From the NCBI GenBank assembly GCA_026400835.1, contig JAPLOA010000087.1, forward strand, positions 186,001-250,000: DNA of 64,000 nt. The letters are read 5' to 3'. Of this stretch, positions 1 through 64,000 are shown piece by piece. Position numbers and translations under genes: made by a program. Below the pieces are notes generated by a model, which was not told the DNA's origin, did no database searches, and worked only from the letters and a program-made list of their open reading frames with translations. Each line of letters opens with the position of its first letter. Within the stretch, counting starts at the first letter, position 1. Source of the stretch: Planctomycetales bacterium. Lineage in GTDB: Bacteria > Planctomycetota > Planctomycetia > Planctomycetales > Planctomycetaceae.

Positions 1-148
1 AATCTTCGAAAAGCTCCTGAGCTTCCGCCATCGCGAAGATGGTGATCGAACGAAAGCAGGTTGCCGAATTGACGTTCGACAACCTGCCTTCTGTCCTGCG
101 GCTCAAACAAGATCGAACAACGACGCATTATTGATCAGGGTCAATGCC

Positions 149-790
149 ATGCAGATCAGTTCCCTGTTAGTGAAAACACCAATCACAATGTTGATTTCTG
201 TATTCGTCATCATCGCGCATATGGCTGGCGAGTTCTCTTCTCCGCTGACGATTGACTTCAGAAGCAGCACGTTCGGCGATTCCTATCGTGTTTGCACGTG
301 TCATCTGCTGCACTGGTCGTCGAACCACCTGCTGTGGGATCTGGCGATGTTCACAACGCTGGGAGCCATTGCCGAAGTGAACATGTCGCGACATTATCGA
401 TGGACTCTGTTTCTGTCGGCCTTGCTGATACCGACAGGCGTCATGCTGCGTCATCCTGAGATGGAAACCTACCGAGGCCTCAGCGGCATCGATACGGCTC
501 TCTTCGGACTCATCGTCGCTGATCTGCTCGCCCGCCGACTCGTTGAACACAACTGGAAGTCGGCCTTCTGGTTCACCTTGCTGCTCGTTGGTCTACTGGC
601 AAAGATGTTGGCAGAAACACTTGCCGGGACGAACATCTTTGTCAGCGACACATCATTCGTTCCCGTACCGATTGCCCATCTCATCGGCGCCGTGATTGGC
701 CTGATGATTGGTTTCGGAAGTTACATAATGCCCCCGAGAAAGTGCTATGCTCTCGAGAATCCAGAAATGAGCATTGTGCTTGAATCATAA
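149..790 (+). CDS. Rhomboid-family intramembrane serine protease (rhombosortase-like)
   Basis: A polytopic membrane protein of about 213 residues. It carries the rhomboid landmarks: a His/Trp/Asn-containing helix (HLLHWSSNHLLWD), the serine motif GLSG near residue 112, and a later helix with AHLIGAVIG whose His (about 177) would complete the Ser-His dyad. The short six-helix build and the position of GLSG resemble the rhombosortase branch, which processes proteins with C-terminal sorting tags; that assignment is inference. A TTG at 131 would give six more residues, but the ATG at 149 is preferred. The frame stays open to the left edge, yet the upstream translation does not look like protein. 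No obvious partner gene lies nearby. The family call is fairly safe; the substrate is unknown. Confidence 0.75.
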   Translation: MQISSLLVKTPITMLISVFVIIAHMAGEFSSPLTIDFRSSTFGDSYRVCTCHLLHWSSNHLLWDLAMFTTLGAIAEVNMSRHYRWTLFLSALLIPTGVMLRHPEMETYRGLSGIDTALFGLIVADLLARRLVEHNWKSAFWFTLLLVGLLAKMLAETLAGTNIFVSDTSFVPVPIAHLIGAVIGLMIGFGSYIMPPRKCYALENPEMSIVLES

Positions 791-1673
791 GTGGAGATTA
801 CATTTAACATACCACGACAATACGCGATCTGTGGGCAATGAACCAAACCAGCTCCGGGGTGGTTGGCAACGCCGCGGGCGATGCCGTCGGTCAGACGGGA
901 TTCGGTGCCCACACGAACAGCCTCTGGCGAACGCAAAGTTCACAACGTCCGGTTGATTTAACGATGGCGTCAACTCAACCTCGCAATCCATCCACTGCTG
1001 ACAGTTGACACACTGGAGTTGCCTCATTCCGCATATTCCACCGGGCGAAGTTCTATGATCCAACTCCTTGCCGTTTCATTTTGCAGGATCCACTGGTATT
1101 CTCTGCTGGTGACGCGAAAGTCTATCAGTACGTTCGTATCGGTGCTCTGATTCACTGATCCAGGTGAAGCAATCTACGATGGCTGGCCCCCGTGTCTTGC
1201 ACTGCGATGCGGCTGTTGGCACCAATCCGGCCGGGCGGGTCATGTGCCGACCAATGTAGCCATCTCGCTCCGCGAGATGAGCCTTGTGCGGTGCAGGTGG
1301 CACAGCCAAAACCAGCTGCCATTTTCAAATAACGTTGATGAAATTGTGCTGAAGATCGGCCCCGAGTTTCCTTCTCAATGTGCTGACTGCAAGGGCACGT
1401 CTCGACGGAGCGAAATCGCTATTTGGGAAACGGTTTAACCGTTGATGATTGGTTTTTACTGGGTGGCACTTCCACGAAGAGGGAGTGTGCCGCAGGCACA
1501 AGAAGCCTCTGTCAGGACTCACTTCTGAAAGCCAGCTTGCGGCGATAGTTCATCTCGCAAAATTCTGTTTCCTGTTGATCTGCAACAGAGCCTACCCGAG
1601 GCTGTGCCACCAAGCGTCGCTTTCGGCAGGAACATCTGCAAACGCTTCAAGTTGCAATCGGGCCCATCCAAAT
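791..1673. other. Gene-free region with small hairpins
   Basis: About 880 bases with only short, mutually overlapping reading frames on both strands, none of which resembles a protein. Two small perfect palindromes are visible: CATCTCG-ctccg-CGAGATG at 1261-1279 and TGTGCC-gca-GGCACA at 1486-1500. The motif GGTGGCAC appears at 1287-1294 and 1462-1469. This looks like repeat-rich or decayed intergenic DNA. I cannot assign a function. Confidence 0.5.
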
Positions 1674-2438
1674 TCAGAACGCCGAAAGATCGATACCGGG
1701 GTATGGGCATATGCCATATTTTTCATACGTCGGGTCGACGACAATTCTCTTGAGTTCACCGTCGGAATTCCAGTGCCATGAATCTTCCCATCCTGGAGCG
1801 TAAAGATCTACCTGGCAAAGTTGAACTTCCGTTATGGACCGTACAAAGACATAGCACATTGCATTGAGATTGAACTCCCAAAAAGCTCCAAGACTGTCAC
1901 TCGGCGGTCGTTGAATATTCTCAAATCGCAGCATCCAGACCTTCATGTCAGAAAAGATCTTCCACTGTTGATCATTTGGGAATGCACTCCGTTCGAATGA
2001 CAATGGCATATAGCCGTGTAGATCAGGAAGTGGCGGATCGTTTTCATCCTGATCGACCTCAGGGTAGACCAGCTCCGTGAGAACCTGACGTCTGACATCA
2101 AGTCCGACAACAAAACTGGCTTCCTGTTCTGAACTGGGCCGAATCGAGAGGCAAACATCCTGAGGACTCCATACAGAGAACGGCAGGCAACACCTGAAGC
2201 CCTTGTCAATGAAGAAATCTTCCAACGGATTCGTTGCCCCATGTTCAACGACTCGATCTACAGCAACCGGATGCAACAGAAAAAATCTGTGATCAAATCT
2301 CTCTCTCCAAACGGCCAGCAGATCAGACGACAGGTGACATGCTCGGCAAGCAGCAAGAATATTCTCGCCGATAGTGAACAGCAATGGTGAGTTGAGTGGT
2401 GTTCTGCAACTGAATTCAAATCGCCATGTCTTGGACAT
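1674..2438 (-). CDS. Hypothetical protein, 254 aa
   Basis: I do not recognise this protein. It begins MSKTWRFEF with an ATG start and has mixed, globular-looking composition, rich in Trp, Phe and Cys, with no signal peptide or membrane segment. The C-terminal third has a WEDSWHW patch and ends in PYPGIDLSAF. It is taken as real because the frame is long, competing frames are poor and the composition is protein-like. It lies downstream of nagA on the same strand with about 105 bases between, so it could be a late member of that operon or stand alone. Confidence 0.5.
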   Translation of the reverse strand: MSKTWRFEFSCRTPLNSPLLFTIGENILAACRACHLSSDLLAVWRERFDHRFFLLHPVAVDRVVEHGATNPLEDFFIDKGFRCCLPFSVWSPQDVCLSIRPSSEQEASFVVGLDVRRQVLTELVYPEVDQDENDPPLPDLHGYMPLSFERSAFPNDQQWKIFSDMKVWMLRFENIQRPPSDSLGAFWEFNLNAMCYVFVRSITEVQLCQVDLYAPGWEDSWHWNSDGELKRIVVDPTYEKYGICPYPGIDLSAF

Positions 2439-2543
2439 AGGTAGTTAACATTTCACGAACGTCAACGTGTTTCATCGAAGCATGGTGATCATTAACCACG
2501 TCCCCTCGCTGACACATCGGGTTAAGATTAAGTGGGCAGTCCG

Positions 2544-3719
2544 CTATCGGTAAATAACTCCACCAGCCACCGAATACTCCGGCTGATAGCTCACAATGCT
2601 GCGGCCATCGGAGGTTGTCGATGGCTTCATTTGGAACACCGTGAAGTGGGCGGGCGAGCCTTCCTGAAGTCCGGCGACGGCTCGCTTCATCATTGCGGCG
2701 GGCTGGCTGGAGGCTAATGGCCACCCTTCGGCGAGAGTCACTCCGCAAATATTCATGAAGTGAGCCACGCATTCCCCGGTGGTGGCTCCGGAACCAGCCA
2801 GAAACTGAGTCTGCCCGGCCACGACGATGCGACCGTCGTCAAGCACATCGACAGAAACATCGCCTGTCGAATATCGGCCCGGTCGACATCCGCCAAAGCC
2901 GGAGACATCCGATGTCAGCACCATGCGACTCAACGTCTTGCATCGCAAAATACAATTGAGCATATGAGCCGGCACGTGCCAGCCGTCGGCAATCACGCTG
3001 CAGGTCAGACGATCATCGGCCAGCTGTGGCCAGAACACGTTGTCATGACGCGGCACCAGTCCGGAACAGCCGTTGCCCAAATGTGTTCCCAGTCGAGCAC
3101 CACAGTCGATAGCTTGGAGAATTTTAGCACTCGTCGCTCCCGTGTGGCCAATCGCAATCACCACACCCATGGCCGAAACCTGGCGGATAAATTCAAACGC
3201 TCCCGGGCTTTCCGGGGCAAGAGTTACAAGCTTAACGAGACCTCCGGCCGCATCCTGCCAGCGTCGAAATTCCGCAACACTCGCAGGCCGAACATGAGCC
3301 AACGGATGCGCTCCGCGCGGTCCATCGACCGGGGAAATAAACGGGCCTTCCACATGGCATCCGACGACGACTTCTCGCACGACGTCTGACTTCTCTCGAG
3401 CTTGTCGAATTACGGACAAGCCATGCTCCAGTGCTTCAGCGGAGTTCGTGATCAACGTGGGAAAGCAGCGAGTAATCCCCTGTTTGAGATAATCGTGAAT
3501 GACCTGCTCAACCTGAGCGACCGTCAATTGTTCACTGCTGAACCAAATGCCGTTGAAGCCGTTCAGCTGGATGTCGAACAAACCCGGAGCAATAAACGGC
3601 AGCGATTCCAGTTCGGCCGATGGTACACTCGCTGGAAAAATCGAAGCGACCTGTTTCCCCAGAAAATGAATCCGAATCGCTTCACCAGTATCAAATCGTC
3701 GAGCAGTCAGCGTGGTCAT
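2544..3719 (-). CDS. nagA: N-acetylglucosamine-6-phosphate deacetylase
   Basis: Amidohydrolase-superfamily enzyme of 391 residues, the usual NagA length. NagA removes acetate from GlcNAc-6-phosphate in the cytoplasm to give glucosamine-6-phosphate. Visible landmarks in order: the N-terminal GLFDIQLNG, the metal-binding CHVEGPFI, GHTGA, THLGNG (where many NagA have THLYNAM), VIADGWH and the catalytic-Asp region LTSDVSG. It starts 10 bases after the end of the glycosylasparaginase gene, so the two are probably cotranscribed, with this gene second. The pairing suggests use of GlcNAc released from asparagine-linked glycans. A related deacetylase acting on another N-acetyl sugar phosphate cannot be ruled out. 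Confidence 0.88.
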   Translation of the reverse strand: MTTLTARRFDTGEAIRIHFLGKQVASIFPASVPSAELESLPFIAPGLFDIQLNGFNGIWFSSEQLTVAQVEQVIHDYLKQGITRCFPTLITNSAEALEHGLSVIRQAREKSDVVREVVVGCHVEGPFISPVDGPRGAHPLAHVRPASVAEFRRWQDAAGGLVKLVTLAPESPGAFEFIRQVSAMGVVIAIGHTGATSAKILQAIDCGARLGTHLGNGCSGLVPRHDNVFWPQLADDRLTCSVIADGWHVPAHMLNCILRCKTLSRMVLTSDVSGFGGCRPGRYSTGDVSVDVLDDGRIVVAGQTQFLAGSGATTGECVAHFMNICGVTLAEGWPLASSQPAAMMKRAVAGLQEGSPAHFTVFQMKPSTTSDGRSIVSYQPEYSVAGGVIYR

Positions 3720-3728
3720 GTGAACCTC

Positions 3729-4823
3729 TCAGCCCTTCGGCTTCGTAAACAACGCGCGGCATTCTTCAAGCCGAGTCCCATTCTCATCGGTAATCGAATA
3801 TTTTTCCGGGCCCCACAATGTGACGCCTGCGTGACGCCCGTCTTTTGCAATCAGATAGAAGTTCAGACCGAAATCCGGACGTCCGTCCTTATCACGCAAA
3901 CGAGCTTCTGTCGTCTTGACGACGCGATTCAGAATCTCCATCCCGGCTTCTTCCGGGGAGGCTCCCTGACGCATCAGTTCAACACCCGCGAACGAACAAA
4001 GATTCTGCAGGTTGGCTTCACCACGACCGGTGCTGCCACAGGATCCCACTTCATTGTCACAGTACAGACCGGCTCCGATAATCGGCGAATCACCGACTCG
4101 CCCCGGAATCTTAAAAGCCAGGCCACTGGTGGTTGTCGTACAGGAAATATCACCCGCAGCATTGATCCCCGAACAGTGAATGGTTCCCGTCGGCCGACGA
4201 AATCGCAGTCGAGATCCATCGCTCGACAGAATCGTATTCTTCTCATAGAACGCGGCGACGTCCGACTCTTTCTCGTTGGGATCCGGCAACCAGTCGTCCT
4301 TTTCGCTCATCGTTTCCTTCCAGCGCAGCCAGATCTTGCGCGAATGTTCTGTCAGCAGATTCTCTTCCTGAAATCCGTGGGCGCGAGCAAAATCCAGAGC
4401 TCCGGCGCCGACGAGCAGAACATGATCCGATCGTCGCAACACCTGCAAAGCGACTTGCGCGGGATGACGAATATTCTGTAGCGAAGCCACCGCACCGGCA
4501 TGATGAGTTGGCCCGTGCATCACAGCGGCATCCAGCTCGACGATGCCTCGTTCATTGGGCAGTCCACCGTAACCCACGCTCGTGTCGTTCGGGTCATCCT
4601 CCACGATAGCTACGCCCGCGACGACAGCATCCAGAGGATCTCTGCCAGCGGCGATCATCTCGTAAGCCTTCCGAGTTGCCTCAGCGCCATTTCCGGAAGA
4701 GATGACTTTAATCTTTCCCGCCGCAGGAGCCACGGCAACTCCGGCCCTGGCTGAGACCGTTCCCATCGCAGCCGCAGCAACGCTGGCCGCCTGCATGAAT
4801 ACACGACGCGATACATCCGACAT
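3729..4823 (-). CDS. N4-(beta-N-acetylglucosaminyl)-L-asparaginase (glycosylasparaginase), Tat-exported
   Basis: N-terminal nucleophile hydrolase of about 364 residues that would cleave the GlcNAc-asparagine bond. It starts with a Tat signal (SRRVFMQAASVAAAAMG, then SARA), so it should act outside the cytoplasmic membrane. The mature part has the family features GYGGLPNERG, the autocleavage segment ending TGTIHCSG with the candidate nucleophile Thr, then GRVGDSPIIGAGLYCD and STGRGE. The start at 4823 is chosen because the Tat signal follows directly; an in-frame start at 5060 adds an unlikely 79 residues. It lies 10 bases upstream of nagA in the same direction. Known enzymes self-cleave into two chains at that Thr; I assume the same here. 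Confidence 0.85.
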   Translation of the reverse strand: MSDVSRRVFMQAASVAAAAMGTVSARAGVAVAPAAGKIKVISSGNGAEATRKAYEMIAAGRDPLDAVVAGVAIVEDDPNDTSVGYGGLPNERGIVELDAAVMHGPTHHAGAVASLQNIRHPAQVALQVLRRSDHVLLVGAGALDFARAHGFQEENLLTEHSRKIWLRWKETMSEKDDWLPDPNEKESDVAAFYEKNTILSSDGSRLRFRRPTGTIHCSGINAAGDISCTTTTSGLAFKIPGRVGDSPIIGAGLYCDNEVGSCGSTGRGEANLQNLCSFAGVELMRQGASPEEAGMEILNRVVKTTEARLRDKDGRPDFGLNFYLIAKDGRHAGVTLWGPEKYSITDENGTRLEECRALFTKPKG

Positions 4824-5185
4824 GATCAAGCATCCTGTTTCGGAAACAAAGACAAACAGCAAACCGAATCGACGCACCACGAATCCGGGAATCTCCCGTT
4901 CTTGCCGATCAGTTGAGAAGCATACCAGTCGCAGCCCTTGATGCGAGCCAGTCCCCGTTTTGAATCGAGTTCCGTCTTCTACGTCATCGCTTCGCCGATT
5001 CAGGCTGTGGTCAAAAAAAATTCGTGGGTTTGCAACCAACTCTGTCTGTTTCGACCACATTGCGATTCATCGCAGAATGCACCCGGAAAAGCCTGCGTTC
5101 CAGAAGTGATCCCTGGTCCCTCGAACCCGTTGCGTCTCGTGTATTCCCCGGGATAAGGCACGAGCTTTACCAGTCTCCTGCTATA
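4824..5185. other. Intergenic region upstream of the glycosylasparaginase-nagA pair
   Basis: 362 bases between the end of the heme/propeller dehydrogenase and the start of the glycosylasparaginase gene, both on the minus strand. It probably holds the promoter of the nagA operon, but I see no clear -35/-10 pair, operator or terminator. The frames crossing it are not protein-like. Confidence 0.4.
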
Positions 5186-8100
5186 CTAACCGGGACCGTT
5201 TGACTGCAGCCATGAAAACAGATCACGCAGCTCCTGGGGCTTGAATTGGCGATAGAGAGTGTCGGGCATATGAGACACACTCGACTCGCGAACTTCCTCA
5301 ATCTCACCTGCATTGAAACTCTTGCGCTCATTTTTAGAAGTGACGATCGTCAGGCCACCGTCGTCCCGCGCGACAGCCAGCCCTGTTTCGACTCGTCCAT
5401 CCGTTGTCAGCACCACCACGCTGACAAATTCTTTGCGAATTACACTGCTGGGATCCACCAGACTGACCAATAGAAAGTCACGGTCTGCTCGATTGGCCGA
5501 AGTCAGATCAGGCCCCAGTTTTGTGCCTTCCCCAAACAACTGATGGCACGTTGAGCAATGCTTCCTGAACAGCTCTCGACCCGTCTCCGGATTCCCCGAG
5601 CCCGCTCGCAAATCATTGTTGAGTCGTCGAACCTCGGCCAGTTTCTCTTCCGCCGTGGCTCCCTGCAGTCGGCCCCAATGCTTTGTCACAATGGAGTTCA
5701 ACTTTTCATCTTCCAGCAGTGCCACGAGCCGAATCTGATCCAGCGGCGTTAAACTGGCCGCAATCTCGCCCTTTTCAACGGCACTCAGCCAAACAGACGC
5801 TAAAGACTTTTGCGACAACATGACGCTGCGAATCTGCGATTTCAATTCGTCCGATCCCGATGACTGATGCAACTTCAGCAGCCGTGAACCAACCTCTGCA
5901 GTATCAGCACGTGCCAACAATCGGACAGCCGCAGCTCTGACAGAATCAACCTGATTGCTTTCCGCCAGTGCGGTCAAAGATTCAATACGATTGGGATCAC
6001 TCTTTTCTCCAACAATGCTCAGCAGGGCCAGCCGTCGATCGACAGAGGCGGACGCATCGAGTGCCTCTGAAAAGGCCGCGTCGTTCGCAGGAGAATAGCC
6101 GACCAGAATCGCCAGATGGAGAAACATCAGATTCCCGGGTGCAGCTTGCCACGCCTGATTGACGACCTCAAAGAATGGATGCGAAACGACCAGTTTTTCT
6201 CGCTGAGCACTCAACTCTCCGCTCGGTGTTTCACGCCAGCCCTGCAGTGCAGCTTCCCACAACGGCTGCCGCGCTCCATCATCAGGAGCTGCGGCCAGTA
6301 ACTTCACAACGCAATCGAGCCCCTCGTTTGTGCCTTCGGCTGCATAACGTCGAATCAGACGACGAAGCAAAGCCACGCTCCCCAGCTTCGACTTCCACAG
6401 TGACGGTCGAACAAATCGGCTCATCACGTCCGATCGACCGCTCACGCTGTGACGCTCAACAGCCCACCACCAAAGCAATGGCATGCAGGGATCTTCAGAG
6501 TCGATATCTCGATTGATATTCGCGTTGATAATCGGCATTGCCTGAGCCGCAGGCCAGCGAGCCGCCGAACAGGCCAACTGCTGCCGTACTGCAATTGACG
6601 GATCAACCTCGGCCAGTTCATCCAGCCGATGAGCCAGTTCAGTCGACAACATCCGAGAATCGCCCAGCAACCGCACGGTCCAGGTTCTGACAGCTTCATG
6701 CGGACTATTCAACAGCTTCAGCCCCAGCTCTTCGTTAAAAGATTCCAGCGAAGCTATCGTCCAAAGTGACTCCAGAGCCCGTTGTCCATCTTCAGATTTC
6801 TCTGCTCGTTCCATTAACAGAGGCAGAACACTTTTGGCTTGGCGTCGCACCAATTCCTGTCGTGCATGTCTCACGAACCATTGGCTGGAATGATCATGCA
6901 GTTTGATCAGTTCGTCATCGCTCAGGCTGGCGAAATCCGCGACGTTTTTCCCCGGGTGTCCCGTCGGAGCAATTCGATAAATTCGGCCGTTGCTGCGATC
7001 CCAGTCAGCATCCGGATCCGGATGGGCCGTGCGAGCATCATGCCAGTCGGTCACATAAATCGCACCGTCCGGACCCATAGTCACATCAGTCGGAGCAAAC
7101 CATGGATCACCAGATTTCAGAAGCTCACCACCGTGCGAAGTCTGCACTGTTGAACCGCGCGGTGAGATCTCATGCCAGTAAACGCCGTGCCCGAGGAGAT
7201 CGCCAGCAATGTATTTTCCTCGAAAGGACTGTGGCAGCGCGTCGCCCTGATAGACGATTCCTCCAACCGTGACATGTCCGCCCGTAAACGTTTGATGCGG
7301 AGCATGTTCGAAATAGCCGTACGCATGAGGATTATGCAGCGCGCCGTGCTTAGCAAATGATTTCACATAGTTGGCCCCCTGCAGACCATGCAGCAGCACG
7401 TGACCGCCATAGTTAGTGCTGTAGAGGAGTCGACCGGTGGCATCAAAATCGAGCCCCCATGAGTTTCCTCCGCCCTCGCAGAACAGTTCGAATTCCTTTG
7501 TCTTCGGATGATATCGCCAGACGCCTTGTTGAAATTCGTTGCCCCGAATATTGGCCGTCACTGTGCTTCCCTGACATCCATACAACCAGCCATCAGGTCC
7601 GAACATCAGCGAGTTCGCGACGCTGTGAGCATCCTCCATCCCAAATCCGGTCAACAGCACTTCCGGATCGGAATCCGGGATGTCGTCGCGATTGCGATCG
7701 GGATAGAACAACAGATAAGGCACGTTCAGAACATAGACGCCACCATGCCCAAACGCCAGGCCTGTGGCCAGATTCAGCCCATCGACAAAGTCCTTGCCTT
7801 CGTCCATCACCCCATCACCATCGGAGTCTTTCAGGATTGTGATGCGATCCGCTCCTTTGGGTCCATGCGGAGGTGGTTCAGGGACTCGATCATATCGAGT
7901 ACGCGAAAAGCGATCGACGGCGACGCGTTTTAGTCCTTCAGGATTGGGGTATTGCAGATACTGAATCACCCACAACCGGCCACGATCATCGTATTCGATG
8001 CATACAGGCTGCCGCACCAGGGGTTCACTGGCGACCAGTCTGACTTCCATGCCGGGCAAGGCCGACATGGCCGCAACAGACTTCGACGGAGTCAATTGCT

Positions 8101-8191
8101 GAGCCACACAATGACCTGAAGAACCAATAAGCCCAGGCACCACGCTCAAACAAAACGCCACAAAAACACGAGTCGACTTGAACCTGTCCAT
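5186..8191 (-). CDS. Planctomycete membrane-bound dehydrogenase: propeller, HEAT repeats, cytochrome c
   Basis: About 1001 residues. An N-terminal signal (FVAFCLSVVPGLIGSSGHC, then VAQQ) leads into a six-bladed, PQQ-dehydrogenase-like propeller (about residues 40-430, with DSDGDGVMDEGK and TDWHDARTAHPDPDADWD), then alpha-helical HEAT-like repeats (about 440-800), then a cytochrome c domain with the heme motif CSTCH near residue 880. This order matches the planctomycete family of putative membrane-bound dehydrogenases with a PVC-type heme domain. The substrate is unknown; sugars or polysaccharide fragments are usual guesses. The start at 8191 is chosen because a signal peptide follows directly; a longer frame to 8401 would overlap the neighbouring gene. 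It is downstream of, and codirectional with, the DPP-IV-like gene. Confidence 0.85.
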   Translation of the reverse strand: MDRFKSTRVFVAFCLSVVPGLIGSSGHCVAQQLTPSKSVAAMSALPGMEVRLVASEPLVRQPVCIEYDDRGRLWVIQYLQYPNPEGLKRVAVDRFSRTRYDRVPEPPPHGPKGADRITILKDSDGDGVMDEGKDFVDGLNLATGLAFGHGGVYVLNVPYLLFYPDRNRDDIPDSDPEVLLTGFGMEDAHSVANSLMFGPDGWLYGCQGSTVTANIRGNEFQQGVWRYHPKTKEFELFCEGGGNSWGLDFDATGRLLYSTNYGGHVLLHGLQGANYVKSFAKHGALHNPHAYGYFEHAPHQTFTGGHVTVGGIVYQGDALPQSFRGKYIAGDLLGHGVYWHEISPRGSTVQTSHGGELLKSGDPWFAPTDVTMGPDGAIYVTDWHDARTAHPDPDADWDRSNGRIYRIAPTGHPGKNVADFASLSDDELIKLHDHSSQWFVRHARQELVRRQAKSVLPLLMERAEKSEDGQRALESLWTIASLESFNEELGLKLLNSPHEAVRTWTVRLLGDSRMLSTELAHRLDELAEVDPSIAVRQQLACSAARWPAAQAMPIINANINRDIDSEDPCMPLLWWWAVERHSVSGRSDVMSRFVRPSLWKSKLGSVALLRRLIRRYAAEGTNEGLDCVVKLLAAAPDDGARQPLWEAALQGWRETPSGELSAQREKLVVSHPFFEVVNQAWQAAPGNLMFLHLAILVGYSPANDAAFSEALDASASVDRRLALLSIVGEKSDPNRIESLTALAESNQVDSVRAAAVRLLARADTAEVGSRLLKLHQSSGSDELKSQIRSVMLSQKSLASVWLSAVEKGEIAASLTPLDQIRLVALLEDEKLNSIVTKHWGRLQGATAEEKLAEVRRLNNDLRAGSGNPETGRELFRKHCSTCHQLFGEGTKLGPDLTSANRADRDFLLVSLVDPSSVIRKEFVSVVVLTTDGRVETGLAVARDDGGLTIVTSKNERKSFNAGEIEEVRESSVSHMPDTLYRQFKPQELRDLFSWLQSNGPG

Positions 8192-8324
8192 CAACGCCCC
8201 GTTTCCGAAAAAATGGTCCTCGTCAGGCAATACGGTGGAGACTGTGATTCTAGTGTTTCGATGTATGTTCGAAAAGCGGTCCACCGGTAACGAAGAAGAT
8301 GTCCGAATGCGGCAACCTGTTTTT

Positions 8325-10580
8325 CTAGTCTTGCCGTGCCTCAGATCGCCCCATGGCTTCCACCATAAAGTTGAACAGCAACTTGTTGTAATGCGAACCA
8401 TAAATGCCGTGCCGCGCGGTGGGGTATAACATCAGTTCGAACTGCATGTTCGCCTGCTGCAGGGCATGAACCAGTTGAAGCGTGTTCTCCGGATGAACGT
8501 TGTCATCTTTCAGGCCATGCAATAAAAGCAACCGTCCCTTCAGAGAAGATGCAGCTTCAATCACCGACGCCTTCTTGTATCCATCCGGATTCAATTGCGG
8601 CGTGGACATGAATCGCTCCGTGTAAATGGTGTCGTAGTTGGCCCAGTCTGTTACCGGAGCACCCGAAATCCCGGCGCTGATGCGATCGCAATGAGTCATC
8701 GCGTACGCTGTAAAATATCCGCCGTAGCTGTGACCGCTGAGCCCGATTCGAGCCATATCAGCCCACGACTGATTCCCCAGCCAATCACACACTGAAATAA
8801 GATCCCTTGTTTCTTCGACTCCCAGTTTCTGATACGCAATCCACGCACTGCGAGCCCCATAACCGCTGGCACTGCGAGGATCAAAAATGATGACGATGAT
8901 ATCCAGGTTGGCCAGCAGGTGTTCCGGAAGTCGAGCATTCCAGATATCTTTGACGCCGGGAGAATGAGGCCCTGCGTAGGTCTTCAACCAGATGGGATAC
9001 TTTTTCGCGGCATCAAAATCCGGCGGCAGAATAAAAATCGCCGATGTCGTTGAACCATCCGCCATCGGAACTTCCCGCAACTCAACTGTCCCGAATCGGT
9101 ATTTGTTTGTCGGGAGAGAGATCGGCTTCTGGAGGACACGAATCTGGTCACCGCGACCACTTTTCAACTCAACGATGTGCGGTTGATGCAGATTACTCCA
9201 CGTGTCGATAAAGTGCTTTCCATGAGGACTCATGACTGCAACATGGTGTCCGTTCCCGGTGGTGAGTCTTACTGCTTCCGTCACTTTTCCAGACAGAGAA
9301 ATCTGGTAAAGATTCTCGCCGATCTTCGAATCTCGAGTGCCAGTTACGATCGCTGTCTGTTCCGATTCATCAATCGACAGCAACTCCCGCACTTCCCATT
9401 CGCCCGTTGTGAGCTGAGTTAACTCGGAGCCATCAGCCGCGACTCGATAGAGATGCTTCCATCCGGTTCTTTCGCTGAACAGCAGGAAGTCACCATCCGC
9501 CAGAAAATGCAGATCACCGGGATTCTCGATCCACGCTTCCGTCTGGTCTCTGAGGATCTTTCTGTTCTTTCCGTCCAGATCCGTGTCAACAATGTCGAGC
9601 CATGTCTGGATCCGATTCTGGGCATACCAGTACAAACCTGCACTATCGGGCTTCCACTGAAAATGGGTCAGAATCAGATCGTGAGAATCATAGGCCGTTG
9701 TGTCAACCCACTTCGTCGGGCCTCCCTGGCGTGAAACGATTCCGAGTCGCACGAGCGGATTCCTGTCGCCGGCCTTTGGATAGCGCTCCACTTCGAACGA
9801 CTGAGACACCGACGTGTGATCACTGATCTGAAATATCGGCACTTCAGAATCATCGAACTGCTGATAGGCCAAAGATTCTCCATCCGGACTCCAGCGATAG
9901 GCCTGCCATTTTCGGTTATAGATCTCTTCGAAATACACCCAGTCGGCTTTGCCGTTTCGAACATGTTCCCCGGCATCATGGGTCAGTTGGCGGAGAGTCT
10001 CTGTCGTGAAGTCAGCAACCCAGAGCTCGTCCTGTTTCACGAATGCCAGCCCGGAACCGGTGGGACTCAATGTTGTCAGTTCAATTCCGGATGGGACTCC
10101 TTTAACAATAGCCGGATCACTGCCATCGATCCGGATTCGGATCAGAGTTTCTCCTGCTCGACACACAATGATGCCACGCTTCTGATCAACCTCCAGCCAT
10201 CCACCCTCTGCCATTGTTTCTGCTTCGAGGGAGGATAAGCCGTCGATCTTCCGCAGGCCGGCGGCAAGCTTTGCTTTGTCGTACCAGTGAGACTCCTCGC
10301 CACTCGCGGCGTCAGTCACTTTCCAACCTTCGGACTTCCGCTGCAGATAACGATCATCGTCCAGCCATGTGATCTGGGTCGGAGACGGGCCGCCAAGCGA
10401 TATCCGTTTGTCGCCGTGAACCAGTTCATAGGTCAGCGGCTGCTGTACTGTGGCAGCTACACCATTCGCTTCCTGAGCATTTGCGTTGCTCGCCATCAAG
10501 GAGGCCGAACTGAGCATCGCCAGAATCGCTGCGATTTCACACAACGCAAAGCTACGTTCGGGAGGAGATTCCTGATGCAT
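8325..10580 (-). CDS. Secreted dipeptidyl-peptidase IV-like serine peptidase (S9B)
   Basis: 751 residues, the normal size of DPP-IV enzymes, which cut X-Pro or X-Ala dipeptides from peptide N-termini. A signal peptide ends near NANAQ. The first about 480 residues are a propeller with repeated WSPDGE-type blades and a YFEEIYNRKWQAY segment, matching the paired-Glu motif that binds the peptide amino end. The C-terminal alpha/beta-hydrolase domain has the nucleophile motif GHSYGG (Ser about 615), a likely acid in HGLKDDNVHP (about 688) and His in TARHGIYG (about 725), so the triad is intact. The product should act in the periplasm or outside. It precedes the heme/propeller gene by 133 bases on the same strand. 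Confidence 0.9.
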   Translation of the reverse strand: MHQESPPERSFALCEIAAILAMLSSASLMASNANAQEANGVAATVQQPLTYELVHGDKRISLGGPSPTQITWLDDDRYLQRKSEGWKVTDAASGEESHWYDKAKLAAGLRKIDGLSSLEAETMAEGGWLEVDQKRGIIVCRAGETLIRIRIDGSDPAIVKGVPSGIELTTLSPTGSGLAFVKQDELWVADFTTETLRQLTHDAGEHVRNGKADWVYFEEIYNRKWQAYRWSPDGESLAYQQFDDSEVPIFQISDHTSVSQSFEVERYPKAGDRNPLVRLGIVSRQGGPTKWVDTTAYDSHDLILTHFQWKPDSAGLYWYAQNRIQTWLDIVDTDLDGKNRKILRDQTEAWIENPGDLHFLADGDFLLFSERTGWKHLYRVAADGSELTQLTTGEWEVRELLSIDESEQTAIVTGTRDSKIGENLYQISLSGKVTEAVRLTTGNGHHVAVMSPHGKHFIDTWSNLHQPHIVELKSGRGDQIRVLQKPISLPTNKYRFGTVELREVPMADGSTTSAIFILPPDFDAAKKYPIWLKTYAGPHSPGVKDIWNARLPEHLLANLDIIVIIFDPRSASGYGARSAWIAYQKLGVEETRDLISVCDWLGNQSWADMARIGLSGHSYGGYFTAYAMTHCDRISAGISGAPVTDWANYDTIYTERFMSTPQLNPDGYKKASVIEAASSLKGRLLLLHGLKDDNVHPENTLQLVHALQQANMQFELMLYPTARHGIYGSHYNKLLFNFMVEAMGRSEARQD

Positions 10581-10974
10581 AACGACACTTTTCCGACGTG
10601 CTGTTGACTTGTTTCGTAATGTGAACTTACGCCAGCCTTGTTACTCAGATTACTAATCAAATGCAGGCTGAAGCCAGTACTCGAGGCTCACCCGCGACTC
10701 AATCAGCAACCCGCTGGCGGGCTGCTGCTGTCGCCGAAGTTTATCGATCTGAAATGCGTGTGCCAGCGGCGGCTCCAAAGTGAGCTTTTTCAATACGCAG
10801 TTGGACGTTGCTCTCGGGGATTGTCGGTTTTTTCAGACAGAAGCAAACGAAGCTCCAGTAAATGCGTACTCCTTCCATTCAGTTTTTGACTTCTGCTCAG
10901 ACGATGTCACGAAGTCATTTCCGGAGAGAGTCTTAACGCTTGCACAGCGAGGCTGATTTCTGAGGCAAAGCCTA
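10581..10974. other. Intergenic region, no gene seen
   Basis: 394 bases between the DPP-IV gene start and the end of a small lipoprotein gene. Only short frames of poor composition cross it, plus a minor palindrome CCCGCTGGCGGG near 10710. It should contain the promoter of the minus-strand peptidase gene, but no sequence stands out. Confidence 0.4.
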
Positions 10975-11271
10975 TCAGCGAGACTGTCGAGAAACGCTGA
11001 CAAGTGTCGGCGAAGCTTTGCTGTTGTCGGTCTTCTGACGGTCCGCGCGGGGATTGGGAATGCTCAACCGAGACTCGGGAGCCGTGAGCTTCAGTACCGA
11101 GGAATCATTCTGAGAGGATTGTCGGCTGCCAGAATCCACGGCCCACTGCAATCCAAAGAAAGGAACCCCGGAATTGCTGTCCATCTGCATGAAGGAGCGA
11201 TCGTAAGCGCAGCCGCAAAGGGGCAGGCAGACGAGGCAAACGATGAACAAACCGGAGGAGTATTTCAACAT
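10975..11271 (-). CDS. Small lipoprotein, 98 aa
   Basis: A short protein with a clear lipoprotein signal: MLKYSSGLFIVCLVCLPLCGC, cleavage expected before the last Cys of LCGC. The mature part begins AYDRSFMQMDSNSGVPFFG and is followed by a Ser/Lys/Arg-rich tail with no domain I know. It would be anchored to a membrane on the periplasmic side. Function unknown. Divergent from the propeller gene at 11536. Confidence 0.65.
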   Translation of the reverse strand: MLKYSSGLFIVCLVCLPLCGCAYDRSFMQMDSNSGVPFFGLQWAVDSGSRQSSQNDSSVLKLTAPESRLSIPNPRADRQKTDNSKASPTLVSVSRQSR

Positions 11272-11535
11272 CAGCGAGAACCGAGCAACAGGGAACGAAA
11301 ACTCAGCAGCGATCGCACTAAACGGCGTGCCTGGTCCAATAAAATCGGCATACCCAGAGCTGTGTGATAGCAGCCGATTTCAAAAAGGGACATGTGGAAT
11401 TCTACAGCCACTCGATTCACAGACTTCGCTTCCCCGGCAAAAGGTAATAATATGCCGAAAGTCCACCTCTGCGACCTGTCATGGCGGCAAGAAATGCCGA
11501 TTGGCATAGTCAATGCTTACCTCGAAAGGTTTCCC

Positions 11536-12786
11536 ATGCGTTTGCCTCAAATGTTGTTCTCTTCCATCTTTGCGATTGTCCTAACCCCCGCGGAATTGTA
11601 CGCGGAAGACTGGACGCAGTTTTTGGGAGCGCACCGCAATGGCATATCAAGTGAAAAAAATCTGATCAGTGAGTGGCCATCCGATGGACCAAAGATCATC
11701 TGGCGAACATCACTTGGCGTCAGCATGTCCAGTGTTGTTGTGAGCGCAAATCAGGCCTTCACGTTGTTTCAGGATGAGTCCGATCTTTACGCAGTCGCTC
11801 TGGACGCAGCAACAGGGAAGGAACTCTGGCGAACAAAGTTTGCGACGGCCTATGAGAACGCGATGGGAAACGGTCCTCGAGCAACCCCGACTGTGTCTGA
11901 GGGCCAGTTGTTCGTCTTCACGGGCGAAGGCATTCTGGCGGCATTCAAAACAAGGGATGGCAAAGAACTATGGAAGGTCAACGTGCCATCGTCGTTGAAA
12001 GGTGAGGCTTCTGAATACGGGATGTCGTGTTCACCACTTGTCATTGGCAACATAGTTGTTGTCCACACAGGAAACGCTGACGCTGCGGTTGGGGCCTTCG
12101 ATACAAAGTCCGGCAAGAACTTGTGGAAGTCGGCCACAGGAAAAGCAGGTTACTCGTCGCCCGTATTGATGACTCTGGCTGGCAAAGAACAGATCGTGAC
12201 CCTGACCGCAGACGCCGCCTTTGGACTTGAGGCGACAGATGGAAAGGTCCTGTGGAAGTTTCCGTTCCCAACAGAATACGACTGCAACACGGCCTGTCCG
12301 GTACAATTGAGCGAGTCTGAAGTGTTGATATCTGCCGGAGAAAACCACGGTTCTGCCGTGCTGCAGATCACCGGAAAAGAACCAAGGCTTTCTGCCGCAG
12401 AAGTCTGGTCCTCTTACGGCAAGGACAGTCAGCTTCGAGCCGAATGGCAGACGCCGGTGATTCATGACGGACATCTCTATGGACTCGACAACAGCGGCAG
12501 TGCGGGGCCAATTACGAATCTGGTTTGCATTCGCCTGAAGGATTATGAAACCGTCTGGCAAAAGGCACGATTCGGTAAGAGCAACCTGATCCTCGCAGAT
12601 GGCAAATTGTTCCTGACGACGATGAGCGGCGAAGTCGTCATCGTGGAAGCTTCACCAAAGGCTTTCAAAGAACTCAGCCGAGCCACGATCATGGAGACAA
12701 CTCGGCAGGCTCCAACACTTTCCAACGGATTTCTGTTCGTGCGCGACGACAAGGACGTTGTCTGTATCGATGTGCGGGCAAAGTAG
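11536..12786 (+). CDS. Secreted PQQ-binding-like beta-propeller protein
   Basis: About 416 residues. A signal peptide (MLFSSIFAIVLTPAELYA) is followed by WTQFLGAHRNG and a run of propeller blades with the recurring pattern ALDAATGKELW, AFKTRDGKELWKV, FDTKSGKNLWK and ATDGKVLWKF, typical of the PQQ-like/outer-membrane-assembly propeller superfamily. No catalytic residues can be assigned; most planctomycete relatives are of unknown function. The ATG at 11536 is preferred over the longer frame (11392) because it directly precedes the signal peptide and has GAAAGG five bases upstream. The gene ends in a strong terminator at 12818-12847. Confidence 0.8.
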   Translation: MRLPQMLFSSIFAIVLTPAELYAEDWTQFLGAHRNGISSEKNLISEWPSDGPKIIWRTSLGVSMSSVVVSANQAFTLFQDESDLYAVALDAATGKELWRTKFATAYENAMGNGPRATPTVSEGQLFVFTGEGILAAFKTRDGKELWKVNVPSSLKGEASEYGMSCSPLVIGNIVVVHTGNADAAVGAFDTKSGKNLWKSATGKAGYSSPVLMTLAGKEQIVTLTADAAFGLEATDGKVLWKFPFPTEYDCNTACPVQLSESEVLISAGENHGSAVLQITGKEPRLSAAEVWSSYGKDSQLRAEWQTPVIHDGHLYGLDNSGSAGPITNLVCIRLKDYETVWQKARFGKSNLILADGKLFLTTMSGEVVIVEASPKAFKELSRATIMETTRQAPTLSNGFLFVRDDKDVVCIDVRAK

Positions 12787-12817
12787 GTCACCTCAGCTCA
12801 CAGCAAAACAAGTGATC

Positions 12818-12847
12818 AGCCGGACGTGTTTGCGTCCGGCTTTTTTT
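12818..12847 (+). terminator. Rho-independent terminator of the propeller gene
   Basis: A perfect 9-bp stem AGCCGGACG / CGTCCGGCT with a 6-base loop, followed directly by a run of T. It begins about 30 bases after the stop of the plus-strand propeller gene and lies between convergent genes. The T-run is on the plus side only. Confidence 0.92.
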
Positions 12848-12877
12848 CATAACGCTTCGCTGTTCATCAAGCCCGCA

Positions 12878-14116
12878 TCAATCCCGTCGAAATCTGTACT
12901 GACCGACAAGAAAGAAGAACAGGCTGAATCCGAGCAGAACGCCGCAGGAAAGCCCGATGACATTGAGCGACGGTGAGTCCTTTGTCAGCACTTCGCTGTA
13001 CGCATCCAAGGCCCAGGCGTGAGGCGTCATGAGGCTGATCTTCTGGCTGAGCGGTGGCATCCAGGCTCTCGGCACTAAACAGCCGCTGATGCCGGCACTC
13101 GAAAGCAGAATCAGGTTGCCAAAAGAAGAAACCTGCGACTCGGTCTTCGCCAGCGTGGAAAACATCAGTCCCAGTGAAGTGGCTGCGGCAGAAGTGCACA
13201 GCATGATCGGGATCAGCAACCATGGCTGAGGTCCCCATGACATGCCAAACAGCAACTTGCCGGAGATCATCAGGATCGAAGTCTGCACCAGTGACAACAC
13301 CATAAACGGCAGAGTCTTGCCGATCAAAATCGAAGTCGCAGAGATCGGAGAAATCCGCAACCGTCGAAGCGTGCCCATATCTCGCTCATCAAGGAACGAA
13401 CGCCCCATGATGTTGACCAGAAAGAACACAAATAACACCGTGTAACTGGGAATGAAGAACTGGTAGACGCGGTTCCCGGTGTCAGTCGATGCGGACTTTG
13501 CGGCCGCCGTGTTTTCCCACGGCTCGGGGATGTTTTTTGCTCGATTGGCTGCTCCGCGAAACATCGGAACCTTCTCGGCAATGATGGGCAGCAAGGCTTT
13601 CTGCATCGAAAGCTTGATCAGCATCTTCGCCAGGCCTTCCATCATCGGATCAGCGGCGGATTCATTAAACGTCAGCGACAACTTGATCGAATTGAGACCT
13701 TTCTCGGCGGTGGTTTGCTCCGGAGAAGTCAGATCGGTCGGCGAGAGTTCACGCATCGTCGCTTCAAACGTGGGCCCGATTACGAGTCTGACATCGGAAT
13801 CACCAGAGGGGCGCTCGTTTTGCAACTCTGCCAGTTGCGACTCGAGGTTCTCAGCCGCAATTTCTGTCTTCCGAACCATCACGTTTTCATAAGCCGCCAG
13901 AAAACCAGCAAGCCGACGAGAAGTCTCCGACTGATCAAAGTCGGCGACTTCCATGGTCAGACCCTGGCGACTCTGTTCACGATTGGCTCGCAGTCGGCCG
14001 GTCGACGAGCCCACAATGGCAATAATCACCATGGGCATCGCGACCAGAATCACCAGTGCACGGCGATCCCGGGATAACAGAGTCAAATCTTTCAGCGTGA
14101 TCTTCAGCGCGTCCAT
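12878..14116 (-). CDS. ABC-2 type transporter permease
   Basis: 412 residues with the ABC-2 exporter layout: one membrane helix near the N-terminus (ALVILVAMPMVIIAIVG), a long extracytoplasmic loop to about residue 215, then five hydrophobic helices at the C-terminal end, with the typical RRLRISPISATSILIGK after the second helix. Such permeases pair with a separate ATPase; none is found next to it, as the flanking genes are a propeller and a CorA channel. The ATPase may be encoded elsewhere. The substrate is unknown; drug, lipid or sodium export are all possible. Convergent with the gene at 11536, separated by the terminator. Confidence 0.85.
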   Translation of the reverse strand: MDALKITLKDLTLLSRDRRALVILVAMPMVIIAIVGSSTGRLRANREQSRQGLTMEVADFDQSETSRRLAGFLAAYENVMVRKTEIAAENLESQLAELQNERPSGDSDVRLVIGPTFEATMRELSPTDLTSPEQTTAEKGLNSIKLSLTFNESAADPMMEGLAKMLIKLSMQKALLPIIAEKVPMFRGAANRAKNIPEPWENTAAAKSASTDTGNRVYQFFIPSYTVLFVFFLVNIMGRSFLDERDMGTLRRLRISPISATSILIGKTLPFMVLSLVQTSILMISGKLLFGMSWGPQPWLLIPIMLCTSAAATSLGLMFSTLAKTESQVSSFGNLILLSSAGISGCLVPRAWMPPLSQKISLMTPHAWALDAYSEVLTKDSPSLNVIGLSCGVLLGFSLFFFLVGQYRFRRD

Positions 14117-14203
14117 GGTTCTGGCAATTGTTGATCGTCACCGTCGCAGAGTGCTACGCGGTATTGAGGAGAAAAGTTTCGCGGAAGGTCCGTGAGAAAT
14201 CTC

Positions 14204-15283
14204 TCAGAGCCATCCCTTGCGGCGGAAGTAATAGAAGAAAGTGGATGCTATTGCCAACATGCCCACAATGGCCAGCGGGTATCCGTACTGCCACTTCAAT
14301 TCCGGCATATAATCGAAATTCATTCCATAAAACCCGGCAATAAAGCTGAGCGGCATGAAGATCGTGGCAATCATCGTCAGCGTCTTCATGACTTCGTTGC
14401 TGCGATAGCTGATGTCGGCCAGATGATAGTCCCGCAGATCCGCACAAAGTTCACGGTACGTTTCCGTGACATCCATAAGCTGAATCGTGTGATCATAGCA
14501 GTCGCGAAGATAGGTTCGAGTCGACTCATGGATCAGCTTGCACTCGTCACGCAGCAATGCCGCAATCGCCTCACGCTGAGGCCAGATGGTCTTTCTCAGC
14601 AACAGCAGATCTGAGCGAACATTGCGGATCTCCAGACGGTGACTTTTGTCGAAACCGCCTTCAAGCAGTTCATCAATGGAATTCAGACGATTCCCGATTT
14701 CTTCAATCACCGGGAAATAATTATCAATCACGGTATCCAGAATCGTATACAGCAAATAGTCCGCTCGCAGTTCGCGAATCCGGCCCTTCGCCCAGAGAAT
14801 TCGGTCGCGAACAGTCTCCAGTGCATTGCAGCCTTCGTGAATCGAAACAACAAAGTCCTCGCCGGCGAACAGACTGACTTGTTCCGTAATCAGATTACCA
14901 CCGGATTCATAAACCGGGAGACGAATGACCACAAACAAGTGATCGCCGTAATCTTCCACTTTACAGCGCTGATGAGTATTCACGACGTCTTCCAGCGCCA
15001 GTGGATGGAGACCGAAAGCTTCTCCAAGCTCCTGTAGTGTTTCCGTGTCGGCAACACCTTCCAGGCGAAACCAGTAGACACGCTCGACCGGGACTTCTTC
15101 ATTTAACTCGGCAACGGTATCGATGATTTCTTCATCGGCATTATCGGTATTGAATGAAATCCGCGTGATGCGGCATTTCGAGGAGATCGGAAGCGGACCT
15201 CGGTCCAGGACTCCCGGAACCGCGCCCACCGCGCTCGCGCGACGAAATCCACGGAGAACGCCCTTCTTCAGATCGTTGGACAT
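14204..15283 (-). CDS. corA: CorA-family magnesium/cobalt transporter
   Basis: About 359 residues with the CorA plan: a large cytoplasmic N-terminal domain, a long helix and two C-terminal membrane helices. The selectivity motif YGMNFDYMPE follows the first membrane helix, and the basic end FYYFRRKGWL is typical. It would carry Mg2+ (or Co2+/Ni2+) into the cell as a pentamer. The start at 15283 is used rather than 15331 because the longer version begins right next to the T-run of a terminator at 15334-15375. Confidence 0.9.
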   Translation of the reverse strand: MSNDLKKGVLRGFRRASAVGAVPGVLDRGPLPISSKCRITRISFNTDNADEEIIDTVAELNEEVPVERVYWFRLEGVADTETLQELGEAFGLHPLALEDVVNTHQRCKVEDYGDHLFVVIRLPVYESGGNLITEQVSLFAGEDFVVSIHEGCNALETVRDRILWAKGRIRELRADYLLYTILDTVIDNYFPVIEEIGNRLNSIDELLEGGFDKSHRLEIRNVRSDLLLLRKTIWPQREAIAALLRDECKLIHESTRTYLRDCYDHTIQLMDVTETYRELCADLRDYHLADISYRSNEVMKTLTMIATIFMPLSFIAGFYGMNFDYMPELKWQYGYPLAIVGMLAIASTFFYYFRRKGWL

Positions 15284-15333
15284 AAGAGGATTCTCTTTGT
15301 GATCAAACCCGAAATCATCCCGGCCCACCATGC

Positions 15334-15375
15334 GAAAAACGACTTCACCAGCGATCTGTGAACGCTGATGAAGTC
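15334..15375 (-). terminator. Rho-independent terminator after the Met/Pro-rich gene
   Basis: Read on the minus strand: stem GACTTCATCAGCG / CGCTGGTGAAGTC (12 of 13 paired), a 9-base loop, then G and five T. It lies about 40 bases beyond the stop of the gene at 15413-16609 and upstream of corA. Confidence 0.85.
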
Positions 15376-15412
15376 GATTAGAAACGCCCGACAGGAATCA
15401 TCAACGTGCAGA

Positions 15413-16609
15413 TCAGCGTACGGACTTCGTGTACTGACTCGATGTCGTGACCAGGGGACGTGACATGGAAGCTCGCTGAACCGGAACTGCGCCGCTGTAA
15501 GAATTTTGCATTACAGGCACCATGGCGGTCGCTGGCGTGGAGTACTCATGATCGCCCATGATGTCTCCGGCAACCATCGGGTTTCCGGACATCTCTGGTG
15601 ACCATGATGTCTGAGGCCCCGACCAGGCCGGTTGGGATGGCGACCACATGCCCTGCATTGGCATTGGCTGATTCTGATAGGCCGTCTGCGGATAAGCCGG
15701 CATCTGAGAATAGGCCATTGGATCTGCCATTGGCTGCGAGTACATCATTTGAGGATAAGCAGCCGGTGCATAGCCGGGGGCATAACCAGCCTGAGGAGCC
15801 ATTGGCATTGGATAACCGTAAGGCCGAGGAACAAGAAGCGGGCCTCGACGATTATCCCCGCCGTACATATTCGGGATATCCATCCGACGCCAGGTGCGAA
15901 TCATCCGGCGAGTATCTCGACGAGCAATGCGTGGTCGAACAAAGAATCCAAGTCCTGACGGTGGCAGAGATGAATCACGAGCCCAACCCGGATAGCCTGG
16001 TCCCTGAGGTGCCCACGCCATCGCTGGCTGGGCTCCGGACCAGTTCTGCATTCCGTAACCCGAGTAGGCCATTGCTGGTTGTGGATAGCCACCCATCATC
16101 TGGCCGCCATCGCCACAGCAACCAGGATCAGCCGCCATCATGGGAGCAGCCATCTCAGGCATCATTGCTGCTTGTTCCATTCCTCCACATCCGCCATTAC
16201 ATCCCATGGCCGGAGCGGCCATCATGGGCGCAGGCGGCATGTATTGCTGTACAACCGGCATGGGCATCGGCTGAGGCTGATACGCCATCATCGGCTGGCA
16301 CTGCATTCCGCAGGGATCCCAAGCATGTTGAAAAATCGCCGGCGCTGGAACTGGGCGAAATAATCCCTGAAGCGGATAAGCCGGAGCACAAGGAGCACAC
16401 GGCTGCATGACTCCGGGATAGGCTGGCTGATAACCACCAAAGCCGGGATTGACACAGGCCGGTGGAGGACAGCAGCCCTGATAACCGCCGCAGCCAAACA
16501 GCCAGTGGAACGGATCAAAGATTGGTATACAGCATCCGGCATCGGCAGACGACGTGACAGTGCTCAACAGAGCCACCGTCAGAAGCAGGGTTCTGATGCA
16601 AAGTCTCAT
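15413..16609 (-). CDS. Secreted Met/Pro/Tyr/Gln-rich low-complexity protein
   Basis: 398 residues. A signal peptide (IRTLLLTVALLSTVTSSADA) is followed by a Cys-rich segment (GCCIPIFDPFHWLFGCGG, GCCPPPAC) and then a long stretch of Met, Pro, Gln, Tyr, Ala and Gly in loose repeats such as QPMPMP, PAMAYS, YAPGYAP and PMADPMAYS. A basic island (RIARRDTRRMIRTWRR) sits in the middle. No domain is recognised. The protein should be extracytoplasmic; Met-rich secreted proteins can bind copper or form surface material, but both are guesses. Large opposite-strand frames here are composition artefacts. Confidence 0.75.
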   Translation of the reverse strand: MRLCIRTLLLTVALLSTVTSSADAGCCIPIFDPFHWLFGCGGYQGCCPPPACVNPGFGGYQPAYPGVMQPCAPCAPAYPLQGLFRPVPAPAIFQHAWDPCGMQCQPMMAYQPQPMPMPVVQQYMPPAPMMAAPAMGCNGGCGGMEQAAMMPEMAAPMMAADPGCCGDGGQMMGGYPQPAMAYSGYGMQNWSGAQPAMAWAPQGPGYPGWARDSSLPPSGLGFFVRPRIARRDTRRMIRTWRRMDIPNMYGGDNRRGPLLVPRPYGYPMPMAPQAGYAPGYAPAAYPQMMYSQPMADPMAYSQMPAYPQTAYQNQPMPMQGMWSPSQPAWSGPQTSWSPEMSGNPMVAGDIMGDHEYSTPATAMVPVMQNSYSGAVPVQRASMSRPLVTTSSQYTKSVR

Positions 16610-16813
16610 ACAGGATCCCTCGAACGAACAGAGACGGGAGAATATTTTCGACAGGCAACCATGCGAACGATGGAGAGAAAGCCGGTCGAAGAAAGGTGAG
16701 ATTCGAGGAACTTAGACGCGATGACGTTCGAAGAAAATTCGAACTTCACTCAAGTTTTGCGATCCACCACGTTTGATTCACGAATGAAAACAAGCATCGG
16801 CTGCTTTCGCCGC

Positions 16814-17929
16814 TCAGCGAAGCAGACCGGCAAGCATCGTAATGACGACGATGATGGCGACTACGAACAGGATCGGCAAAATTTGCTTTGGCCAGGCAGA
16901 ACCTGCCGATTGAGTCGTCGCGGGAGAAGCAGGCTCTCCCAACGCAGTCGATTCAAATAGTTCAACCACAATCGAACGCTTTGAGGTCGTGGTGGATTTC
17001 CGTTGATCAACAAGCGGCATCGAATCGTCTTCGGTACCAATCAGAATTTCTCCCAGTCGCCCCTGAAATTCGCGAGCGCTTACAGGCCGCAGCGCAGGGT
17101 TCGACGACGTGACTCTGACCAACAGACGTTCCAGCGCGACCTTGGTGGAGACTTTGCCGGACTCCGTGATTTCCGAGGTGTCCGTAACAGCCTGCAGAAG
17201 TCGACTCAGAATGGCCGCAAGACTACTCAAATCCCGCTCTACCTCAACTCGTGATGCCAGCGCGCTGATGGTTATCAGAGCCGGGCCATCAGATGATGCG
17301 TTTGCTGTTGCCGCCGCATTCATCCACCGGGCGACGCCAAAGTCGACAACAATGGCCTGCATGTTGTCCGACAGCAGCACAGTGTCCAAAGTCAGTCCGC
17401 CATGTGCCAACCCAAGGTTGTGCGATTGCTGCAGAGCAGAACAGACCTGCCATCCGATTTCGATTACGTCTTCGGCGGAGAAAGTTCTCTCATGCTCCAG
17501 TTGTTCGCCGAGCGATTCGAATTCACAATCTTCGGTCCAAAGAAAGAGTTGTCCGTCAGATTCGCCGCTGCCCAGAAACTTCACAATCGACTGATGCATC
17601 AGCATCGATAACATCGCTCGATCTGTTTTGAGTGCGCGACGAAATTCAGGACGCTGCGACATGTCGGAAGAAAATACGGTCAGGCGAACCGGCTTGTTCT
17701 GTGCTCGATCAACGGCGTGAAAAATCTGTCGAGCATCCCTGGGAGGACACTCCTGAGTGATTTCAAAATCATGGAGTTCAACGTCGGGCACCTGGTCGCC
17801 TCGAATCACAAAATCGAACCTGCCGTTTTCCAAAGCCCCGTATTTTGTCTCATCACAACCCCAACCGCCAGTGAGCGACCGGGGGTTTGAGTGTTGTAAT
17901 ACGTACTGAAAATCCCGTCGCTGACGCAT
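16814..17929 (-). CDS. Tail-anchored protein-kinase-like protein, probably a pseudokinase
   Basis: About 371 residues. The middle has the fold pattern of Hanks-type Ser/Thr kinases: the beta3-like PVRLTVFSSD, a helix around HQSIVKFLGSGE, the hinge-like LFLWTED, the catalytic-loop position AHGGLTLDTVLLS and VVDFGVARW. In active kinases these would have an invariant Lys in beta3, HRD and an Asn; here the Lys position is Thr, HRD is HGG and Asn is Thr. Only DFG is kept. A single membrane helix at the extreme C-terminus (ILPILFVVAIIVVITMLAGLL) anchors it with the kinase-like part in the cytoplasm. The start is unsure: ATG 17929 (chosen), TTG 17950 or TTG 17833 are possible. A signalling or scaffold role is inference. 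Confidence 0.72.
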   Translation of the reverse strand: MRQRRDFQYVLQHSNPRSLTGGWGCDETKYGALENGRFDFVIRGDQVPDVELHDFEITQECPPRDARQIFHAVDRAQNKPVRLTVFSSDMSQRPEFRRALKTDRAMLSMLMHQSIVKFLGSGESDGQLFLWTEDCEFESLGEQLEHERTFSAEDVIEIGWQVCSALQQSHNLGLAHGGLTLDTVLLSDNMQAIVVDFGVARWMNAAATANASSDGPALITISALASRVEVERDLSSLAAILSRLLQAVTDTSEITESGKVSTKVALERLLVRVTSSNPALRPVSAREFQGRLGEILIGTEDDSMPLVDQRKSTTTSKRSIVVELFESTALGEPASPATTQSAGSAWPKQILPILFVVAIIVVITMLAGLLR

Positions 17930-17964
17930 CGATGTTAAGATTTGCGTCAACCTGCAACACTCAA
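17887..17964. promoter_or_regulatory. Inverted repeat TTGAGTGTTG / CAACACTCAA at the kinase-like gene start
   Basis: Perfect 10-base arms at 17887-17896 and 17955-17964, 58 bases apart, straddling the proposed start of the pseudokinase gene. They could be an operator pair or a hairpin in the leader. If so, the true start codon may lie downstream (TTG 17833). Function is inference. Confidence 0.35.
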
Positions 17965-17968
17965 TTGC

Positions 17969-18028
17969 TTAACGGCAAGCTGCAGACGACGGTGATTCCC
18001 TGCAACTACGCCTGTGGTTTGCCGTTAA
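17969..18028. promoter_or_regulatory. Inverted repeat TTAACGGCAA / TTGCCGTTAA in a divergent intergenic region
   Basis: Perfect 10-base arms at 17969-17978 and 18019-18028, 40 bases apart, between the divergent pseudokinase and DUF1501 genes. It lies directly after the other inverted repeat. The about 340 bases that follow, up to 18369, show no further gene; the ribosome-binding GGAG of the DUF1501 gene is at 18357-18360. Confidence 0.35.
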
Positions 18029-18369
18029 ACAAATCTCTGGTAAACACGAGAAAGCTAAGCCACTCGGGGATTTTTCCAATTCCGGGCACGGGACTCAACT
18101 GAATCCTTGAGGATATACGCCGTGTCGGCTCGAATGAATCCGGTTGGGCGGGAAAGGGTGACAATTCCCCCGGAGGATGAAACTGATCAAAACGACTCCG
18201 CCGGGAAATCCGACTCGAAGTCGATCAGTTTTTAGTGTTCGCCCTTCGCATAAGTTTCGCTCAGAACTTACACTCACCTGGCTCGACTCGCCCCAAATCC
18301 CCACCTGTATTGTTTCACCCTGCCCGGTGTTCCTCGATCTTCGGCCATACTGCGACGGAGAATTCAGCG

Positions 18370-19782
18370 ATGCAAAATCCCACGTCCGCAAATCCGCATC
18401 ACACTCGCCGGCATTTGCTCCGTACAGGAACGGCTGGAGTGTTGGGAATGTCGCTACCACAAATTCTGGCGACTGAATCCCAGCTTGCCACTGCCAGCGC
18501 GGCGGCGAAGCGAGTGATCGTGATCTATGAACAAGGTGGGTTGTCACATCTTGATACATGGGATCCCAAACCCGAAGCAGTCCTCGAACACCGCAGTCCG
18601 TTCGCTGCGATTTCAACCACGGTGCCCGGGATGCAATTCACGAGCCTGCTGTCGCGGACCGCAAAGATTGCTCACAAACTGGCCGTAGTGCGTTCCATGC
18701 ATCACAACAAAGCCGGAGCCGACGCGCATCCCAATGGGACTCAATACGCGCTCTCCGGTGCTCATCCATCAAATGCTGTGGAAATGCCCGACATGGGCTG
18801 CGTCGTGACAAAGTTACTGGGTCGAACTAACCCGTCGCTGCCGCCGTATGTCATGATCCCGGGCAATCATGAGCAGGCCGCTGAAACACGGACAGGCTTT
18901 CTGCCTCGTTCGTTGTCTGTGTTCAAAACTGGCGGGCGAGATTTGTCCGATCCGAAATGGGAAGTCGCCGACCTGCTGGCGCGCTCCGACAATCAGGGCT
19001 CACGATTATCCGGGCGACACCAATTGCTTTCGAATCTGGACCACAGATTTTCGAACGAGGCTGATCGAACCTCTTTGCATGGAATGGATCAGTTTTATGA
19101 GCAGGCTTTCAATAGCCTGACCAGTCGCGAAGTCTCCGCAGCTTTCGATCTGAATCAGGAGCCTGAGCAAACTCGAGAACAATACGGTCGCGGTCACCGC
19201 GGTTCGTGCTATCTGCTGGGACGACGACTGCTGGAAGCGGGAGTCAGATTCGTTACCGTCGACGTACGCTGGCCGTTGACTCCGGAAACTCCGGGCGGTT
19301 TTAATCTGAACTGGGACCATCACGATCTGATCTACACATCGGCCTCTTGTGGGACCGTGCGAGACAAAGCCGGTGGCGAAGGCCGCTATGGAATCGGGCA
19401 CTGGGTGATGATGGGAAGCACCGATCAGGCCTTTGCCGCACTCGTGACGGATCTGGATGAACGAGGTCTGCTGGATGAGACTCTGGTGTGTTTCGTTACT
19501 GAGTTTGGCCGAACACCACGACTTAACAAGTTCGCCGGACGCGATCACTGGACCAACGCCTACTCCATTGCCTTCGCCGGAGCCGGTGTTCCCGGAGGAC
19601 AGGTGATTGGCGAATCAGACCGCGACGGCGGCTATGTGATTTCGCAGGCTTACACTCCGGAAGATTATGCCACGACTATTTACGAGAAGCTCGGCATCGA
19701 CCGTTCGAAGCCACTCTACACCTCCGCCAACCGCCCGGTTTATTTTGGACATCTGGGACATCCGATGAAGGAGTTGTTCTGA
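18370..19782 (+). CDS. DUF1501 protein with Tat signal
   Basis: About 470 residues. A twin-arginine signal (TRRHLLRTGTAGVLGMSL) is followed by the DUF1501 body, an alkaline-phosphatase/sulfatase-like family very common in planctomycetes. Features: VIVIYEQGGLSHLDTWDPKP, the VVRSMHHNKAGADAHPNGT region, WDHHD, and the C-terminal VTEFGRTPRLN ... GRDHW, whose Asp/His/Glu are likely metal ligands. The substrate is unknown. The start at 18370 is favoured by GGAG nine bases upstream and by the Tat signal. Convergent with the second DUF1501 gene; a palindromic repeat lies between. Confidence 0.88.
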   Translation: MQNPTSANPHHTRRHLLRTGTAGVLGMSLPQILATESQLATASAAAKRVIVIYEQGGLSHLDTWDPKPEAVLEHRSPFAAISTTVPGMQFTSLLSRTAKIAHKLAVVRSMHHNKAGADAHPNGTQYALSGAHPSNAVEMPDMGCVVTKLLGRTNPSLPPYVMIPGNHEQAAETRTGFLPRSLSVFKTGGRDLSDPKWEVADLLARSDNQGSRLSGRHQLLSNLDHRFSNEADRTSLHGMDQFYEQAFNSLTSREVSAAFDLNQEPEQTREQYGRGHRGSCYLLGRRLLEAGVRFVTVDVRWPLTPETPGGFNLNWDHHDLIYTSASCGTVRDKAGGEGRYGIGHWVMMGSTDQAFAALVTDLDERGLLDETLVCFVTEFGRTPRLNKFAGRDHWTNAYSIAFAGAGVPGGQVIGESDRDGGYVISQAYTPEDYATTIYEKLGIDRSKPLYTSANRPVYFGHLGHPMKELF

Positions 19783-19920
19783 GCCGTCATGACTGCGGAG
19801 ATTTCGGTGAACATCCTCTGTTGACAATAGCGGCCCCACCGAAAGCATCCTCGCTTCCGCGTTTCAGAGTTGCTGTGTTCAGGACTGCCAGAGGCCAATG
19901 AGCTGAAAACCACGGTATCC

Positions 19921-20006
19921 TCACAACCCGACGCATCAGCGAGGGATTTACTGAGACACTTCTAAAACGCTACAACTCGATCCCTCACTTACGTTTCGGG
20001 TTGTGA
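19921..20006. repeat. Dispersed palindromic repeat, family A, copy 1
   Basis: Arms of 27 bases at 19921-19947 and 19980-20006 pair at 22 of 27 positions, with core words CCCGACGC...AGCGAGGGAT and ATCCCTCAC...TTTCGGG. The same element recurs at 42477-42548. It lies between the ends of two convergent DUF1501 genes, where its transcript would form a long hairpin. No T-run follows. The remaining intergenic DNA (19783-20128) shows no gene. Confidence 0.8.
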
Positions 20007-20128
20007 TGGCCGCAAAATCGCAACTTCAAAACTTGCTTGTGAGGTTTCCGGAACACCAGTTAATCCCAAGGTCGCTGTCCCGGCACTGCACCAGTGAAAT
20101 CCACATGCTTTGAACACGCCAAATTCTC

Positions 20129-21409
20129 TCAGCTCAGCAATTCCGGAATCTCTTTTCCGCCGTCAACGATCTTGAGTGGTCGCCCCTGAGGACTCATGTT
20201 CTCATGGTCGGCATTGACTCCCAGTGCTTTGCAGACCGTTCGCATCAGGTCCGGCACGGTAACAGGTTTCTCTGCTATCTCGTTCCCGTCTTTCGTGGTT
20301 GATCCGTAAACCTGACCGCCGCGAATTCCGCCACCGGCCATCATCATGCTGAAAGCTTTGGGAAAGTGATCGCGACCTTCGCGAGGATTGATCTTCGGCG
20401 TACGTCCAAATTCTCCCATCCAGACCACGACGGTTTTCTCCAGCAGTCCTCGGTCTTTCAAATCCTTCAACAGCGTGGCTGTGGCAGGATCGACTTCTGC
20501 GGCATTCTTCGCACAGTCTTCGAAGTTGTTCTGATGAGTATCCCAGTTGCCGGATCGCACTTCGACGAACGAGACTCCTCGTTCGACAAGTCGACGTGCC
20601 AGCAGACATCCTCGACCAAAGTTCGAATTCCCGTACTGAGTCTGCAACGACTGTGACTCCCCGGAAATATCGAACGTGTCAATCTCCGGCGTCAGCACCA
20701 GCCGCGATGTTTTGCCATAAAGTGAATCATGAGTCGCTGCCAACTGAGCCGATCCATGCTCCGCAAACTGGCCGGTCAGCTTCGACATTAACTCGGTGCG
20801 GCGATCAAACCGTTCTCGTGAAACCGGCAGGGCAACGTTCTCCGGCAATTGACCAGGACGCGCGACCACGAACGGTTCGTAATCCATGCCCAGAAATCCG
20901 GCTCCCTGAGTTGCCCCGACGGAAACAAACGATGGCAGTTCTGAAGAGGCATCGCCTAATTGTTGAGCGATGTTCGAGCCAAAAGAAGGGTGCTTCACGC
21001 TGCCTGCCGGAACATACCCCGTGTGAACCTGATACGTTGCTCGTGGGTGACTGCCTTCTTTGTTGGTCATGGAACGAACGATGGCGATATCAGACATCTG
21101 CTTCGCCACGAGCGGAAAATTGTCGGCAATCCGAATGCCCGGGACGCTTGTCGCAATCGCTTCCGTCGGACCACCATTCTCGTGTCCAGCCTTGGGATCG
21201 AGCGTTTCGAACTGGCTGGGACCTCCCTGCATCCAGAGCAGGATCATCGATTTGCCCTGTTTTTGCAGTTCCCGCGACTGCTCCGCCATCAAGCTCCGCA
21301 GACCAAATGCTCCTGTCATCGCCGCAGCAGCCGAGGCTGTCTTAAGGAACCTGCGGCGAAGGAACCGACCACCGACAGACACAATCGAGTCGACAGGGAA
21401 TGCGTTCAT
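20129..21409 (-). CDS. DUF1501 protein with Tat signal (partner of the DUF1549/DUF1553 gene)
   Basis: About 426 residues. A classic Tat signal (RRRFLKTASAAAAMTGAFG) precedes the DUF1501 body: MILLWMQGGPSQFETLDPK, IVRSMTNKEGSHPRATYQ, FVEVRSGNWDTHQNN, and WMGEFGRTPKINPREGRDHFP with likely metal-binding Asp, His and Glu. Exported; substrate unknown. It follows a DUF1549/DUF1553 gene on the same strand, the standard planctomycete pairing, suggesting the two products act together, but 333 bases and a palindrome separate them here. The ATG at 21409 is chosen over 21424. Confidence 0.88.
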   Translation of the reverse strand: MNAFPVDSIVSVGGRFLRRRFLKTASAAAAMTGAFGLRSLMAEQSRELQKQGKSMILLWMQGGPSQFETLDPKAGHENGGPTEAIATSVPGIRIADNFPLVAKQMSDIAIVRSMTNKEGSHPRATYQVHTGYVPAGSVKHPSFGSNIAQQLGDASSELPSFVSVGATQGAGFLGMDYEPFVVARPGQLPENVALPVSRERFDRRTELMSKLTGQFAEHGSAQLAATHDSLYGKTSRLVLTPEIDTFDISGESQSLQTQYGNSNFGRGCLLARRLVERGVSFVEVRSGNWDTHQNNFEDCAKNAAEVDPATATLLKDLKDRGLLEKTVVVWMGEFGRTPKINPREGRDHFPKAFSMMMAGGGIRGGQVYGSTTKDGNEIAEKPVTVPDLMRTVCKALGVNADHENMSPQGRPLKIVDGGKEIPELLS

Positions 21410-21538
21410 AACTTGTCTCACCAAAAAGAGTTCGTTTGCGTTTCAGGGTTGGTTTGTGCAGAATCGAGTAGAGAGATCGGGTATTGAGCCGGAAACACAC
21501 CTTTAAGCCTCGATCAGCACATTCTCTTTAACGAAAAA

Positions 21539-21632
21539 AGGGTGCAAAAGGGACGGGACTGAACGACCTTTGCCACCGAAGCCTGCAAACACGGCAGCTT
21601 GGGTTCGTTCAGCCCCTTCCCATTCGCACCCT
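21539..21632. repeat. Palindromic element, family B, between DUF1549/1553 and DUF1501 genes
   Basis: Arms of 30 bases at 21539-21568 and 21603-21632 pair at 25 of 30 positions (AGGGTGCAAAAGGGACGGGA against TCCCATTCGCACCCT and neighbours), with a 34-base spacer. It would form a long hairpin in the transcript joining the two genes. The rest of 21410-21742 shows no gene. Confidence 0.75.
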
Positions 21633-21742
21633 GATTACTGCAGCTATATTCTGACCTGCAGATCGTGAGCAAAGACAAGTTGGCTGCTGAACACCGAGAA
21701 TGCCGAATTGTGTCGCACAATCTTTTGATTTTTTCCTAAGGG

Positions 21743-23542
21743 TTAGCGACGCGTAAAAAACTCAGGCGAATTCAAGAGAGCCCACAGCAGGTCTTCGAGT
21801 CCTTCTCGGAGGCTCGGACTCGTTTTCAGATGCTCCATCGCGATTTTTAACTCGCCATCCGCGGGCTCCCTCCCGAGTGAAGAAAGATACAGTTCGCTGA
21901 CAATATCCTCCTCAGCCAGAACACTCGTAGAGATTCGAGTGATCAGGTTTGAATTGTCCGGGGTCGCGATTATTCGGGTCAGCAGCGTCGAATTCATCAT
22001 GAACAAGGCTTCCGGGATTGACCCTGTCAACTCATCCCGCGGAGTCGAGGGATCGAAGCCGAATATTCTTGAGAACTCTTCACGGCCTGCATCCATCCTC
22101 TGCATCTCATAAGGCGATCGTCGCCCTTCTGAGGGCCGCAATGGCAGTGAAGTGACCCCCAGCGTCTGGCATAGCGAAGCATAGATCTGATCCGAACGCA
22201 GACGAATTGGTTCGCACTTCGCGAATCCCTCGGCGGTGTTATTCGGGGCTCGTTGATACATGCGAGTCGCCGCGATGGTGCGGATCAACCATTTCAGATC
22301 ATAGTTGTTGGCAACAAACGCATCGCTCAACAGTTTCAGAGTTTCCTCGTTGACGCATTCACGATCCGGGCCAATATCATCGATCGGCTGATAGAACGCC
22401 GTTGCAGTCATCTCGAACCAAATGCGATTGATAATTGCACGAGCAAACCAGGGATTGTCTTTGCTGGTGATCAATTCTGAAACAAGTTCGCGACGATCGG
22501 CATCGGATAGTCCGGAAGCAATGTCTTTCGTCGACAGGAAGAATCCCGGATCGATCCTTGTGCCTTCCGAACCCGGATCGGCCAGATCGGGCATGTAATG
22601 TTCGATGGCTCCCTGACCTGGTCGTTCGGGCGGCTGAGCCGTCATGATTTCTTCGATGGAAAGCTTGCCATCTGCATTCTTGTCGACGAATCCTTTGGCC
22701 TGGCCAGTGAAGAGGCGCGCCAGTGGAGTGTTTTTGGATTCCTGCTCTGAGATAATTTTATCGCCGTCGCGATCAGCTCGCGTCAACAGAAACTGTGAGG
22801 CTGCCGGATTGCGATTGCGACTGGTGTTCACGGACGTGATCTCATAGTCGAACATGTTGTCGGAACCTCGCTCACGCTGGACGCTGACGCGAGGGAAGAA
22901 CGCGGTGAATTCATGAAACTGATTGCGTTTCCAACTGTCCCAGGGATGATCGTGGCAGTTCGCGCATTGAATCTGCACTCCCAGAAACAATCGGGAGGCT
23001 TCAGCGGCCACTTCTTCCGCGACACCTTCATGAGCAAAGATCAATGCCGTCGCGCCGTTGTTGTTGACCGGGCCACTGGCTGTCAGCAGCGACGTTGTAA
23101 TTTCATCCCAACCCTGACCTTCATTCAACTGACTGGTCATCCAGTCGCCGAACGCCGGCCGCACGATCCCGGCACGCATATTCGTCGCGCGGCGGAAGAT
23201 GGCATCGCGCCAATAACGCGACCAGTTTTCACCATACTCCGAGGACTTCAGGAGTTCGTCAACAAGTTCCGTTCGGCGTGATTCGGAGGGATTGAGCCCG
23301 AACGCTGTGATCTCACCAGGAGTCGCCGGACGTCCGGCGATGTCGAACATCACGCGACGCAGAAAAGTCGAATCATCCGTGAGGGGAGCAGCCGAATCGA
23401 CCGACTCTCCAAACAGACTACGATCAATGGCAGTGGCGACAGAGGCGGAATCCTGCGGTTCAGAAGCACCAACGAATGATGCCGCAAAAGCAACGATCAG
23501 ACCTGCAAGAACTCCGGGAGTGCTGACTCGAAAAGACATCAT
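21743..23542 (-). CDS. DUF1549/DUF1553 protein with EF-hand pair
   Basis: 599 residues. A signal peptide (LAGLIVAFAASFVGASE) is followed by a DUF1549 region with FLRRVMFDIAGRPATPGE and the CANCHDHPWD motif, which looks like a heme c attachment site, then two EF-hand loops, DRDGDKIISEQE and DKNADGKLSIEE, both with the expected acidic ligands. The C-terminal half is DUF1553 (WFARAIINRIWFEM, FVANNYDLKWLIRTIA, LYLSSLGREPADGEL). The family is abundant in planctomycetes and usually sits beside DUF1501, as here; its biochemical role is unknown. The EF-hands suggest calcium-dependent stability. Confidence 0.88.
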   Translation of the reverse strand: MMSFRVSTPGVLAGLIVAFAASFVGASEPQDSASVATAIDRSLFGESVDSAAPLTDDSTFLRRVMFDIAGRPATPGEITAFGLNPSESRRTELVDELLKSSEYGENWSRYWRDAIFRRATNMRAGIVRPAFGDWMTSQLNEGQGWDEITTSLLTASGPVNNNGATALIFAHEGVAEEVAAEASRLFLGVQIQCANCHDHPWDSWKRNQFHEFTAFFPRVSVQRERGSDNMFDYEITSVNTSRNRNPAASQFLLTRADRDGDKIISEQESKNTPLARLFTGQAKGFVDKNADGKLSIEEIMTAQPPERPGQGAIEHYMPDLADPGSEGTRIDPGFFLSTKDIASGLSDADRRELVSELITSKDNPWFARAIINRIWFEMTATAFYQPIDDIGPDRECVNEETLKLLSDAFVANNYDLKWLIRTIAATRMYQRAPNNTAEGFAKCEPIRLRSDQIYASLCQTLGVTSLPLRPSEGRRSPYEMQRMDAGREEFSRIFGFDPSTPRDELTGSIPEALFMMNSTLLTRIIATPDNSNLITRISTSVLAEEDIVSELYLSSLGREPADGELKIAMEHLKTSPSLREGLEDLLWALLNSPEFFTRR

Positions 23543-23723
23543 TTGACTCCGAAATGGTAGTTTCTAAACAGATTCAAATGGGAACAAAACCAGCCTGCCA
23601 TGAAACAAGCAGTGCCTCTGCACGTTCAACCTCGGTCGAACGTGCGAAGAGTCGATGATTTCTGAAGATTTTCTCAGCAGACTGGTCGTTTCGATGATGA
23701 ATCTGCAGTTCCCGCGACCATAG

Positions 23724-25277
23724 TCAGAAAATCGGCCCCGGCATCCACGGGCAAAACTCTTCGTCACCGATGCCTTGTTGTTCACTCAGAGTTTTCTGTC
23801 CACTGGCCGTGGCAATGATGCTCTCAAAGATTTCTCGTCCCACTGATTCGACACTGGCCCCTTCCAGGATCGAACCGGCGTTGATGTCCATGTCATCTCG
23901 CATGCGGTTGTACATCACGGAGTTCGTGGCCACCTTGATCGTCGGAGCCGGCTTGCATCCAAAGCAGCTTCCGCGACCTGTGGTAAAGACAACGACCTGG
24001 CAGCCGCCGGCGACAAGTCCGGTCACAGAGATCGGGTCGTAACCCGGCGTATCCATGAACGTGAAGCCGCGCTCGGTAATTGGTTCGGCAAACCGATAAA
24101 CGGCTTGCAAAGGAGCAGTCCCGCCCTTGGCGACAGCTCCGAGTGATTTTTCGATGATGGTCGTCAGTCCGCCCTGCTTGTTGCCATAGGAAGGGTTGTT
24201 GTCGATCGAGGCGTTATTCTTGCGAGCGTACTCTTCCCACCAGTGAATTCGTTCCAGCAGCTTGTCGGCGACCTGACGATTCACGGACCGACGCAGCAAC
24301 AACTGTTCGGCTCCGTAGACTTCCGGAGTCTCCGCCAAAACAGACCCCCCGCCATGTGCGACGAGCAGATCGCTGGCCACTCCCAACGCTGGATTCGCGG
24401 TGATGCCGCTGGCACCGTCGCTACCGCCGCATTGCAGACCAAGAATCAGCTCCGACAGCGGAATCGGTTCGCGCTTCACTGCGTTGGCATTGGCCAGCAG
24501 TTCGCGAAGCACACCGACAGCTCGATCAACTGTTTTGCGAACTCCGCCAACTTCCTGAATGTTGAGCACCATCGGTAACGAATCATCCGGCTCACGCCGC
24601 TTTGCTCCGCTAAGCTGAACCAGACCCTGAGTTTCCTGCAGATGTCCAGCCTGAGCCGTCTCGCAGCCCAGCCCAAGCACCAGGCAGGCCGCAATATTCG
24701 GATGCCGCGCGAAGCCGGCGAGTGTTCTGTTCAACAAGTGGTGATCTTCACCGTTGTAGGCGAACGCACAGCCGCTCTTATGAACGATCGGTATTACTCC
24801 GTCGATGTTCGGATAATTGCTCAGGTCAGACTTGGCGAGTTCCTGAGCCACGTATCTTGCCGTCGTCGCCGAACAATTCACGGTGCTGATCACGGCGATA
24901 TAATTCCTGGTTCCCGCGCGGCCGTCTTTGCGACGGTAGCCCATAAAGGTTCGCGGCTCTGCGGGTTTTGGAGGCGGTACAATCTCAGTGCAGAATTCGT
25001 AGCCAGCCTGCTCACGTTCAATGCAGACGTTCTGGACATGAATCCATTGTCCCACAGCGATCGGTGTCACAGCCGAACCAATCGGCTGGCCAAATTTTCG
25101 AATCGTCTGGCCTTTGGCGATCTGTTGAATCGCGACCTTGTGGTTCGCTGGAATTGCTTCGGCAATCGTAATGGACTGCCCATCCAGAGTTACGATCTCG
25201 TCGGCCTTTACGGCACGGCGAGTCACAGCAAGGTTGTCGGACGGATGCAGACGAAGCAGAGGTTCCAGATTTTCCAC
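23724..25277 (-). CDS. UxaA-family hexarate/altronate dehydratase
   Basis: 517 residues, the size of altronate dehydratase UxaA. The N-terminal about 100 residues are the SAF-type domain (LAVTRRAVKADEIV, IPANHKVAIQQIAKGQ), then the catalytic part begins GYRRKDGRAGTRNYIAVISTVNCSA. Later features are GLGCETAQ, GLQCGGSDGASGITANPALG, PGYDPISVTGL and GRGSCFGCKPAPTIKVATN. The reaction would remove water from altronate or a related aldarate (galactarate) in the cytoplasm; which one cannot be told from sequence. No other uronate genes are adjacent. Confidence 0.85.
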   Translation of the reverse strand: MENLEPLLRLHPSDNLAVTRRAVKADEIVTLDGQSITIAEAIPANHKVAIQQIAKGQTIRKFGQPIGSAVTPIAVGQWIHVQNVCIEREQAGYEFCTEIVPPPKPAEPRTFMGYRRKDGRAGTRNYIAVISTVNCSATTARYVAQELAKSDLSNYPNIDGVIPIVHKSGCAFAYNGEDHHLLNRTLAGFARHPNIAACLVLGLGCETAQAGHLQETQGLVQLSGAKRREPDDSLPMVLNIQEVGGVRKTVDRAVGVLRELLANANAVKREPIPLSELILGLQCGGSDGASGITANPALGVASDLLVAHGGGSVLAETPEVYGAEQLLLRRSVNRQVADKLLERIHWWEEYARKNNASIDNNPSYGNKQGGLTTIIEKSLGAVAKGGTAPLQAVYRFAEPITERGFTFMDTPGYDPISVTGLVAGGCQVVVFTTGRGSCFGCKPAPTIKVATNSVMYNRMRDDMDINAGSILEGASVESVGREIFESIIATASGQKTLSEQQGIGDEEFCPWMPGPIF

Positions 25278-25625
25278 GAGAATAAAGCCTGACTATTGAG
25301 AAGACTGGATTGAGGAAGTTCGAGATTTCTGGCGGGGGCTGTTTATGTTCGACCGCCGATATAAAGTGGGTTCCAACATCACGACTGTTCAAAGCCTCTT
25401 TTGTCTCCACATTCTGATCGGAAGCCGTTTTTTTGTCACGCGGAGTCCGTCAATGGGGCAGAAGGCTTCGCTTCATGCCAAAAACATGGGGCTGACGGCG
25501 AAAAACTCAGACAAATCGCTGCGTGCCGCGGATCTGATTGATCGACTTGTGATCTGGAAGTAGACTGTCGTCAGCAAGAACCGGTTTGCCTGAACGGTCC
25601 GGCGTCCAAAAATCTGGAGATTGAG
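25278..25625. other. Divergent intergenic region
   Basis: 348 bases between the UxaA-type gene and the coiled-coil membrane protein, which are transcribed away from each other, so both promoters must lie here. A GGAG (25616-25619) precedes the ATG at 25626. No clear operator or convincing extra gene is seen. Confidence 0.4.
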
Positions 25626-27305
25626 ATGTCGTCTGAACCTGTCGCGTTGACTCTGTTGAATCGCGTGCAGGCACGTCTTCGAACGGTCAGCTTTGCTCAA
25701 TCTCTGCACCGCTGGACACTCGGAGGTCTCCTCGTCGCCTGCGTGGCTGTCCTGATCGTCAGACTGGCCGGATTGCTCCCTCCCGATCGACAGCGACCCG
25801 AGTGGTTACTGGTATTCCCGGCGACCGCGGCTCTTGCGGCCTGGCTGTTTCATCGACGAGTCGAACGGACCGCAGCAGCTCGCGCTGTCGATCAACATGC
25901 AAAAACCAACGACCTGTTTCTGACACTGGCAACCCTGTCTTCTTCGGCGGGAGAGTATCAGCCTCTGGTGGAACACTCAGCCGCCGCTGCGGCAACTCGG
26001 ATTGTGCCAGCCGAAGTCGTCCCATTCAAAGTTCAGCGTCCTGTTGGAATTCAGGCGTGTGTGCTGTGCGTGCTGGCTTTGATGGTGTGGTTGATTCCGA
26101 CACTGGACCCATTCGGCAAAGTCGAAGCCGCAACCAAAGCCCAAAAGCAGAAGAAGGAAATCGAAGTCATTCGCAAGGTCGTGAAGACACGCGATGAAGA
26201 ACTGAAATCCGTGATTCAGGTTGCAGAAGAACGAGAATCAAAAATTTCAGACAGGATGCAGGAGCTCATGGGGGCCCTGCGAAAGATGAAACCGGCAGAA
26301 ACGAAGCCAAACTCACAGGTGCTGCAGAACAACCGGCAGTCTCTCAATGAGCTCTGGAAAAACGTGTCCAACGAAGAGTTGCGAGAGATGCTCAGTCAGT
26401 CGATTTCTGACCAGCAGTTTGGCGGGTCGCGGGCTCAAAAGATGAATGAATGGTTGAAGCAATTGCAGGAAGGCAACGCCGAACAATTGCAGCAACAGCT
26501 GGATCAGGCTCAGGAAACGATGGAGTCGATGCTTGAGGCAAAGACTCCTGAAGAACGACAGAAGCTGGCCTCTCAGTTGCGAAAACAACTGCAGGATCTG
26601 AAGAAGTTTTCCTCAGAGAAAGCGGGCTCAAAAGATCTTGAGAATGCTCTGAGCCAGGCGTTAAAGTCTCTGGAAGCAGTCGCATCGCAGAAGAAAAATG
26701 GTGAAAGCGAAGGCACTGAAAGCGAAGGCGAACTGGGCGAGAACGAAATGTCACAGGAAGCTCAACAGGCTCTGAAAGAATCTTTGGAGCTGTCAAAGAA
26801 GGAGCTTCAGGAAATTGCTCGTTCCGCCAAAGACATGAAGCAACTGGAAGAAGCTCTGAAGACTCTGCAGCAGGCCGAGAAGCTGAATAATGAAGGTCAG
26901 TTGGATGGCGAACAGTGCGAGAACTGCAATTCGTTGTCGGACTATGCAGAAATGTACAACCAGATGATGAATGGCCGTGGCACGAATGGTCAGGCGGAGC
27001 GAGACACTCCCGGAGCAATTCAGGATGAAGATAACAGCGATCCGGAAGGCTACAAGGATGAGAAGTCAAAGACCCAGATCCAGGCCGGCAAGGTTCTTTT
27101 GTCCATCAAAACTAAAGAAGCCGCCACGGAGAAAGACTTCGATCCGGAAGAGCTGAAGAAGTACGAAAGCACTGTCACCGAAATCAAAGCCGGTGTTCAG
27201 GCGGCAATCGAGAACGAACAGATTCCGCCGGGCTACGTGGACGGAATCAAAAACTACTTCGATAATCTCGAAACGCCCGCGAAGCCAGCGGCTGAGCAAA
27301 AGTGA
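25626..27305 (+). CDS. Membrane-anchored coiled-coil protein, 559 aa
   Basis: Two hydrophobic segments near the N-terminus (GLLVACVAVLIVRLAGLL and WLLVFPATAALAAWLF) and a third at about 145-160 (CVLCVLALMVWLIP) precede a long charged, Gln/Glu/Lys-rich helical region (about 175-450) that should form coiled coils. A single CENC motif occurs near 435, and the C-terminal part is acidic. The arrangement suggests membrane helices with a long extracytoplasmic or cytoplasmic rod. I recognise it only as a planctomycete-type uncharacterised protein; function unknown. The start is supported by GGAG seven bases upstream. Confidence 0.72.
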   Translation: MSSEPVALTLLNRVQARLRTVSFAQSLHRWTLGGLLVACVAVLIVRLAGLLPPDRQRPEWLLVFPATAALAAWLFHRRVERTAAARAVDQHAKTNDLFLTLATLSSSAGEYQPLVEHSAAAAATRIVPAEVVPFKVQRPVGIQACVLCVLALMVWLIPTLDPFGKVEAATKAQKQKKEIEVIRKVVKTRDEELKSVIQVAEERESKISDRMQELMGALRKMKPAETKPNSQVLQNNRQSLNELWKNVSNEELREMLSQSISDQQFGGSRAQKMNEWLKQLQEGNAEQLQQQLDQAQETMESMLEAKTPEERQKLASQLRKQLQDLKKFSSEKAGSKDLENALSQALKSLEAVASQKKNGESEGTESEGELGENEMSQEAQQALKESLELSKKELQEIARSAKDMKQLEEALKTLQQAEKLNNEGQLDGEQCENCNSLSDYAEMYNQMMNGRGTNGQAERDTPGAIQDEDNSDPEGYKDEKSKTQIQAGKVLLSIKTKEAATEKDFDPEELKKYESTVTEIKAGVQAAIENEQIPPGYVDGIKNYFDNLETPAKPAAEQK

Positions 27306-27520
27306 ACGCCACTCAGCAATGCTGACGAATTCATGATTAACCGAAAATTCGGTCGATTTGCAGGTTTATGAGTTTATTTCCTGGCGGTGCAGCGGACTGA
27401 GCCTCAGGAAGCTTCCAGCCCCAGGATTGCGGTCCGTTCCCCTTGAATTATTTCAGCGGCAATCGATCGTGATCTGCCAGCACATTGTCCTCAACCCTGC
27501 CAGAGATTCAGAGAAATTCT

Positions 27521-28564
27521 GTGACCCAGTCAACAACTCCGTACGATGCGATTCTGGTTCTTTCCTTCGGTGGTCCCGAAAAGCCGGACGACGTCATTCC
27601 GTTCCTGGAAAATGTGCTCCGTGGCAAACCAGTTCCTCGCGAACGCCTGCTGGAAGTTGCCGAGCATTATTATCACTTTGGTGGTATCAGCCCGATCAAT
27701 GAGCAATGTCGAGATCTCATTAAGCTCCTGCGAGCAGAACTGGATGCTCACCAGATTTCCCTGCCCCTCTACTGGGGAAACCGGAACTGGGAGCCTTTTC
27801 TGAACGACACGATGCTTCAGATGAAACGTGATGGTGTGCAGCGGGCACTCACATACGTCACCTCGGGGTTCAGTTGTTATTCCGGATGTCGGCAGTATCG
27901 AGAAAACATCGCGGCGGCCTTGCAGCAGCCTGAGATGACAGGGCTCCATGTCGATAAGTTGCGAGTCTTCTACAACCACCCGGATTTTATTGATGTGTTG
28001 AGCGAACAAGTGGGACTCGCACTGCAGAAATTCCCGCAGTCCGAGCGGAACAAAGTGCAGATCGCGTTTACAGCTCACAGTATTCCCATGAGCATGGCCC
28101 GCACCTCGGACTACGAAAAGCAGCTTCGGGAATCCTGTCGACTGGTGGCAGAGTCACTCCATTTGCCGCCTTCTCAATGGCGATTGGTTTACCAGAGTCG
28201 CAGCGGACGTCCGGAAGACCCATGGCTGGAACCCGATATTCTGGATTACCTGCAGGAACTTAAGGATCGCGGCGACACTTCTGTCGTGATTTCACCCGTC
28301 GGATTTCTTTCCGATCATATGGAAGTGCTTTACGATCTTGATGATGCCGCAAAACATGCGTGTGAGGAACACGGGATCACTATGCATCGAGCTGGCACGC
28401 CCGGCTCTCATCCTCGATTCATCGGCATGATTCGCAAGCTGATTCAGGAACGCCTGAGCGGTTGCGAAAAAGAATGCACCGGTCAATTTCCTGCCAACCA
28501 TGACGTCTGTCCTGTCGACTGCTGTCCAGCGCCAGTGAGACCACCAGGTCGACCATCGCCGTAA
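27521..28564 (+). CDS. hemH: Ferrochelatase
   Basis: About 347 residues. Inserts Fe2+ into a porphyrin, the last or next-to-last step of heme synthesis depending on the route. Landmarks: YDAILVLSFGGPEKPDDV at the N-terminus, HYYHFGGISPIN, the metal-binding His in FTAHSIPMSM, and YQSRSGRPEDPWLEPDI followed by VVISPVGFLSDHMEVLYDLD. The end is unusual: a Cys-rich tail GCEKECTGQF...DVCPVDCCPAP with five Cys in 21 residues. GTG at 27521 is taken as start because the conserved region follows directly; TTG 27485 would add 12 residues. Confidence 0.9.
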   Translation: MTQSTTPYDAILVLSFGGPEKPDDVIPFLENVLRGKPVPRERLLEVAEHYYHFGGISPINEQCRDLIKLLRAELDAHQISLPLYWGNRNWEPFLNDTMLQMKRDGVQRALTYVTSGFSCYSGCRQYRENIAAALQQPEMTGLHVDKLRVFYNHPDFIDVLSEQVGLALQKFPQSERNKVQIAFTAHSIPMSMARTSDYEKQLRESCRLVAESLHLPPSQWRLVYQSRSGRPEDPWLEPDILDYLQELKDRGDTSVVISPVGFLSDHMEVLYDLDDAAKHACEEHGITMHRAGTPGSHPRFIGMIRKLIQERLSGCEKECTGQFPANHDVCPVDCCPAPVRPPGRPSP

Positions 28565-28587
28565 TCTATCGTCTCGGAATGTCCAGG

Positions 28588-28649
28588 GTTTAACCCGTAG
28601 CTGAAAGGCCATGAGCAGAAAAACATGGCCTTCGGGCCACGGGTTAAAC
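28588..28649. repeat. Two-tier palindromic element, family C
   Basis: A nested hairpin: outer arms GTTTAACCCGT (28588-28598) and ACGGGTTAAAC (28639-28649), inner arms AAGGCCATG (28605-28613) and CATGGCCTT (28624-28632), all perfect, with a 10-base A-rich loop. It starts 23 bases after hemH. The following stretch to 28933 has no gene but two more small perfect stems, GCGGCACG/CGTGCCGC (28827-28866) and GAAGTC-atta-GACTTC (28869-28884). Confidence 0.75.
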
Positions 28650-28933
28650 AGAGAGGCTCCAACAGAAAACGTAACGGGACTATGGCCGATTCCCTGTTGT
28701 CATGATTCTGCGATCCTCGGGCAATCGCCCGCCCCGTGATGGGTAGACTCGTTTTCACGTTCTATTCCTGCACCAACATTGCTGGTTTGATTGTTTGCGT
28801 CGTACGGTCGAGTGTTTGAATCAGCCGCGGCACGCTCATCCCGCTGCGCTGCCCTGGACGTGCCGCCTGAAGTCATTAGACTTCCCACAGTTTTGAAGAA
28901 TTTGTTTTCTCTCCAAGAAACTGTGTTGGACTC

Positions 28934-29602
28934 ATGCTGCAGCCAGAATTTGGCGTAATTTTTGACGTCGATGGTGTCCTGATCGACTCGTACGGCGCTC
29001 ATTTGAAGACATGGCAGATTTGCTGTCAGCGTCATGGGCGTGAATGCACGGAAGCTCAATTTGCCGCGGGGTTTGGAAGAACCAGCCGAGAAGTGATTCG
29101 CGATACATGGCCTAATCCCCCCGGCGACTCAGAAATTGCGGCGTTCGATGAGGAAAAAGAAATCCTCTATCGAGAACTCGTCGCGAATGATTTTCCTCAC
29201 ATGCCCGGGGCCAGAGAACTCATCAAAGCTCTGCACACACAAGGTATTCCGATGGCAATCGGTTCCAGCGGCCCGCCGAAGAACGTCGAATTGGCTGTGG
29301 AGAAGCTCGAGGCAAAAAATATCATACGCACGGTCATCACAGGCCGCGATGTCGTGAAAGGAAAGCCGCACCCGGACGTGTTTCTCAAGGGCGCGCAGGG
29401 AATGGGGATCGATCCTTCCCGCTGTATTGTGCTGGAAGATGCTCCACCGGGTATTGAGGCCGCGCTGGCGGCTGGCGCAAAATGCCTTGGAATTGTTTCT
29501 CGCGGTCATCAATGGGATGACCTCAATCGCGCCCATGAGCGTGTGATGGATGATCTCCGGCAGGTGACACCGGAACTTCTGAAACGGATTGCGGGCTCCT
29601 GA
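28934..29602 (+). CDS. HAD-superfamily hydrolase, beta-phosphoglucomutase-like
   Basis: 222 residues. The four HAD motifs are present: DVDGVLIDS (nucleophile Asp and acid/base Asp), GSSG, KGKPHPD with the Lys, and LEDAPPGIEAA with the Mg-binding acid. A helical cap follows motif I, as in beta-phosphoglucomutase and small phosphosugar phosphatases. The substrate is probably a phosphorylated sugar; which one is open. It lies 80 bases before zwf on the same strand, so a link to sugar-phosphate metabolism is plausible. Confidence 0.85.
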   Translation: MLQPEFGVIFDVDGVLIDSYGAHLKTWQICCQRHGRECTEAQFAAGFGRTSREVIRDTWPNPPGDSEIAAFDEEKEILYRELVANDFPHMPGARELIKALHTQGIPMAIGSSGPPKNVELAVEKLEAKNIIRTVITGRDVVKGKPHPDVFLKGAQGMGIDPSRCIVLEDAPPGIEAALAAGAKCLGIVSRGHQWDDLNRAHERVMDDLRQVTPELLKRIAGS

Positions 29603-29682
29603 TCAGCCAACGGCCGTCGCGTCGCAAATGACGATGAGAACGGATTCAAGAGTAGTTGACGGTATACGGAAGGACTTGGTTC

Positions 29683-31209
29683 ATGGCGACTGTAAACGAT
29701 ACGACGATCCTGATCTTTGGAGCTTCCGGAGATCTGACATCACGCAAGTTGATTCCGGCATTGTTTCGCCTTTCACAGCAGCAGTACCTGTCCGAAAAAT
29801 GTCCGATCATCGGAGTCGCTCGTCGTCCGAAAAGCCACGATGAGTTCCGTACGGAGATGAAAGAAACGGTTCGGGCTCGCGTCGGTGCCGAAAAATTCGA
29901 CGACGCTGCCTGGGAGATCTTTGCGAAGCAGTTGTTCTATCAACAACTCGACATCAGCAACAGTGCCGAATATGCCGGCCTGAATAAGTCAACGTCCGAG
30001 ATCGAAGCCTCATTGGGCGGCAGCGGACATTCCTCCCGTGTTGTTTACATGGCGACAACTCCTGATCTGTTCGCACCAGCCGTGGAAGGATTGCACGAAG
30101 CCGGCATGATTCCTCCGCGCGAGGAAGATTCTCGTCTGCGAGTCGTCGTGGAAAAACCTTTCGGCCGCGACCTTAAATCAGCTCAGGAACTCACCGTCCA
30201 GTTGGCTCGTCGTCTGCAGGAAAGCCAAATCTATCGTATCGACCATTATCTGGGCAAAGAGACCGTACAGAACATTTTGTTGTTCCGCTTCGGTAATGCA
30301 ATTTTTGAGCCGCTGCTGAATCGAAATCATGTCGAGCATATTCAGATCACGGTGGCGGAGTCGCAGGGCATGGAAGGTGCTCGCGGAGGTTACTACGACA
30401 CGTCCGGCGCGATGCGAGATGTGTTGCAGAATCACGTCCTTCAGCTCTTGTGTCTGATTGCGATGGATCCACCATCGTTGTTTCAGGCTCGCGAAATTCG
30501 CGACGAAAAGATGAAGGTTCTTCAGGCTCTTCGGCCCGGGATCAGCGGCCCGATCGGCAACTGGGCCATTCGCGGCCAATACTCCGCCGGCCTCGTAAAT
30601 CGCCAGCCCGCACTGGCCTACAGGGAAGAGCAGCGAGTCAGCCCGACGTCTAATCGAGAAACCTACGTCGCGATGCGCGTAGCTCTCGATAACTGGCGCT
30701 GGGCCGGTGTTCCGTTTTATTTGCGGACCGGAAAACGGCTGCCGAAACAACTGACGGAAGTCGCCATCCAGTTCAAGAATCCGCCACTGAATTTGTTTTC
30801 AACCGTCGAATGCGACGGTGATCTGTGTGATCTTGTGGAGACTCGCCCCAATCAGTTGATTCTTCGCATTCAACCGCAGGAAGCGATCTCACTGCGTTTC
30901 TCCACGAAGCGGCCCGGCATGAATTATCAGGTCCAGCCTGTGTCAATGGATTTCGCGTACGACGAGCACTTCGATGCGCAGTTGCCGGAAGCTTATGAGC
31001 GTCTGCTGCTGGATGTGATGCGAGGTGACTCGACGCTGTTCACTCGCAGCGATGAGCTGGAAGCTGCCTGGCGATTTGTCACGCCAATTCTGGAAGCATG
31101 GGAAGGAAGCTCTTCGGCTCCTGAGTTTTATCCGGCCGGAACGTGGGGACCAGCCGCTGCTGATCGCCTGATCTCAGACAGCAAAGCCCTCTGGCGTGCA
31201 CCTCGCTAA
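29683..31209 (+). CDS. zwf: Glucose-6-phosphate 1-dehydrogenase
   Basis: 508 residues, normal for G6PDH. Oxidises glucose-6-phosphate to 6-phosphogluconolactone with NADP+, entering the pentose-phosphate or Entner-Doudoroff route. The N-terminal Rossmann motif is IFGASGDLTSRKLIPAL; the active-site signature is RIDHYLGKETVQN; the C-terminal domain has RTGKRLPKQLTEVAIQFK and the FAYDEHF region. The ATG at 29683 is preceded by GGAAGGA and directly by the start of conserved sequence. No 6-phosphogluconolactonase or gnd gene is adjacent. Confidence 0.93.
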   Translation: MATVNDTTILIFGASGDLTSRKLIPALFRLSQQQYLSEKCPIIGVARRPKSHDEFRTEMKETVRARVGAEKFDDAAWEIFAKQLFYQQLDISNSAEYAGLNKSTSEIEASLGGSGHSSRVVYMATTPDLFAPAVEGLHEAGMIPPREEDSRLRVVVEKPFGRDLKSAQELTVQLARRLQESQIYRIDHYLGKETVQNILLFRFGNAIFEPLLNRNHVEHIQITVAESQGMEGARGGYYDTSGAMRDVLQNHVLQLLCLIAMDPPSLFQAREIRDEKMKVLQALRPGISGPIGNWAIRGQYSAGLVNRQPALAYREEQRVSPTSNRETYVAMRVALDNWRWAGVPFYLRTGKRLPKQLTEVAIQFKNPPLNLFSTVECDGDLCDLVETRPNQLILRIQPQEAISLRFSTKRPGMNYQVQPVSMDFAYDEHFDAQLPEAYERLLLDVMRGDSTLFTRSDELEAAWRFVTPILEAWEGSSSAPEFYPAGTWGPAAADRLISDSKALWRAPR

Positions 31210-31263
31210 ACCATGGCCCTCGCTGCTGGCTTTTCGCAGCCCTGAGCCGCTCCCGACGTTCAC

Positions 31264-32442
31264 TCAATGGAGCGAATCCAGAACGAGTCTGAGATGAGCG
31301 GGCAGCCACTTAACTGTGGTTGCAACTCCGTGCCCAAAAACAGTCGACTCCAATGGCAACCCAAGGACGGATTCTCCACTGGGTTGATAACTGAGCAGCA
31401 GATTGAGTCCGTCCGTATGACAGCGAGTTCCCTGTTTCCAGCGGTAACAGGTATTCCGTAGCCGGGCTGTGGGGATAAATCGAGTGTCCAGTTCGTGGAC
31501 CGGCTCCGCAAGATTTCTTTCCAGCAGATTCGTGAGCCTGTCATTCTCGTCCAGCGTCGCCGCTGAAACAACATCTGTGCCAGCCACCGCAAAAGCCTGA
31601 ATCCAGTCGCCCCATGTTGCACTCATGACATCGGGAAGAGTCTGGGGCGGAAAGAGTGGCTTCGTCAAAAATGGCGTCGCGGGATCATGAGGCCGATGAT
31701 GCAACACATGAATCAGCTGAGCACAGCCATGGACATCCCAGCCATATCTGACGGGAGTTCCAAAGGCCACAATCACGACGCTCTGCGATAGAGGATGCGG
31801 CCCTCCGACACTTCGCAGCGCATTCTGCACGGTTTTCCAGTGCGGCTCCTCCTGTTCTCCAACAGCGGCAAAGAATTGGTCGACCGAGTTGCGTTCATTG
31901 GCCAACAGATTGGTCAGCATCGCAAACGCGTTACCCGCATGAGAATGTCCCCAGAGCAATATTCGCTGCCCGGGCATGGGCGGTCGCATCAGCATCTGAT
32001 GAATCAGTCGCACCGCCAGATCCGCACGAGCAAAATGATGGTTCTGACTGGACCATGTCGGATTCAACAGCTCAACGACCGGGTCATCTCCGACGAGCGA
32101 CTGAAACTGGTCGCGAAAGACCTCAGTATACGTCCCCATATCCTGAATGACGGAGTTCGTGACAGGCTGAGTATTCTGCTGAATCATCTCGGCCATCTTT
32201 GCCAACTGCTCACCAATCAGCGGCACACCACTGCCAAGCGACTTCAACGTTTCCGCGACGGCAAACGGATCATTCCCCACGAACGTTCCATGCACCACGA
32301 TGACTCGACCAATACGGACACGCGTATGCAATTCAGCCACCGCCCCCGCGACTGGCTCCACGCTGCGCAGCGTAATGAGTCGCGGTGAGAGCACCGGACG
32401 CGTGGGATAATTCTGATGAGCAAAACGATTATTGGCCGGCAT
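31264..32442 (-). CDS. Lipase-like alpha/beta-hydrolase
   Basis: 392 residues without a signal peptide. The early strand RVIVVHGTFVGNDPF and the nucleophile elbow LLWGHSHAGNAF (Ser about 166) fit an alpha/beta-hydrolase of the class 3 lipase/PGAP1-like type. A later VIVAFGTPVRYGWD resembles the segment that follows the elbow in such lipases. The acid and His are not certain, though LESTVFGHGVATTV near the C-terminus offers a candidate His. Substrate unknown. It begins 28 bases after the alcohol dehydrogenase gene on the same strand, so they may form an operon. Confidence 0.7.
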   Translation of the reverse strand: MPANNRFAHQNYPTRPVLSPRLITLRSVEPVAGAVAELHTRVRIGRVIVVHGTFVGNDPFAVAETLKSLGSGVPLIGEQLAKMAEMIQQNTQPVTNSVIQDMGTYTEVFRDQFQSLVGDDPVVELLNPTWSSQNHHFARADLAVRLIHQMLMRPPMPGQRILLWGHSHAGNAFAMLTNLLANERNSVDQFFAAVGEQEEPHWKTVQNALRSVGGPHPLSQSVVIVAFGTPVRYGWDVHGCAQLIHVLHHRPHDPATPFLTKPLFPPQTLPDVMSATWGDWIQAFAVAGTDVVSAATLDENDRLTNLLERNLAEPVHELDTRFIPTARLRNTCYRWKQGTRCHTDGLNLLLSYQPSGESVLGLPLESTVFGHGVATTVKWLPAHLRLVLDSLH

Positions 32443-32470
32443 TCACATTTCCATCATGAACAGCGATTTT

Positions 32471-33418
32471 CTATCGAACCTCAAACAGAACCTTCAGTGA
32501 ATCTTTCCGAATCGCATGAGCAAACGCCTTTTCTGCATCTTCCAGCGGATATCTGGCCGAGAGCAATGGCCCCACTTGCACCGCGCCCTGACTCAGTAAA
32601 TCCAAAGCCTTGTCGAAGGGACCACAGCGAGAACCCAGCAGAGTGATCTCGTCGATCACAAACGGGGCCATATGAATCTTCTGGTCGGCCGCTACTGTTG
32701 TCTTCAGCACGATCGTGCCACACGGTCGAATAAGGCGCAGAGCAGTCTCCAGGCCTGTCGGCGAACCCGTGCAGTCAACGACGATATCACTGGTGCGATC
32801 CAGAGTGAGTTGTTCCAGTTTCAGAGCTTCGATACCAAGGCCGGCGAGAATCCTCAATTTGAAATCATGCTTCCCGACAACTCGGACCTGGCAACCATGA
32901 TGTTTCAAAACCTGAGCGCACAGATTCCCCAGCCGACCATCGCCCAGAACGGTCACTCGCTCATTGCCGCTGAGAGGTAACTGCTCGGGAATTCGACAAG
33001 CCGCCGCGACCGGTTCCACAAAGACAGCCGTTTCGTCGGAGATTTGATCAGGCACACGATGCAGGTTGACTTCCGGAATCAGAACGCTGTCAGCAAACGC
33101 TCCGTCGTGAGCCACGATTCCGACGACAGTTCGATTAGGACAATGGTTGCCCAGGCGTTGTTGACACAGAGGACAGACGCCACATGAACAATTAATCTCA
33201 CCGACCACGCGTTGCCCGGCAAACCTGCCACTGCGAGCAATCCCGACAAACTCATGCCCCAGAATTCCACGGAATCCCATATACCCCTGACACAGCTGAA
33301 GATCCGTTTCGCAGATTCCAGCTTTAGTCACATCGACAATGATTTCGCCCGACTTCGCGGCACGCAGCTGGGCATTCGCTTCGAATCGCAGACTCTGATC
33401 AAAAACAACAGCTCTCAC
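32471..33418 (-). CDS. Zinc-dependent medium-chain alcohol dehydrogenase
   Basis: 315 residues, on the short side for the family. Catalytic zinc ligands are in GICETDLQL (Cys) and GILGHEFVG (His, Glu); four structural-zinc Cys are in CSCGVCPLCQQRLGNHC. The Rossmann segment is VTVLGDGRLGNLCAQVL, followed by VVDCTGSPTGLETALRL. NAD(P)-dependent oxidation or reduction of an alcohol or polyol; substrate not clear. The start codon is GTG. It is upstream of, and probably cotranscribed with, the lipase-like gene. Confidence 0.85.
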   Translation of the reverse strand: MRAVVFDQSLRFEANAQLRAAKSGEIIVDVTKAGICETDLQLCQGYMGFRGILGHEFVGIARSGRFAGQRVVGEINCSCGVCPLCQQRLGNHCPNRTVVGIVAHDGAFADSVLIPEVNLHRVPDQISDETAVFVEPVAAACRIPEQLPLSGNERVTVLGDGRLGNLCAQVLKHHGCQVRVVGKHDFKLRILAGLGIEALKLEQLTLDRTSDIVVDCTGSPTGLETALRLIRPCGTIVLKTTVAADQKIHMAPFVIDEITLLGSRCGPFDKALDLLSQGAVQVGPLLSARYPLEDAEKAFAHAIRKDSLKVLFEVR

Positions 33419-33580
33419 CGGAGTACCTCAACCAATTCTGGGCATGTGTTGACGCATGTACCATACGACATCAGGAGGATTGTAGGCATATTTCGGCGCA
33501 CTGCGTACGCTGATTATCATCCGACGAAAATCCCGAAGCAGTCACGCTTTACCCGTGGCCAGCCGGCAATGCTCCGTCGT

Positions 33581-35557
33581 TCAATCAAAAACGCCGTGCA
33601 GAAACCATTGGCTGGTATGCAAGTCCCGATACAGCCACATTCGCGAACCGGCGTGAGTTATCACCTGGTAATAATCGCGGTGACAAGGTTCATCGGTCCA
33701 CCACGCCGTCTGAATTCTCTCAGGAGCAGAGAACTGCCGGAGCTGAAATGTTCGGCCAGCGACCAGTAACTGCGTCGGAAAATTTCTTCGTTTCTCACCC
33801 GTCGAGATGGGTATTGGAACCGGAAGCAAACGCAGTGGACGCGAAACAATCCGAGGCCCGATGTTCTGTTCACCGACCAGAAGTTCTGACGCTTGAAGTG
33901 GCTCGGTGAGCTTTCCGAGCTTCTCATCAAGCACGGACTGACGAATCATTGCTGGATCTTTCCCAAGGATCGATTCAGAGACAACTTCAAATTCCGGGCG
34001 AGCATCCGGCTGGGTGCGCAGAGTTCGTACCGCATCGGTCCCAAGTCGTCCGCTGAGCCGAGAAATCAGAGCAGCCAGTTCTTCCTGAGGCACCACATGC
34101 TCTTCAGGACTGAAGAGATCCTTCTGGCGAGCAACGGGCAGCGATGTAAAAACGACATTCATTCTGACGGCATGAAACGGCTGAGACAGCAGGAACTCCA
34201 TCGAACGTTCAGGATTCGCGTCGCCATCAGTCAATGACACTACGGGCACCGAATCCGATTCTGCGGTCGTCGTATTCCCAGCCTTTTTCGCATCCAAAGC
34301 CGATGATTCCATTGCCGACAACGTCGCTTGAGTTTCCACGCGAAGACATAAAACTTCATGCAGCAACTCCGCAGACTGCGTCGGCTTCACAACGCCGGCC
34401 GTCAACGCCATCTGCGTTCGATCCGAAAACCGAAAGTGACAGGTCACACTGCTGCAGGCGACTCGACGACGCTCCAGCTGTTCGGCAATCTGAGTGGTCA
34501 GAATCTGCAGGACAAAACGAATATCATTGAGCCCCAGCGCGGGATCATCCGAACTCCACAACGCAGTGATCGGATTGGCTTCAGGGATCGGAATAACAGG
34601 CTCATCCACGGCACCGGCCAGTTGCTGAACTCGCAGAACACCGGCTTCCGAAAATCGTGACGGCAGATCTTCTCGCGGCAGGCTTAACAACTGCCCCAGC
34701 GTACGAATTCCCAGGTGCGAAAGAATCTCTAAATCGCTCAGATCCAGCCGCGATGTTGAGACAGGAAGTCGAGCAAGCTCCTGAAGCTCATAGCCGTCCG
34801 GAACGATCGTGATCGGAAGATCGTGAACGATCGACTCTGCGCTGGCCCCTTGTCTTGATCGCCGAAAATCTGCACTGCCGACAACCGGACTTTGTGATTG
34901 TTGACGCTGCTGATCCTGCCGCACAGAGAGTTCCGCGTGAGTCAAAGCCCAACCAATGGCCACGGAACTTGTAATGGCGATCCGACAATTCCAGCCTGCT
35001 TTGCGAAGATCCCTCAGCAGTGATTCCGCTAACCCCGCTTCTCCACCGAAGAGCGGAGCACAGCCGGTCACATCCAGCAGCAGACTGTCCGGCAAAGGAA
35101 CTTCATCCAGCCCCACGACCGGAGCGTAGCGTCGAGTCAGCTCGGCCACAGTTCGCAACATCGCTCGATCACGCAACGGCTGCCATTCGCGAAACTCAAC
35201 GGGAACAATCACCTGCGGAGGCTGTTTGCTTCGGGCTCCTCGTCGAGCATCCTGTTTCGGCACGACAGGCTGAGCCATACTGCGAGCTTCCGCCAGTGGC
35301 ATCCCGGGGCGAACTCCCTGACTCCACGCGTCCATCGAAACCGCCACAATCGCCGGCCCACCGCGAGCTGATGGGAACACCGCTCGAACGTATCGAGTGT
35401 CCTCGTCAACATCACTCGGCCTCGCTGTGCTGTCCGTCTGCGGCGCAAAAGGCGTATGCAGCGCCAGCGCTGTCGCGGACGGCATATGCTCCCGCAGTTC
35501 ACGCCGCAGGCACTGGATGGACCAGTTGGGAAACCGAATACACAACACACGTTTCAT
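33581..35557 (-). CDS. imuB: ImuB-type Y-family polymerase homologue
   Basis: About 658 residues. Begins MKRVLCIRFPNWSIQCLRRE, the usual ImuB opening, and contains the Y-family palm and little-finger pattern (GVRPGMPLAEARSMAQ, LLLDVTGCAPLFGGE, HLGIRTLGQLLSLPREDLPSRF). In known systems ImuB is a catalytically inactive scaffold that links ImuA and the error-prone polymerase DnaE2 to the beta clamp in mutagenic DNA repair. No imuA or dnaE2 lies in the window. The start at 35557 is used because it gives the conserved N-terminus; the frame stays open to 35677. The C-terminal part reads WWTDEPCHRDYYQVITHAGS, which is typical. Confidence 0.85.
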   Translation of the reverse strand: MKRVLCIRFPNWSIQCLRRELREHMPSATALALHTPFAPQTDSTARPSDVDEDTRYVRAVFPSARGGPAIVAVSMDAWSQGVRPGMPLAEARSMAQPVVPKQDARRGARSKQPPQVIVPVEFREWQPLRDRAMLRTVAELTRRYAPVVGLDEVPLPDSLLLDVTGCAPLFGGEAGLAESLLRDLRKAGWNCRIAITSSVAIGWALTHAELSVRQDQQRQQSQSPVVGSADFRRSRQGASAESIVHDLPITIVPDGYELQELARLPVSTSRLDLSDLEILSHLGIRTLGQLLSLPREDLPSRFSEAGVLRVQQLAGAVDEPVIPIPEANPITALWSSDDPALGLNDIRFVLQILTTQIAEQLERRRVACSSVTCHFRFSDRTQMALTAGVVKPTQSAELLHEVLCLRVETQATLSAMESSALDAKKAGNTTTAESDSVPVVSLTDGDANPERSMEFLLSQPFHAVRMNVVFTSLPVARQKDLFSPEEHVVPQEELAALISRLSGRLGTDAVRTLRTQPDARPEFEVVSESILGKDPAMIRQSVLDEKLGKLTEPLQASELLVGEQNIGPRIVSRPLRLLPVPIPISTGEKRRNFPTQLLVAGRTFQLRQFSAPERIQTAWWTDEPCHRDYYQVITHAGSRMWLYRDLHTSQWFLHGVFD

Positions 35558-35768
35558 GAACGACTCTGGACCGGCACCGGGAAAACAACACGACTCAGCC
35601 AGGCATTGTAGACTGCAAAGGATCGAAAAGCACAGATCGCGGTTTTCCTGCAAATCGCCAACTCCCGCGCTCGACATGCATTTGCAGCGAGCCGATTCAC
35701 TGAGCAGTACGATTCGAGTCCTGATTCAATTGAGACCAGAATGTTGAGTCCAGAATGTGGACGGCTGA

Positions 35769-36176
35769 GATTATGTCCTGTGGTCAACTGTTTTCGTTCT
35801 GATCTACCTGCCGCTGACAGCATGGTTTTCCATTTGGCTGGGAGTGAAGATCCGCTCTCACGTTCGCGCAACTCTGCTGGCCATTTTCCTGATTTTCACA
35901 TGGCTGACATTGCCGCTGGGCATCCAATATCTCTTAGCAACTGGCTTCAACATTACGCTGTCGGACGCTGCTCGATATCTGTTGATACTCAGTCCAACAG
36001 TGGTGATCCGGAGAATTGAGTCGGGAGTCCCTGCGGTCGAGGAAATCCCCGATCCCGCCAGGGCATTCTATTTGCTGAACGCTGCGTTTTACGGTGTCCT
36101 GCTGTAGCTGTTCCGACATGTTTCGTTGAAAGACGCTGACCAGCGCCTCGGACGCACCAAAGGGAGTGCTCGATAG
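35769..36176 (+). pseudogene. Decayed 3' remnant of an ABC-2 type permease gene
   Basis: Reading one frame through a stop gives a coherent membrane-protein end: YVLWSTVFVLIYLPLTAWFS, then helices LLAIFLIFTWLTLPLG and a loop with ILSPTVVI, then FYLLNAAFYGVLL, a TAG stop at 36105-36107, and LFRHVSLKDADQRLGR, ending with TAG at 36176. The order and the final basic ADQRLGR segment match the C-terminus of planctomycete ABC exporter permeases as I know them. The N-terminal two thirds is missing and no ATPase gene remains. It lies divergent from imuB. Confidence 0.55.
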
Positions 36177-36201
36177 AAGCAGCGTGCGGAAGCAGCGTGC
36201 G
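36176..36201 (+). repeat. Tandem duplication of a 13-base unit
   Basis: GAAGCAGCGTGCG occurs twice in a row, with a third partial GAAGC following. It begins at the last base of the permease remnant and looks like replication slippage. The rest of 36202-36433 shows no gene and should hold the promoter of the hydrolase at 36434. Confidence 0.7.
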
Positions 36202-36433
36202 GAAGCCCTGCGACAGATGCTGACAAGGCGAGTGCCTGAAGCCATTCCTGCTGCTGCTCGGAAACACTCCCGTCAGGAACAGTTTCGTCAAGCGATGGAA
36301 TCGTGTCGATACTTTTGTGTGAAGCCGTTTCTCCCCCCTTTTTGCGTTGGTGCTTGTCTGTCATCCTGTTATTCGCCAGAACACATCATCTCATATCAGC
36401 ACCATAGTTCTGTCAGAGGTTCTCAAACAGGGC

Positions 36434-38437
36434 ATGTTCATGACAACACCACAAAAGATCCGGACATTCCCGACAGACTTTGCATCCGTGATGGCACTGC
36501 TTCTGATCTGCAGCATCTCCGTCCTGAGCCAATTCGCCGTGGCCGATGAGCCGCACGATATCCTGCTTCAGCTGGAGACGAAACTCTCAACAGTCCGTCA
36601 TGCGAATCCGGACTTCGTGGCTGATGTCGAGATATTCCACAAAGGCATAGTCTGGGCGCTGCGATATGATGCTCCACTCGCGCCAAACGATGAGTTGCTG
36701 ATGAAAAAAGCACTCGCCAGTGGCACGCGACGAGCCGAAGCACTGGCAGCCAACACGACAAATTGGACAACAAAGAAAGGCAAAGTCCTGCGTGGCTTTG
36801 TCTCCGCCGTTGATGGTTCTACGCAACCGTATGGCGTGATCATCCCGAAGAGCTATGACGGCACAAAACCCATGCGACTCGATGTCGTGCTGCATGGCAG
36901 TTCCAAACCGGTCGGCATGAGTGAGCTGCGATTTGGCTCGCGTTTCGATGTGGGTGATGAAGACACTACGCCCGCGCCAGACGTTGACTATATCGAACTT
37001 CATCCGCTGGGTCGCGTGGAGAACTGCTACCGCTGGGCCGGTGAAACGGATGTCTTTGAAGCCATTGAAGCCGTCTGTCGCAACTACAACATCGATCGTG
37101 ACCGGATCGTGCTTCGCGGCATGTCGATGGGCGCGTCGGGGACATGGCATCTGGGATTGAAGCGCCCGGACCGTTTTGTGGCGATTGGGCCGTATTGCGG
37201 CTATGTCGATACGCACCGTTTTTCCGAGACACCGGTTCCTGGATTCATCAAGGTGGGGCCGCTGCCTCTCCACCAGGAAATGGGATTGCACATGCTGGAT
37301 TCAGTGGACTACGCCGCGAATGCCGCTGTCGTTCCGACCATAGCAGCGATCGGCGACCAGGACGTGTTCTTCCAGGCTCACGTCATCATGGGCGAAGCGT
37401 TCGCGAAAGAGAAATTGCCATTCGTCAACCTGATCTCGCCAGGCACTGGCCATGTCATTGATCCAATGACCCATAGTGAGCAAATGCGCCGCATCGGGGA
37501 GTTCGCAATAAAGGGGCTCGACCACGCACCTCGACAGCTTCGCTTTGTGACATGGACGCTGAAGTACAATCGTTGTCACTGGCTCGAAGTTCTGGCCCTG
37601 AAGCAGCACTACGAACGTGCCGAGCTTATCGCGAACGTCACGGCGGATGGCGGCATCGACATCGATGAACCAACGAACATCACTCAATTTGCCATTCATC
37701 CACCAACACTGAAAAGTGCCAATGCAAGCCTAAGGATCGGGGGAATGGAGGTTGCAATACCGCAGCACGATTCTGCACTCGTGATTACGCAGAAGGACGG
37801 TAAATGGCAATGCCGTGTTGCTCGCAGCGATATGGGATCGACTGGAAAACGTCCGGGTCTCCAGGGGCCCATTGACGACGCCTTCTCCGCACCGTTTCTG
37901 TGTGTGCGTGGCACCGGGAAACCGTGGAACTCAAAAGTGAATGCCTGGGCAACCGCCAGTCTGCGACGCTTCGAATATGAATGGGCTCGCTATATGCGTG
38001 GCGATCTTCCAGTTAAAAACGATACCGATGTCACCGAGGCCGATGTGCGTGACAAACACCTGATTCTTTTTGGTGATCCCGGCAGCAATTCCTGGATTGC
38101 GAGGGCTTTGCCACATTTGCCGGTGACCTGGACTCCCGATATCGTAAATCTCTGCGAAGAAAAGTTTGAGGCTACGAATCATGCTCCCGTTTTCATCTGT
38201 GCCAGCCCGCTCGCTGCCAATCGCTATCTGGTCATCAATAGCGGCCATACGTTCCACGAAAAGGAGTTTGCGGCGTTCAATTATCTTCTCTTCCCACGAC
38301 TCGGCGACTGGGCCATCATGAAAATATCATCGGGATCCGAGCAATGGCAGCCGACCTCCTCGGCATTCCCCGAGGAAGTGGTTCGAGCCGGTTATTTTGA
38401 CGAACTGTGGCAGGATGCGATTATCGCTGAACCGTAA
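36434..38437 (+). CDS. Secreted alpha/beta-hydrolase, prolyl-oligopeptidase-like
   Basis: About 667 residues. A signal segment (SVMALLLICSISVLSQFAVA) leads to an N-terminal helical region and a hydrolase core: PYGVIIPKSYDGTKPMRLDVVLHGSS, the nucleophile motif RGMSMGASGTWHL (Ser about 232), IGDQDVFFQ with a likely Asp and GTGHVIDP with a likely His. The C-terminal about 250 residues (from about 400) form a second region with HLILFGDPGSN and YLVINSGHTFHEKEF, seen in some planctomycete peptidase-like proteins. A peptide or ester substrate is likely; which is unknown. The ATG at 36434 is preferred, with ATG 36440 possible. Confidence 0.78.
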   Translation: MFMTTPQKIRTFPTDFASVMALLLICSISVLSQFAVADEPHDILLQLETKLSTVRHANPDFVADVEIFHKGIVWALRYDAPLAPNDELLMKKALASGTRRAEALAANTTNWTTKKGKVLRGFVSAVDGSTQPYGVIIPKSYDGTKPMRLDVVLHGSSKPVGMSELRFGSRFDVGDEDTTPAPDVDYIELHPLGRVENCYRWAGETDVFEAIEAVCRNYNIDRDRIVLRGMSMGASGTWHLGLKRPDRFVAIGPYCGYVDTHRFSETPVPGFIKVGPLPLHQEMGLHMLDSVDYAANAAVVPTIAAIGDQDVFFQAHVIMGEAFAKEKLPFVNLISPGTGHVIDPMTHSEQMRRIGEFAIKGLDHAPRQLRFVTWTLKYNRCHWLEVLALKQHYERAELIANVTADGGIDIDEPTNITQFAIHPPTLKSANASLRIGGMEVAIPQHDSALVITQKDGKWQCRVARSDMGSTGKRPGLQGPIDDAFSAPFLCVRGTGKPWNSKVNAWATASLRRFEYEWARYMRGDLPVKNDTDVTEADVRDKHLILFGDPGSNSWIARALPHLPVTWTPDIVNLCEEKFEATNHAPVFICASPLAANRYLVINSGHTFHEKEFAAFNYLLFPRLGDWAIMKISSGSEQWQPTSSAFPEEVVRAGYFDELWQDAIIAEP

Positions 38438-38480
38438 TGTTTCAAAACACTACGCCCAGCAGGATTGATGCAGGCGAGGC

Positions 38481-39365
38481 TTAGTTTGCGTCGAGAAAGC
38501 CAAGACTTGTCATCCATTCCGCACAGCGCTGAGGCCATTCGTTGATAGGCTTGCCATCCTTGCGCATGCCGAAACCGTGCCCACCTTTGGCATAGATCTG
38601 GAGCTCTGCGGAGAGATCGCGCTTTTTGTATTCGAGGTACAACATTGCCGCTTCGATTGAGTTCGCATTGTCGTCGTGGGCGACCAGCATAAAAACCGGT
38701 GGCGCGTCGGCCGGGATGCTGAAATCAGCACGAAACTTTGACTTGTCGTCATTGCTCAGGAAACCGCCCCCATAGATAAACACGAGGAAGTCTGGCCCGC
38801 GTGGATCGTCCAGATCGGGTTGCTGTGGATAGGTCCGGCTACCGCGATCCCATGACACATGGCCGGCGAGATTTGCTCCGGCGGAGAAACCCAGCAGGCC
38901 GACTCGCTTCGGGTCGAGTTTCCATTCAGCAGCGTGACGCCTCACAAGGCCTAGAGCTCGCTCGGCATCCTGCACCGGCAATTCGAACATTTCTTTCTCA
39001 TCGCGTGTCGGCGTTCGATACTTCAACAACACTGCGGTGACGCCCAGCGAGTTGAGCCATTCGCAGACGTCTGTTCCTTCGTGAGCATACGACAAGAACA
39101 TAAAGCCGCCACCGGGAGCCACAATAACGGACGTGCCATTTGGCTTTTCTGGCCGAAAGACCGTTATCGTTGGATCACTCACATCAGTGATCCGGTTCGG
39201 CATGGCTCCTCCATAGGACTGAATAAGCTTCTCGGTCGCTTCAGACTTCGGCACCATGGCCGTCGGCGGTCCGTCGGGCCAAAGCTTCAATGTGATCGGC
39301 TCGACAGCCATCGTGCCATCCGCCAGAAAGCACAACATCAAAAGGATCAGCAATTTAGTTTTCAT
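38481..39365 (-). CDS. Secreted esterase, BD-FAE/acetylxylan-esterase-like
   Basis: About 294 residues. A signal peptide (LLILLMLCFLADGTMAVE) is followed by PITLKLWPDGPPT, a common opening in this family. The oxyanion region is VIVAPGGGFMFLSYAHEG, the nucleophile elbow is GLLGFSAGANLAGH (Ser about 157), the acid is probably in VAHDDNANSIEAA and the His in KGGHGFGMR. Such enzymes remove acetyl or feruloyl groups from plant or algal polysaccharides; that role is inferred from the family. Start at 39365 rather than 39380. It follows the Hsp70-type gene by 71 bases. Confidence 0.85.
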   Translation of the reverse strand: MKTKLLILLMLCFLADGTMAVEPITLKLWPDGPPTAMVPKSEATEKLIQSYGGAMPNRITDVSDPTITVFRPEKPNGTSVIVAPGGGFMFLSYAHEGTDVCEWLNSLGVTAVLLKYRTPTRDEKEMFELPVQDAERALGLVRRHAAEWKLDPKRVGLLGFSAGANLAGHVSWDRGSRTYPQQPDLDDPRGPDFLVFIYGGGFLSNDDKSKFRADFSIPADAPPVFMLVAHDDNANSIEAAMLYLEYKKRDLSAELQIYAKGGHGFGMRKDGKPINEWPQRCAEWMTSLGFLDAN

Positions 39366-39436
39366 TTTGTATAATTCCACGGAGTCATCCGGGCCTGACC
39401 GCCTTCTTCCTGCCGTTAAACAACGACGTTCCCGGC

Positions 39437-42385
39437 TTACGCCAACCGCAGGCCAGCGGGCAGGGATTCACCCAGAATCAAACTGGCTTCTTCTCCTTCC
39501 AGCACGCCGCCATCCGCGACCAGCTGCAGAAGATGCTTTGAGATATTTGTCGGGCTCAGCTTGTTGATGATCCGATCACGCAGACTGGTACTGATGTCAC
39601 GAAAACGATCGTCCGTGCGACGACTCAATTGCATGATCGCAAGTTGCACGGCCGGTTGATTCAGATCCGAGGTCCGAAGCAATTGCTCAATCCAGTCAGC
39701 AACACGCGAGACCGGTAAGACCAGATTCAGAGGACCGTAAACTGGCACTCGTCCCCCGACTCTTCCCAGTGCCCAGATCAGTGCCGCCTGCACTGGTTCG
39801 AAGGCCGCTCGGTTCATCAGGTCAGCAATCATTTCACCGAGTTCCAGCCGGACATTTTGTTCCAGCAACTCCAGAGAACCCAGCATTCTCCAGATCTCGG
39901 CGGCCTCATGATTTCCAGACGCGTAAGGCGCGGCTTTTCCTCGACCGGTCTGAGCCTGTCGAAAGCGTTGCCGTATGGCGGGCAGAACTGTCGAGGCGAT
40001 CTGGTTCTGTCGCCCGGCCGCAAGACCGCCCGAGATGCGTCGACAGAGTGTTCGCAGTTCCGCAAGACAGGCCGGCACAGAATGCACAAGCCGGCCGTTT
40101 GTGATCCTCCATGTTTCTTCCACGCGCCAATCATCAGCCGCCATGCCGAACCCCGGTCGAAGACAAAAGCCGACCAGATTGAGCCATCGCGATTCATGCT
40201 GAGGACTTTGGCGTCGACCGTCATTCAGCTCGATTAACTCAGACCAGATTGCTCGCAGCAACGACGGAGGCCAGTCTGAGCGAGGCAGGGTGATGACTTC
40301 TGCAAGACGCTTCATCGCTTCATCAGGACGAACGTCACCGCCTGAACCAAAGATCGATTGCAGGACCACAGCAGCCGCTGAGATCATTTCCTGATCGACG
40401 ATCCCGGACTGCTCGGCACGCCCGGTATGAGCAATCCGATCAGTCTCAGTGGCCGATCGAACATCAAACTGCAATTGCCAGCGACGAGTTCCATCGATCT
40501 GCTCGCACCACAATTCCATCGTGCCAATTTCGGTGAGCATCGCGGACAGTCGCGCATCAACGATAGCGTTATCACCGCGTTTGCGAGTCGTCAGAACGGT
40601 CCGAATTGGCGGCAGCGATGTCAGTTGGTCGGGATCAAACGGAATGATCTGGCCCGGCTTGTCGGTCAATCGAGTTCCCGAGACTAGAATCGGAAACTCC
40701 ACTGGCTCTGAGGTACGAACCTTGAAAGTACGATCGATCGGCGTTGGCTCCGCAGACGCTTCTGTTCCCGCCGAGACCAGACACAGTGCGGCGCGAGTTC
40801 CATCAGCCTGCTCGATGCCGATGTAATAGGTTCGCGCGAGTCCCGCGACGATCCGGATACCGACACCTCGCCGAACCATGCCGAAGTACGCTGCTCCACG
40901 AGCGACGGCAAGATCCAGCCGATCATTTCGCAGTACCAACGGAGTCCATTCCCGGGCTTCTTTTGATTCGCTGTCTGAGTACGGTCGAAACCAACGCTCC
41001 AGCGATTCGATCAATCGAGTCCGCAATAACGGCGACGCGAAGAATCCGCCGTTAAACAGCACGACATCCGGTCGCGCGGCAGAAATTCTTTCTGAGGCAG
41101 AATAAGGACTGTCCGGGTCACTTACTGAAGCATGAGTCGTCAGGAATGCGGCAAGATACTTTGTAATCGCGGGATCGGCGGCGTAGGGCAGACCGAACTC
41201 CTGAAACCCGGACTGGCGACGTGTAGGCTTTTCGTCCAGATTGACAGAGGGCAGGAACCCTTCAAGGAATATGCTCAACACGGCTTCCCGAGTCAGCTCG
41301 GCCTGCAACGAACCGCCGATCAGACGCGAACCGCCGCCAGCAATCACAACCGTATGTGATGCCGGAGAATTCTCACCCAGCAAAATTTCTTTCGCATGCC
41401 GACAGGCTGGAATGAGCATGCTCCATTGACGAGCATCCAAACGTCCGCCACCCGCCAACTGCGGTTCCACAAAATGCGCGAGGGCCAGATCGAGATTGTC
41501 ACCTCCGAGTAACAAATGGTCGCCGACAGCAACTCGATGAAACTGCAGACGCCCTTCATCGCCGGCTCGTACATGAATCAGACTGAAGTCCGATGTGCCG
41601 CCGCCGATATCGCAGACCAGAATTTTCTGTCCGGGAGAAACCGACTGCTCCCATTCGTCCCGATGCGCATCCACCCACGAATAAAATGCGGCCTGAGGTT
41701 CTTCCAACAGGACAACTCGCGGAAGTCCAGCAAGGCGAGCCGCCGCCACAGTCAGTTCCCGCGCGACTTCATCGAAAGACGCAGGGATCGTCAGAACGAC
41801 ATCCTGCTGTTCCAGCGGATGGGCCGGATGTTTGCAGTTCCATGCCTCACGCAAATGCCGCAAATAACTGGCACTGACTTCTACTGGCGACATGCGTTGC
41901 ACGTCGGCGGCCCCATGCCAGGGCAACAACGCGGCTTTGCGATCGACTCCGTTATGGCACAGCCATGACTTCGCCGATTCGATCATGCGACCGGGAATCG
42001 TCCGGCCGTGATCTCTGGCAAACTGCCCGACGATCGAGGTCGGAGTATCACCAGCTTGATTTCCGCCAGAGCTGCGAGCAGTCTCAAGACCGGACCACGG
42101 CAGACGAGTTGCTCCGGTCGACCTTTCCTCCGGCAGCGCTTCGTAATAAAACGAGGGCAACGTTTCGAGATTCTCAACTTGTCCCGGACCGACGATCTGA
42201 GGAATCGCGAACGTTTCAATCCGCCAGTTCGGAGATTCCGTATCAACGTAACAAAGCGCTGAGTTCGTCGTACCAAGGTCAATACCGGCCACAAAACGAG
42301 GTCGCTGAGGTTCCTCGTTCGCTGCCGAAGTCAGAGCTGGATTAGTCACGATTCGATCATTCACGCTTGCCACGAACTCCGCCAC
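39437..42385 (-). CDS. Large Hsp70-family protein
   Basis: 982 residues, well above DnaK (about 640). The actin-like ATPase domain is clear: FVAGIDLGTTNSALCYVD near residue 30, VVLTIPASFDEVARELTVAA, LLEEPQAAFYSW, ILVCDIGGGTSDFSLI and TVVIAGGGSRLIGGS. After about 500 the sequence is unlike the DnaK peptide-binding domain and reads as an all-helical C-terminal region (WTPLVLRNDRLDLAVARGAAY and onward), matching bacterial Hsp70-like proteins with a DUF3731-type tail. Probably a specialised ATP-driven chaperone or regulator. The start is GTG at 42385. It sits downstream of the SecA-like gene on the same strand, with a palindromic repeat between. Confidence 0.85.
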   Translation of the reverse strand: MAEFVASVNDRIVTNPALTSAANEEPQRPRFVAGIDLGTTNSALCYVDTESPNWRIETFAIPQIVGPGQVENLETLPSFYYEALPEERSTGATRLPWSGLETARSSGGNQAGDTPTSIVGQFARDHGRTIPGRMIESAKSWLCHNGVDRKAALLPWHGAADVQRMSPVEVSASYLRHLREAWNCKHPAHPLEQQDVVLTIPASFDEVARELTVAAARLAGLPRVVLLEEPQAAFYSWVDAHRDEWEQSVSPGQKILVCDIGGGTSDFSLIHVRAGDEGRLQFHRVAVGDHLLLGGDNLDLALAHFVEPQLAGGGRLDARQWSMLIPACRHAKEILLGENSPASHTVVIAGGGSRLIGGSLQAELTREAVLSIFLEGFLPSVNLDEKPTRRQSGFQEFGLPYAADPAITKYLAAFLTTHASVSDPDSPYSASERISAARPDVVLFNGGFFASPLLRTRLIESLERWFRPYSDSESKEAREWTPLVLRNDRLDLAVARGAAYFGMVRRGVGIRIVAGLARTYYIGIEQADGTRAALCLVSAGTEASAEPTPIDRTFKVRTSEPVEFPILVSGTRLTDKPGQIIPFDPDQLTSLPPIRTVLTTRKRGDNAIVDARLSAMLTEIGTMELWCEQIDGTRRWQLQFDVRSATETDRIAHTGRAEQSGIVDQEMISAAAVVLQSIFGSGGDVRPDEAMKRLAEVITLPRSDWPPSLLRAIWSELIELNDGRRQSPQHESRWLNLVGFCLRPGFGMAADDWRVEETWRITNGRLVHSVPACLAELRTLCRRISGGLAAGRQNQIASTVLPAIRQRFRQAQTGRGKAAPYASGNHEAAEIWRMLGSLELLEQNVRLELGEMIADLMNRAAFEPVQAALIWALGRVGGRVPVYGPLNLVLPVSRVADWIEQLLRTSDLNQPAVQLAIMQLSRRTDDRFRDISTSLRDRIINKLSPTNISKHLLQLVADGGVLEGEEASLILGESLPAGLRLA

Positions 42386-42476
42386 CTTTTTTCGTCAAGT
42401 CGGCCCATTCGTGGCCAACAGCTTTTGAACTCTGATTGATGAATGCGACGGAACAGTCGCGAAATAAGTTCCGTCT

Positions 42477-42548
42477 ATCCCAACCCGAAGCGTCAGCGAG
42501 GGATCGATGCGTTGCGCAAAATCCCTCACTGACGTTTCGGGCTGGGAT
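42477..42548. repeat. Dispersed palindromic repeat, family A, copy 2
   Basis: Arms of 28 bases at 42477-42504 and 42521-42548 pair at 25 of 28 positions. The words CGTCAGCGAGGGAT and ATCCCTCACTGACGTTTCGG match the copy at 19921-20006, but the spacer is shorter (16 against 32 bases). It lies between the SecA-like gene and the Hsp70-type gene. The rest of 42386-42615 holds no gene. Confidence 0.85.
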
Positions 42549-42615
42549 TTCAATGCATGGGAACATCGGGAAGTTATTCCGGCTACTGACCAGAATCTCA
42601 CTCTGCCCCCATCGT

Positions 42616-44550
42616 TTATCTTACGCTCCTCAGCAGGGAGTCACGAGCAATATCTCGCCGAAGCATGTTAACGCGAGCTGCATATTGCTGACGCTCGGCC
42701 GCCGCCTGAATTCGGTACAGTTGCGAGCTGAAATCTGCATGAACTTCCGCATTCTGGTCGGCTTCCCGGCATAAAGCATTCGCCAGCCACGGGCCGTATT
42801 GAGCCACCAGCGTGTCTTCGGCTGAAACCAATATCTCCGCTGACCCAGGATCTCCCTGCCGTGCGCAGCGGCCAATGAGCTGCCGATCCATACGTCCCGA
42901 GGTCTGGCATTCCGTCACAATCACATGCAAACCACCGCGTTGTCGCACGTCGTCATGCAGTTCAATATCTGTACCGCGTCCTGCCAGGTTGGTAGCAATC
43001 GTGATTGCCCCCGTGTGCCCGGCCTTGCTGATGATTTCCGCTTCGTCCGCGTTCTGAATTCCGTTCAGCAATTCAAAAGGAACATCGTGTGATTCCAGCC
43101 CACGCGCCAGCATCTCACTGTCAGAGATCGAACGAGTTCCGATCAGGACAGCGCGCCCCTGGTTGCGACACGAGATCGCAGCTTCGATCACAGCCGCATT
43201 CTTTGCAGCAGCCCTGGAAAAGAACCGCGTCGAATAAACTATTCGCTGAGAAGCCACACGCAGAGGGATCTCCTCAATCTCCAGACTGTAGACATCGTGA
43301 AGCTCTCGTTCACAACCAACTGCGGTACCAGTCATGCCGGACAGATTTTCGTAGAGACGAAAAAATCGCTGGCGAGTCACCTGCGCGACCGAGTATTTCT
43401 CGGCCACGATATTCAGGTCCTGAGATGCCTCAATCGCCTGATGCAAACCATCCTGCCACGATCGATCTTCGAAAATGCGTCCGGTCGTCTCATCGACAAT
43501 TCGAACTTCACCGTTCTTAACGACATAATGCACATCTCGAAGAAACAGATAGCGGGCACGCAGGGCCTGCTGCACATACTCCGTCCATGGCCGAACCAGT
43601 TGCAGAACCGGAATCGCCACATCCTCGGCATAACATCGCCGCACTCCGGCTTCCGTCAGAGCAATGCGACCGGTAGAAGTCTCCAGCACGAATTCTTCGC
43701 CCAGTTTCAGATGCTCAGCCAGAGCCTTTGCTGTCAGATGAGCATCCGCATCCTGCGCGCGGTCATTGGAACCGAAGCTCAGCACCAGCGGAGAACTCGC
43801 ATCGTCAATGAGAACGCTGTCGGCTTCGTCCACGACCGCATAAATAAGACCGCGCTGCATCGTCATTCGTTGCGAAGAGGACGCCGGATCAAGCTGCCGC
43901 AGTAACCGTTCTCCCGGGCGTTCCTGAGCCTGCTGCCGCAGCGTGAGCTGATCCCGCAGATAATCGAAGCCGAATTCATGGCCCGTTCCGTACGTGATAT
44001 CAGCATCGTAGGCCGGCGTCTTCCTGACGGCATCTGTTCGTTCAGGCAGCAACGCCACGGTCAATCCCAGCCTCACCGCCACAGACGCGGCAAGTCGTTC
44101 ATCGCGCTCCGCCAGATAGGTGTTCGGCGTGATTACATGGACACCTCGCCCGGCCATCGCAAGGTGGATCGCCGCCGTCAGCGCCACAAAGGTCTTGCCT
44201 TCGCCGGTCTGCATTTGAGCGATACAGCGACGAGACATCGCCATGGCCGCGATCAACTGCACATCGTAGAGGCAGATTCCCCTGGATCGTCGGAGTGCTT
44301 CGTAAGCCAAAGCCAGCCCCGCGACCAGCAAATGAGGTTCGGATGGACGATGCCCCCGCGCGAGTTCTCGACGAACCTCGCCAACTTCGCCAATCAACTG
44401 CGATTCCGAAGCGGACTCCAGCGATTTCGCCAGCGCGCGGATATGAGGGATCAGTTCGCTGGAATTTGCATTCGCCAGAGTTTTGGCAACACGGCTTTCG
44501 GAGAGAGCGTTCCCGGACGATTCGACTGCCTTCGCAGTTCGCCTGAACAT
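42616..44550 (-). CDS. SecA-like motor ATPase lacking the C-terminal helical domains
   Basis: 644 residues against about 830-950 for SecA. Nucleotide-binding domain 1 is clear: YDVQLIAAMAMSRRC then QMQTGEGKT (Walker A), ITPNTYLAERDE, GTGHEFGFDYLRD and VVDEADSVLIDDA (Walker B). The preprotein-binding region follows, then domain 2 with ATNLAGRGTDIEL and RQLIGRCARQGDPGSA. The protein stops about 65 residues later, so the helical scaffold, the two-helix finger and the zinc-binding tail of true SecA are absent. It starts three bases after the TolC-type gene, which implies translational coupling. A role in export of a dedicated substrate is inference; it is unlikely to be the housekeeping SecA. Confidence 0.85.
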   Translation of the reverse strand: MFRRTAKAVESSGNALSESRVAKTLANANSSELIPHIRALAKSLESASESQLIGEVGEVRRELARGHRPSEPHLLVAGLALAYEALRRSRGICLYDVQLIAAMAMSRRCIAQMQTGEGKTFVALTAAIHLAMAGRGVHVITPNTYLAERDERLAASVAVRLGLTVALLPERTDAVRKTPAYDADITYGTGHEFGFDYLRDQLTLRQQAQERPGERLLRQLDPASSSQRMTMQRGLIYAVVDEADSVLIDDASSPLVLSFGSNDRAQDADAHLTAKALAEHLKLGEEFVLETSTGRIALTEAGVRRCYAEDVAIPVLQLVRPWTEYVQQALRARYLFLRDVHYVVKNGEVRIVDETTGRIFEDRSWQDGLHQAIEASQDLNIVAEKYSVAQVTRQRFFRLYENLSGMTGTAVGCERELHDVYSLEIEEIPLRVASQRIVYSTRFFSRAAAKNAAVIEAAISCRNQGRAVLIGTRSISDSEMLARGLESHDVPFELLNGIQNADEAEIISKAGHTGAITIATNLAGRGTDIELHDDVRQRGGLHVIVTECQTSGRMDRQLIGRCARQGDPGSAEILVSAEDTLVAQYGPWLANALCREADQNAEVHADFSSQLYRIQAAAERQQYAARVNMLRRDIARDSLLRSVR

Positions 44551-44553
44551 AAC

Positions 44554-47397
44554 TCAGAATCCATTTCCAAATGAATGTCCGCCGACATGGTTGGCTGGCT
44601 TCTGCGAAGCTCGTTTTACCGCTTTGGGACGTTCACCCACCGGCTGAGTCCAGGAAACCGGAAGCTGATTACTGGCCGCTTCTGTAGGCAGAGCCAGTTC
44701 TTCGGCACCGGGCAAAGTCGCGACTCGCATTTGTCGGGCATCCGCTTCGTTCGCGGTCTGTTCAGCGCGGGACGTCATCCATTCTGTTTCGCTGTTCTCC
44801 AGCTCCGGAGCATCATAACGCGACCGCAGCATTGTCCCGGTCGCACGTCGGAGTTGAATAATTGATAGCGAGTAAGAGGTTTGTGCCTGAGCAAAAGCCG
44901 CCTCTTCATCCGCCAGACGCTCGTAGCCATCCAGAAGGTCTTCGAGCAGCAGGATTGATGATTCTTCGACATTGGGCAGAACATCGAACCGGTCCTGAAG
45001 GTAGCTCACTTCATTCTGAGCCGCCACCATCGCCTGATACTTCCCAAGCAACTCACGCCAGGCCGTGTCAACTTCACGACTGGCGATTTCGACTTCTGTC
45101 AGCGACGTTTCGACGGTCGCCTTGAAGCTGTTAATCGCACGTTTGAGTTCCCACTGACGTTGTTCAACCTTAGCCTTCGCCGCGCGGTTTCCAAGCGGAA
45201 CTTCGAATTCCATCCCGACGGTATAACCCGGTCGTCCCTGAGTAAACTGATTGTTGAACGAGTCGACAAACTGAGCTTTGTTCTCAAGTCCGGCCACGTA
45301 GGAACTGACGATAAAGTCCAGCTTGGGCAGCATTTCGCTCTTGCTGACTCCCATGCGAACACCGGATGCCCGCATCTGTCGAATCGCACGAGAAATATCC
45401 GGACGATTGACCAGAGCTTCCTGCAGAGATTCGCGCAACCCCACTGGCAATGGAACCATGCTCGGAACTTCCATCGGAGTGAATTCGACAGCACCGCCAT
45501 TCAGCATTTCGGGATCATTCACCAGCAGACGCAACTGAGATTCCGCGTTACGAATATCTGTGACAGCTCGCTGCATTCTTGATTCGGCACGAGCAACGGC
45601 AGCACGAGCACGCAGGATCTGACGCGGAATTGTGTCGACTCCGTGACGTCCTTCCAGTGTCGTCAGAACCTTCTGAGCAGACGACAGCAGCTTCTGACGC
45701 TGGAAGAATTCGGCACGAGCTCCGTAGAGTTTCCAATACGCTTCGGCAACACCGTACAGATGTCGCTGTAACTCTTCGAGTGTTTCATCACCTGATGAAC
45801 TGGCATTGATGCGTGCGAGAACAATCTGGCTCTGGTTGTACGCAACGCCCGACTGGCTCATCAACGGTTGTCGGAAGCTGAGTTCGAGTCGTGATGTGGA
45901 CTGGGGATTAGGAAGCAGGAAGCGAGAGTTGTTTTGCTGATATCCGAATTGCTGCGACAACTTCACTTCACCGCCCGCTGTCGTTCGGCGTTTCAACCCG
46001 CCAGACGACACGGTATGACGATCCTCGAAACGATTATCGTTGTTACCTGTTGTCAGAGTGTTCCCAATGGGATCGTTCAGGTCGTCATACTTGGCATTCA
46101 GGAATGTTCGCCAATCGAAGGTCGCTTCTTCCTGCTTCACAATTCGATGCTGGACTTCTGGATCCGCCTGAAGCACCTGAACCTGCGATGAATAGATCAG
46201 TGCCTGCTGAACCAGCGTCGTCACATCGACTGAAATTGAACGCGGCGCGATTCCAGCTCGCTGCTGAACCAGACTATCCCACCACGCACTGAAGTTTTCC
46301 GGAACCACGACGGAAGGAGCGGGAGTTGGCGATTGTTCAACGCCAGCTGGCAGCATTCCCGTACGGCCCATGTACGGACCGATCCAGTTTGGAGCATCAG
46401 ATTCGACGGTGGCTCGAAAGCCTGAAGTGCCCGGAGCTGGTCCTCGCCCGGAACCTCGCGGCACGGGTACAGATGCGGATGCTGCGTTGGTCGATGACCG
46501 AACCGGTGCAGTTTTCGAGCCGGGTGGCAGTTCGACAGGATCCTCTGAACCGTTGACCGACGGTACCGTTGGAACGGGTGTGGATGGCTTTGAGTCCACA
46601 TCAGACGCGTTTGGAATTGCCAGAGCTCCTGAATCGCCGTCCTGGAGGTTCGCTGCATCCTGTAATCCTGCGAGACGAGTCGATCGGCCAGGCATACTCC
46701 CAGAAGTTCCCGGCACCGCCGCGCTGACAGAACCTCGCTGTGAACTTCCTCTTTGTGGCAAAGAGGCGACCCCTGACGCCCCGACATAGTTGTAGCCTTG
46801 TCCCTGCTCTTGTCCCTGACGGCTGTTCGATGCACCACCGGCGAGACCTGAATGCCCGGCGCGAAGTGCTGGCATAGTCGAGCCGTGACCACCAGACGTA
46901 TCTCCAACAGCGGATGTGCTCGCTGCGCCGTTGACAGGAACGCCGTGGCGAGAAGCTCCGAAGACAGGAGCCTGCAGAACTCCACGTTGGCCGGCCGTTG
47001 CAGAGTTCGCAGGAGCCGAAGATGCGGGGGCAGGACTACGTCGAACAGGAGGAGCAACCATTGGCCGAAAAGGAACGGTTTGAACGGCTGTGTCTTTTCC
47101 TCGGGGGCTAATAACCATCCCGGAATCGTCGCTGGTCATGTCTGCATTGGTCATGTCTGCATTGGACTCTTGCAGGCCCATCGTTGAGGACGTCGCGTAC
47201 GAATCCGACACAACCTGAGCAGCGGATAATCCCATCCGGGCTGGCAACAGAGTTGTCGTCGCCATTGAGGCAATGGCGGCCGAGGCGAGAAGCGTTGCGG
47301 TTCTCCGCTCTTCAAGGCATTTGCGAAGCCATGTCACCAGTGTCGAGCACCGGGCAGTGGCTTCGGGGTTGCGGTTTTCCGGAGATGCTTGAGACAT
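44554..47397 (-). CDS. TolC-family outer-membrane protein with long low-complexity N-terminal region
   Basis: About 947 residues, twice the usual TolC length. A signal-like segment (TATLLASAAIASMATTTLL) is followed by about 280 residues rich in Ser, Pro, Ala, Gly and Gln with no fold visible, then (from about 380) the outer-membrane-efflux domain: VDVTTLVQQALIYSSQVQVL, LELSFRQPLMSQSGVAYNQ, long helical repeats, VNRPDISRAIRQMRASGVRM and YTVGMEFEVPLGNRAAKAK. TolC proteins form trimeric channels for type I secretion or efflux. No HlyD or ABC partner is adjacent. A 15-base tandem duplication (47134-47163) repeats NADMT. Start 47397 is chosen over 47514. Divergent from the giant protein. Confidence 0.85.
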   Translation of the reverse strand: MSQASPENRNPEATARCSTLVTWLRKCLEERRTATLLASAAIASMATTTLLPARMGLSAAQVVSDSYATSSTMGLQESNADMTNADMTSDDSGMVISPRGKDTAVQTVPFRPMVAPPVRRSPAPASSAPANSATAGQRGVLQAPVFGASRHGVPVNGAASTSAVGDTSGGHGSTMPALRAGHSGLAGGASNSRQGQEQGQGYNYVGASGVASLPQRGSSQRGSVSAAVPGTSGSMPGRSTRLAGLQDAANLQDGDSGALAIPNASDVDSKPSTPVPTVPSVNGSEDPVELPPGSKTAPVRSSTNAASASVPVPRGSGRGPAPGTSGFRATVESDAPNWIGPYMGRTGMLPAGVEQSPTPAPSVVVPENFSAWWDSLVQQRAGIAPRSISVDVTTLVQQALIYSSQVQVLQADPEVQHRIVKQEEATFDWRTFLNAKYDDLNDPIGNTLTTGNNDNRFEDRHTVSSGGLKRRTTAGGEVKLSQQFGYQQNNSRFLLPNPQSTSRLELSFRQPLMSQSGVAYNQSQIVLARINASSSGDETLEELQRHLYGVAEAYWKLYGARAEFFQRQKLLSSAQKVLTTLEGRHGVDTIPRQILRARAAVARAESRMQRAVTDIRNAESQLRLLVNDPEMLNGGAVEFTPMEVPSMVPLPVGLRESLQEALVNRPDISRAIRQMRASGVRMGVSKSEMLPKLDFIVSSYVAGLENKAQFVDSFNNQFTQGRPGYTVGMEFEVPLGNRAAKAKVEQRQWELKRAINSFKATVETSLTEVEIASREVDTAWRELLGKYQAMVAAQNEVSYLQDRFDVLPNVEESSILLLEDLLDGYERLADEEAAFAQAQTSYSLSIIQLRRATGTMLRSRYDAPELENSETEWMTSRAEQTANEADARQMRVATLPGAEELALPTEAASNQLPVSWTQPVGERPKAVKRASQKPANHVGGHSFGNGF

Positions 47398-47865
47398 GGA
47401 CGGTTTCAGATCCGAATCAGATGATCGACCTGGAATTGCGGACGGTCTTGAGATCGCCAGCACAATGTCGGTATCTGAAGGGATCGTCACAGGTGTTAAA
47501 ACCCATCCAGCCAAATGCGAATCTGTACACTCGGATTCCGAGGACTATTCGACACGAGCCGACAATCCTGCCTGTCTTACCCGCTTGAACGGGAAAGGTT
47601 TTCCTACGGCAGATTCTGCCGATTTTTCTCAGCGAATCGATTCGGCATTCCTGCGTTCTGCAGTGGTTGTAACCAGCAGAGTGATTGCACCAGTCATGCC
47701 ATAAGGTTCATTTTAGGAATCATGAGGGAGTCAGGTGGACTCTGCAGTCTGTGACCTAGGTTTGAGAATGCCGTATTGCGCCGGTTCTGGCCGGTGCTGC
47801 GCGTCCAGCGGAATGTTCGCTTCCCGCCGGCAACCTGAAAGTGGTTCATATTTCGGATTGTCTCC
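47398..47865. promoter_or_regulatory. Divergent intergenic region between the TolC-type and giant-protein genes
   Basis: 468 bases separating two divergent genes, so both promoters should be here. An in-frame extension of the TolC gene could start at 47514. I see no strong inverted repeat or promoter consensus, and no convincing extra gene. Confidence 0.4.
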
Positions 47866-50800
47866 ATGGTATTCCGTCGCCGCAAATTGACTGATCGAGT
47901 CCAGACTGTCGTGGATGAAGTTCTGCACCTGTTGCAGCAAGAGACACAGTCAGGATTTCAACATCAGGCCGTCTCTGTGCTTCAGGCTGCGCGTCTGGAA
48001 GAGCGAATTCTGATGAGCGCATCGCCGATGGCCCTTGTGGCGGAAGGCGCGGTTCAGGCGGTCGAGGCCAGCGTTGCCTTGATGGAATCCGGCGTGGACT
48101 TCTCCGCAGAGACAGAAGTCGATTTCGAGTTGCCGGGTCACGAGAAGGTTGCGTCCGACAGCGTTACGTCCGACGGTATCACTGACGAGGGATACAACGC
48201 AGTTTCTGCCGATGCCGAAGGACAGCTGGAGCCAAATTCGGAAGCAGGGGATCCGGGTTCCGACGAAACCTCTGGGCCTGAACTGATTGTGATCGACTAT
48301 CGAGTTCAGGATGCGGATACCCTTCTGGAAAGTCTGTTGCGCGATGGCCGAGATGTTCGGCTGCTGCGGCTGGATGCGGACTCTGACGGGCTCAGTCAGA
48401 TCACGAACAAGCTTGAGCAGATTGGAGACGTTTCGGCTATCCACTTGTTGACTCACGGTCGAGACGGAGAAATCCTGCTTGGCTCGACACATCTGAATTC
48501 CACAACTCTCGCCCAGCATGCGCCGGAACTGCTGGCATGGCAGCATTCTCTTACGGCCAATGCCGACCTGTTGATCTACGGTTGTGACGTCGCAGAATCG
48601 ATTGAAGGCCAGGACTTTCTTGATTCGCTGAGTGCTTTCACAGGAGCCGATATAGCAGCCAGCACCGACTCCACCGGAAGTCTCGCAGAATCCGGCGATT
48701 GGATTCTGGAATACACCGCTGGAAGGATAGAGCATCCGGGAATCTTCTCTGCCACCGTCATGGATCATTGGCAGTACTCGCTGCCAGCGGGAGGAACCAT
48801 TACGGTCACAACAACGAATGACGTGGTGGATGGCACGGTCACATCGATTGCAGCATTGATCGCGAACAGAGGCTCCGACGGAAGAATTTCTCTGCGTGAA
48901 GCCATTCTTGCGGCCAATGCCAACGATGATGTGGATGAGATTATGCTTACGGCCGGTGAGTACCGTATCCAGATCACAGGCAAAGATGACTCCGGGCTCA
49001 AAGGTGACTTTGACATCTCAGAAGGTGTGACGATTCGCGGAGTTGGCTCAGGCACAACCATCATCAATGGTGGTTCCATTGATCGAGTCTTTGATCTCCG
49101 CGGCAGTGCGTCCGCGACTGTGATCGGCGTGACGATTACCGGCGGCAATACAACGGAAGACGGTGGAGGACTGCGGGTCTCGAGGAATGCTGCGTTGACA
49201 CTGAGTCAGGCCGCTGTCTCAGGAAACTCGACAACTCGAAAGGCCGGAGGACTCTTTAATGATGGAACCACGACTCTGACCGACGTTTCGATCCTTGGAA
49301 ACAACTCCGGTTCCGACGGCGGGGGCATCAACAATTCAGGCGCCCTTAACCTGACGAATGTGACAATCGCGGGCAACACGGCAAATCGCGGTGGTGGTCT
49401 GGATCATGATGGAGCGGGCAGCACGCTTGAGATGACAAGCGTGACGGTCAGTGGCAATACCGCGACGACTCAAGGCGGCGGCATTTATGCAGGACGAGAG
49501 GCATCGCTGCTGAATGTAACGATTGCCAACAATGAAGCCGGAACAGCCGGAGGAGGAATTTTTGTTCATTCCTCAGCGAGCTCATTCACAATTCGCAATA
49601 CGCTCTTGTCGGGCAATAAGTTGACTGACGGGACATCTGCCAACGTCTCCGGCACGGTTTCCTCATTGGGAAACAATCTGGACAGTGATGGCACGGCAGC
49701 CCTGGATCAATCGTCGGATCTTTCCGGAGTGGATCCGCAATTGCAGCCGCTTTCAAACAATGGCGGTTCGACGCAGACGAATGCTCTTTCGCTCAACAGT
49801 GTTGCCATTGATGCAGGATCAACAACGGCAGCACCGACAGTGGATCAGCGTGGTTTTGCTCGCGATCAGGCCGCGGACATCGGGGCCTATGAGTTTGATC
49901 AAGCCTTTCTGACGATCAGTCAGTTCAACGCCAACACCACAACGAGTGCGGATCAGGTGACATCAGCGGAGACTCGCGGCAGTCAGAATTCGATCGCCCG
50001 TGACAATTCCGGAAACTATATCGTCGTCTGGAGCAGCAATTCTCAGGACGGTTCCGGGTGGGGTGTTTACGCTCGCCGTTTTAATGCCAACGGTCAACCG
50101 CTGACGGGTGAGTTTCGAATTAACAGTGTGACTTCAGACAATCAGCGGTGGGCCAGTGTTGCGGCTGACAGCAAAGGCAATTTTGTTATCACATGGACCA
50201 GCACCAATCAGGATGGAACGGGCCAAAGCGTTTACGCCCGTCGCTATTCGGCGGCAGGAGTCGCTCTGAGTGGTGAGTTTGTGGTCAACACAACCACAAC
50301 CGGCATTCAGAAGAACTCAGCGATCTCGATGAATTCTGCCGGACAATTTATCATCGCATGGCAGGGGGAAGGCCCCGGAGACAGCTCCGGAGTTTTCTTC
50401 CGTCGATATGCTGCGAATGGAACAGCAATCGATACCACGGATAAAAGAGCGAACGCCTCATCGACTGGCACGCAGATTAATCCCGGGGTCGCTATTGATG
50501 GCACCGGAAATATAGTGGTCCTCTGGCAGGACTCAGCGAAACTGTATTTTCAGCGAATCCTGACGAGCGAAAGTGATATCAACAGCATGTCCGGAACGTG
50601 GAGCACTGCCAGGGTTCAGATTGACAGCATGGTTTCCACCAGTGATGTGCCAGCTCTGGCCATGGATGCTGCAGGAAACTTCACAGTCGCCTTTCGCGAG
50701 CAGACCAATCTGCCGGGTATCTGGGTGAAAGGGTTTAATGCAAACGGAACGACGAAGTATGCCTCGTTTCAGGCCGCCAGTGGATCTGCAACGAGTCCAT

Positions 50801-53800
50801 CCCTGGCGATGGCCGCCGACGGCCAGTTTGTTTTAAGCTGGCAGAATACCGGGGATGGTGACGGAACAGGGATTTACGCGAGGAAATACCTCGCCAACGG
50901 TTCCGCAAATGGAGCCGCCTTTCAGGTCAATCAGGACACGACCGGGAATCAGACCCAATCTTCACTGACAATGATTGATCCGGACAACTTTGTTGTCGTC
51001 TGGTCCGGAGCCTCCGCCACTGACACGTCCGGGATCTCCGTTCGCCAATACGGAACGGGTATCCCGCAAACCGTGCTGGCTCAGAACGATTATGTGACGA
51101 CAGCGACGAACACGAGTATCAGCATTGAGGCTCTCAATAACGACTCACGCTCCGCCGACGGAGTCGCCATAATTCTGGATGTTTCAGATCCGGCGAACGG
51201 AACAGCCGCCGTTTCGACAGACGGGACAATCTCTTACACGCCGAATACAGCGTATGCCGGGGACGATTCACTGACCTATCTGATCTCCGATGGCGAAGAC
51301 GGGACATCTCATTACTGGAGCCTTGGGGGAAACGCGGTTGATTCCGTCGGGAGTGCTCACGGAGTGCTCAACGGCACCACGACTGTTGCCGGCAGCTTTG
51401 GGACGGCCTTACAATTTAATGAGACTTCCGACTACATTCGTATACCAGACTTTGCGTACACGCCTTCGTTTACGGTCTCGTTCGATTTCAGGATTGACGA
51501 CAATACCGGATCAGTGAGGCAGTATCTTTACAGCCATGGAACATGGTCCGAGGCAAACTCGCTGCAGGTTTTGCTGGGAGAATCGGGATCTGGCGGGGAT
51601 GCGAACCTGCTGAAAACCTTTTTGAACGACACGAACGATGTCCACAGTACGACGGTGCTCAACACAAATATTGCTTCTCTGATCGGCGACGGTCAATGGC
51701 ACACTTATACCGTGGTCGTTGACAAGGCAATGGGAACAAAGGTCTATATTGATGGCACGCTGCGTGTCTCTGCCGCGACTCGAGGCGGAGATGCGTTTAA
51801 CCCCACTGGTGATCTTCACCTTGGAGTTCGATCGGACATGAACTCCGCGCGATACTACGGAGGTCAACTCGACTCGGTCCGAATCATCAATCGAGCATTA
51901 TCCGTGCCTGAAGTCGGGGCATTGAATACGGGGAACTCACCTTCGGACGGTTCGACGCAGTCCACAGCAACTGTTTATGTAACAGTCCGGAATGCCGCTC
52001 CCGTTGTCGCCATCAACGGACCGTATCAGACCAGTGTCGGTCTTCCTGTCACGTTCACGGGAGCCGGAACCAGTGATCTGGATAACGACACGCTGACCTA
52101 CGAATGGGACCTCGATTACGACGGCGTTTCATTTCAGGCTGACGCAACCGGCATGACTGTAACGAAATCATGGGACGAACTTCAGGCGGACGGTTCGCTC
52201 ATCGGCACGAACAGTATTGCATTGAAGGTTACGGACTCCCGTGGTGCGGAGACGCTTGCGATTTCAACACTTCAGGTCTCCCCCAATGCGGCTCCAACGG
52301 CTCTTTCGTTGAGCAATTACGTAGTTCCCGGAGTACAGCCAGGGGCTGTGGTGGGGACCTTGACAACGACGGACTCCACCACCGGCGACAGTCATACCTA
52401 TACGGTTACCGACAATCGTTTCGAGGTCGTTTCAGGCCAGTTGAAACTTAAGGCGGGGCAATCAGTGAATCGAGACACTGAGACGTCTGTTTCGATGAGC
52501 ATTACAACGACAGATCTCGCCGGTAATCAATTGATACGTCCCTTTGTGCTTACAGTCGGCCATGGCTCGATTGTCGCTCGTAACAACAGCGGCACAACAA
52601 ACGAAAACACGCCTCTGATAGTTTCGGCTCCGGGCGTTCTGGGCAACGATGATGTACCGTCCGGAGTAATCACATCAGGTGCACTTCTCGACTTCAACGC
52701 CGCGCAGGACACCAATGGGGACACGATCTGGCAGAACTCCACGGCGGCCTCCGGTTTTGGACTCAGCCTGGGATCGGGCGTCACACGAAACGCAGTGACG
52801 CCGAGCAATCACTATGGAATTCTGTCATCTTTTGACTTCAATGGGGCTGCCACTTCCGGAGCTTACAGTAGTTTGCCCGTGGCGTCCCTTCCCGGCAATC
52901 CCACCGATGGTGGCGGAACGCTGGAACTGTGGTTCCGTCCGGATGAATTGACAAAGAAGTATATTCTGATCGATTCGGGAACTGCACGCCCAGGCACTGG
53001 CCTCTCACTGCGACTCAATGGAACTCAGCTGGAGTATGTCGTCTATTCCGGGACTGCTGAAGTCGTCGTGACCTCAGACATCAGTGCGCAGCTTGCTGCG
53101 GGAGACTTTGTGCAGTTTGCGGGGACCGTAAGTCTGAACGCCGGAGTGGCCTCGATCGAAATGTTTGTCAACGGCGTTTCCGTTGGCACTGACACGGCCT
53201 CCGGGTTTACCTCCTGGTCTGACGTCACAGAAAACTTTGCGCTTGGCAATATTGATGGATCAGCCAGTGTCTTTTCAGTCCCTGGTGCGGATCCATTCGC
53301 CGGGGAAATGGCAGTCTTCCGATTCTACGACACAGCATTGTCGAGTACTCAGACCCTGAACAACTTTAATGCTGTCGCAGGAGCTCAAGCCGGGATTACC
53401 GTCACATCGACAGACACGACGACGGATTCAACGCGGGGAACCGTAACCGCGGAAGCTAACGGTTCTGTCACATACAACCCTTTCACACAATTTGAGTCTC
53501 TGACCGCGGGAGCGACAGCCACAGATTCGTTCCGATACACGGTTTCGGATGGCAACGGAAACACGGATACAGCGCGTGTTACGGTGACCATTACCGGCGT
53601 CAATGACGCACCAGTGCTGGCTACCGCAGCAAAGTCGCTGGGCTCGATTGTCGCCAATACCACCTCGTCAGCCGCGACAGCAGGAAGTCTGCTGGGTGCT
53701 ACGGTTGCCGATGTCGATACGGGAGCATTGTCAGGAATTGCGGTGACGGGCACGACCGGGGCTGGCATCTGGCAATACTCAACCGACGGTACGACCTGGG

Positions 53801-56800
53801 TAAATTTCGGCTCGGTCTCTGCCAATAGTTCGCTGCTTCTGCGATCAACGGATCAGATTCGATTTGCCGGAAGCAGTACAAATGCGGGGACGGCCACGAT
53901 CACATACGCAGCGTGGGATCAGTCAACCGGAACAGCCGGAGCCAGGGTTGATCTGGCAGTCACAGGTCGAGGCGGCACAACGGCGTGGAGCACGAATTCT
54001 GATAATGCCACGTTAACTCTGAACAGTGTTAATCCTGCTCCCACAGCGACGTCTGACAGCTACACACTGCCTGAAGATACGACACTCTCAACCGGAGTTC
54101 CCGGATGGTTCAACAACCAATGGACAACGCGTCAGAGACTGACGTTCAACAATGGGGTGGGCACAGAGCTGACCAATCAGGCAGTCCTTGTCACACTTGA
54201 CGCCGAGAGAATTGATTACTCAAAGACGTTGAACAACGGCCAGGATCTGAGATTCGTCGACGGTGATGGAACGTTACTGGACTATGAAATCGAGTCATGG
54301 GACGAATCAGGAACCTCGCGAGTCTGGGTACGAATTCCTCAGATCGACGCGGCATCGAACGCCGATTTTGTCTGGATGTACTATGGAAATTCCGGCGCTG
54401 CGAATGTTCAGAACTCCGGAGCTGTCTGGACCAATCAGGAAGCTGTTCTGCACATGAACGGCACCCCGGTTGACTCTTCCTCGAATGCCCTCACCGTCAC
54501 AACTTCGGGAGCGACAGCAATCAGTGGCATCAGTGCCTCGGCCAGTGATTTTGATGGCGTGGACGACAACATCAAGCTGGGGGCATCAACAGATCTGAAC
54601 AACATTTTCGCCAGCGGTGGGACAATTTCAGCCTGGATCAATCCGGATGGCTGGGGAGAAAATGGCTTCGGTCGAATTGCCGACAAGGCGGCCACGGTCT
54701 TAGCGAACGACGGAGGAGAAGCGGGCTGGGGTCTGCAGGTTACTTCAAACGGAGCGATTCTCTTCAATCATGGTTTCGGGACGACGCGAGGGCAATGGAG
54801 GACCAACAATGGAGTCATCACCCTGAGCGGTGACTGGTACCAGATTGCTCTGGTTTACAATGCGGGGACACCGACGACCGATCCACAGGTTTTCATTAAT
54901 GGCGTGCAGGTCGCAGTGACAGAGACTCTCACGCCATCGGGATCGATGCTCAACGATTCGTCCCTGCAACTCACGATCGGCAACCATGCGGCCGCCACAA
55001 CGAGGACGTTCGATGGCGCGATTGACGAATTCCGAGCTTCCCGAACATCGCTGACATCTGCGCAGGTCCTGGCGGACTACCGCTCCATGACGGGAACATT
55101 CACGACGATCGGTACGGCAGAAGCCGGTCCGACGGGAGTTCTGAGAAACGATAGTGATCCCGATGGCGACACTCTCTCTGTTGCTTCCTGGACGAATCCG
55201 ACTCGCAGTCAAGCCTTCACGATGAACAGCGATGGCACGTTCTCTTATACACCGCAGGCAAATTTTAATGGCACAGATTCGTTTACTTATCGCCTCACCG
55301 ACGGCACCAGCATCCTTGCCCCGGTGACGGTCACATTGAACGTACAATCTGTGAACGATGCACCTGCGGCAGTGAATATTTCCAGCAGTTCATTTGCGGG
55401 ATGCACGAACGCCGCGGTCGTCGGCAATGTCACCGTCACTGACCCCGATGCGGGAGATACTCACACGATTACGGTCAGCGATTCCCGCTTCGAAATCGTT
55501 TCCGGACAATTGAAACTCAAGTCAGGCCAGCAGATCAATCCGACTGCCGAACCAGCGGTAACCCTGGATCTTGTGGCGACTGACTCCAGCGGAGCCAGCA
55601 GACGTGTCACAACGACGCTGACCACAATTGATGTTAATACTTCGCCAGCTCTTTCCATCACCACGGTCACATCATCTGTGACGGAGAACTCCCTGATTGG
55701 TACCGCCGTTCACCTTGCATCGATTTCAATCAGCGATGACGGTATTGGCACAAACAACCTGACTCTGAGTGGTGCGAATGCGGGTCTGTTTGAGTTGATC
55801 GGACAGGAGCTCTTCCTGAGAGCCGGAGCAATTTTCGATCATGAAACATCCGCAACAGTCGACGTGATGATTGAAGTCGATGACCCGGCGTTTGCAGGTT
55901 TTCCGGATGATCGAAAAGTCTTTTCTTTCGCCATTCACAACGTGAATGAGAATCCGGTTACCTACGGCATCCTCAACGCCTCCATCGATGAAGACGCGGG
56001 ACTCCACTTCATCAGCACGGCATCCAGCTTCTTTGATCCGGATCGGGAGCCGCTGACCTTTGAAGTAACGACAGTCAGCCAGACGACAGGGCTGTTGAAC
56101 TCTGTCAGCATCAATACCAGCACCGGTGTTCTGTCAATGCGGTCGGAAGCAAACGCATTCGGAACCGCTGTGATCAGGGTCACAGCGACTGATGCAGCGG
56201 GCCTTTCTGTTGCTTCTCAGTTCACGTTCAGCGTAATCGCCGTCAATGATGCGCCAGTTGTAAGGAGTTATTCGGGCGAGACGTTTTCGGGGCAGCCGCT
56301 GACAATAACTGCTCCGGGACTCCTTGTCGGAGCCACTGATGTGGACAACGATCCGATTTCAGCAGTACTGATTGAGGGGCCCTCTAACGGCACTGTGACA
56401 TTGAGGCCGAATGGCCGCTTTGCGTACACTCCAGCGACGGGCTTCTTTGGAACAGACAGCTTTCAGTTTGCCGGCTTTGATGGTCAGGCCACTGGATCTA
56501 CCGTGACTGCCAGCATTTTCGTCCAGGCTCCATTTATCGGGAGCGGATCCTCAGGAACGTCGTCTTCAACCAGAAGTACGACGACGACGACGACGCCTGC
56601 GACGCCTGCGACCGCAACAACGACATCGACCACAGCCGCTACGTCAACCGCGTCGACGGCTTCCAGCTCCGGTGGCAACGCTAACATTACCACCGCACCA
56701 GCAGGCATTACGGCGACAAGAAACAACAACAGGAGTTCTGATGACGAAGACATTTTGTTGATCGTTGGAGCACTTCAAAACAGGAACTCCGACGAAGACG

Positions 56801-57336
56801 AGATCGTAGGCGTAATGCCACAGGTGCAGATTCAGGAAAACGATGAGGGCGGGAAACTTGTCGGCGTTTCACTTGCGAGCTCATCGGGAACTAATCGAGA
56901 AGGCTTTCGGCGATTCTCATTCGGCGAGCCGGGCCGTGGCAATCTCGCGGCTTCGTCAAAACTCTGGGACACTCAGACAGCGCTGACTGCGCAGGAGTTG
57001 CAACGTCAGGAGTTTTACCGCGAACTCGCAGCTCGCGCTGAAGAGCAAATTGACTCGTTTGAGAAGAAACTTAGTCGCAATGTCAGCATGGAAGGGCGAG
57101 TTGTCGGGTCTGTTGGAGTCGTCACAACCGGATTCTCTGTTGGCTATCTGATCTGGGCTGTTCGCGGAGGAATGTTGCTGTCGGGCGTCCTCTCACAGAT
57201 TCCCGCCTGGACGATGCTCGACCCTTTGATGGTGATTGATGGCGAAGGCAAAGATGACGACAAAGAATCCCTGCAGACGATTATGGATCGCGAGCAAGCC
57301 CGTCTGAACAAAGCTTCACCGCCGCCAAAGACCTGA
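47866..57336 (+). CDS. Giant surface-type protein: LEPR-XLL, DUF4347, beta-helix, Ig-like, LamG and DUF2341 modules
   Basis: 3156 residues. There is no ordinary signal peptide; instead an LEPR-XLL-type motif (RLEERILMSASP, about 42-53) follows a basic start. Then: DUF4347 (about 138-300), a right-handed beta-helix with LREAILAAN and a choice-of-anchor-Q end at GAYEFD (about 340-677), repeats with YIVVWSSNSQDGSGWGVYAR (about 705-1063), Ig/cadherin-like domains interrupted by LamG-like modules (about 1145-1355, 1605-1842 and 2188-2405) and a DUF2341 module (about 2081-2188), and further cadherin-like domains to about 2890. A Thr/Ser-rich linker follows, and a membrane segment (VGVVTTGFSVGYLIWAV, about 3081-3100) lies near the C-terminus. 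Probably a surface adhesin or matrix protein; ligand unknown. Confidence 0.9.
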   Translation: MVFRRRKLTDRVQTVVDEVLHLLQQETQSGFQHQAVSVLQAARLEERILMSASPMALVAEGAVQAVEASVALMESGVDFSAETEVDFELPGHEKVASDSVTSDGITDEGYNAVSADAEGQLEPNSEAGDPGSDETSGPELIVIDYRVQDADTLLESLLRDGRDVRLLRLDADSDGLSQITNKLEQIGDVSAIHLLTHGRDGEILLGSTHLNSTTLAQHAPELLAWQHSLTANADLLIYGCDVAESIEGQDFLDSLSAFTGADIAASTDSTGSLAESGDWILEYTAGRIEHPGIFSATVMDHWQYSLPAGGTITVTTTNDVVDGTVTSIAALIANRGSDGRISLREAILAANANDDVDEIMLTAGEYRIQITGKDDSGLKGDFDISEGVTIRGVGSGTTIINGGSIDRVFDLRGSASATVIGVTITGGNTTEDGGGLRVSRNAALTLSQAAVSGNSTTRKAGGLFNDGTTTLTDVSILGNNSGSDGGGINNSGALNLTNVTIAGNTANRGGGLDHDGAGSTLEMTSVTVSGNTATTQGGGIYAGREASLLNVTIANNEAGTAGGGIFVHSSASSFTIRNTLLSGNKLTDGTSANVSGTVSSLGNNLDSDGTAALDQSSDLSGVDPQLQPLSNNGGSTQTNALSLNSVAIDAGSTTAAPTVDQRGFARDQAADIGAYEFDQAFLTISQFNANTTTSADQVTSAETRGSQNSIARDNSGNYIVVWSSNSQDGSGWGVYARRFNANGQPLTGEFRINSVTSDNQRWASVAADSKGNFVITWTSTNQDGTGQSVYARRYSAAGVALSGEFVVNTTTTGIQKNSAISMNSAGQFIIAWQGEGPGDSSGVFFRRYAANGTAIDTTDKRANASSTGTQINPGVAIDGTGNIVVLWQDSAKLYFQRILTSESDINSMSGTWSTARVQIDSMVSTSDVPALAMDAAGNFTVAFREQTNLPGIWVKGFNANGTTKYASFQAASGSATSPSLAMAADGQFVLSWQNTGDGDGTGIYARKYLANGSANGAAFQVNQDTTGNQTQSSLTMIDPDNFVVVWSGASATDTSGISVRQYGTGIPQTVLAQNDYVTTATNTSISIEALNNDSRSADGVAIILDVSDPANGTAAVSTDGTISYTPNTAYAGDDSLTYLISDGEDGTSHYWSLGGNAVDSVGSAHGVLNGTTTVAGSFGTALQFNETSDYIRIPDFAYTPSFTVSFDFRIDDNTGSVRQYLYSHGTWSEANSLQVLLGESGSGGDANLLKTFLNDTNDVHSTTVLNTNIASLIGDGQWHTYTVVVDKAMGTKVYIDGTLRVSAATRGGDAFNPTGDLHLGVRSDMNSARYYGGQLDSVRIINRALSVPEVGALNTGNSPSDGSTQSTATVYVTVRNAAPVVAINGPYQTSVGLPVTFTGAGTSDLDNDTLTYEWDLDYDGVSFQADATGMTVTKSWDELQADGSLIGTNSIALKVTDSRGAETLAISTLQVSPNAAPTALSLSNYVVPGVQPGAVVGTLTTTDSTTGDSHTYTVTDNRFEVVSGQLKLKAGQSVNRDTETSVSMSITTTDLAGNQLIRPFVLTVGHGSIVARNNSGTTNENTPLIVSAPGVLGNDDVPSGVITSGALLDFNAAQDTNGDTIWQNSTAASGFGLSLGSGVTRNAVTPSNHYGILSSFDFNGAATSGAYSSLPVASLPGNPTDGGGTLELWFRPDELTKKYILIDSGTARPGTGLSLRLNGTQLEYVVYSGTAEVVVTSDISAQLAAGDFVQFAGTVSLNAGVASIEMFVNGVSVGTDTASGFTSWSDVTENFALGNIDGSASVFSVPGADPFAGEMAVFRFYDTALSSTQTLNNFNAVAGAQAGITVTSTDTTTDSTRGTVTAEANGSVTYNPFTQFESLTAGATATDSFRYTVSDGNGNTDTARVTVTITGVNDAPVLATAAKSLGSIVANTTSSAATAGSLLGATVADVDTGALSGIAVTGTTGAGIWQYSTDGTTWVNFGSVSANSSLLLRSTDQIRFAGSSTNAGTATITYAAWDQSTGTAGARVDLAVTGRGGTTAWSTNSDNATLTLNSVNPAPTATSDSYTLPEDTTLSTGVPGWFNNQWTTRQRLTFNNGVGTELTNQAVLVTLDAERIDYSKTLNNGQDLRFVDGDGTLLDYEIESWDESGTSRVWVRIPQIDAASNADFVWMYYGNSGAANVQNSGAVWTNQEAVLHMNGTPVDSSSNALTVTTSGATAISGISASASDFDGVDDNIKLGASTDLNNIFASGGTISAWINPDGWGENGFGRIADKAATVLANDGGEAGWGLQVTSNGAILFNHGFGTTRGQWRTNNGVITLSGDWYQIALVYNAGTPTTDPQVFINGVQVAVTETLTPSGSMLNDSSLQLTIGNHAAATTRTFDGAIDEFRASRTSLTSAQVLADYRSMTGTFTTIGTAEAGPTGVLRNDSDPDGDTLSVASWTNPTRSQAFTMNSDGTFSYTPQANFNGTDSFTYRLTDGTSILAPVTVTLNVQSVNDAPAAVNISSSSFAGCTNAAVVGNVTVTDPDAGDTHTITVSDSRFEIVSGQLKLKSGQQINPTAEPAVTLDLVATDSSGASRRVTTTLTTIDVNTSPALSITTVTSSVTENSLIGTAVHLASISISDDGIGTNNLTLSGANAGLFELIGQELFLRAGAIFDHETSATVDVMIEVDDPAFAGFPDDRKVFSFAIHNVNENPVTYGILNASIDEDAGLHFISTASSFFDPDREPLTFEVTTVSQTTGLLNSVSINTSTGVLSMRSEANAFGTAVIRVTATDAAGLSVASQFTFSVIAVNDAPVVRSYSGETFSGQPLTITAPGLLVGATDVDNDPISAVLIEGPSNGTVTLRPNGRFAYTPATGFFGTDSFQFAGFDGQATGSTVTASIFVQAPFIGSGSSGTSSSTRSTTTTTTPATPATATTTSTTAATSTASTASSSGGNANITTAPAGITATRNNNRSSDDEDILLIVGALQNRNSDEDEIVGVMPQVQIQENDEGGKLVGVSLASSSGTNREGFRRFSFGEPGRGNLAASSKLWDTQTALTAQELQRQEFYRELAARAEEQIDSFEKKLSRNVSMEGRVVGSVGVVTTGFSVGYLIWAVRGGMLLSGVLSQIPAWTMLDPLMVIDGEGKDDDKESLQTIMDREQARLNKASPPPKT

Positions 57337-57426
57337 GATCTGCAGAGCAATTGCAATGTGATGAATTGTCTGGCTGATGATGGCTCCTGAGAACGACAAT
57401 ACTTTCCGGTACCAGAAGTTCTGAAA

Positions 57427-60051
57427 ATGAAAAACCTGACTGCTGCCTCAAGAATTACAATCGGCCTCGTGTGTTCGATGGTCGGGATCCTGATCACAGC
57501 CAACTTTCTGGGCCTGCTTCCCGACCAGAAAGTCGTGATCACTCAGGGACGTGCGCAGTTGACGGAGTCGCTGGCATTCAGCACCTCTTTACTGCTGTCC
57601 AACGATGACCGAACGGGGATCGAGCAGATTCTTAGCAATGTGGCGACTCGACAAAAACAGGTCCGCAGCCTTGGCGTTCGCCGCGCTGACGGTGTTTTGG
57701 TCGTGACAGTCGGCGAACACGACGCATTGTGGCCCGCGACGATGGGTGACAATTCCAACGCCAGTTTTATGCAGGTGCCTTTGTCTCACACACCAGAGGG
57801 CATTTGGGGCAAACTGGAAGTCAGCTTCCTGCCACTCGACTCCGGCCGTTGGTACGCGTTCCTCGAGAATGCTCAGTTGCAGCTGCTGCTTTTTGTCGCG
57901 GTCTCGGGATTCTTTTCATTCCGTTTGTTTCTGAGATTTGTACTGAAGAATCTGGATCCATCACGAGCAGTCCCTCGACGTGTTCGAGAAGCTCTGGACA
58001 TCCTGAACGAAGGACTCATGATCGTCAGTCTGGATGATCGAATTCTGCTGGCCAACAATGCCCTGGCCAGGACTGCAAGTTGTTCAGCTGACTCGCTCGC
58101 TGGTCGCAAAGCAGGCGAGATGAGTTTGAAACGGACCGACAGTTCAACAACCATGCCGTGGACGGAATGCGGTCTTGCCGAGCGGCCCGTTTCAGGAGTC
58201 ACGATGGACTTTGTCGACCCGTCCGGCGAAAAACAAATTTTCAAAGTCAATTGTTCCCCGCTGTTTGGTAATGAAGGCAAAATCCGCGGCGTCATGGTTT
58301 CTCTGGATGATGTGACTCAGCTGGAGAAGAATAAAGTTGATCTGAAGGTCGCTAAAGACGAGGCTGACGCGGCGAATAAAGCCAAAGGCGACTTTTTGGC
58401 CAACATGAGCCATGAGATACGAAACCCGATGAACGCAATCGTCGGCTTTACAGACATTCTCCGGCGTGGTCTCGAAGAATCGGAAGCTACGCGAACAACC
58501 TATCTCGACACGATTCATGCCAGCGGTACTCACCTGGTGGAGCTGATTAACGACATTCTTGACTTTTCCAAGATTGAAGCCGGAAAGCTGGAACTCGAAA
58601 TCCGCGAATGTAGTCCGTATCAGTTGATGAATGAAGTCGTCAACGTGTTGCGTATGAAGGCCGAACAACAGTCATTGAGCCTTTCGATCAACCTGCGTGG
58701 TGCCATCCCGGAAACAATTCAGGCTGACCCAACGCGCCTGCGTCAGATCCTGATGAATCTGGTGGGCAATGCGATTAAGTTCACGGCAGAAGGCGGTGTC
58801 CGGATTGTGGCCAGTATGGAAGATAAAAATGGCCAGCCCTTTCTGCGGTTTGAAGTCACCGACACCGGTATCGGCATGACCCCGGAACAGATAGGTCGAC
58901 TGTTTCAGGAATTCATGCAGGCGGACTCATCGGTCACTCGTCGCTTCGGCGGAACAGGGCTGGGGCTTGCCATCAGTAAACGGCTCACCGAAGCAATGGG
59001 CGGGCAGATTGCGGTCCGAAGCGAGCCGGGGGTGGGAAGCACATTCTACTTTTCCATCGCGACCGGCGATCTGTCCGGCGTTCCGATGCTGGATACTGAC
59101 ACCGCCTCGGAGAAATTCCGTTCGGCAGCTCGCAGCAAACAGCATGGTCTCAGAGTCTACTTCAAGACTGCGAGAGTCCTGATCACGGACGACACACCTG
59201 CCAACCGTCAACTGGCAGGACTCGTTCTGCGGAAAGCCGGATTGACTGTCGACGAGGCAGAGAACGGTGCCATTGCGGTCGAAAAAGCCAGCCGCGGCAA
59301 TTATGACCTGCTGTTGATGGACATGCAGATGCCTGTGATGGACGGTTTCACAGCCACACGGACCCTACGTGACCAGGGTTTAAAAACGCCAATTCTGGCA
59401 TTCACGGCCAACGTCATGGAACAGGATCGCCAGCATTGTGTCGCTGCGGGCTGCTCCGGATTCCTGACGAAACCGATCAACATCGATTTGCTGTTGAGCA
59501 CGATCGCGGAATACCTCGAAACAACCGATGCGCCGCCTGAACTTCCCGCACCGATCGAGCATCCTGCTTCGAGCAACCGCATGACAATGGTCGACGCAAC
59601 TCCGTCTGCTTCAACATCCATCACTGGAGATTCGCTGGATGAGATTCTCGATCAGTTGCCAGGAGTCGCCGGGATCCCGGGTCTCGATCGAAACCAGCCC
59701 CTCGATTCAGACTCAGGAAGAGAGTTTCGCAATACGGTCCGAAGACCAATTCACTCCACTCTGCCACTGGACATTCCGGAGTTCCGCGAGATCGTCGATT
59801 CGTTCGTTGGTTGTATTGATGACACAATGCTGAGTCTGCGGGCGGCTCAGGTCAGAATGGATTATCAGGAAGTCCGCGAAATCGCTCATCGCCTGAAAGG
59901 CACGGGAGGAACAGTGGGCTTCGCTGCCTTTACAGAACCATCGCACAAGCTTCAGCTCGCAGCCGAAGAAAGTGATGACGCCACTGTTGATGCAATGCTT
60001 CTGGAACTGGAAGAAATCAGTTCGCGAATCGAATTGCCGGCGGAGGTTTGA
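57427..60051 (+). CDS. Hybrid sensor histidine kinase with receiver and Hpt domains
   Basis: 874 residues. Two membrane helices (about 10-30 and 147-170) enclose an extracytoplasmic sensor of about 115 residues. A PAS domain (about 190-300) follows, then HisKA with the phospho-acceptor His in NMSHEIRNPMNAIVGF (about 327), HATPase with NLVGNAIKF, DTGIGM and GGTGLGLAISK, a receiver domain (acidic pair LITDD, phospho-acceptor Asp in LLLMDMQMPVMDG about 632, Lys in FLTKP), and a C-terminal Hpt with His in HRLKGTGGTVGF (about 820). All phosphorelay residues are present. It starts 90 bases after the giant-protein gene in the same direction, so it may sense the surface or control that locus; inference. 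Confidence 0.93.
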   Translation: MKNLTAASRITIGLVCSMVGILITANFLGLLPDQKVVITQGRAQLTESLAFSTSLLLSNDDRTGIEQILSNVATRQKQVRSLGVRRADGVLVVTVGEHDALWPATMGDNSNASFMQVPLSHTPEGIWGKLEVSFLPLDSGRWYAFLENAQLQLLLFVAVSGFFSFRLFLRFVLKNLDPSRAVPRRVREALDILNEGLMIVSLDDRILLANNALARTASCSADSLAGRKAGEMSLKRTDSSTTMPWTECGLAERPVSGVTMDFVDPSGEKQIFKVNCSPLFGNEGKIRGVMVSLDDVTQLEKNKVDLKVAKDEADAANKAKGDFLANMSHEIRNPMNAIVGFTDILRRGLEESEATRTTYLDTIHASGTHLVELINDILDFSKIEAGKLELEIRECSPYQLMNEVVNVLRMKAEQQSLSLSINLRGAIPETIQADPTRLRQILMNLVGNAIKFTAEGGVRIVASMEDKNGQPFLRFEVTDTGIGMTPEQIGRLFQEFMQADSSVTRRFGGTGLGLAISKRLTEAMGGQIAVRSEPGVGSTFYFSIATGDLSGVPMLDTDTASEKFRSAARSKQHGLRVYFKTARVLITDDTPANRQLAGLVLRKAGLTVDEAENGAIAVEKASRGNYDLLLMDMQMPVMDGFTATRTLRDQGLKTPILAFTANVMEQDRQHCVAAGCSGFLTKPINIDLLLSTIAEYLETTDAPPELPAPIEHPASSNRMTMVDATPSASTSITGDSLDEILDQLPGVAGIPGLDRNQPLDSDSGREFRNTVRRPIHSTLPLDIPEFREIVDSFVGCIDDTMLSLRAAQVRMDYQEVREIAHRLKGTGGTVGFAAFTEPSHKLQLAAEESDDATVDAMLLELEEISSRIELPAEV

Positions 60052-60239
60052 AGCGAGGTTCCAGCCGCTATGGCTCGCATCATCTTTCATGATCAAGTCA
60101 GCACAAGTCTGCTCAAGTCTGCTAAATCTTTTGCAGTGGAGAGGGCATTTGTAGCGTCGCGGGCAGGCGATCAGCTTTCTATAAGACGGGACCTCAGCAG
60201 ATCCCGAGCGACTCGCCACCAAAACTACGTTCCGAGCGC

Positions 60240-60276
60240 AAAAAAACTCCGGTCCTGATTTGGCACCGGAGTTTTT
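60240..60276. terminator. Bidirectional rho-independent terminator below fdxA
   Basis: A 10-base perfect stem AAACTCCGGT / ACCGGAGTTT (60244-60253 and 60265-60274) with an 11-base loop. Seven T follow on the minus strand (60240-60246) and a T-run on the plus strand. It ends the ferredoxin transcript and may also stop plus-strand readthrough from the histidine kinase gene. Confidence 0.9.
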
Positions 60277-60301
60277 CTGTTATGCGAAAACGAGCCTGCA
60301 A

Positions 60302-60607
60302 TTATCGCTTTGGAGCAGTGCAAGAGCCGTGCGTGTCGGCCATAGATGTCTTCTGCTCTGTAATCCCCGGGCACTGAGAAGCCATCTCGGCATTCAATTC
60401 CTTGTAAGCTGACCACTCAGCCGGCAGATTATCCTCGTGGAAAATCGCAGCGACTGGGCATTCCGGCACGCAAGCTTCGCAGTCGATGCATTCATCCGGA
60501 TGAATGAACAGAATGGCTTCACCTTCGTAAAAGCACTCTACTGGACATACGACCACGCAGTCAGTGTATTTGCAATTGAAGCATGGTTCGGCGACGACAT
60601 GGGTCAT
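60302..60607 (-). CDS. fdxA: 7Fe ferredoxin, FdxA-type
   Basis: About 101 residues. Begins [20 protein letters not shown] and contains two cluster motifs: [14 protein letters not shown] followed by VECFYEG (3Fe-4S type spacing) and [12 protein letters not shown] (4Fe-4S). The segment [13 protein letters not shown] is characteristic of Azotobacter-type FdxA. It would carry electrons in the cytoplasm; partners unknown. The ATG at 60607 is chosen because AAAGGAT lies just upstream and the conserved N-terminus follows. The tail ends GSCTAPKR. Confidence 0.92.
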
Positions 60608-61273
60608 TGAATATCCTTTCCCACCAGAAGATCTGGTCACTTACAAATGACAACGCCCAACATGAGGCGAATTGATGCACACGTACAGAAATCAAACATG
60701 AAGATCAGTCATGGCCAGTTTCGGCCAGTTCTTTAGCTGAGTTTTATGACATCCTTTTCGGCAATTTCCAGACTTGTTAGACAGGCAATCCGACAGAGTT
60801 CAAATTGAGACGGAGTCTCTAATCGAAGTCCGGCGGAAAACGGTCTTCCGTCCCTCTGATGCCCTCCGGAAGTCTCCTCAGGTTCCCCAATCGGAATGCT
60901 TATCAAAGATTGTTCTCTATGGAGCGAATCCAGTATTGTCGGTGTTCAAGGGGAGTGGCACAATCTTCGCAGATGAAAATCATCGGCAGAGAAATCGGGC
61001 ATGGTGGCGGTTCCGATCAAAGAGAATCCGTTGGACGGAGTTCATCCCCCGGCGACAATGCATCGTTATTGACCCTTATCCTTAATGAATCACAGTTTGT
61101 GCTTGGTGTGACATTCTTCAAATCCTCGGCGGCTTTTCTCACGTGACCTCCAAACACACGTTTCTGTGATGTTTCCCGGCTCCACGAGTCTTCTACGTGA
61201 CTACATGGCTTCTGATCTCCGGCTTCGTGCGATTTTTCGGCGAGGCTGCGACCACACGAATTGAGCTTTTGCC
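60608..61273. other. Intergenic region between fdxA and the sigma factor gene
   Basis: About 660 bases with several overlapping short frames on both strands, none of which resembles a protein. The promoters of fdxA (minus) and of the sigma-factor gene (plus) must lie here; no consensus stands out. No repeat was found. Confidence 0.4.
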
Positions 61274-61849
61274 GTGCCACTGACAGACATTGATCGAAAA
61301 CTTCTGAATGACCTCCTGGCGGGCCAGAGTGGTGCGTGGAGACACTTTGTCGACCGCTTTACGGGCCTGATCATTCAGGTTATCAACCATACCGCTCAGG
61401 CTCACAGCCTGAAATTGAATGCCGACGACATCGAAGATCTCTGCGCAGAGACATTTGCCGAACTGCTGTTGCGTGACATGGCCGCCCTGAGATCGTTTCG
61501 GGGACGCAGTTCGCTGGCGACCTATCTGTCGGTGATTACTCGCAGAGCCGTCGTGCGTAAGCTGACTCAGCACCGTTATTTGCAGGCGATGGGACATGTT
61601 AATGCGCATCAGGCGGCTGTCGACTATGCCTCCAACGACGCTCCGCCGGGCCGTCAGCTTGAACAGAGAGATCACGTGGAAAGTTTGTTTTCTCGACTTC
61701 CACAAGAAGCGGCAGAGGTCCTGAAGTGGATTTATCTTGACGGCCTCAGCTATCGACAAGTGGCGAAAAAACTTGGAAAACCCCTGAACTCCCTCGGTCC
61801 CTTGCTGACACGCATTCGCGCTGCCGCGGGTCCCTCTACTGCGGATTAA
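61274..61849 (+). CDS. ECF-like RNA polymerase sigma factor
   Basis: 191 residues with GTG as start. The sigma-2 region reads DIEDLCAETFAELLLRDMAALRSFRGRSSLATYLSVITRR, and sigma-4 reads LPQEAAEVLKWIYLDGLSYRQVAKKLGKPLNSL, with the helix-turn-helix at the C-terminus. No sigma-3 region is present, as usual in ECF sigma factors. No anti-sigma gene is adjacent, though the regulon may include the DUF1559 operon 246 bases downstream; that is a guess. Confidence 0.82.
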   Translation: MPLTDIDRKLLNDLLAGQSGAWRHFVDRFTGLIIQVINHTAQAHSLKLNADDIEDLCAETFAELLLRDMAALRSFRGRSSLATYLSVITRRAVVRKLTQHRYLQAMGHVNAHQAAVDYASNDAPPGRQLEQRDHVESLFSRLPQEAAEVLKWIYLDGLSYRQVAKKLGKPLNSLGPLLTRIRAAAGPSTAD

Positions 61850-62095
61850 CTGCAAAGCCGGGCCACGGTCTGTCCGGATCAATCGGACTGACTGCATTTT
61901 GTGGAAAATCGGCGTTCTCTGGAGTCTACTCTGCCGTTAATCTGTTGAAGCGATTTGCCGCGAACGCGTTTTTCTGGTCGGAAACAGTTCGTCTTCGCAG
62001 GACCGATAAGCAGGCTCATGCACTGACATTGATTCAGTGTCAAGGGAGTGCCAGCTTGTCGAAGCCACTTCAACTGCCTCTCAAGGTCGACCAGA

Positions 62096-63148
62096 ATGAA
62101 ATCTCGTTCGCATAGTTTTGAAGTACGCCCTGCGAACTCCAATATCCGATCGGGCTTCACGCTGATTGAACTTCTGGTGGTTATTGCCATCATCGGAGTC
62201 CTTGTGGCAATCCTGCTGCCGGCTGTTCAGGCGGCTCGTGCGGCTGCTCGAAGAACGCAATGCCTGAGTAACCTCAAACAACTCGGGTTGGCGATCCATA
62301 ACTTTCACGATGCCAATCGAATGTTCCCTCCGGCTCGGCTGATCCTGAATTCCAATCGAGCGTCAATTAGTAGTGACGGAACCGACACGGGGCTTGATGA
62401 GCCGACATGGCTGATTCATATTCTGCCGCACCTTGAGCAATCGGCGTTATTCAGTCAGTGGGACGTGTATAAGCCGTTCGGTCTGCATTCCTCCGAGGCT
62501 CGATCAGCGGTGGTTTCCACTTTTCTGTGCCCGGAAAGGCACTCTGCTTCTGATGCAGTGACCAAGGACGTTCAGGTTGAGATTCGATTTCCCTGCGGCT
62601 GCAAAGGAGGAATCCAGTCAATCCCCGGCGGAACTGTCGCGGATTATGTCGCAAATCATGGAGACAATTCCCCGGGAGCAGCCGGCCTGCCTACAGATTT
62701 TTACTGGGGTGGCTATGGCACAGGAGTCCTGATTTCCAGTACGCCGGAGATTGACGAAGCAAAGTCAGTTGATGGAGAGATTGTTTTAAAACGTCGTTGG
62801 CTCGATACAGTCTCCATGAGTGATTTAAAAGACGGAACCAGCCAGACAATCCTCGTGGGTGAACCTCACGTACCGCCCGACAAGCTCTCACAGAGCCCGT
62901 GGAATGGCCCAGCTTATATGGGTCGGCATCTGACTCATTTTGCCAGAATCGGCGGCCCCGGAGTTCCAATCGCGCATCACCCCAACGATCAGCGAGCCTC
63001 CGTTTACTCCTTCGGCAGTGCACATACCGGAATGTGCCAGTTCGCTTTTGCTGACGGCAGCGCGAGGGCGGTCAATTCCAGCCTCAACACCCGAATATTG
63101 GCCAGTCTCTGTCATCGATCTGACGGTGTTCAGGTTGGTGACTTTTAA
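62096..63148 (+). CDS. DUF1559 pseudopilin-like protein
   Basis: About 350 residues. A type IV pilin/type II secretion N-terminal signal (RSGFTLIELLVVIAIIGVLV) with Gly-Phe cleavage site leads to LLPAVQAARAAARRTQCLSNLK and the DUF1559 body (LAIHNFHDANRMFPPA ... SAHTGMCQFAFADGSARAV). Planctomycetes have very many of these; they are thought to be processed by prepilin peptidase and to form cell-surface fibres or pores, but no single role is established. The start at 62096 is chosen because the pilin signal follows closely. The next gene starts 10 bases later. Confidence 0.9.
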   Translation: MKSRSHSFEVRPANSNIRSGFTLIELLVVIAIIGVLVAILLPAVQAARAAARRTQCLSNLKQLGLAIHNFHDANRMFPPARLILNSNRASISSDGTDTGLDEPTWLIHILPHLEQSALFSQWDVYKPFGLHSSEARSAVVSTFLCPERHSASDAVTKDVQVEIRFPCGCKGGIQSIPGGTVADYVANHGDNSPGAAGLPTDFYWGGYGTGVLISSTPEIDEAKSVDGEIVLKRRWLDTVSMSDLKDGTSQTILVGEPHVPPDKLSQSPWNGPAYMGRHLTHFARIGGPGVPIAHHPNDQRASVYSFGSAHTGMCQFAFADGSARAVNSSLNTRILASLCHRSDGVQVGDF

Positions 63149-63158
63149 GAACCCGCTC

Positions 63159-63611
63159 ATGACAGTCCTTTCGAGCTTTCACTCTGGCCGTCGCACCATC
63201 CTCGCTGCGGCGATCGTTCTGATCATCACATCGAATGGATGCGGTGAAAAGCAACCGACGACCTATCCAGTAAAAGGACGAGTTATCTTTTCAGATGGCA
63301 AACCCGTCATGCTGGGGACAGTTGAACTGCTTTCCAAAGCTGGAACAATGAACGCTCAGGGATCGATTCAGCCTGATGGCACCTTCATCCTTGGCACATT
63401 CGCCAGAAATGATGGCGCTGTTGAAGGGACACACAAAGCGATCGTCATGCAGATGATCGTGAGTGATGGTCTCGCGAGACATTCGATGGATCATGGCGAT
63501 CCGATCGATCCGCTTTACAGCTCCTATTCGTCATCTCCGCTGACCGCGATCGTTCAACCCACGGCGTCCAACGAGATCACGTTGACTGTAGAACGCGCCA
63601 AGCGAAAGTAA
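63159..63611 (+). CDS. Small lipoprotein of the DUF1559 operon
   Basis: About 150 residues. A signal (RTILAAAIVLIITSNGC) with a lipobox-like SNGC is followed by YPVKGRVIFSDGKPVMLGTVELLS, a carboxypeptidase-regulatory-like fold also seen in other planctomycete lipoproteins, and a beta-rich rest. It is the standard partner of DUF1559 genes and should be membrane-anchored on the outside. Function unknown. Confidence 0.8.
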   Translation: MTVLSSFHSGRRTILAAAIVLIITSNGCGEKQPTTYPVKGRVIFSDGKPVMLGTVELLSKAGTMNAQGSIQPDGTFILGTFARNDGAVEGTHKAIVMQMIVSDGLARHSMDHGDPIDPLYSSYSSSPLTAIVQPTASNEITLTVERAKRK

Positions 63612-63761
63612 GGGCGTGTCCTGAGTACGGATCTCACCCCCACTTGTGATTTCCGAAGAAATGCCCTCGCAATACCATTTGACAAATCGCACAAGTCATT
63701 AGAATGTTCGGTACTGGTCGGGCTCTAAGTTGGTTGTTCAATACTACTTGGCCCAGAGAGC

Positions 63762-64000
63762 ATGCATACGCGTCGCTTTCAAATTCTTACTTCGCTTCAG
63801 GTTGCGCTGCAACTCCTGACTCCCGCGATCGCCCCGTGGCTGCATTCGTTTGTAGAGTGTGGTGGCGTGCAGCACTGCACGTCGACTCTGGAATCCCATG
63901 CCCCGTCAGCCTCCCCGACACAGCGTCCGTTGGCTCGCTGCCTGCCCGGGTGTTGCCACGACCATGGCAATGACATAGCCGGCTCAGCAACCCACTCATC
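63762..64000 (+). CDS. Partial Cys/His-rich secreted protein (cut by the right edge)
   Basis: From an ATG at 63762 one frame stays open to the end of the window (79 codons). It begins MHTRRFQILTSLQVALQLLT, a plausible signal sequence, and then carries several Cys and His (SFVECGGVQHC, CLPGCCHDHGND). A metal-binding surface or periplasmic role is a guess. The C-terminus is outside the window. Other frames here are less protein-like. The preceding gap (63612-63761) holds nothing evident. Confidence 0.45.
   Translation, partial: MHTRRFQILTSLQVALQLLTPAIAPWLHSFVECGGVQHCTSTLESHAPSASPTQRPLARCLPGCCHDHGNDIAGSATHS

What the first reader, a model, noticed from the sequence alone, without database searches (positions are those of the whole stretch)
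42616..60051. Candidate export-and-control locus for a giant LEPR-XLL surface protein
A TolC-family protein and a truncated SecA-like ATPase (three bases apart) are divergent from a 3156-residue LEPR-XLL/DUF4347 protein that has no normal signal peptide, and a hybrid histidine kinase follows it. No HlyD, ABC exporter or SecYEG gene is nearby. Seen directly: gene order, spacing, domain motifs. Known: giant DUF4347 proteins are often linked to type I secretion parts. Inferred: a SecA-like motor plus TolC could serve this substrate in a way not described.
Basis: partly seen in the sequence, partly recalled or inferred. Interest (0 to 1): 0.72.

Follow-up and report, generated by a model that had tools for sequence, protein, structure and literature searches.

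The report
SecA-powered export of giant proteins
A planctomycete gene cluster pairs a cut-down SecA motor and an outer-membrane channel with a giant surface protein, and comparison with other bacteria suggests that this little-studied secretion system exports giant proteins that carry a short conserved start signal instead of a normal signal peptide.

Summary
In detail: short SecA (644 aa), a TolC-family gene three bases away, the divergent 3156-aa DUF4347 giant and a hybrid kinase. The missing HlyD parts exist: a HlyD/GAF-HlyD/M50-HlyD set lies on another contig of the same genome. A secondary SecA_DEAD/HlyD/M50/OEP module was published in 2015 with its substrate unknown; my searches found no later paper naming one. 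Comparison now points to a substrate. In 150 genomes of the order, DUF4347 and this M50-HlyD type co-occur (42 genomes both; 10 and 4 one only). DUF4347 giants lie within 10 kb of 15 of 39 window-type short SecA genes, against 0 of 41 housekeeping SecA genes. On 11 of 12 plasmids, and in Aidingimonas, Achromobacter and a Cloacimonadota genome, a giant sits beside or inside the SecA/HlyD/M50 genes. The giants begin with a basic stretch and a LExR-hLLSA motif. The M50-HlyD partner has a PqqD-like domain and an intact HExxH. Best reading: an ABC-free, SecA-driven, type I-like exporter for giant proteins. Export itself is untested. Against it: 24 of 39 class A loci show no DUF4347 giant nearby, and three congeners keep the short SecA but lack DUF4347 and this M50-HlyD type.

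The parts
42616..44550 (-). Short (secondary) SecA, 644 aa: both motor domains and the cross-linking domain; C-terminal part absent
   Evidence: aligns to residues 24-575 of B. subtilis SecA and 27-611 of a 786-residue SecA2 chain
44554..47514 (-). TolC-family outer-membrane protein, longest ORF; likely start ATG 47397; long Ser/Ala/Gly/Pro-rich N-terminus before the OEP part
   Evidence: a TolC match lies within 10 kb of 33 of 39 class A SecA loci
47866..57336 (+). Giant surface-type protein, 3156 aa: the proposed substrate
47995..48036 (+). Proposed export signal LEERILMSASPMAL (residues 44-57) after a basic N-terminus
48283..48780 (+). DUF4347 domain; invariant His197 and Cys240
57100..57240 (+). 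C-terminal hydrophobic module ending in DPLMVI, shared by class A giants (approximate ends)
   Evidence: 5 giants; 2 more
57427..60051 (+). Hybrid histidine kinase (PAS, HisKA, HATPase_c, REC, Hpt), possible regulator
   Evidence: follows the giant also in G066 (91% identity) and G094 (65%), the two congeners checked

Best explanation
The locus is the split form of a SecA-driven, ABC-free, type I-like secretion system whose cognate substrates are giant proteins with a basic N-terminus and a LExR-h-LLSA motif. Proposed working, with status: (1) the N-terminal motif is recognised, most likely by the PqqD-like domain of the M50-HlyD membrane protein (domain homology shown, binding inferred); (2) the short SecA, which keeps the motor domains but lacks the C-terminal part of SecA, acts as ATPase and feeds the chain N-terminus first into a pore of the M50-HlyD protein (inferred); (3) HlyD-type adaptors and the TolC-family channel carry it across periplasm and outer membrane (inferred from domains and linkage); (4) the M50 site, and in class A the His/Cys DUF4347 domain next to the motif, may remove the leader or release the protein (residues shown, cleavage inferred); (5) a conserved C-terminal hydrophobic module of class A giants probably keeps them attached to the cell (module shown, role inferred). 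Here SecA, TolC, giant and kinase are on C52 and the HlyD/GAF-HlyD/M50-HlyD set is on C53.
For: Co-occurrence of DUF4347 and class A M50-HlyD in 150 genomes: 42 both, 10 and 4 single, 94 neither; 0 of 20,000 within-genus shuffles reach 42. Within 10 kb: DUF4347 giant at 15 of 39 class A short SecA loci against 0 of 41 housekeeping loci, TolC 33 against 0, HlyD or M50 23 against 1. Plasmids: giant ORF upstream on the same strand at 11 of 12 short SecA loci, 0 of 3 full-length ones. All 8 plasmid giants whose N-termini I fetched carry the motif. Among 50 genomes LEPR-8K occurs in 6, all among the 15 with M50-HlyD. In Cloacimonadota the giant lies inside the gene set, SecA-ORF-HlyD-giant-GAF-HlyD-M50. 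HExxH in 21 of 21 M50-HlyD proteins; PqqD match and homology.
Against: No experiment. 24 of 39 class A loci have no DUF4347 giant within 10 kb; some end at contig edges, others do not. G038, G040 and G109, congeners of the window, keep class A SecA but show neither DUF4347 nor class A M50-HlyD. Ten genomes have DUF4347 without class A M50-HlyD and four the reverse. Class B SecA (28 loci) has a motif giant in only 7. One Achromobacter set with a LEPR giant and M50-HlyD shows no SecA in the 20 kb read. The window motif is under the NF012209 cut-off.
Confidence: 0.68

Rival explanations
1. The giant leaves by an ABC-driven type I system or another route encoded elsewhere; the short SecA module exports something else and the linkage reflects a shared surface-protein island.
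For: Three congeners keep short SecA without DUF4347 and class A M50-HlyD. Giant RTX adhesins do leave by ABC systems elsewhere, e.g. ArtA (PMC9430717, passages). I did not search the genome for ABC exporters.
Against: Co-occurrence holds within genera; giants sit beside or inside the gene set in unrelated arrangements; a shared N-terminal motif in the giants of several phyla.
Confidence: 0.15
2. The short SecA works with the housekeeping SecYEG as an accessory SecA2, and only the outer-membrane step uses the HlyD/TolC parts.
For: The closest solved sequence is a C. difficile SecA2, and SecA folds are the top structural matches.
Against: The protein lacks the C-terminal part of SecA, where SecA engages SecY (recalled); no hydrophobic signal core precedes the motif; no SecY row among the window ORFs scanned.
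Confidence: 0.12
3. Chance or ancestry: neighbours kept together without functional link.
For: Many class A loci show no giant; with the loose giant criterion the planctomycete excess is modest, 27 of 67 against 6 of 41.
Against: Within-genus shuffles, housekeeping controls with specific criteria and independent gene orders in other phyla.
Confidence: 0.05

Closest known systems
Secondary SecA_DEAD module with type I secretion-related proteins (Kamneva, Poudel and Ward 2015, PMC4452313)
   Same: SecA_DEAD without SecA_SW; HlyD, GAF-HlyD and M50-HlyD partners; OEP in some loci; in some genomes the parts are unlinked
   Different: That paper gives no substrate, signal or PqqD-like domain in the sections I read; here giants with a shared N-terminal motif are tied to it
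Type I secretion system (HlyB/HlyD/TolC)
   Same: HlyD-type adaptors and a TolC-family channel; giant surface substrates occur in both
   Different: SecA motor and M50 membrane protein in place of an ABC transporter; the proposed signal is N-terminal, not C-terminal
SecA2 / accessory Sec systems
   Same: A second SecA dedicated to special surface proteins
   Different: The SecA here lacks the C-terminal part; no second SecY was seen among the ORFs scanned; outer-membrane parts are linked
LEPR-XLL (NF012209) and Planc_extracel (PF07595) proteins
   Same: Short N-terminal motif on very large proteins
   Different: The window giant scores 14.9 bits against a cut-off of 17 for NF012209; no export route is tied to either in the papers I saw

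Membership tests
Secondary SecA_DEAD / type I-related module (PMC4452313) | SecA_DEAD protein without SecA_SW | tested here: met
Secondary SecA_DEAD / type I-related module (PMC4452313) | HlyD, GAF-HlyD and M50-HlyD partners | tested here: met
   Present in the genome on another contig, not adjacent; the GAF match of the own copy is weak (E 0.09). The paper reports unlinked cases.
Secondary SecA_DEAD / type I-related module (PMC4452313) | Groups with that paper's SecA sequences | not tested
   Its sequences were not at hand; the tree here separates housekeeping SecA from short SecA
Secondary SecA_DEAD / type I-related module (PMC4452313) | Component-dependent export of a substrate | not testable with these tools
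   needs a bench test
Type I secretion system | ABC transporter encoded with HlyD and TolC | tested here: not met
   No ABC row in the 18 window ORFs scanned; the whole genome was not searched for ABC exporters
SecA2 / accessory Sec | SecA with scaffold and wing domains, SecY partner | tested here: not met
   C-terminal part absent; NCBIfam SecA2 models match far under their cut-offs
LEPR-XLL (NF012209) | Score over the cut-off of 17 bits | tested here: not met
   Window 14.9; own-genome L046 15.8 and L047 16.0; G114 relative (L061) 17.9
DUF4347 (PF14252) | Score over the cut-off of 24.6 bits | tested here: met
   168.5 bits
PqqD-like domain on M50-HlyD | PF05402 match | tested here: inconclusive
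   Met in L100 and L101; no row at E up to 1 for the own-genome copy, whose N-terminal region in an alignment of five class A copies is homologous to the proteobacterial ones (98.5%)

The most novel reading that the evidence does not exclude
Short SecA, M50-HlyD, GAF-HlyD, HlyD and TolC form a distinct ABC-free secretion system of planctomycetes, proteobacteria and Cloacimonadota, dedicated to giant proteins. It reads an N-terminal LExR-hLLSA leader through a PqqD-like domain fused to an intramembrane protease and threads chains of up to about 10,000 residues N-terminus first with a minimal SecA motor.
Probability: 0.45. Interest if true: 0.88.

Novelty: new variant of a known kind. Interest (0 to 1): 0.75.

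Why it matters
How giant proteins without signal peptides leave the cell is open in planctomycetes and elsewhere, and the 2015 secondary SecA module has had no known cargo. Joining the two gives each its missing half, with a defined short signal and a candidate receptor, and makes both questions testable by single-gene deletions in laboratory strains. If true, a SecA motor replaces the ABC transporter in a HlyD/TolC-type conduit.

Tried and rejected
Considered and set aside: a two-gene SecA-TolC system without adaptor (an adaptor set is on another contig); a plain SecA2 system; the DUF3731/Hsp70-like neighbour 39437-42385 as a part (a relative follows the adaptor set in 1 of the 12 loci L303-L314, namely L309). 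A DUF4347 search of viral contigs, meant to deepen an alignment for a fold, found no relative, so the DUF4347 fold was not tested. Foldseek with the M50-HlyD model listed only adaptor-type proteins in the 50 rows shown of 473, so the PqqD and M50 parts rest on sequence. The SecA model is of moderate quality (mean pLDDT 70.9). With the loose giant criterion alone, planctomycete short SecA differs from housekeeping SecA only modestly: 27 of 67 against 6 of 41 (p 0.004), or 21 of 48 against 6 of 29 with both flanks at least 6 kb (p 0.03); the specific criteria carry the argument. My first ORF picker found no SecA in 5 loci and was replaced before counting. L124 is counted as full-length although its neighbours show that it belongs to the short family, which works against my reading. 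Class A in the profile was approximated by best E up to about 1e-128 plus one 97% fragment (G103). The class A loci were taken from the best-scoring matches, not at random, and the 39 include four genomes with two loci each.

Literature: all 10 searches used; several listings are capped (20 of 615, 20 of 43, 10 of 21). Seen: PMC4452313 outline with abstract, first part of the text, sections 14, 16, 17, 18; passages only of PMC2680597, PMC10868602, PMC9611531, PMC3482391, PMC10066038, PMC9430717. The library lacks most subscription papers and all bioRxiv preprints.

Full report
WHAT IS THERE. The short SecA has SecA_DEAD, the preprotein cross-linking domain and the second nucleotide-binding domain, and no SecA_SW row. 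It aligns to residues 27-611 of a 786-residue SecA2 chain and 24-575 of B. subtilis SecA; the model ends in one long helix, 605-643, and Foldseek returns SecA chains first. The missing part is where SecA carries the helical wing and two-helix finger (recalled). The TolC-family protein has two OEP stretches after a long low-complexity N-terminus. The giant has DUF4347, LamG, PKD and cadherin-like repeats. Before its motif the best 12-residue Kyte-Doolittle mean is 1.15, against 3.59 in a pilin-like window protein. The kinase follows the giant also in the two congeners checked, G066 (91% identity) and G094 (65%).

THE MISSING PARTS. In relatives the pair is often followed by a HlyD, a GAF-type HlyD and an M50-HlyD fusion. 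In the window's genome this set lies on contig C53:85594-90943. In 12 relatives whose set I fetched (L303-L314) no SecA lies in the stretches read; several of these stretches are short. The genome has three SecA genes: this one, a second short one on C112 beside another giant with a LETRSLLTA motif, and the housekeeping one on C54.

PRIOR WORK. Kamneva et al. 2015 described the secondary SecA_DEAD proteins with HlyD, M50-HlyD and GAF-HlyD partners and sometimes OEP, proposed SecA as the ATPase, and called the role unknown. It names META1p2399-2402 in Methylobacterium extorquens AM1. A 2009 genome paper reports a 15,831-residue repeat protein, META1_2412, in a genomic island of that strain (passage). 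The tags are about ten apart; I did not see the genome itself.

LINKAGE IN THE ORDER. I read 67 short SecA loci and 41 housekeeping SecA loci (counts). A tree of 113 SecA proteins puts the 23 housekeeping rows on one side of a branch (SH-aLRT 99); the short ones form class A (the window's), class B (the C112 type) and a mostly proteobacterial set. Within 10 kb, class A (39 loci): TolC 33, HlyD or M50 23, any giant ORF 18, motif giant 14, DUF4347 giant 15. Class B (28): 5, 8, 9, 7, 0. Housekeeping (41): 0, 1, 6, 1, 0 (Fisher values). Class A is the tree clade plus L051, whose SecA is split and was too short for the tree.

CO-OCCURRENCE. In the same 150 genomes DUF4347 is found in 52 and class A M50-HlyD (E up to 1e-70) in 46: both 42, DUF4347 only 10, M50-HlyD only 4, neither 94 (Fisher 6e-23). 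With labels shuffled within genera the mean overlap is 32.0 and 0 of 20,000 shuffles reach 42. Short SecA by a score cut (41 genomes) overlaps M50-HlyD in 36 and DUF4347 in 37. G038, G040 and G109, congeners of the window, keep class A SecA but have neither.

PLASMIDS AND SPECIES SCAN. Of the 60 rows listed (57 more are not listed) I took the first twelve as short SecA and read all twelve. Eleven have a giant ORF upstream on the same strand within 10 kb; the twelfth (L108) is cut by the record start and has a split SecA. Typical order: giant, [DUF3467], HlyD, M50/PqqD, SecA, with HlyD and TolC in some. Two giants are annotated LEPR-XLL. I fetched the N-termini of eight: all eight carry [LM]EPR[LYVF]LL[SAN]AD; the seven whose charges I computed have 8-16 Lys/Arg and 2-9 Asp/Glu before it. 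A scan of one genome per species kept 80 SecA loci, 9 short and 71 full-length by ORF length; three of the 9 are planctomycetes. With the plasmids, giants lie near 15 of 21 short and 4 of 74 full-length SecA genes (Fisher 1.4e-9); one of the four, L124, really belongs to the system.

CROSS-PHYLUM TEST. In 50 of those 80 genomes (10 system loci and 40 of the other 70, chosen by me) LEPR-8K hits occur in 6 and M50-HlyD in 15; all 6 are among the 15 (Fisher 3e-4). Leaving out the ten system genomes it is 2 of 5 against 0 of 35 (p 0.013). Those two are Aidingimonas halophila and a Cloacimonadota genome. In Cloacimonadota one strand reads SecA, a 533-aa ORF, HlyD, giant, GAF-HlyD, M50; in Aidingimonas TolC, two ORFs, giant, GAF-HlyD, M50, SecA, HlyD; Achromobacter piechaudii reads TolC, giant, GAF-HlyD, M50, SecA, HlyD. 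Nine of the 15 M50-HlyD genomes show no LEPR-8K hit; planctomycete variants fall under that model's cut-off.

THE SIGNAL. Twenty-four N-termini side by side have L in 23, E in 24, R in 21, L in 21 and A in 23 at the core positions. They were chosen because the motif was visible, so this describes it and does not test it. As background, a strict form occurs in 6 of 1473 ORFs of 300-1399 aa in the loci read: four are second LExR genes in class B loci, one lies in a system locus (L175) and one near a housekeeping SecA (L256). Giants of one genus (L062, L207, L209, L210) have the variant LEELLMLSA. Two giant ORFs near short SecA with a visible start lack it: L196, which begins inside the protein, and L222, a TPR-like protein.

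THE PARTNERS. M50-HlyD has HExxH in 21 of 21 sequences. L100 and L101 match PqqD in Pfam; the class A N-terminal region is homologous to that of proteobacterial copies (98.5%). PqqD-like domains bind leader peptides in other systems (recalled), hence the receptor proposal. The C-terminal half matches MexA/MacA-type adaptors. DUF4347 has an invariant His and Cys in 18 of 18 copies, which recalls caspase-like peptidases (recalled, fold not tested). Seven class A giants with visible C-termini share a hydrophobic module followed by DPL.V; the class B and proteobacterial giants whose C-termini I saw lack it.

VERDICT. The finding is real. The kind of module is known since 2015. Its cargo, signal and leader-binding domain did not turn up in my ten searches. 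LEPR-XLL appears in two papers of the library, one on a giant Vibrio protein.

Noticed in passing
window 39437-42385 (-): Hsp70-like protein with DUF3731, same strand, 230 bases downstream of the short SecA; in G082 (L309) a 48% identical protein follows the HlyD/M50 set. A dedicated chaperone is possible, but it is 1 of 12 such sets.
   Followed up: partly
window about 42478-42575: Inverted repeat between SecA and the Hsp70-like gene, terminator-like by eye
   Followed up: no
G038, G040, G109 (L049, L050, L052): Class A SecA (with TolC in two of the three) kept without DUF4347 or class A M50-HlyD; a 768-772-aa gene lies upstream, in L050 with trypsin-like and transglutaminase-like domains. 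Other cargo or a remnant?
   Followed up: partly
L044 (G000:C112): Second short SecA (class B) of the same genome, divergent from another giant with a LETRSLLTA motif; class B short SecA seems widespread in the order
   Followed up: partly
L300 (G151:C12): Achromobacter: LEPR giant next to M50-HlyD and HlyD-type genes, with no SecA in the 20 kb read
   Followed up: no
L079, L080, L081 (G000): Three more HlyD/M50-HlyD sets in the window's genome, with no SecA in the stretches read
   Followed up: no
L098, L100, L101, L117, L119: A small DUF3467-type protein encoded beside the HlyD genes, often right after the giant
   Followed up: no
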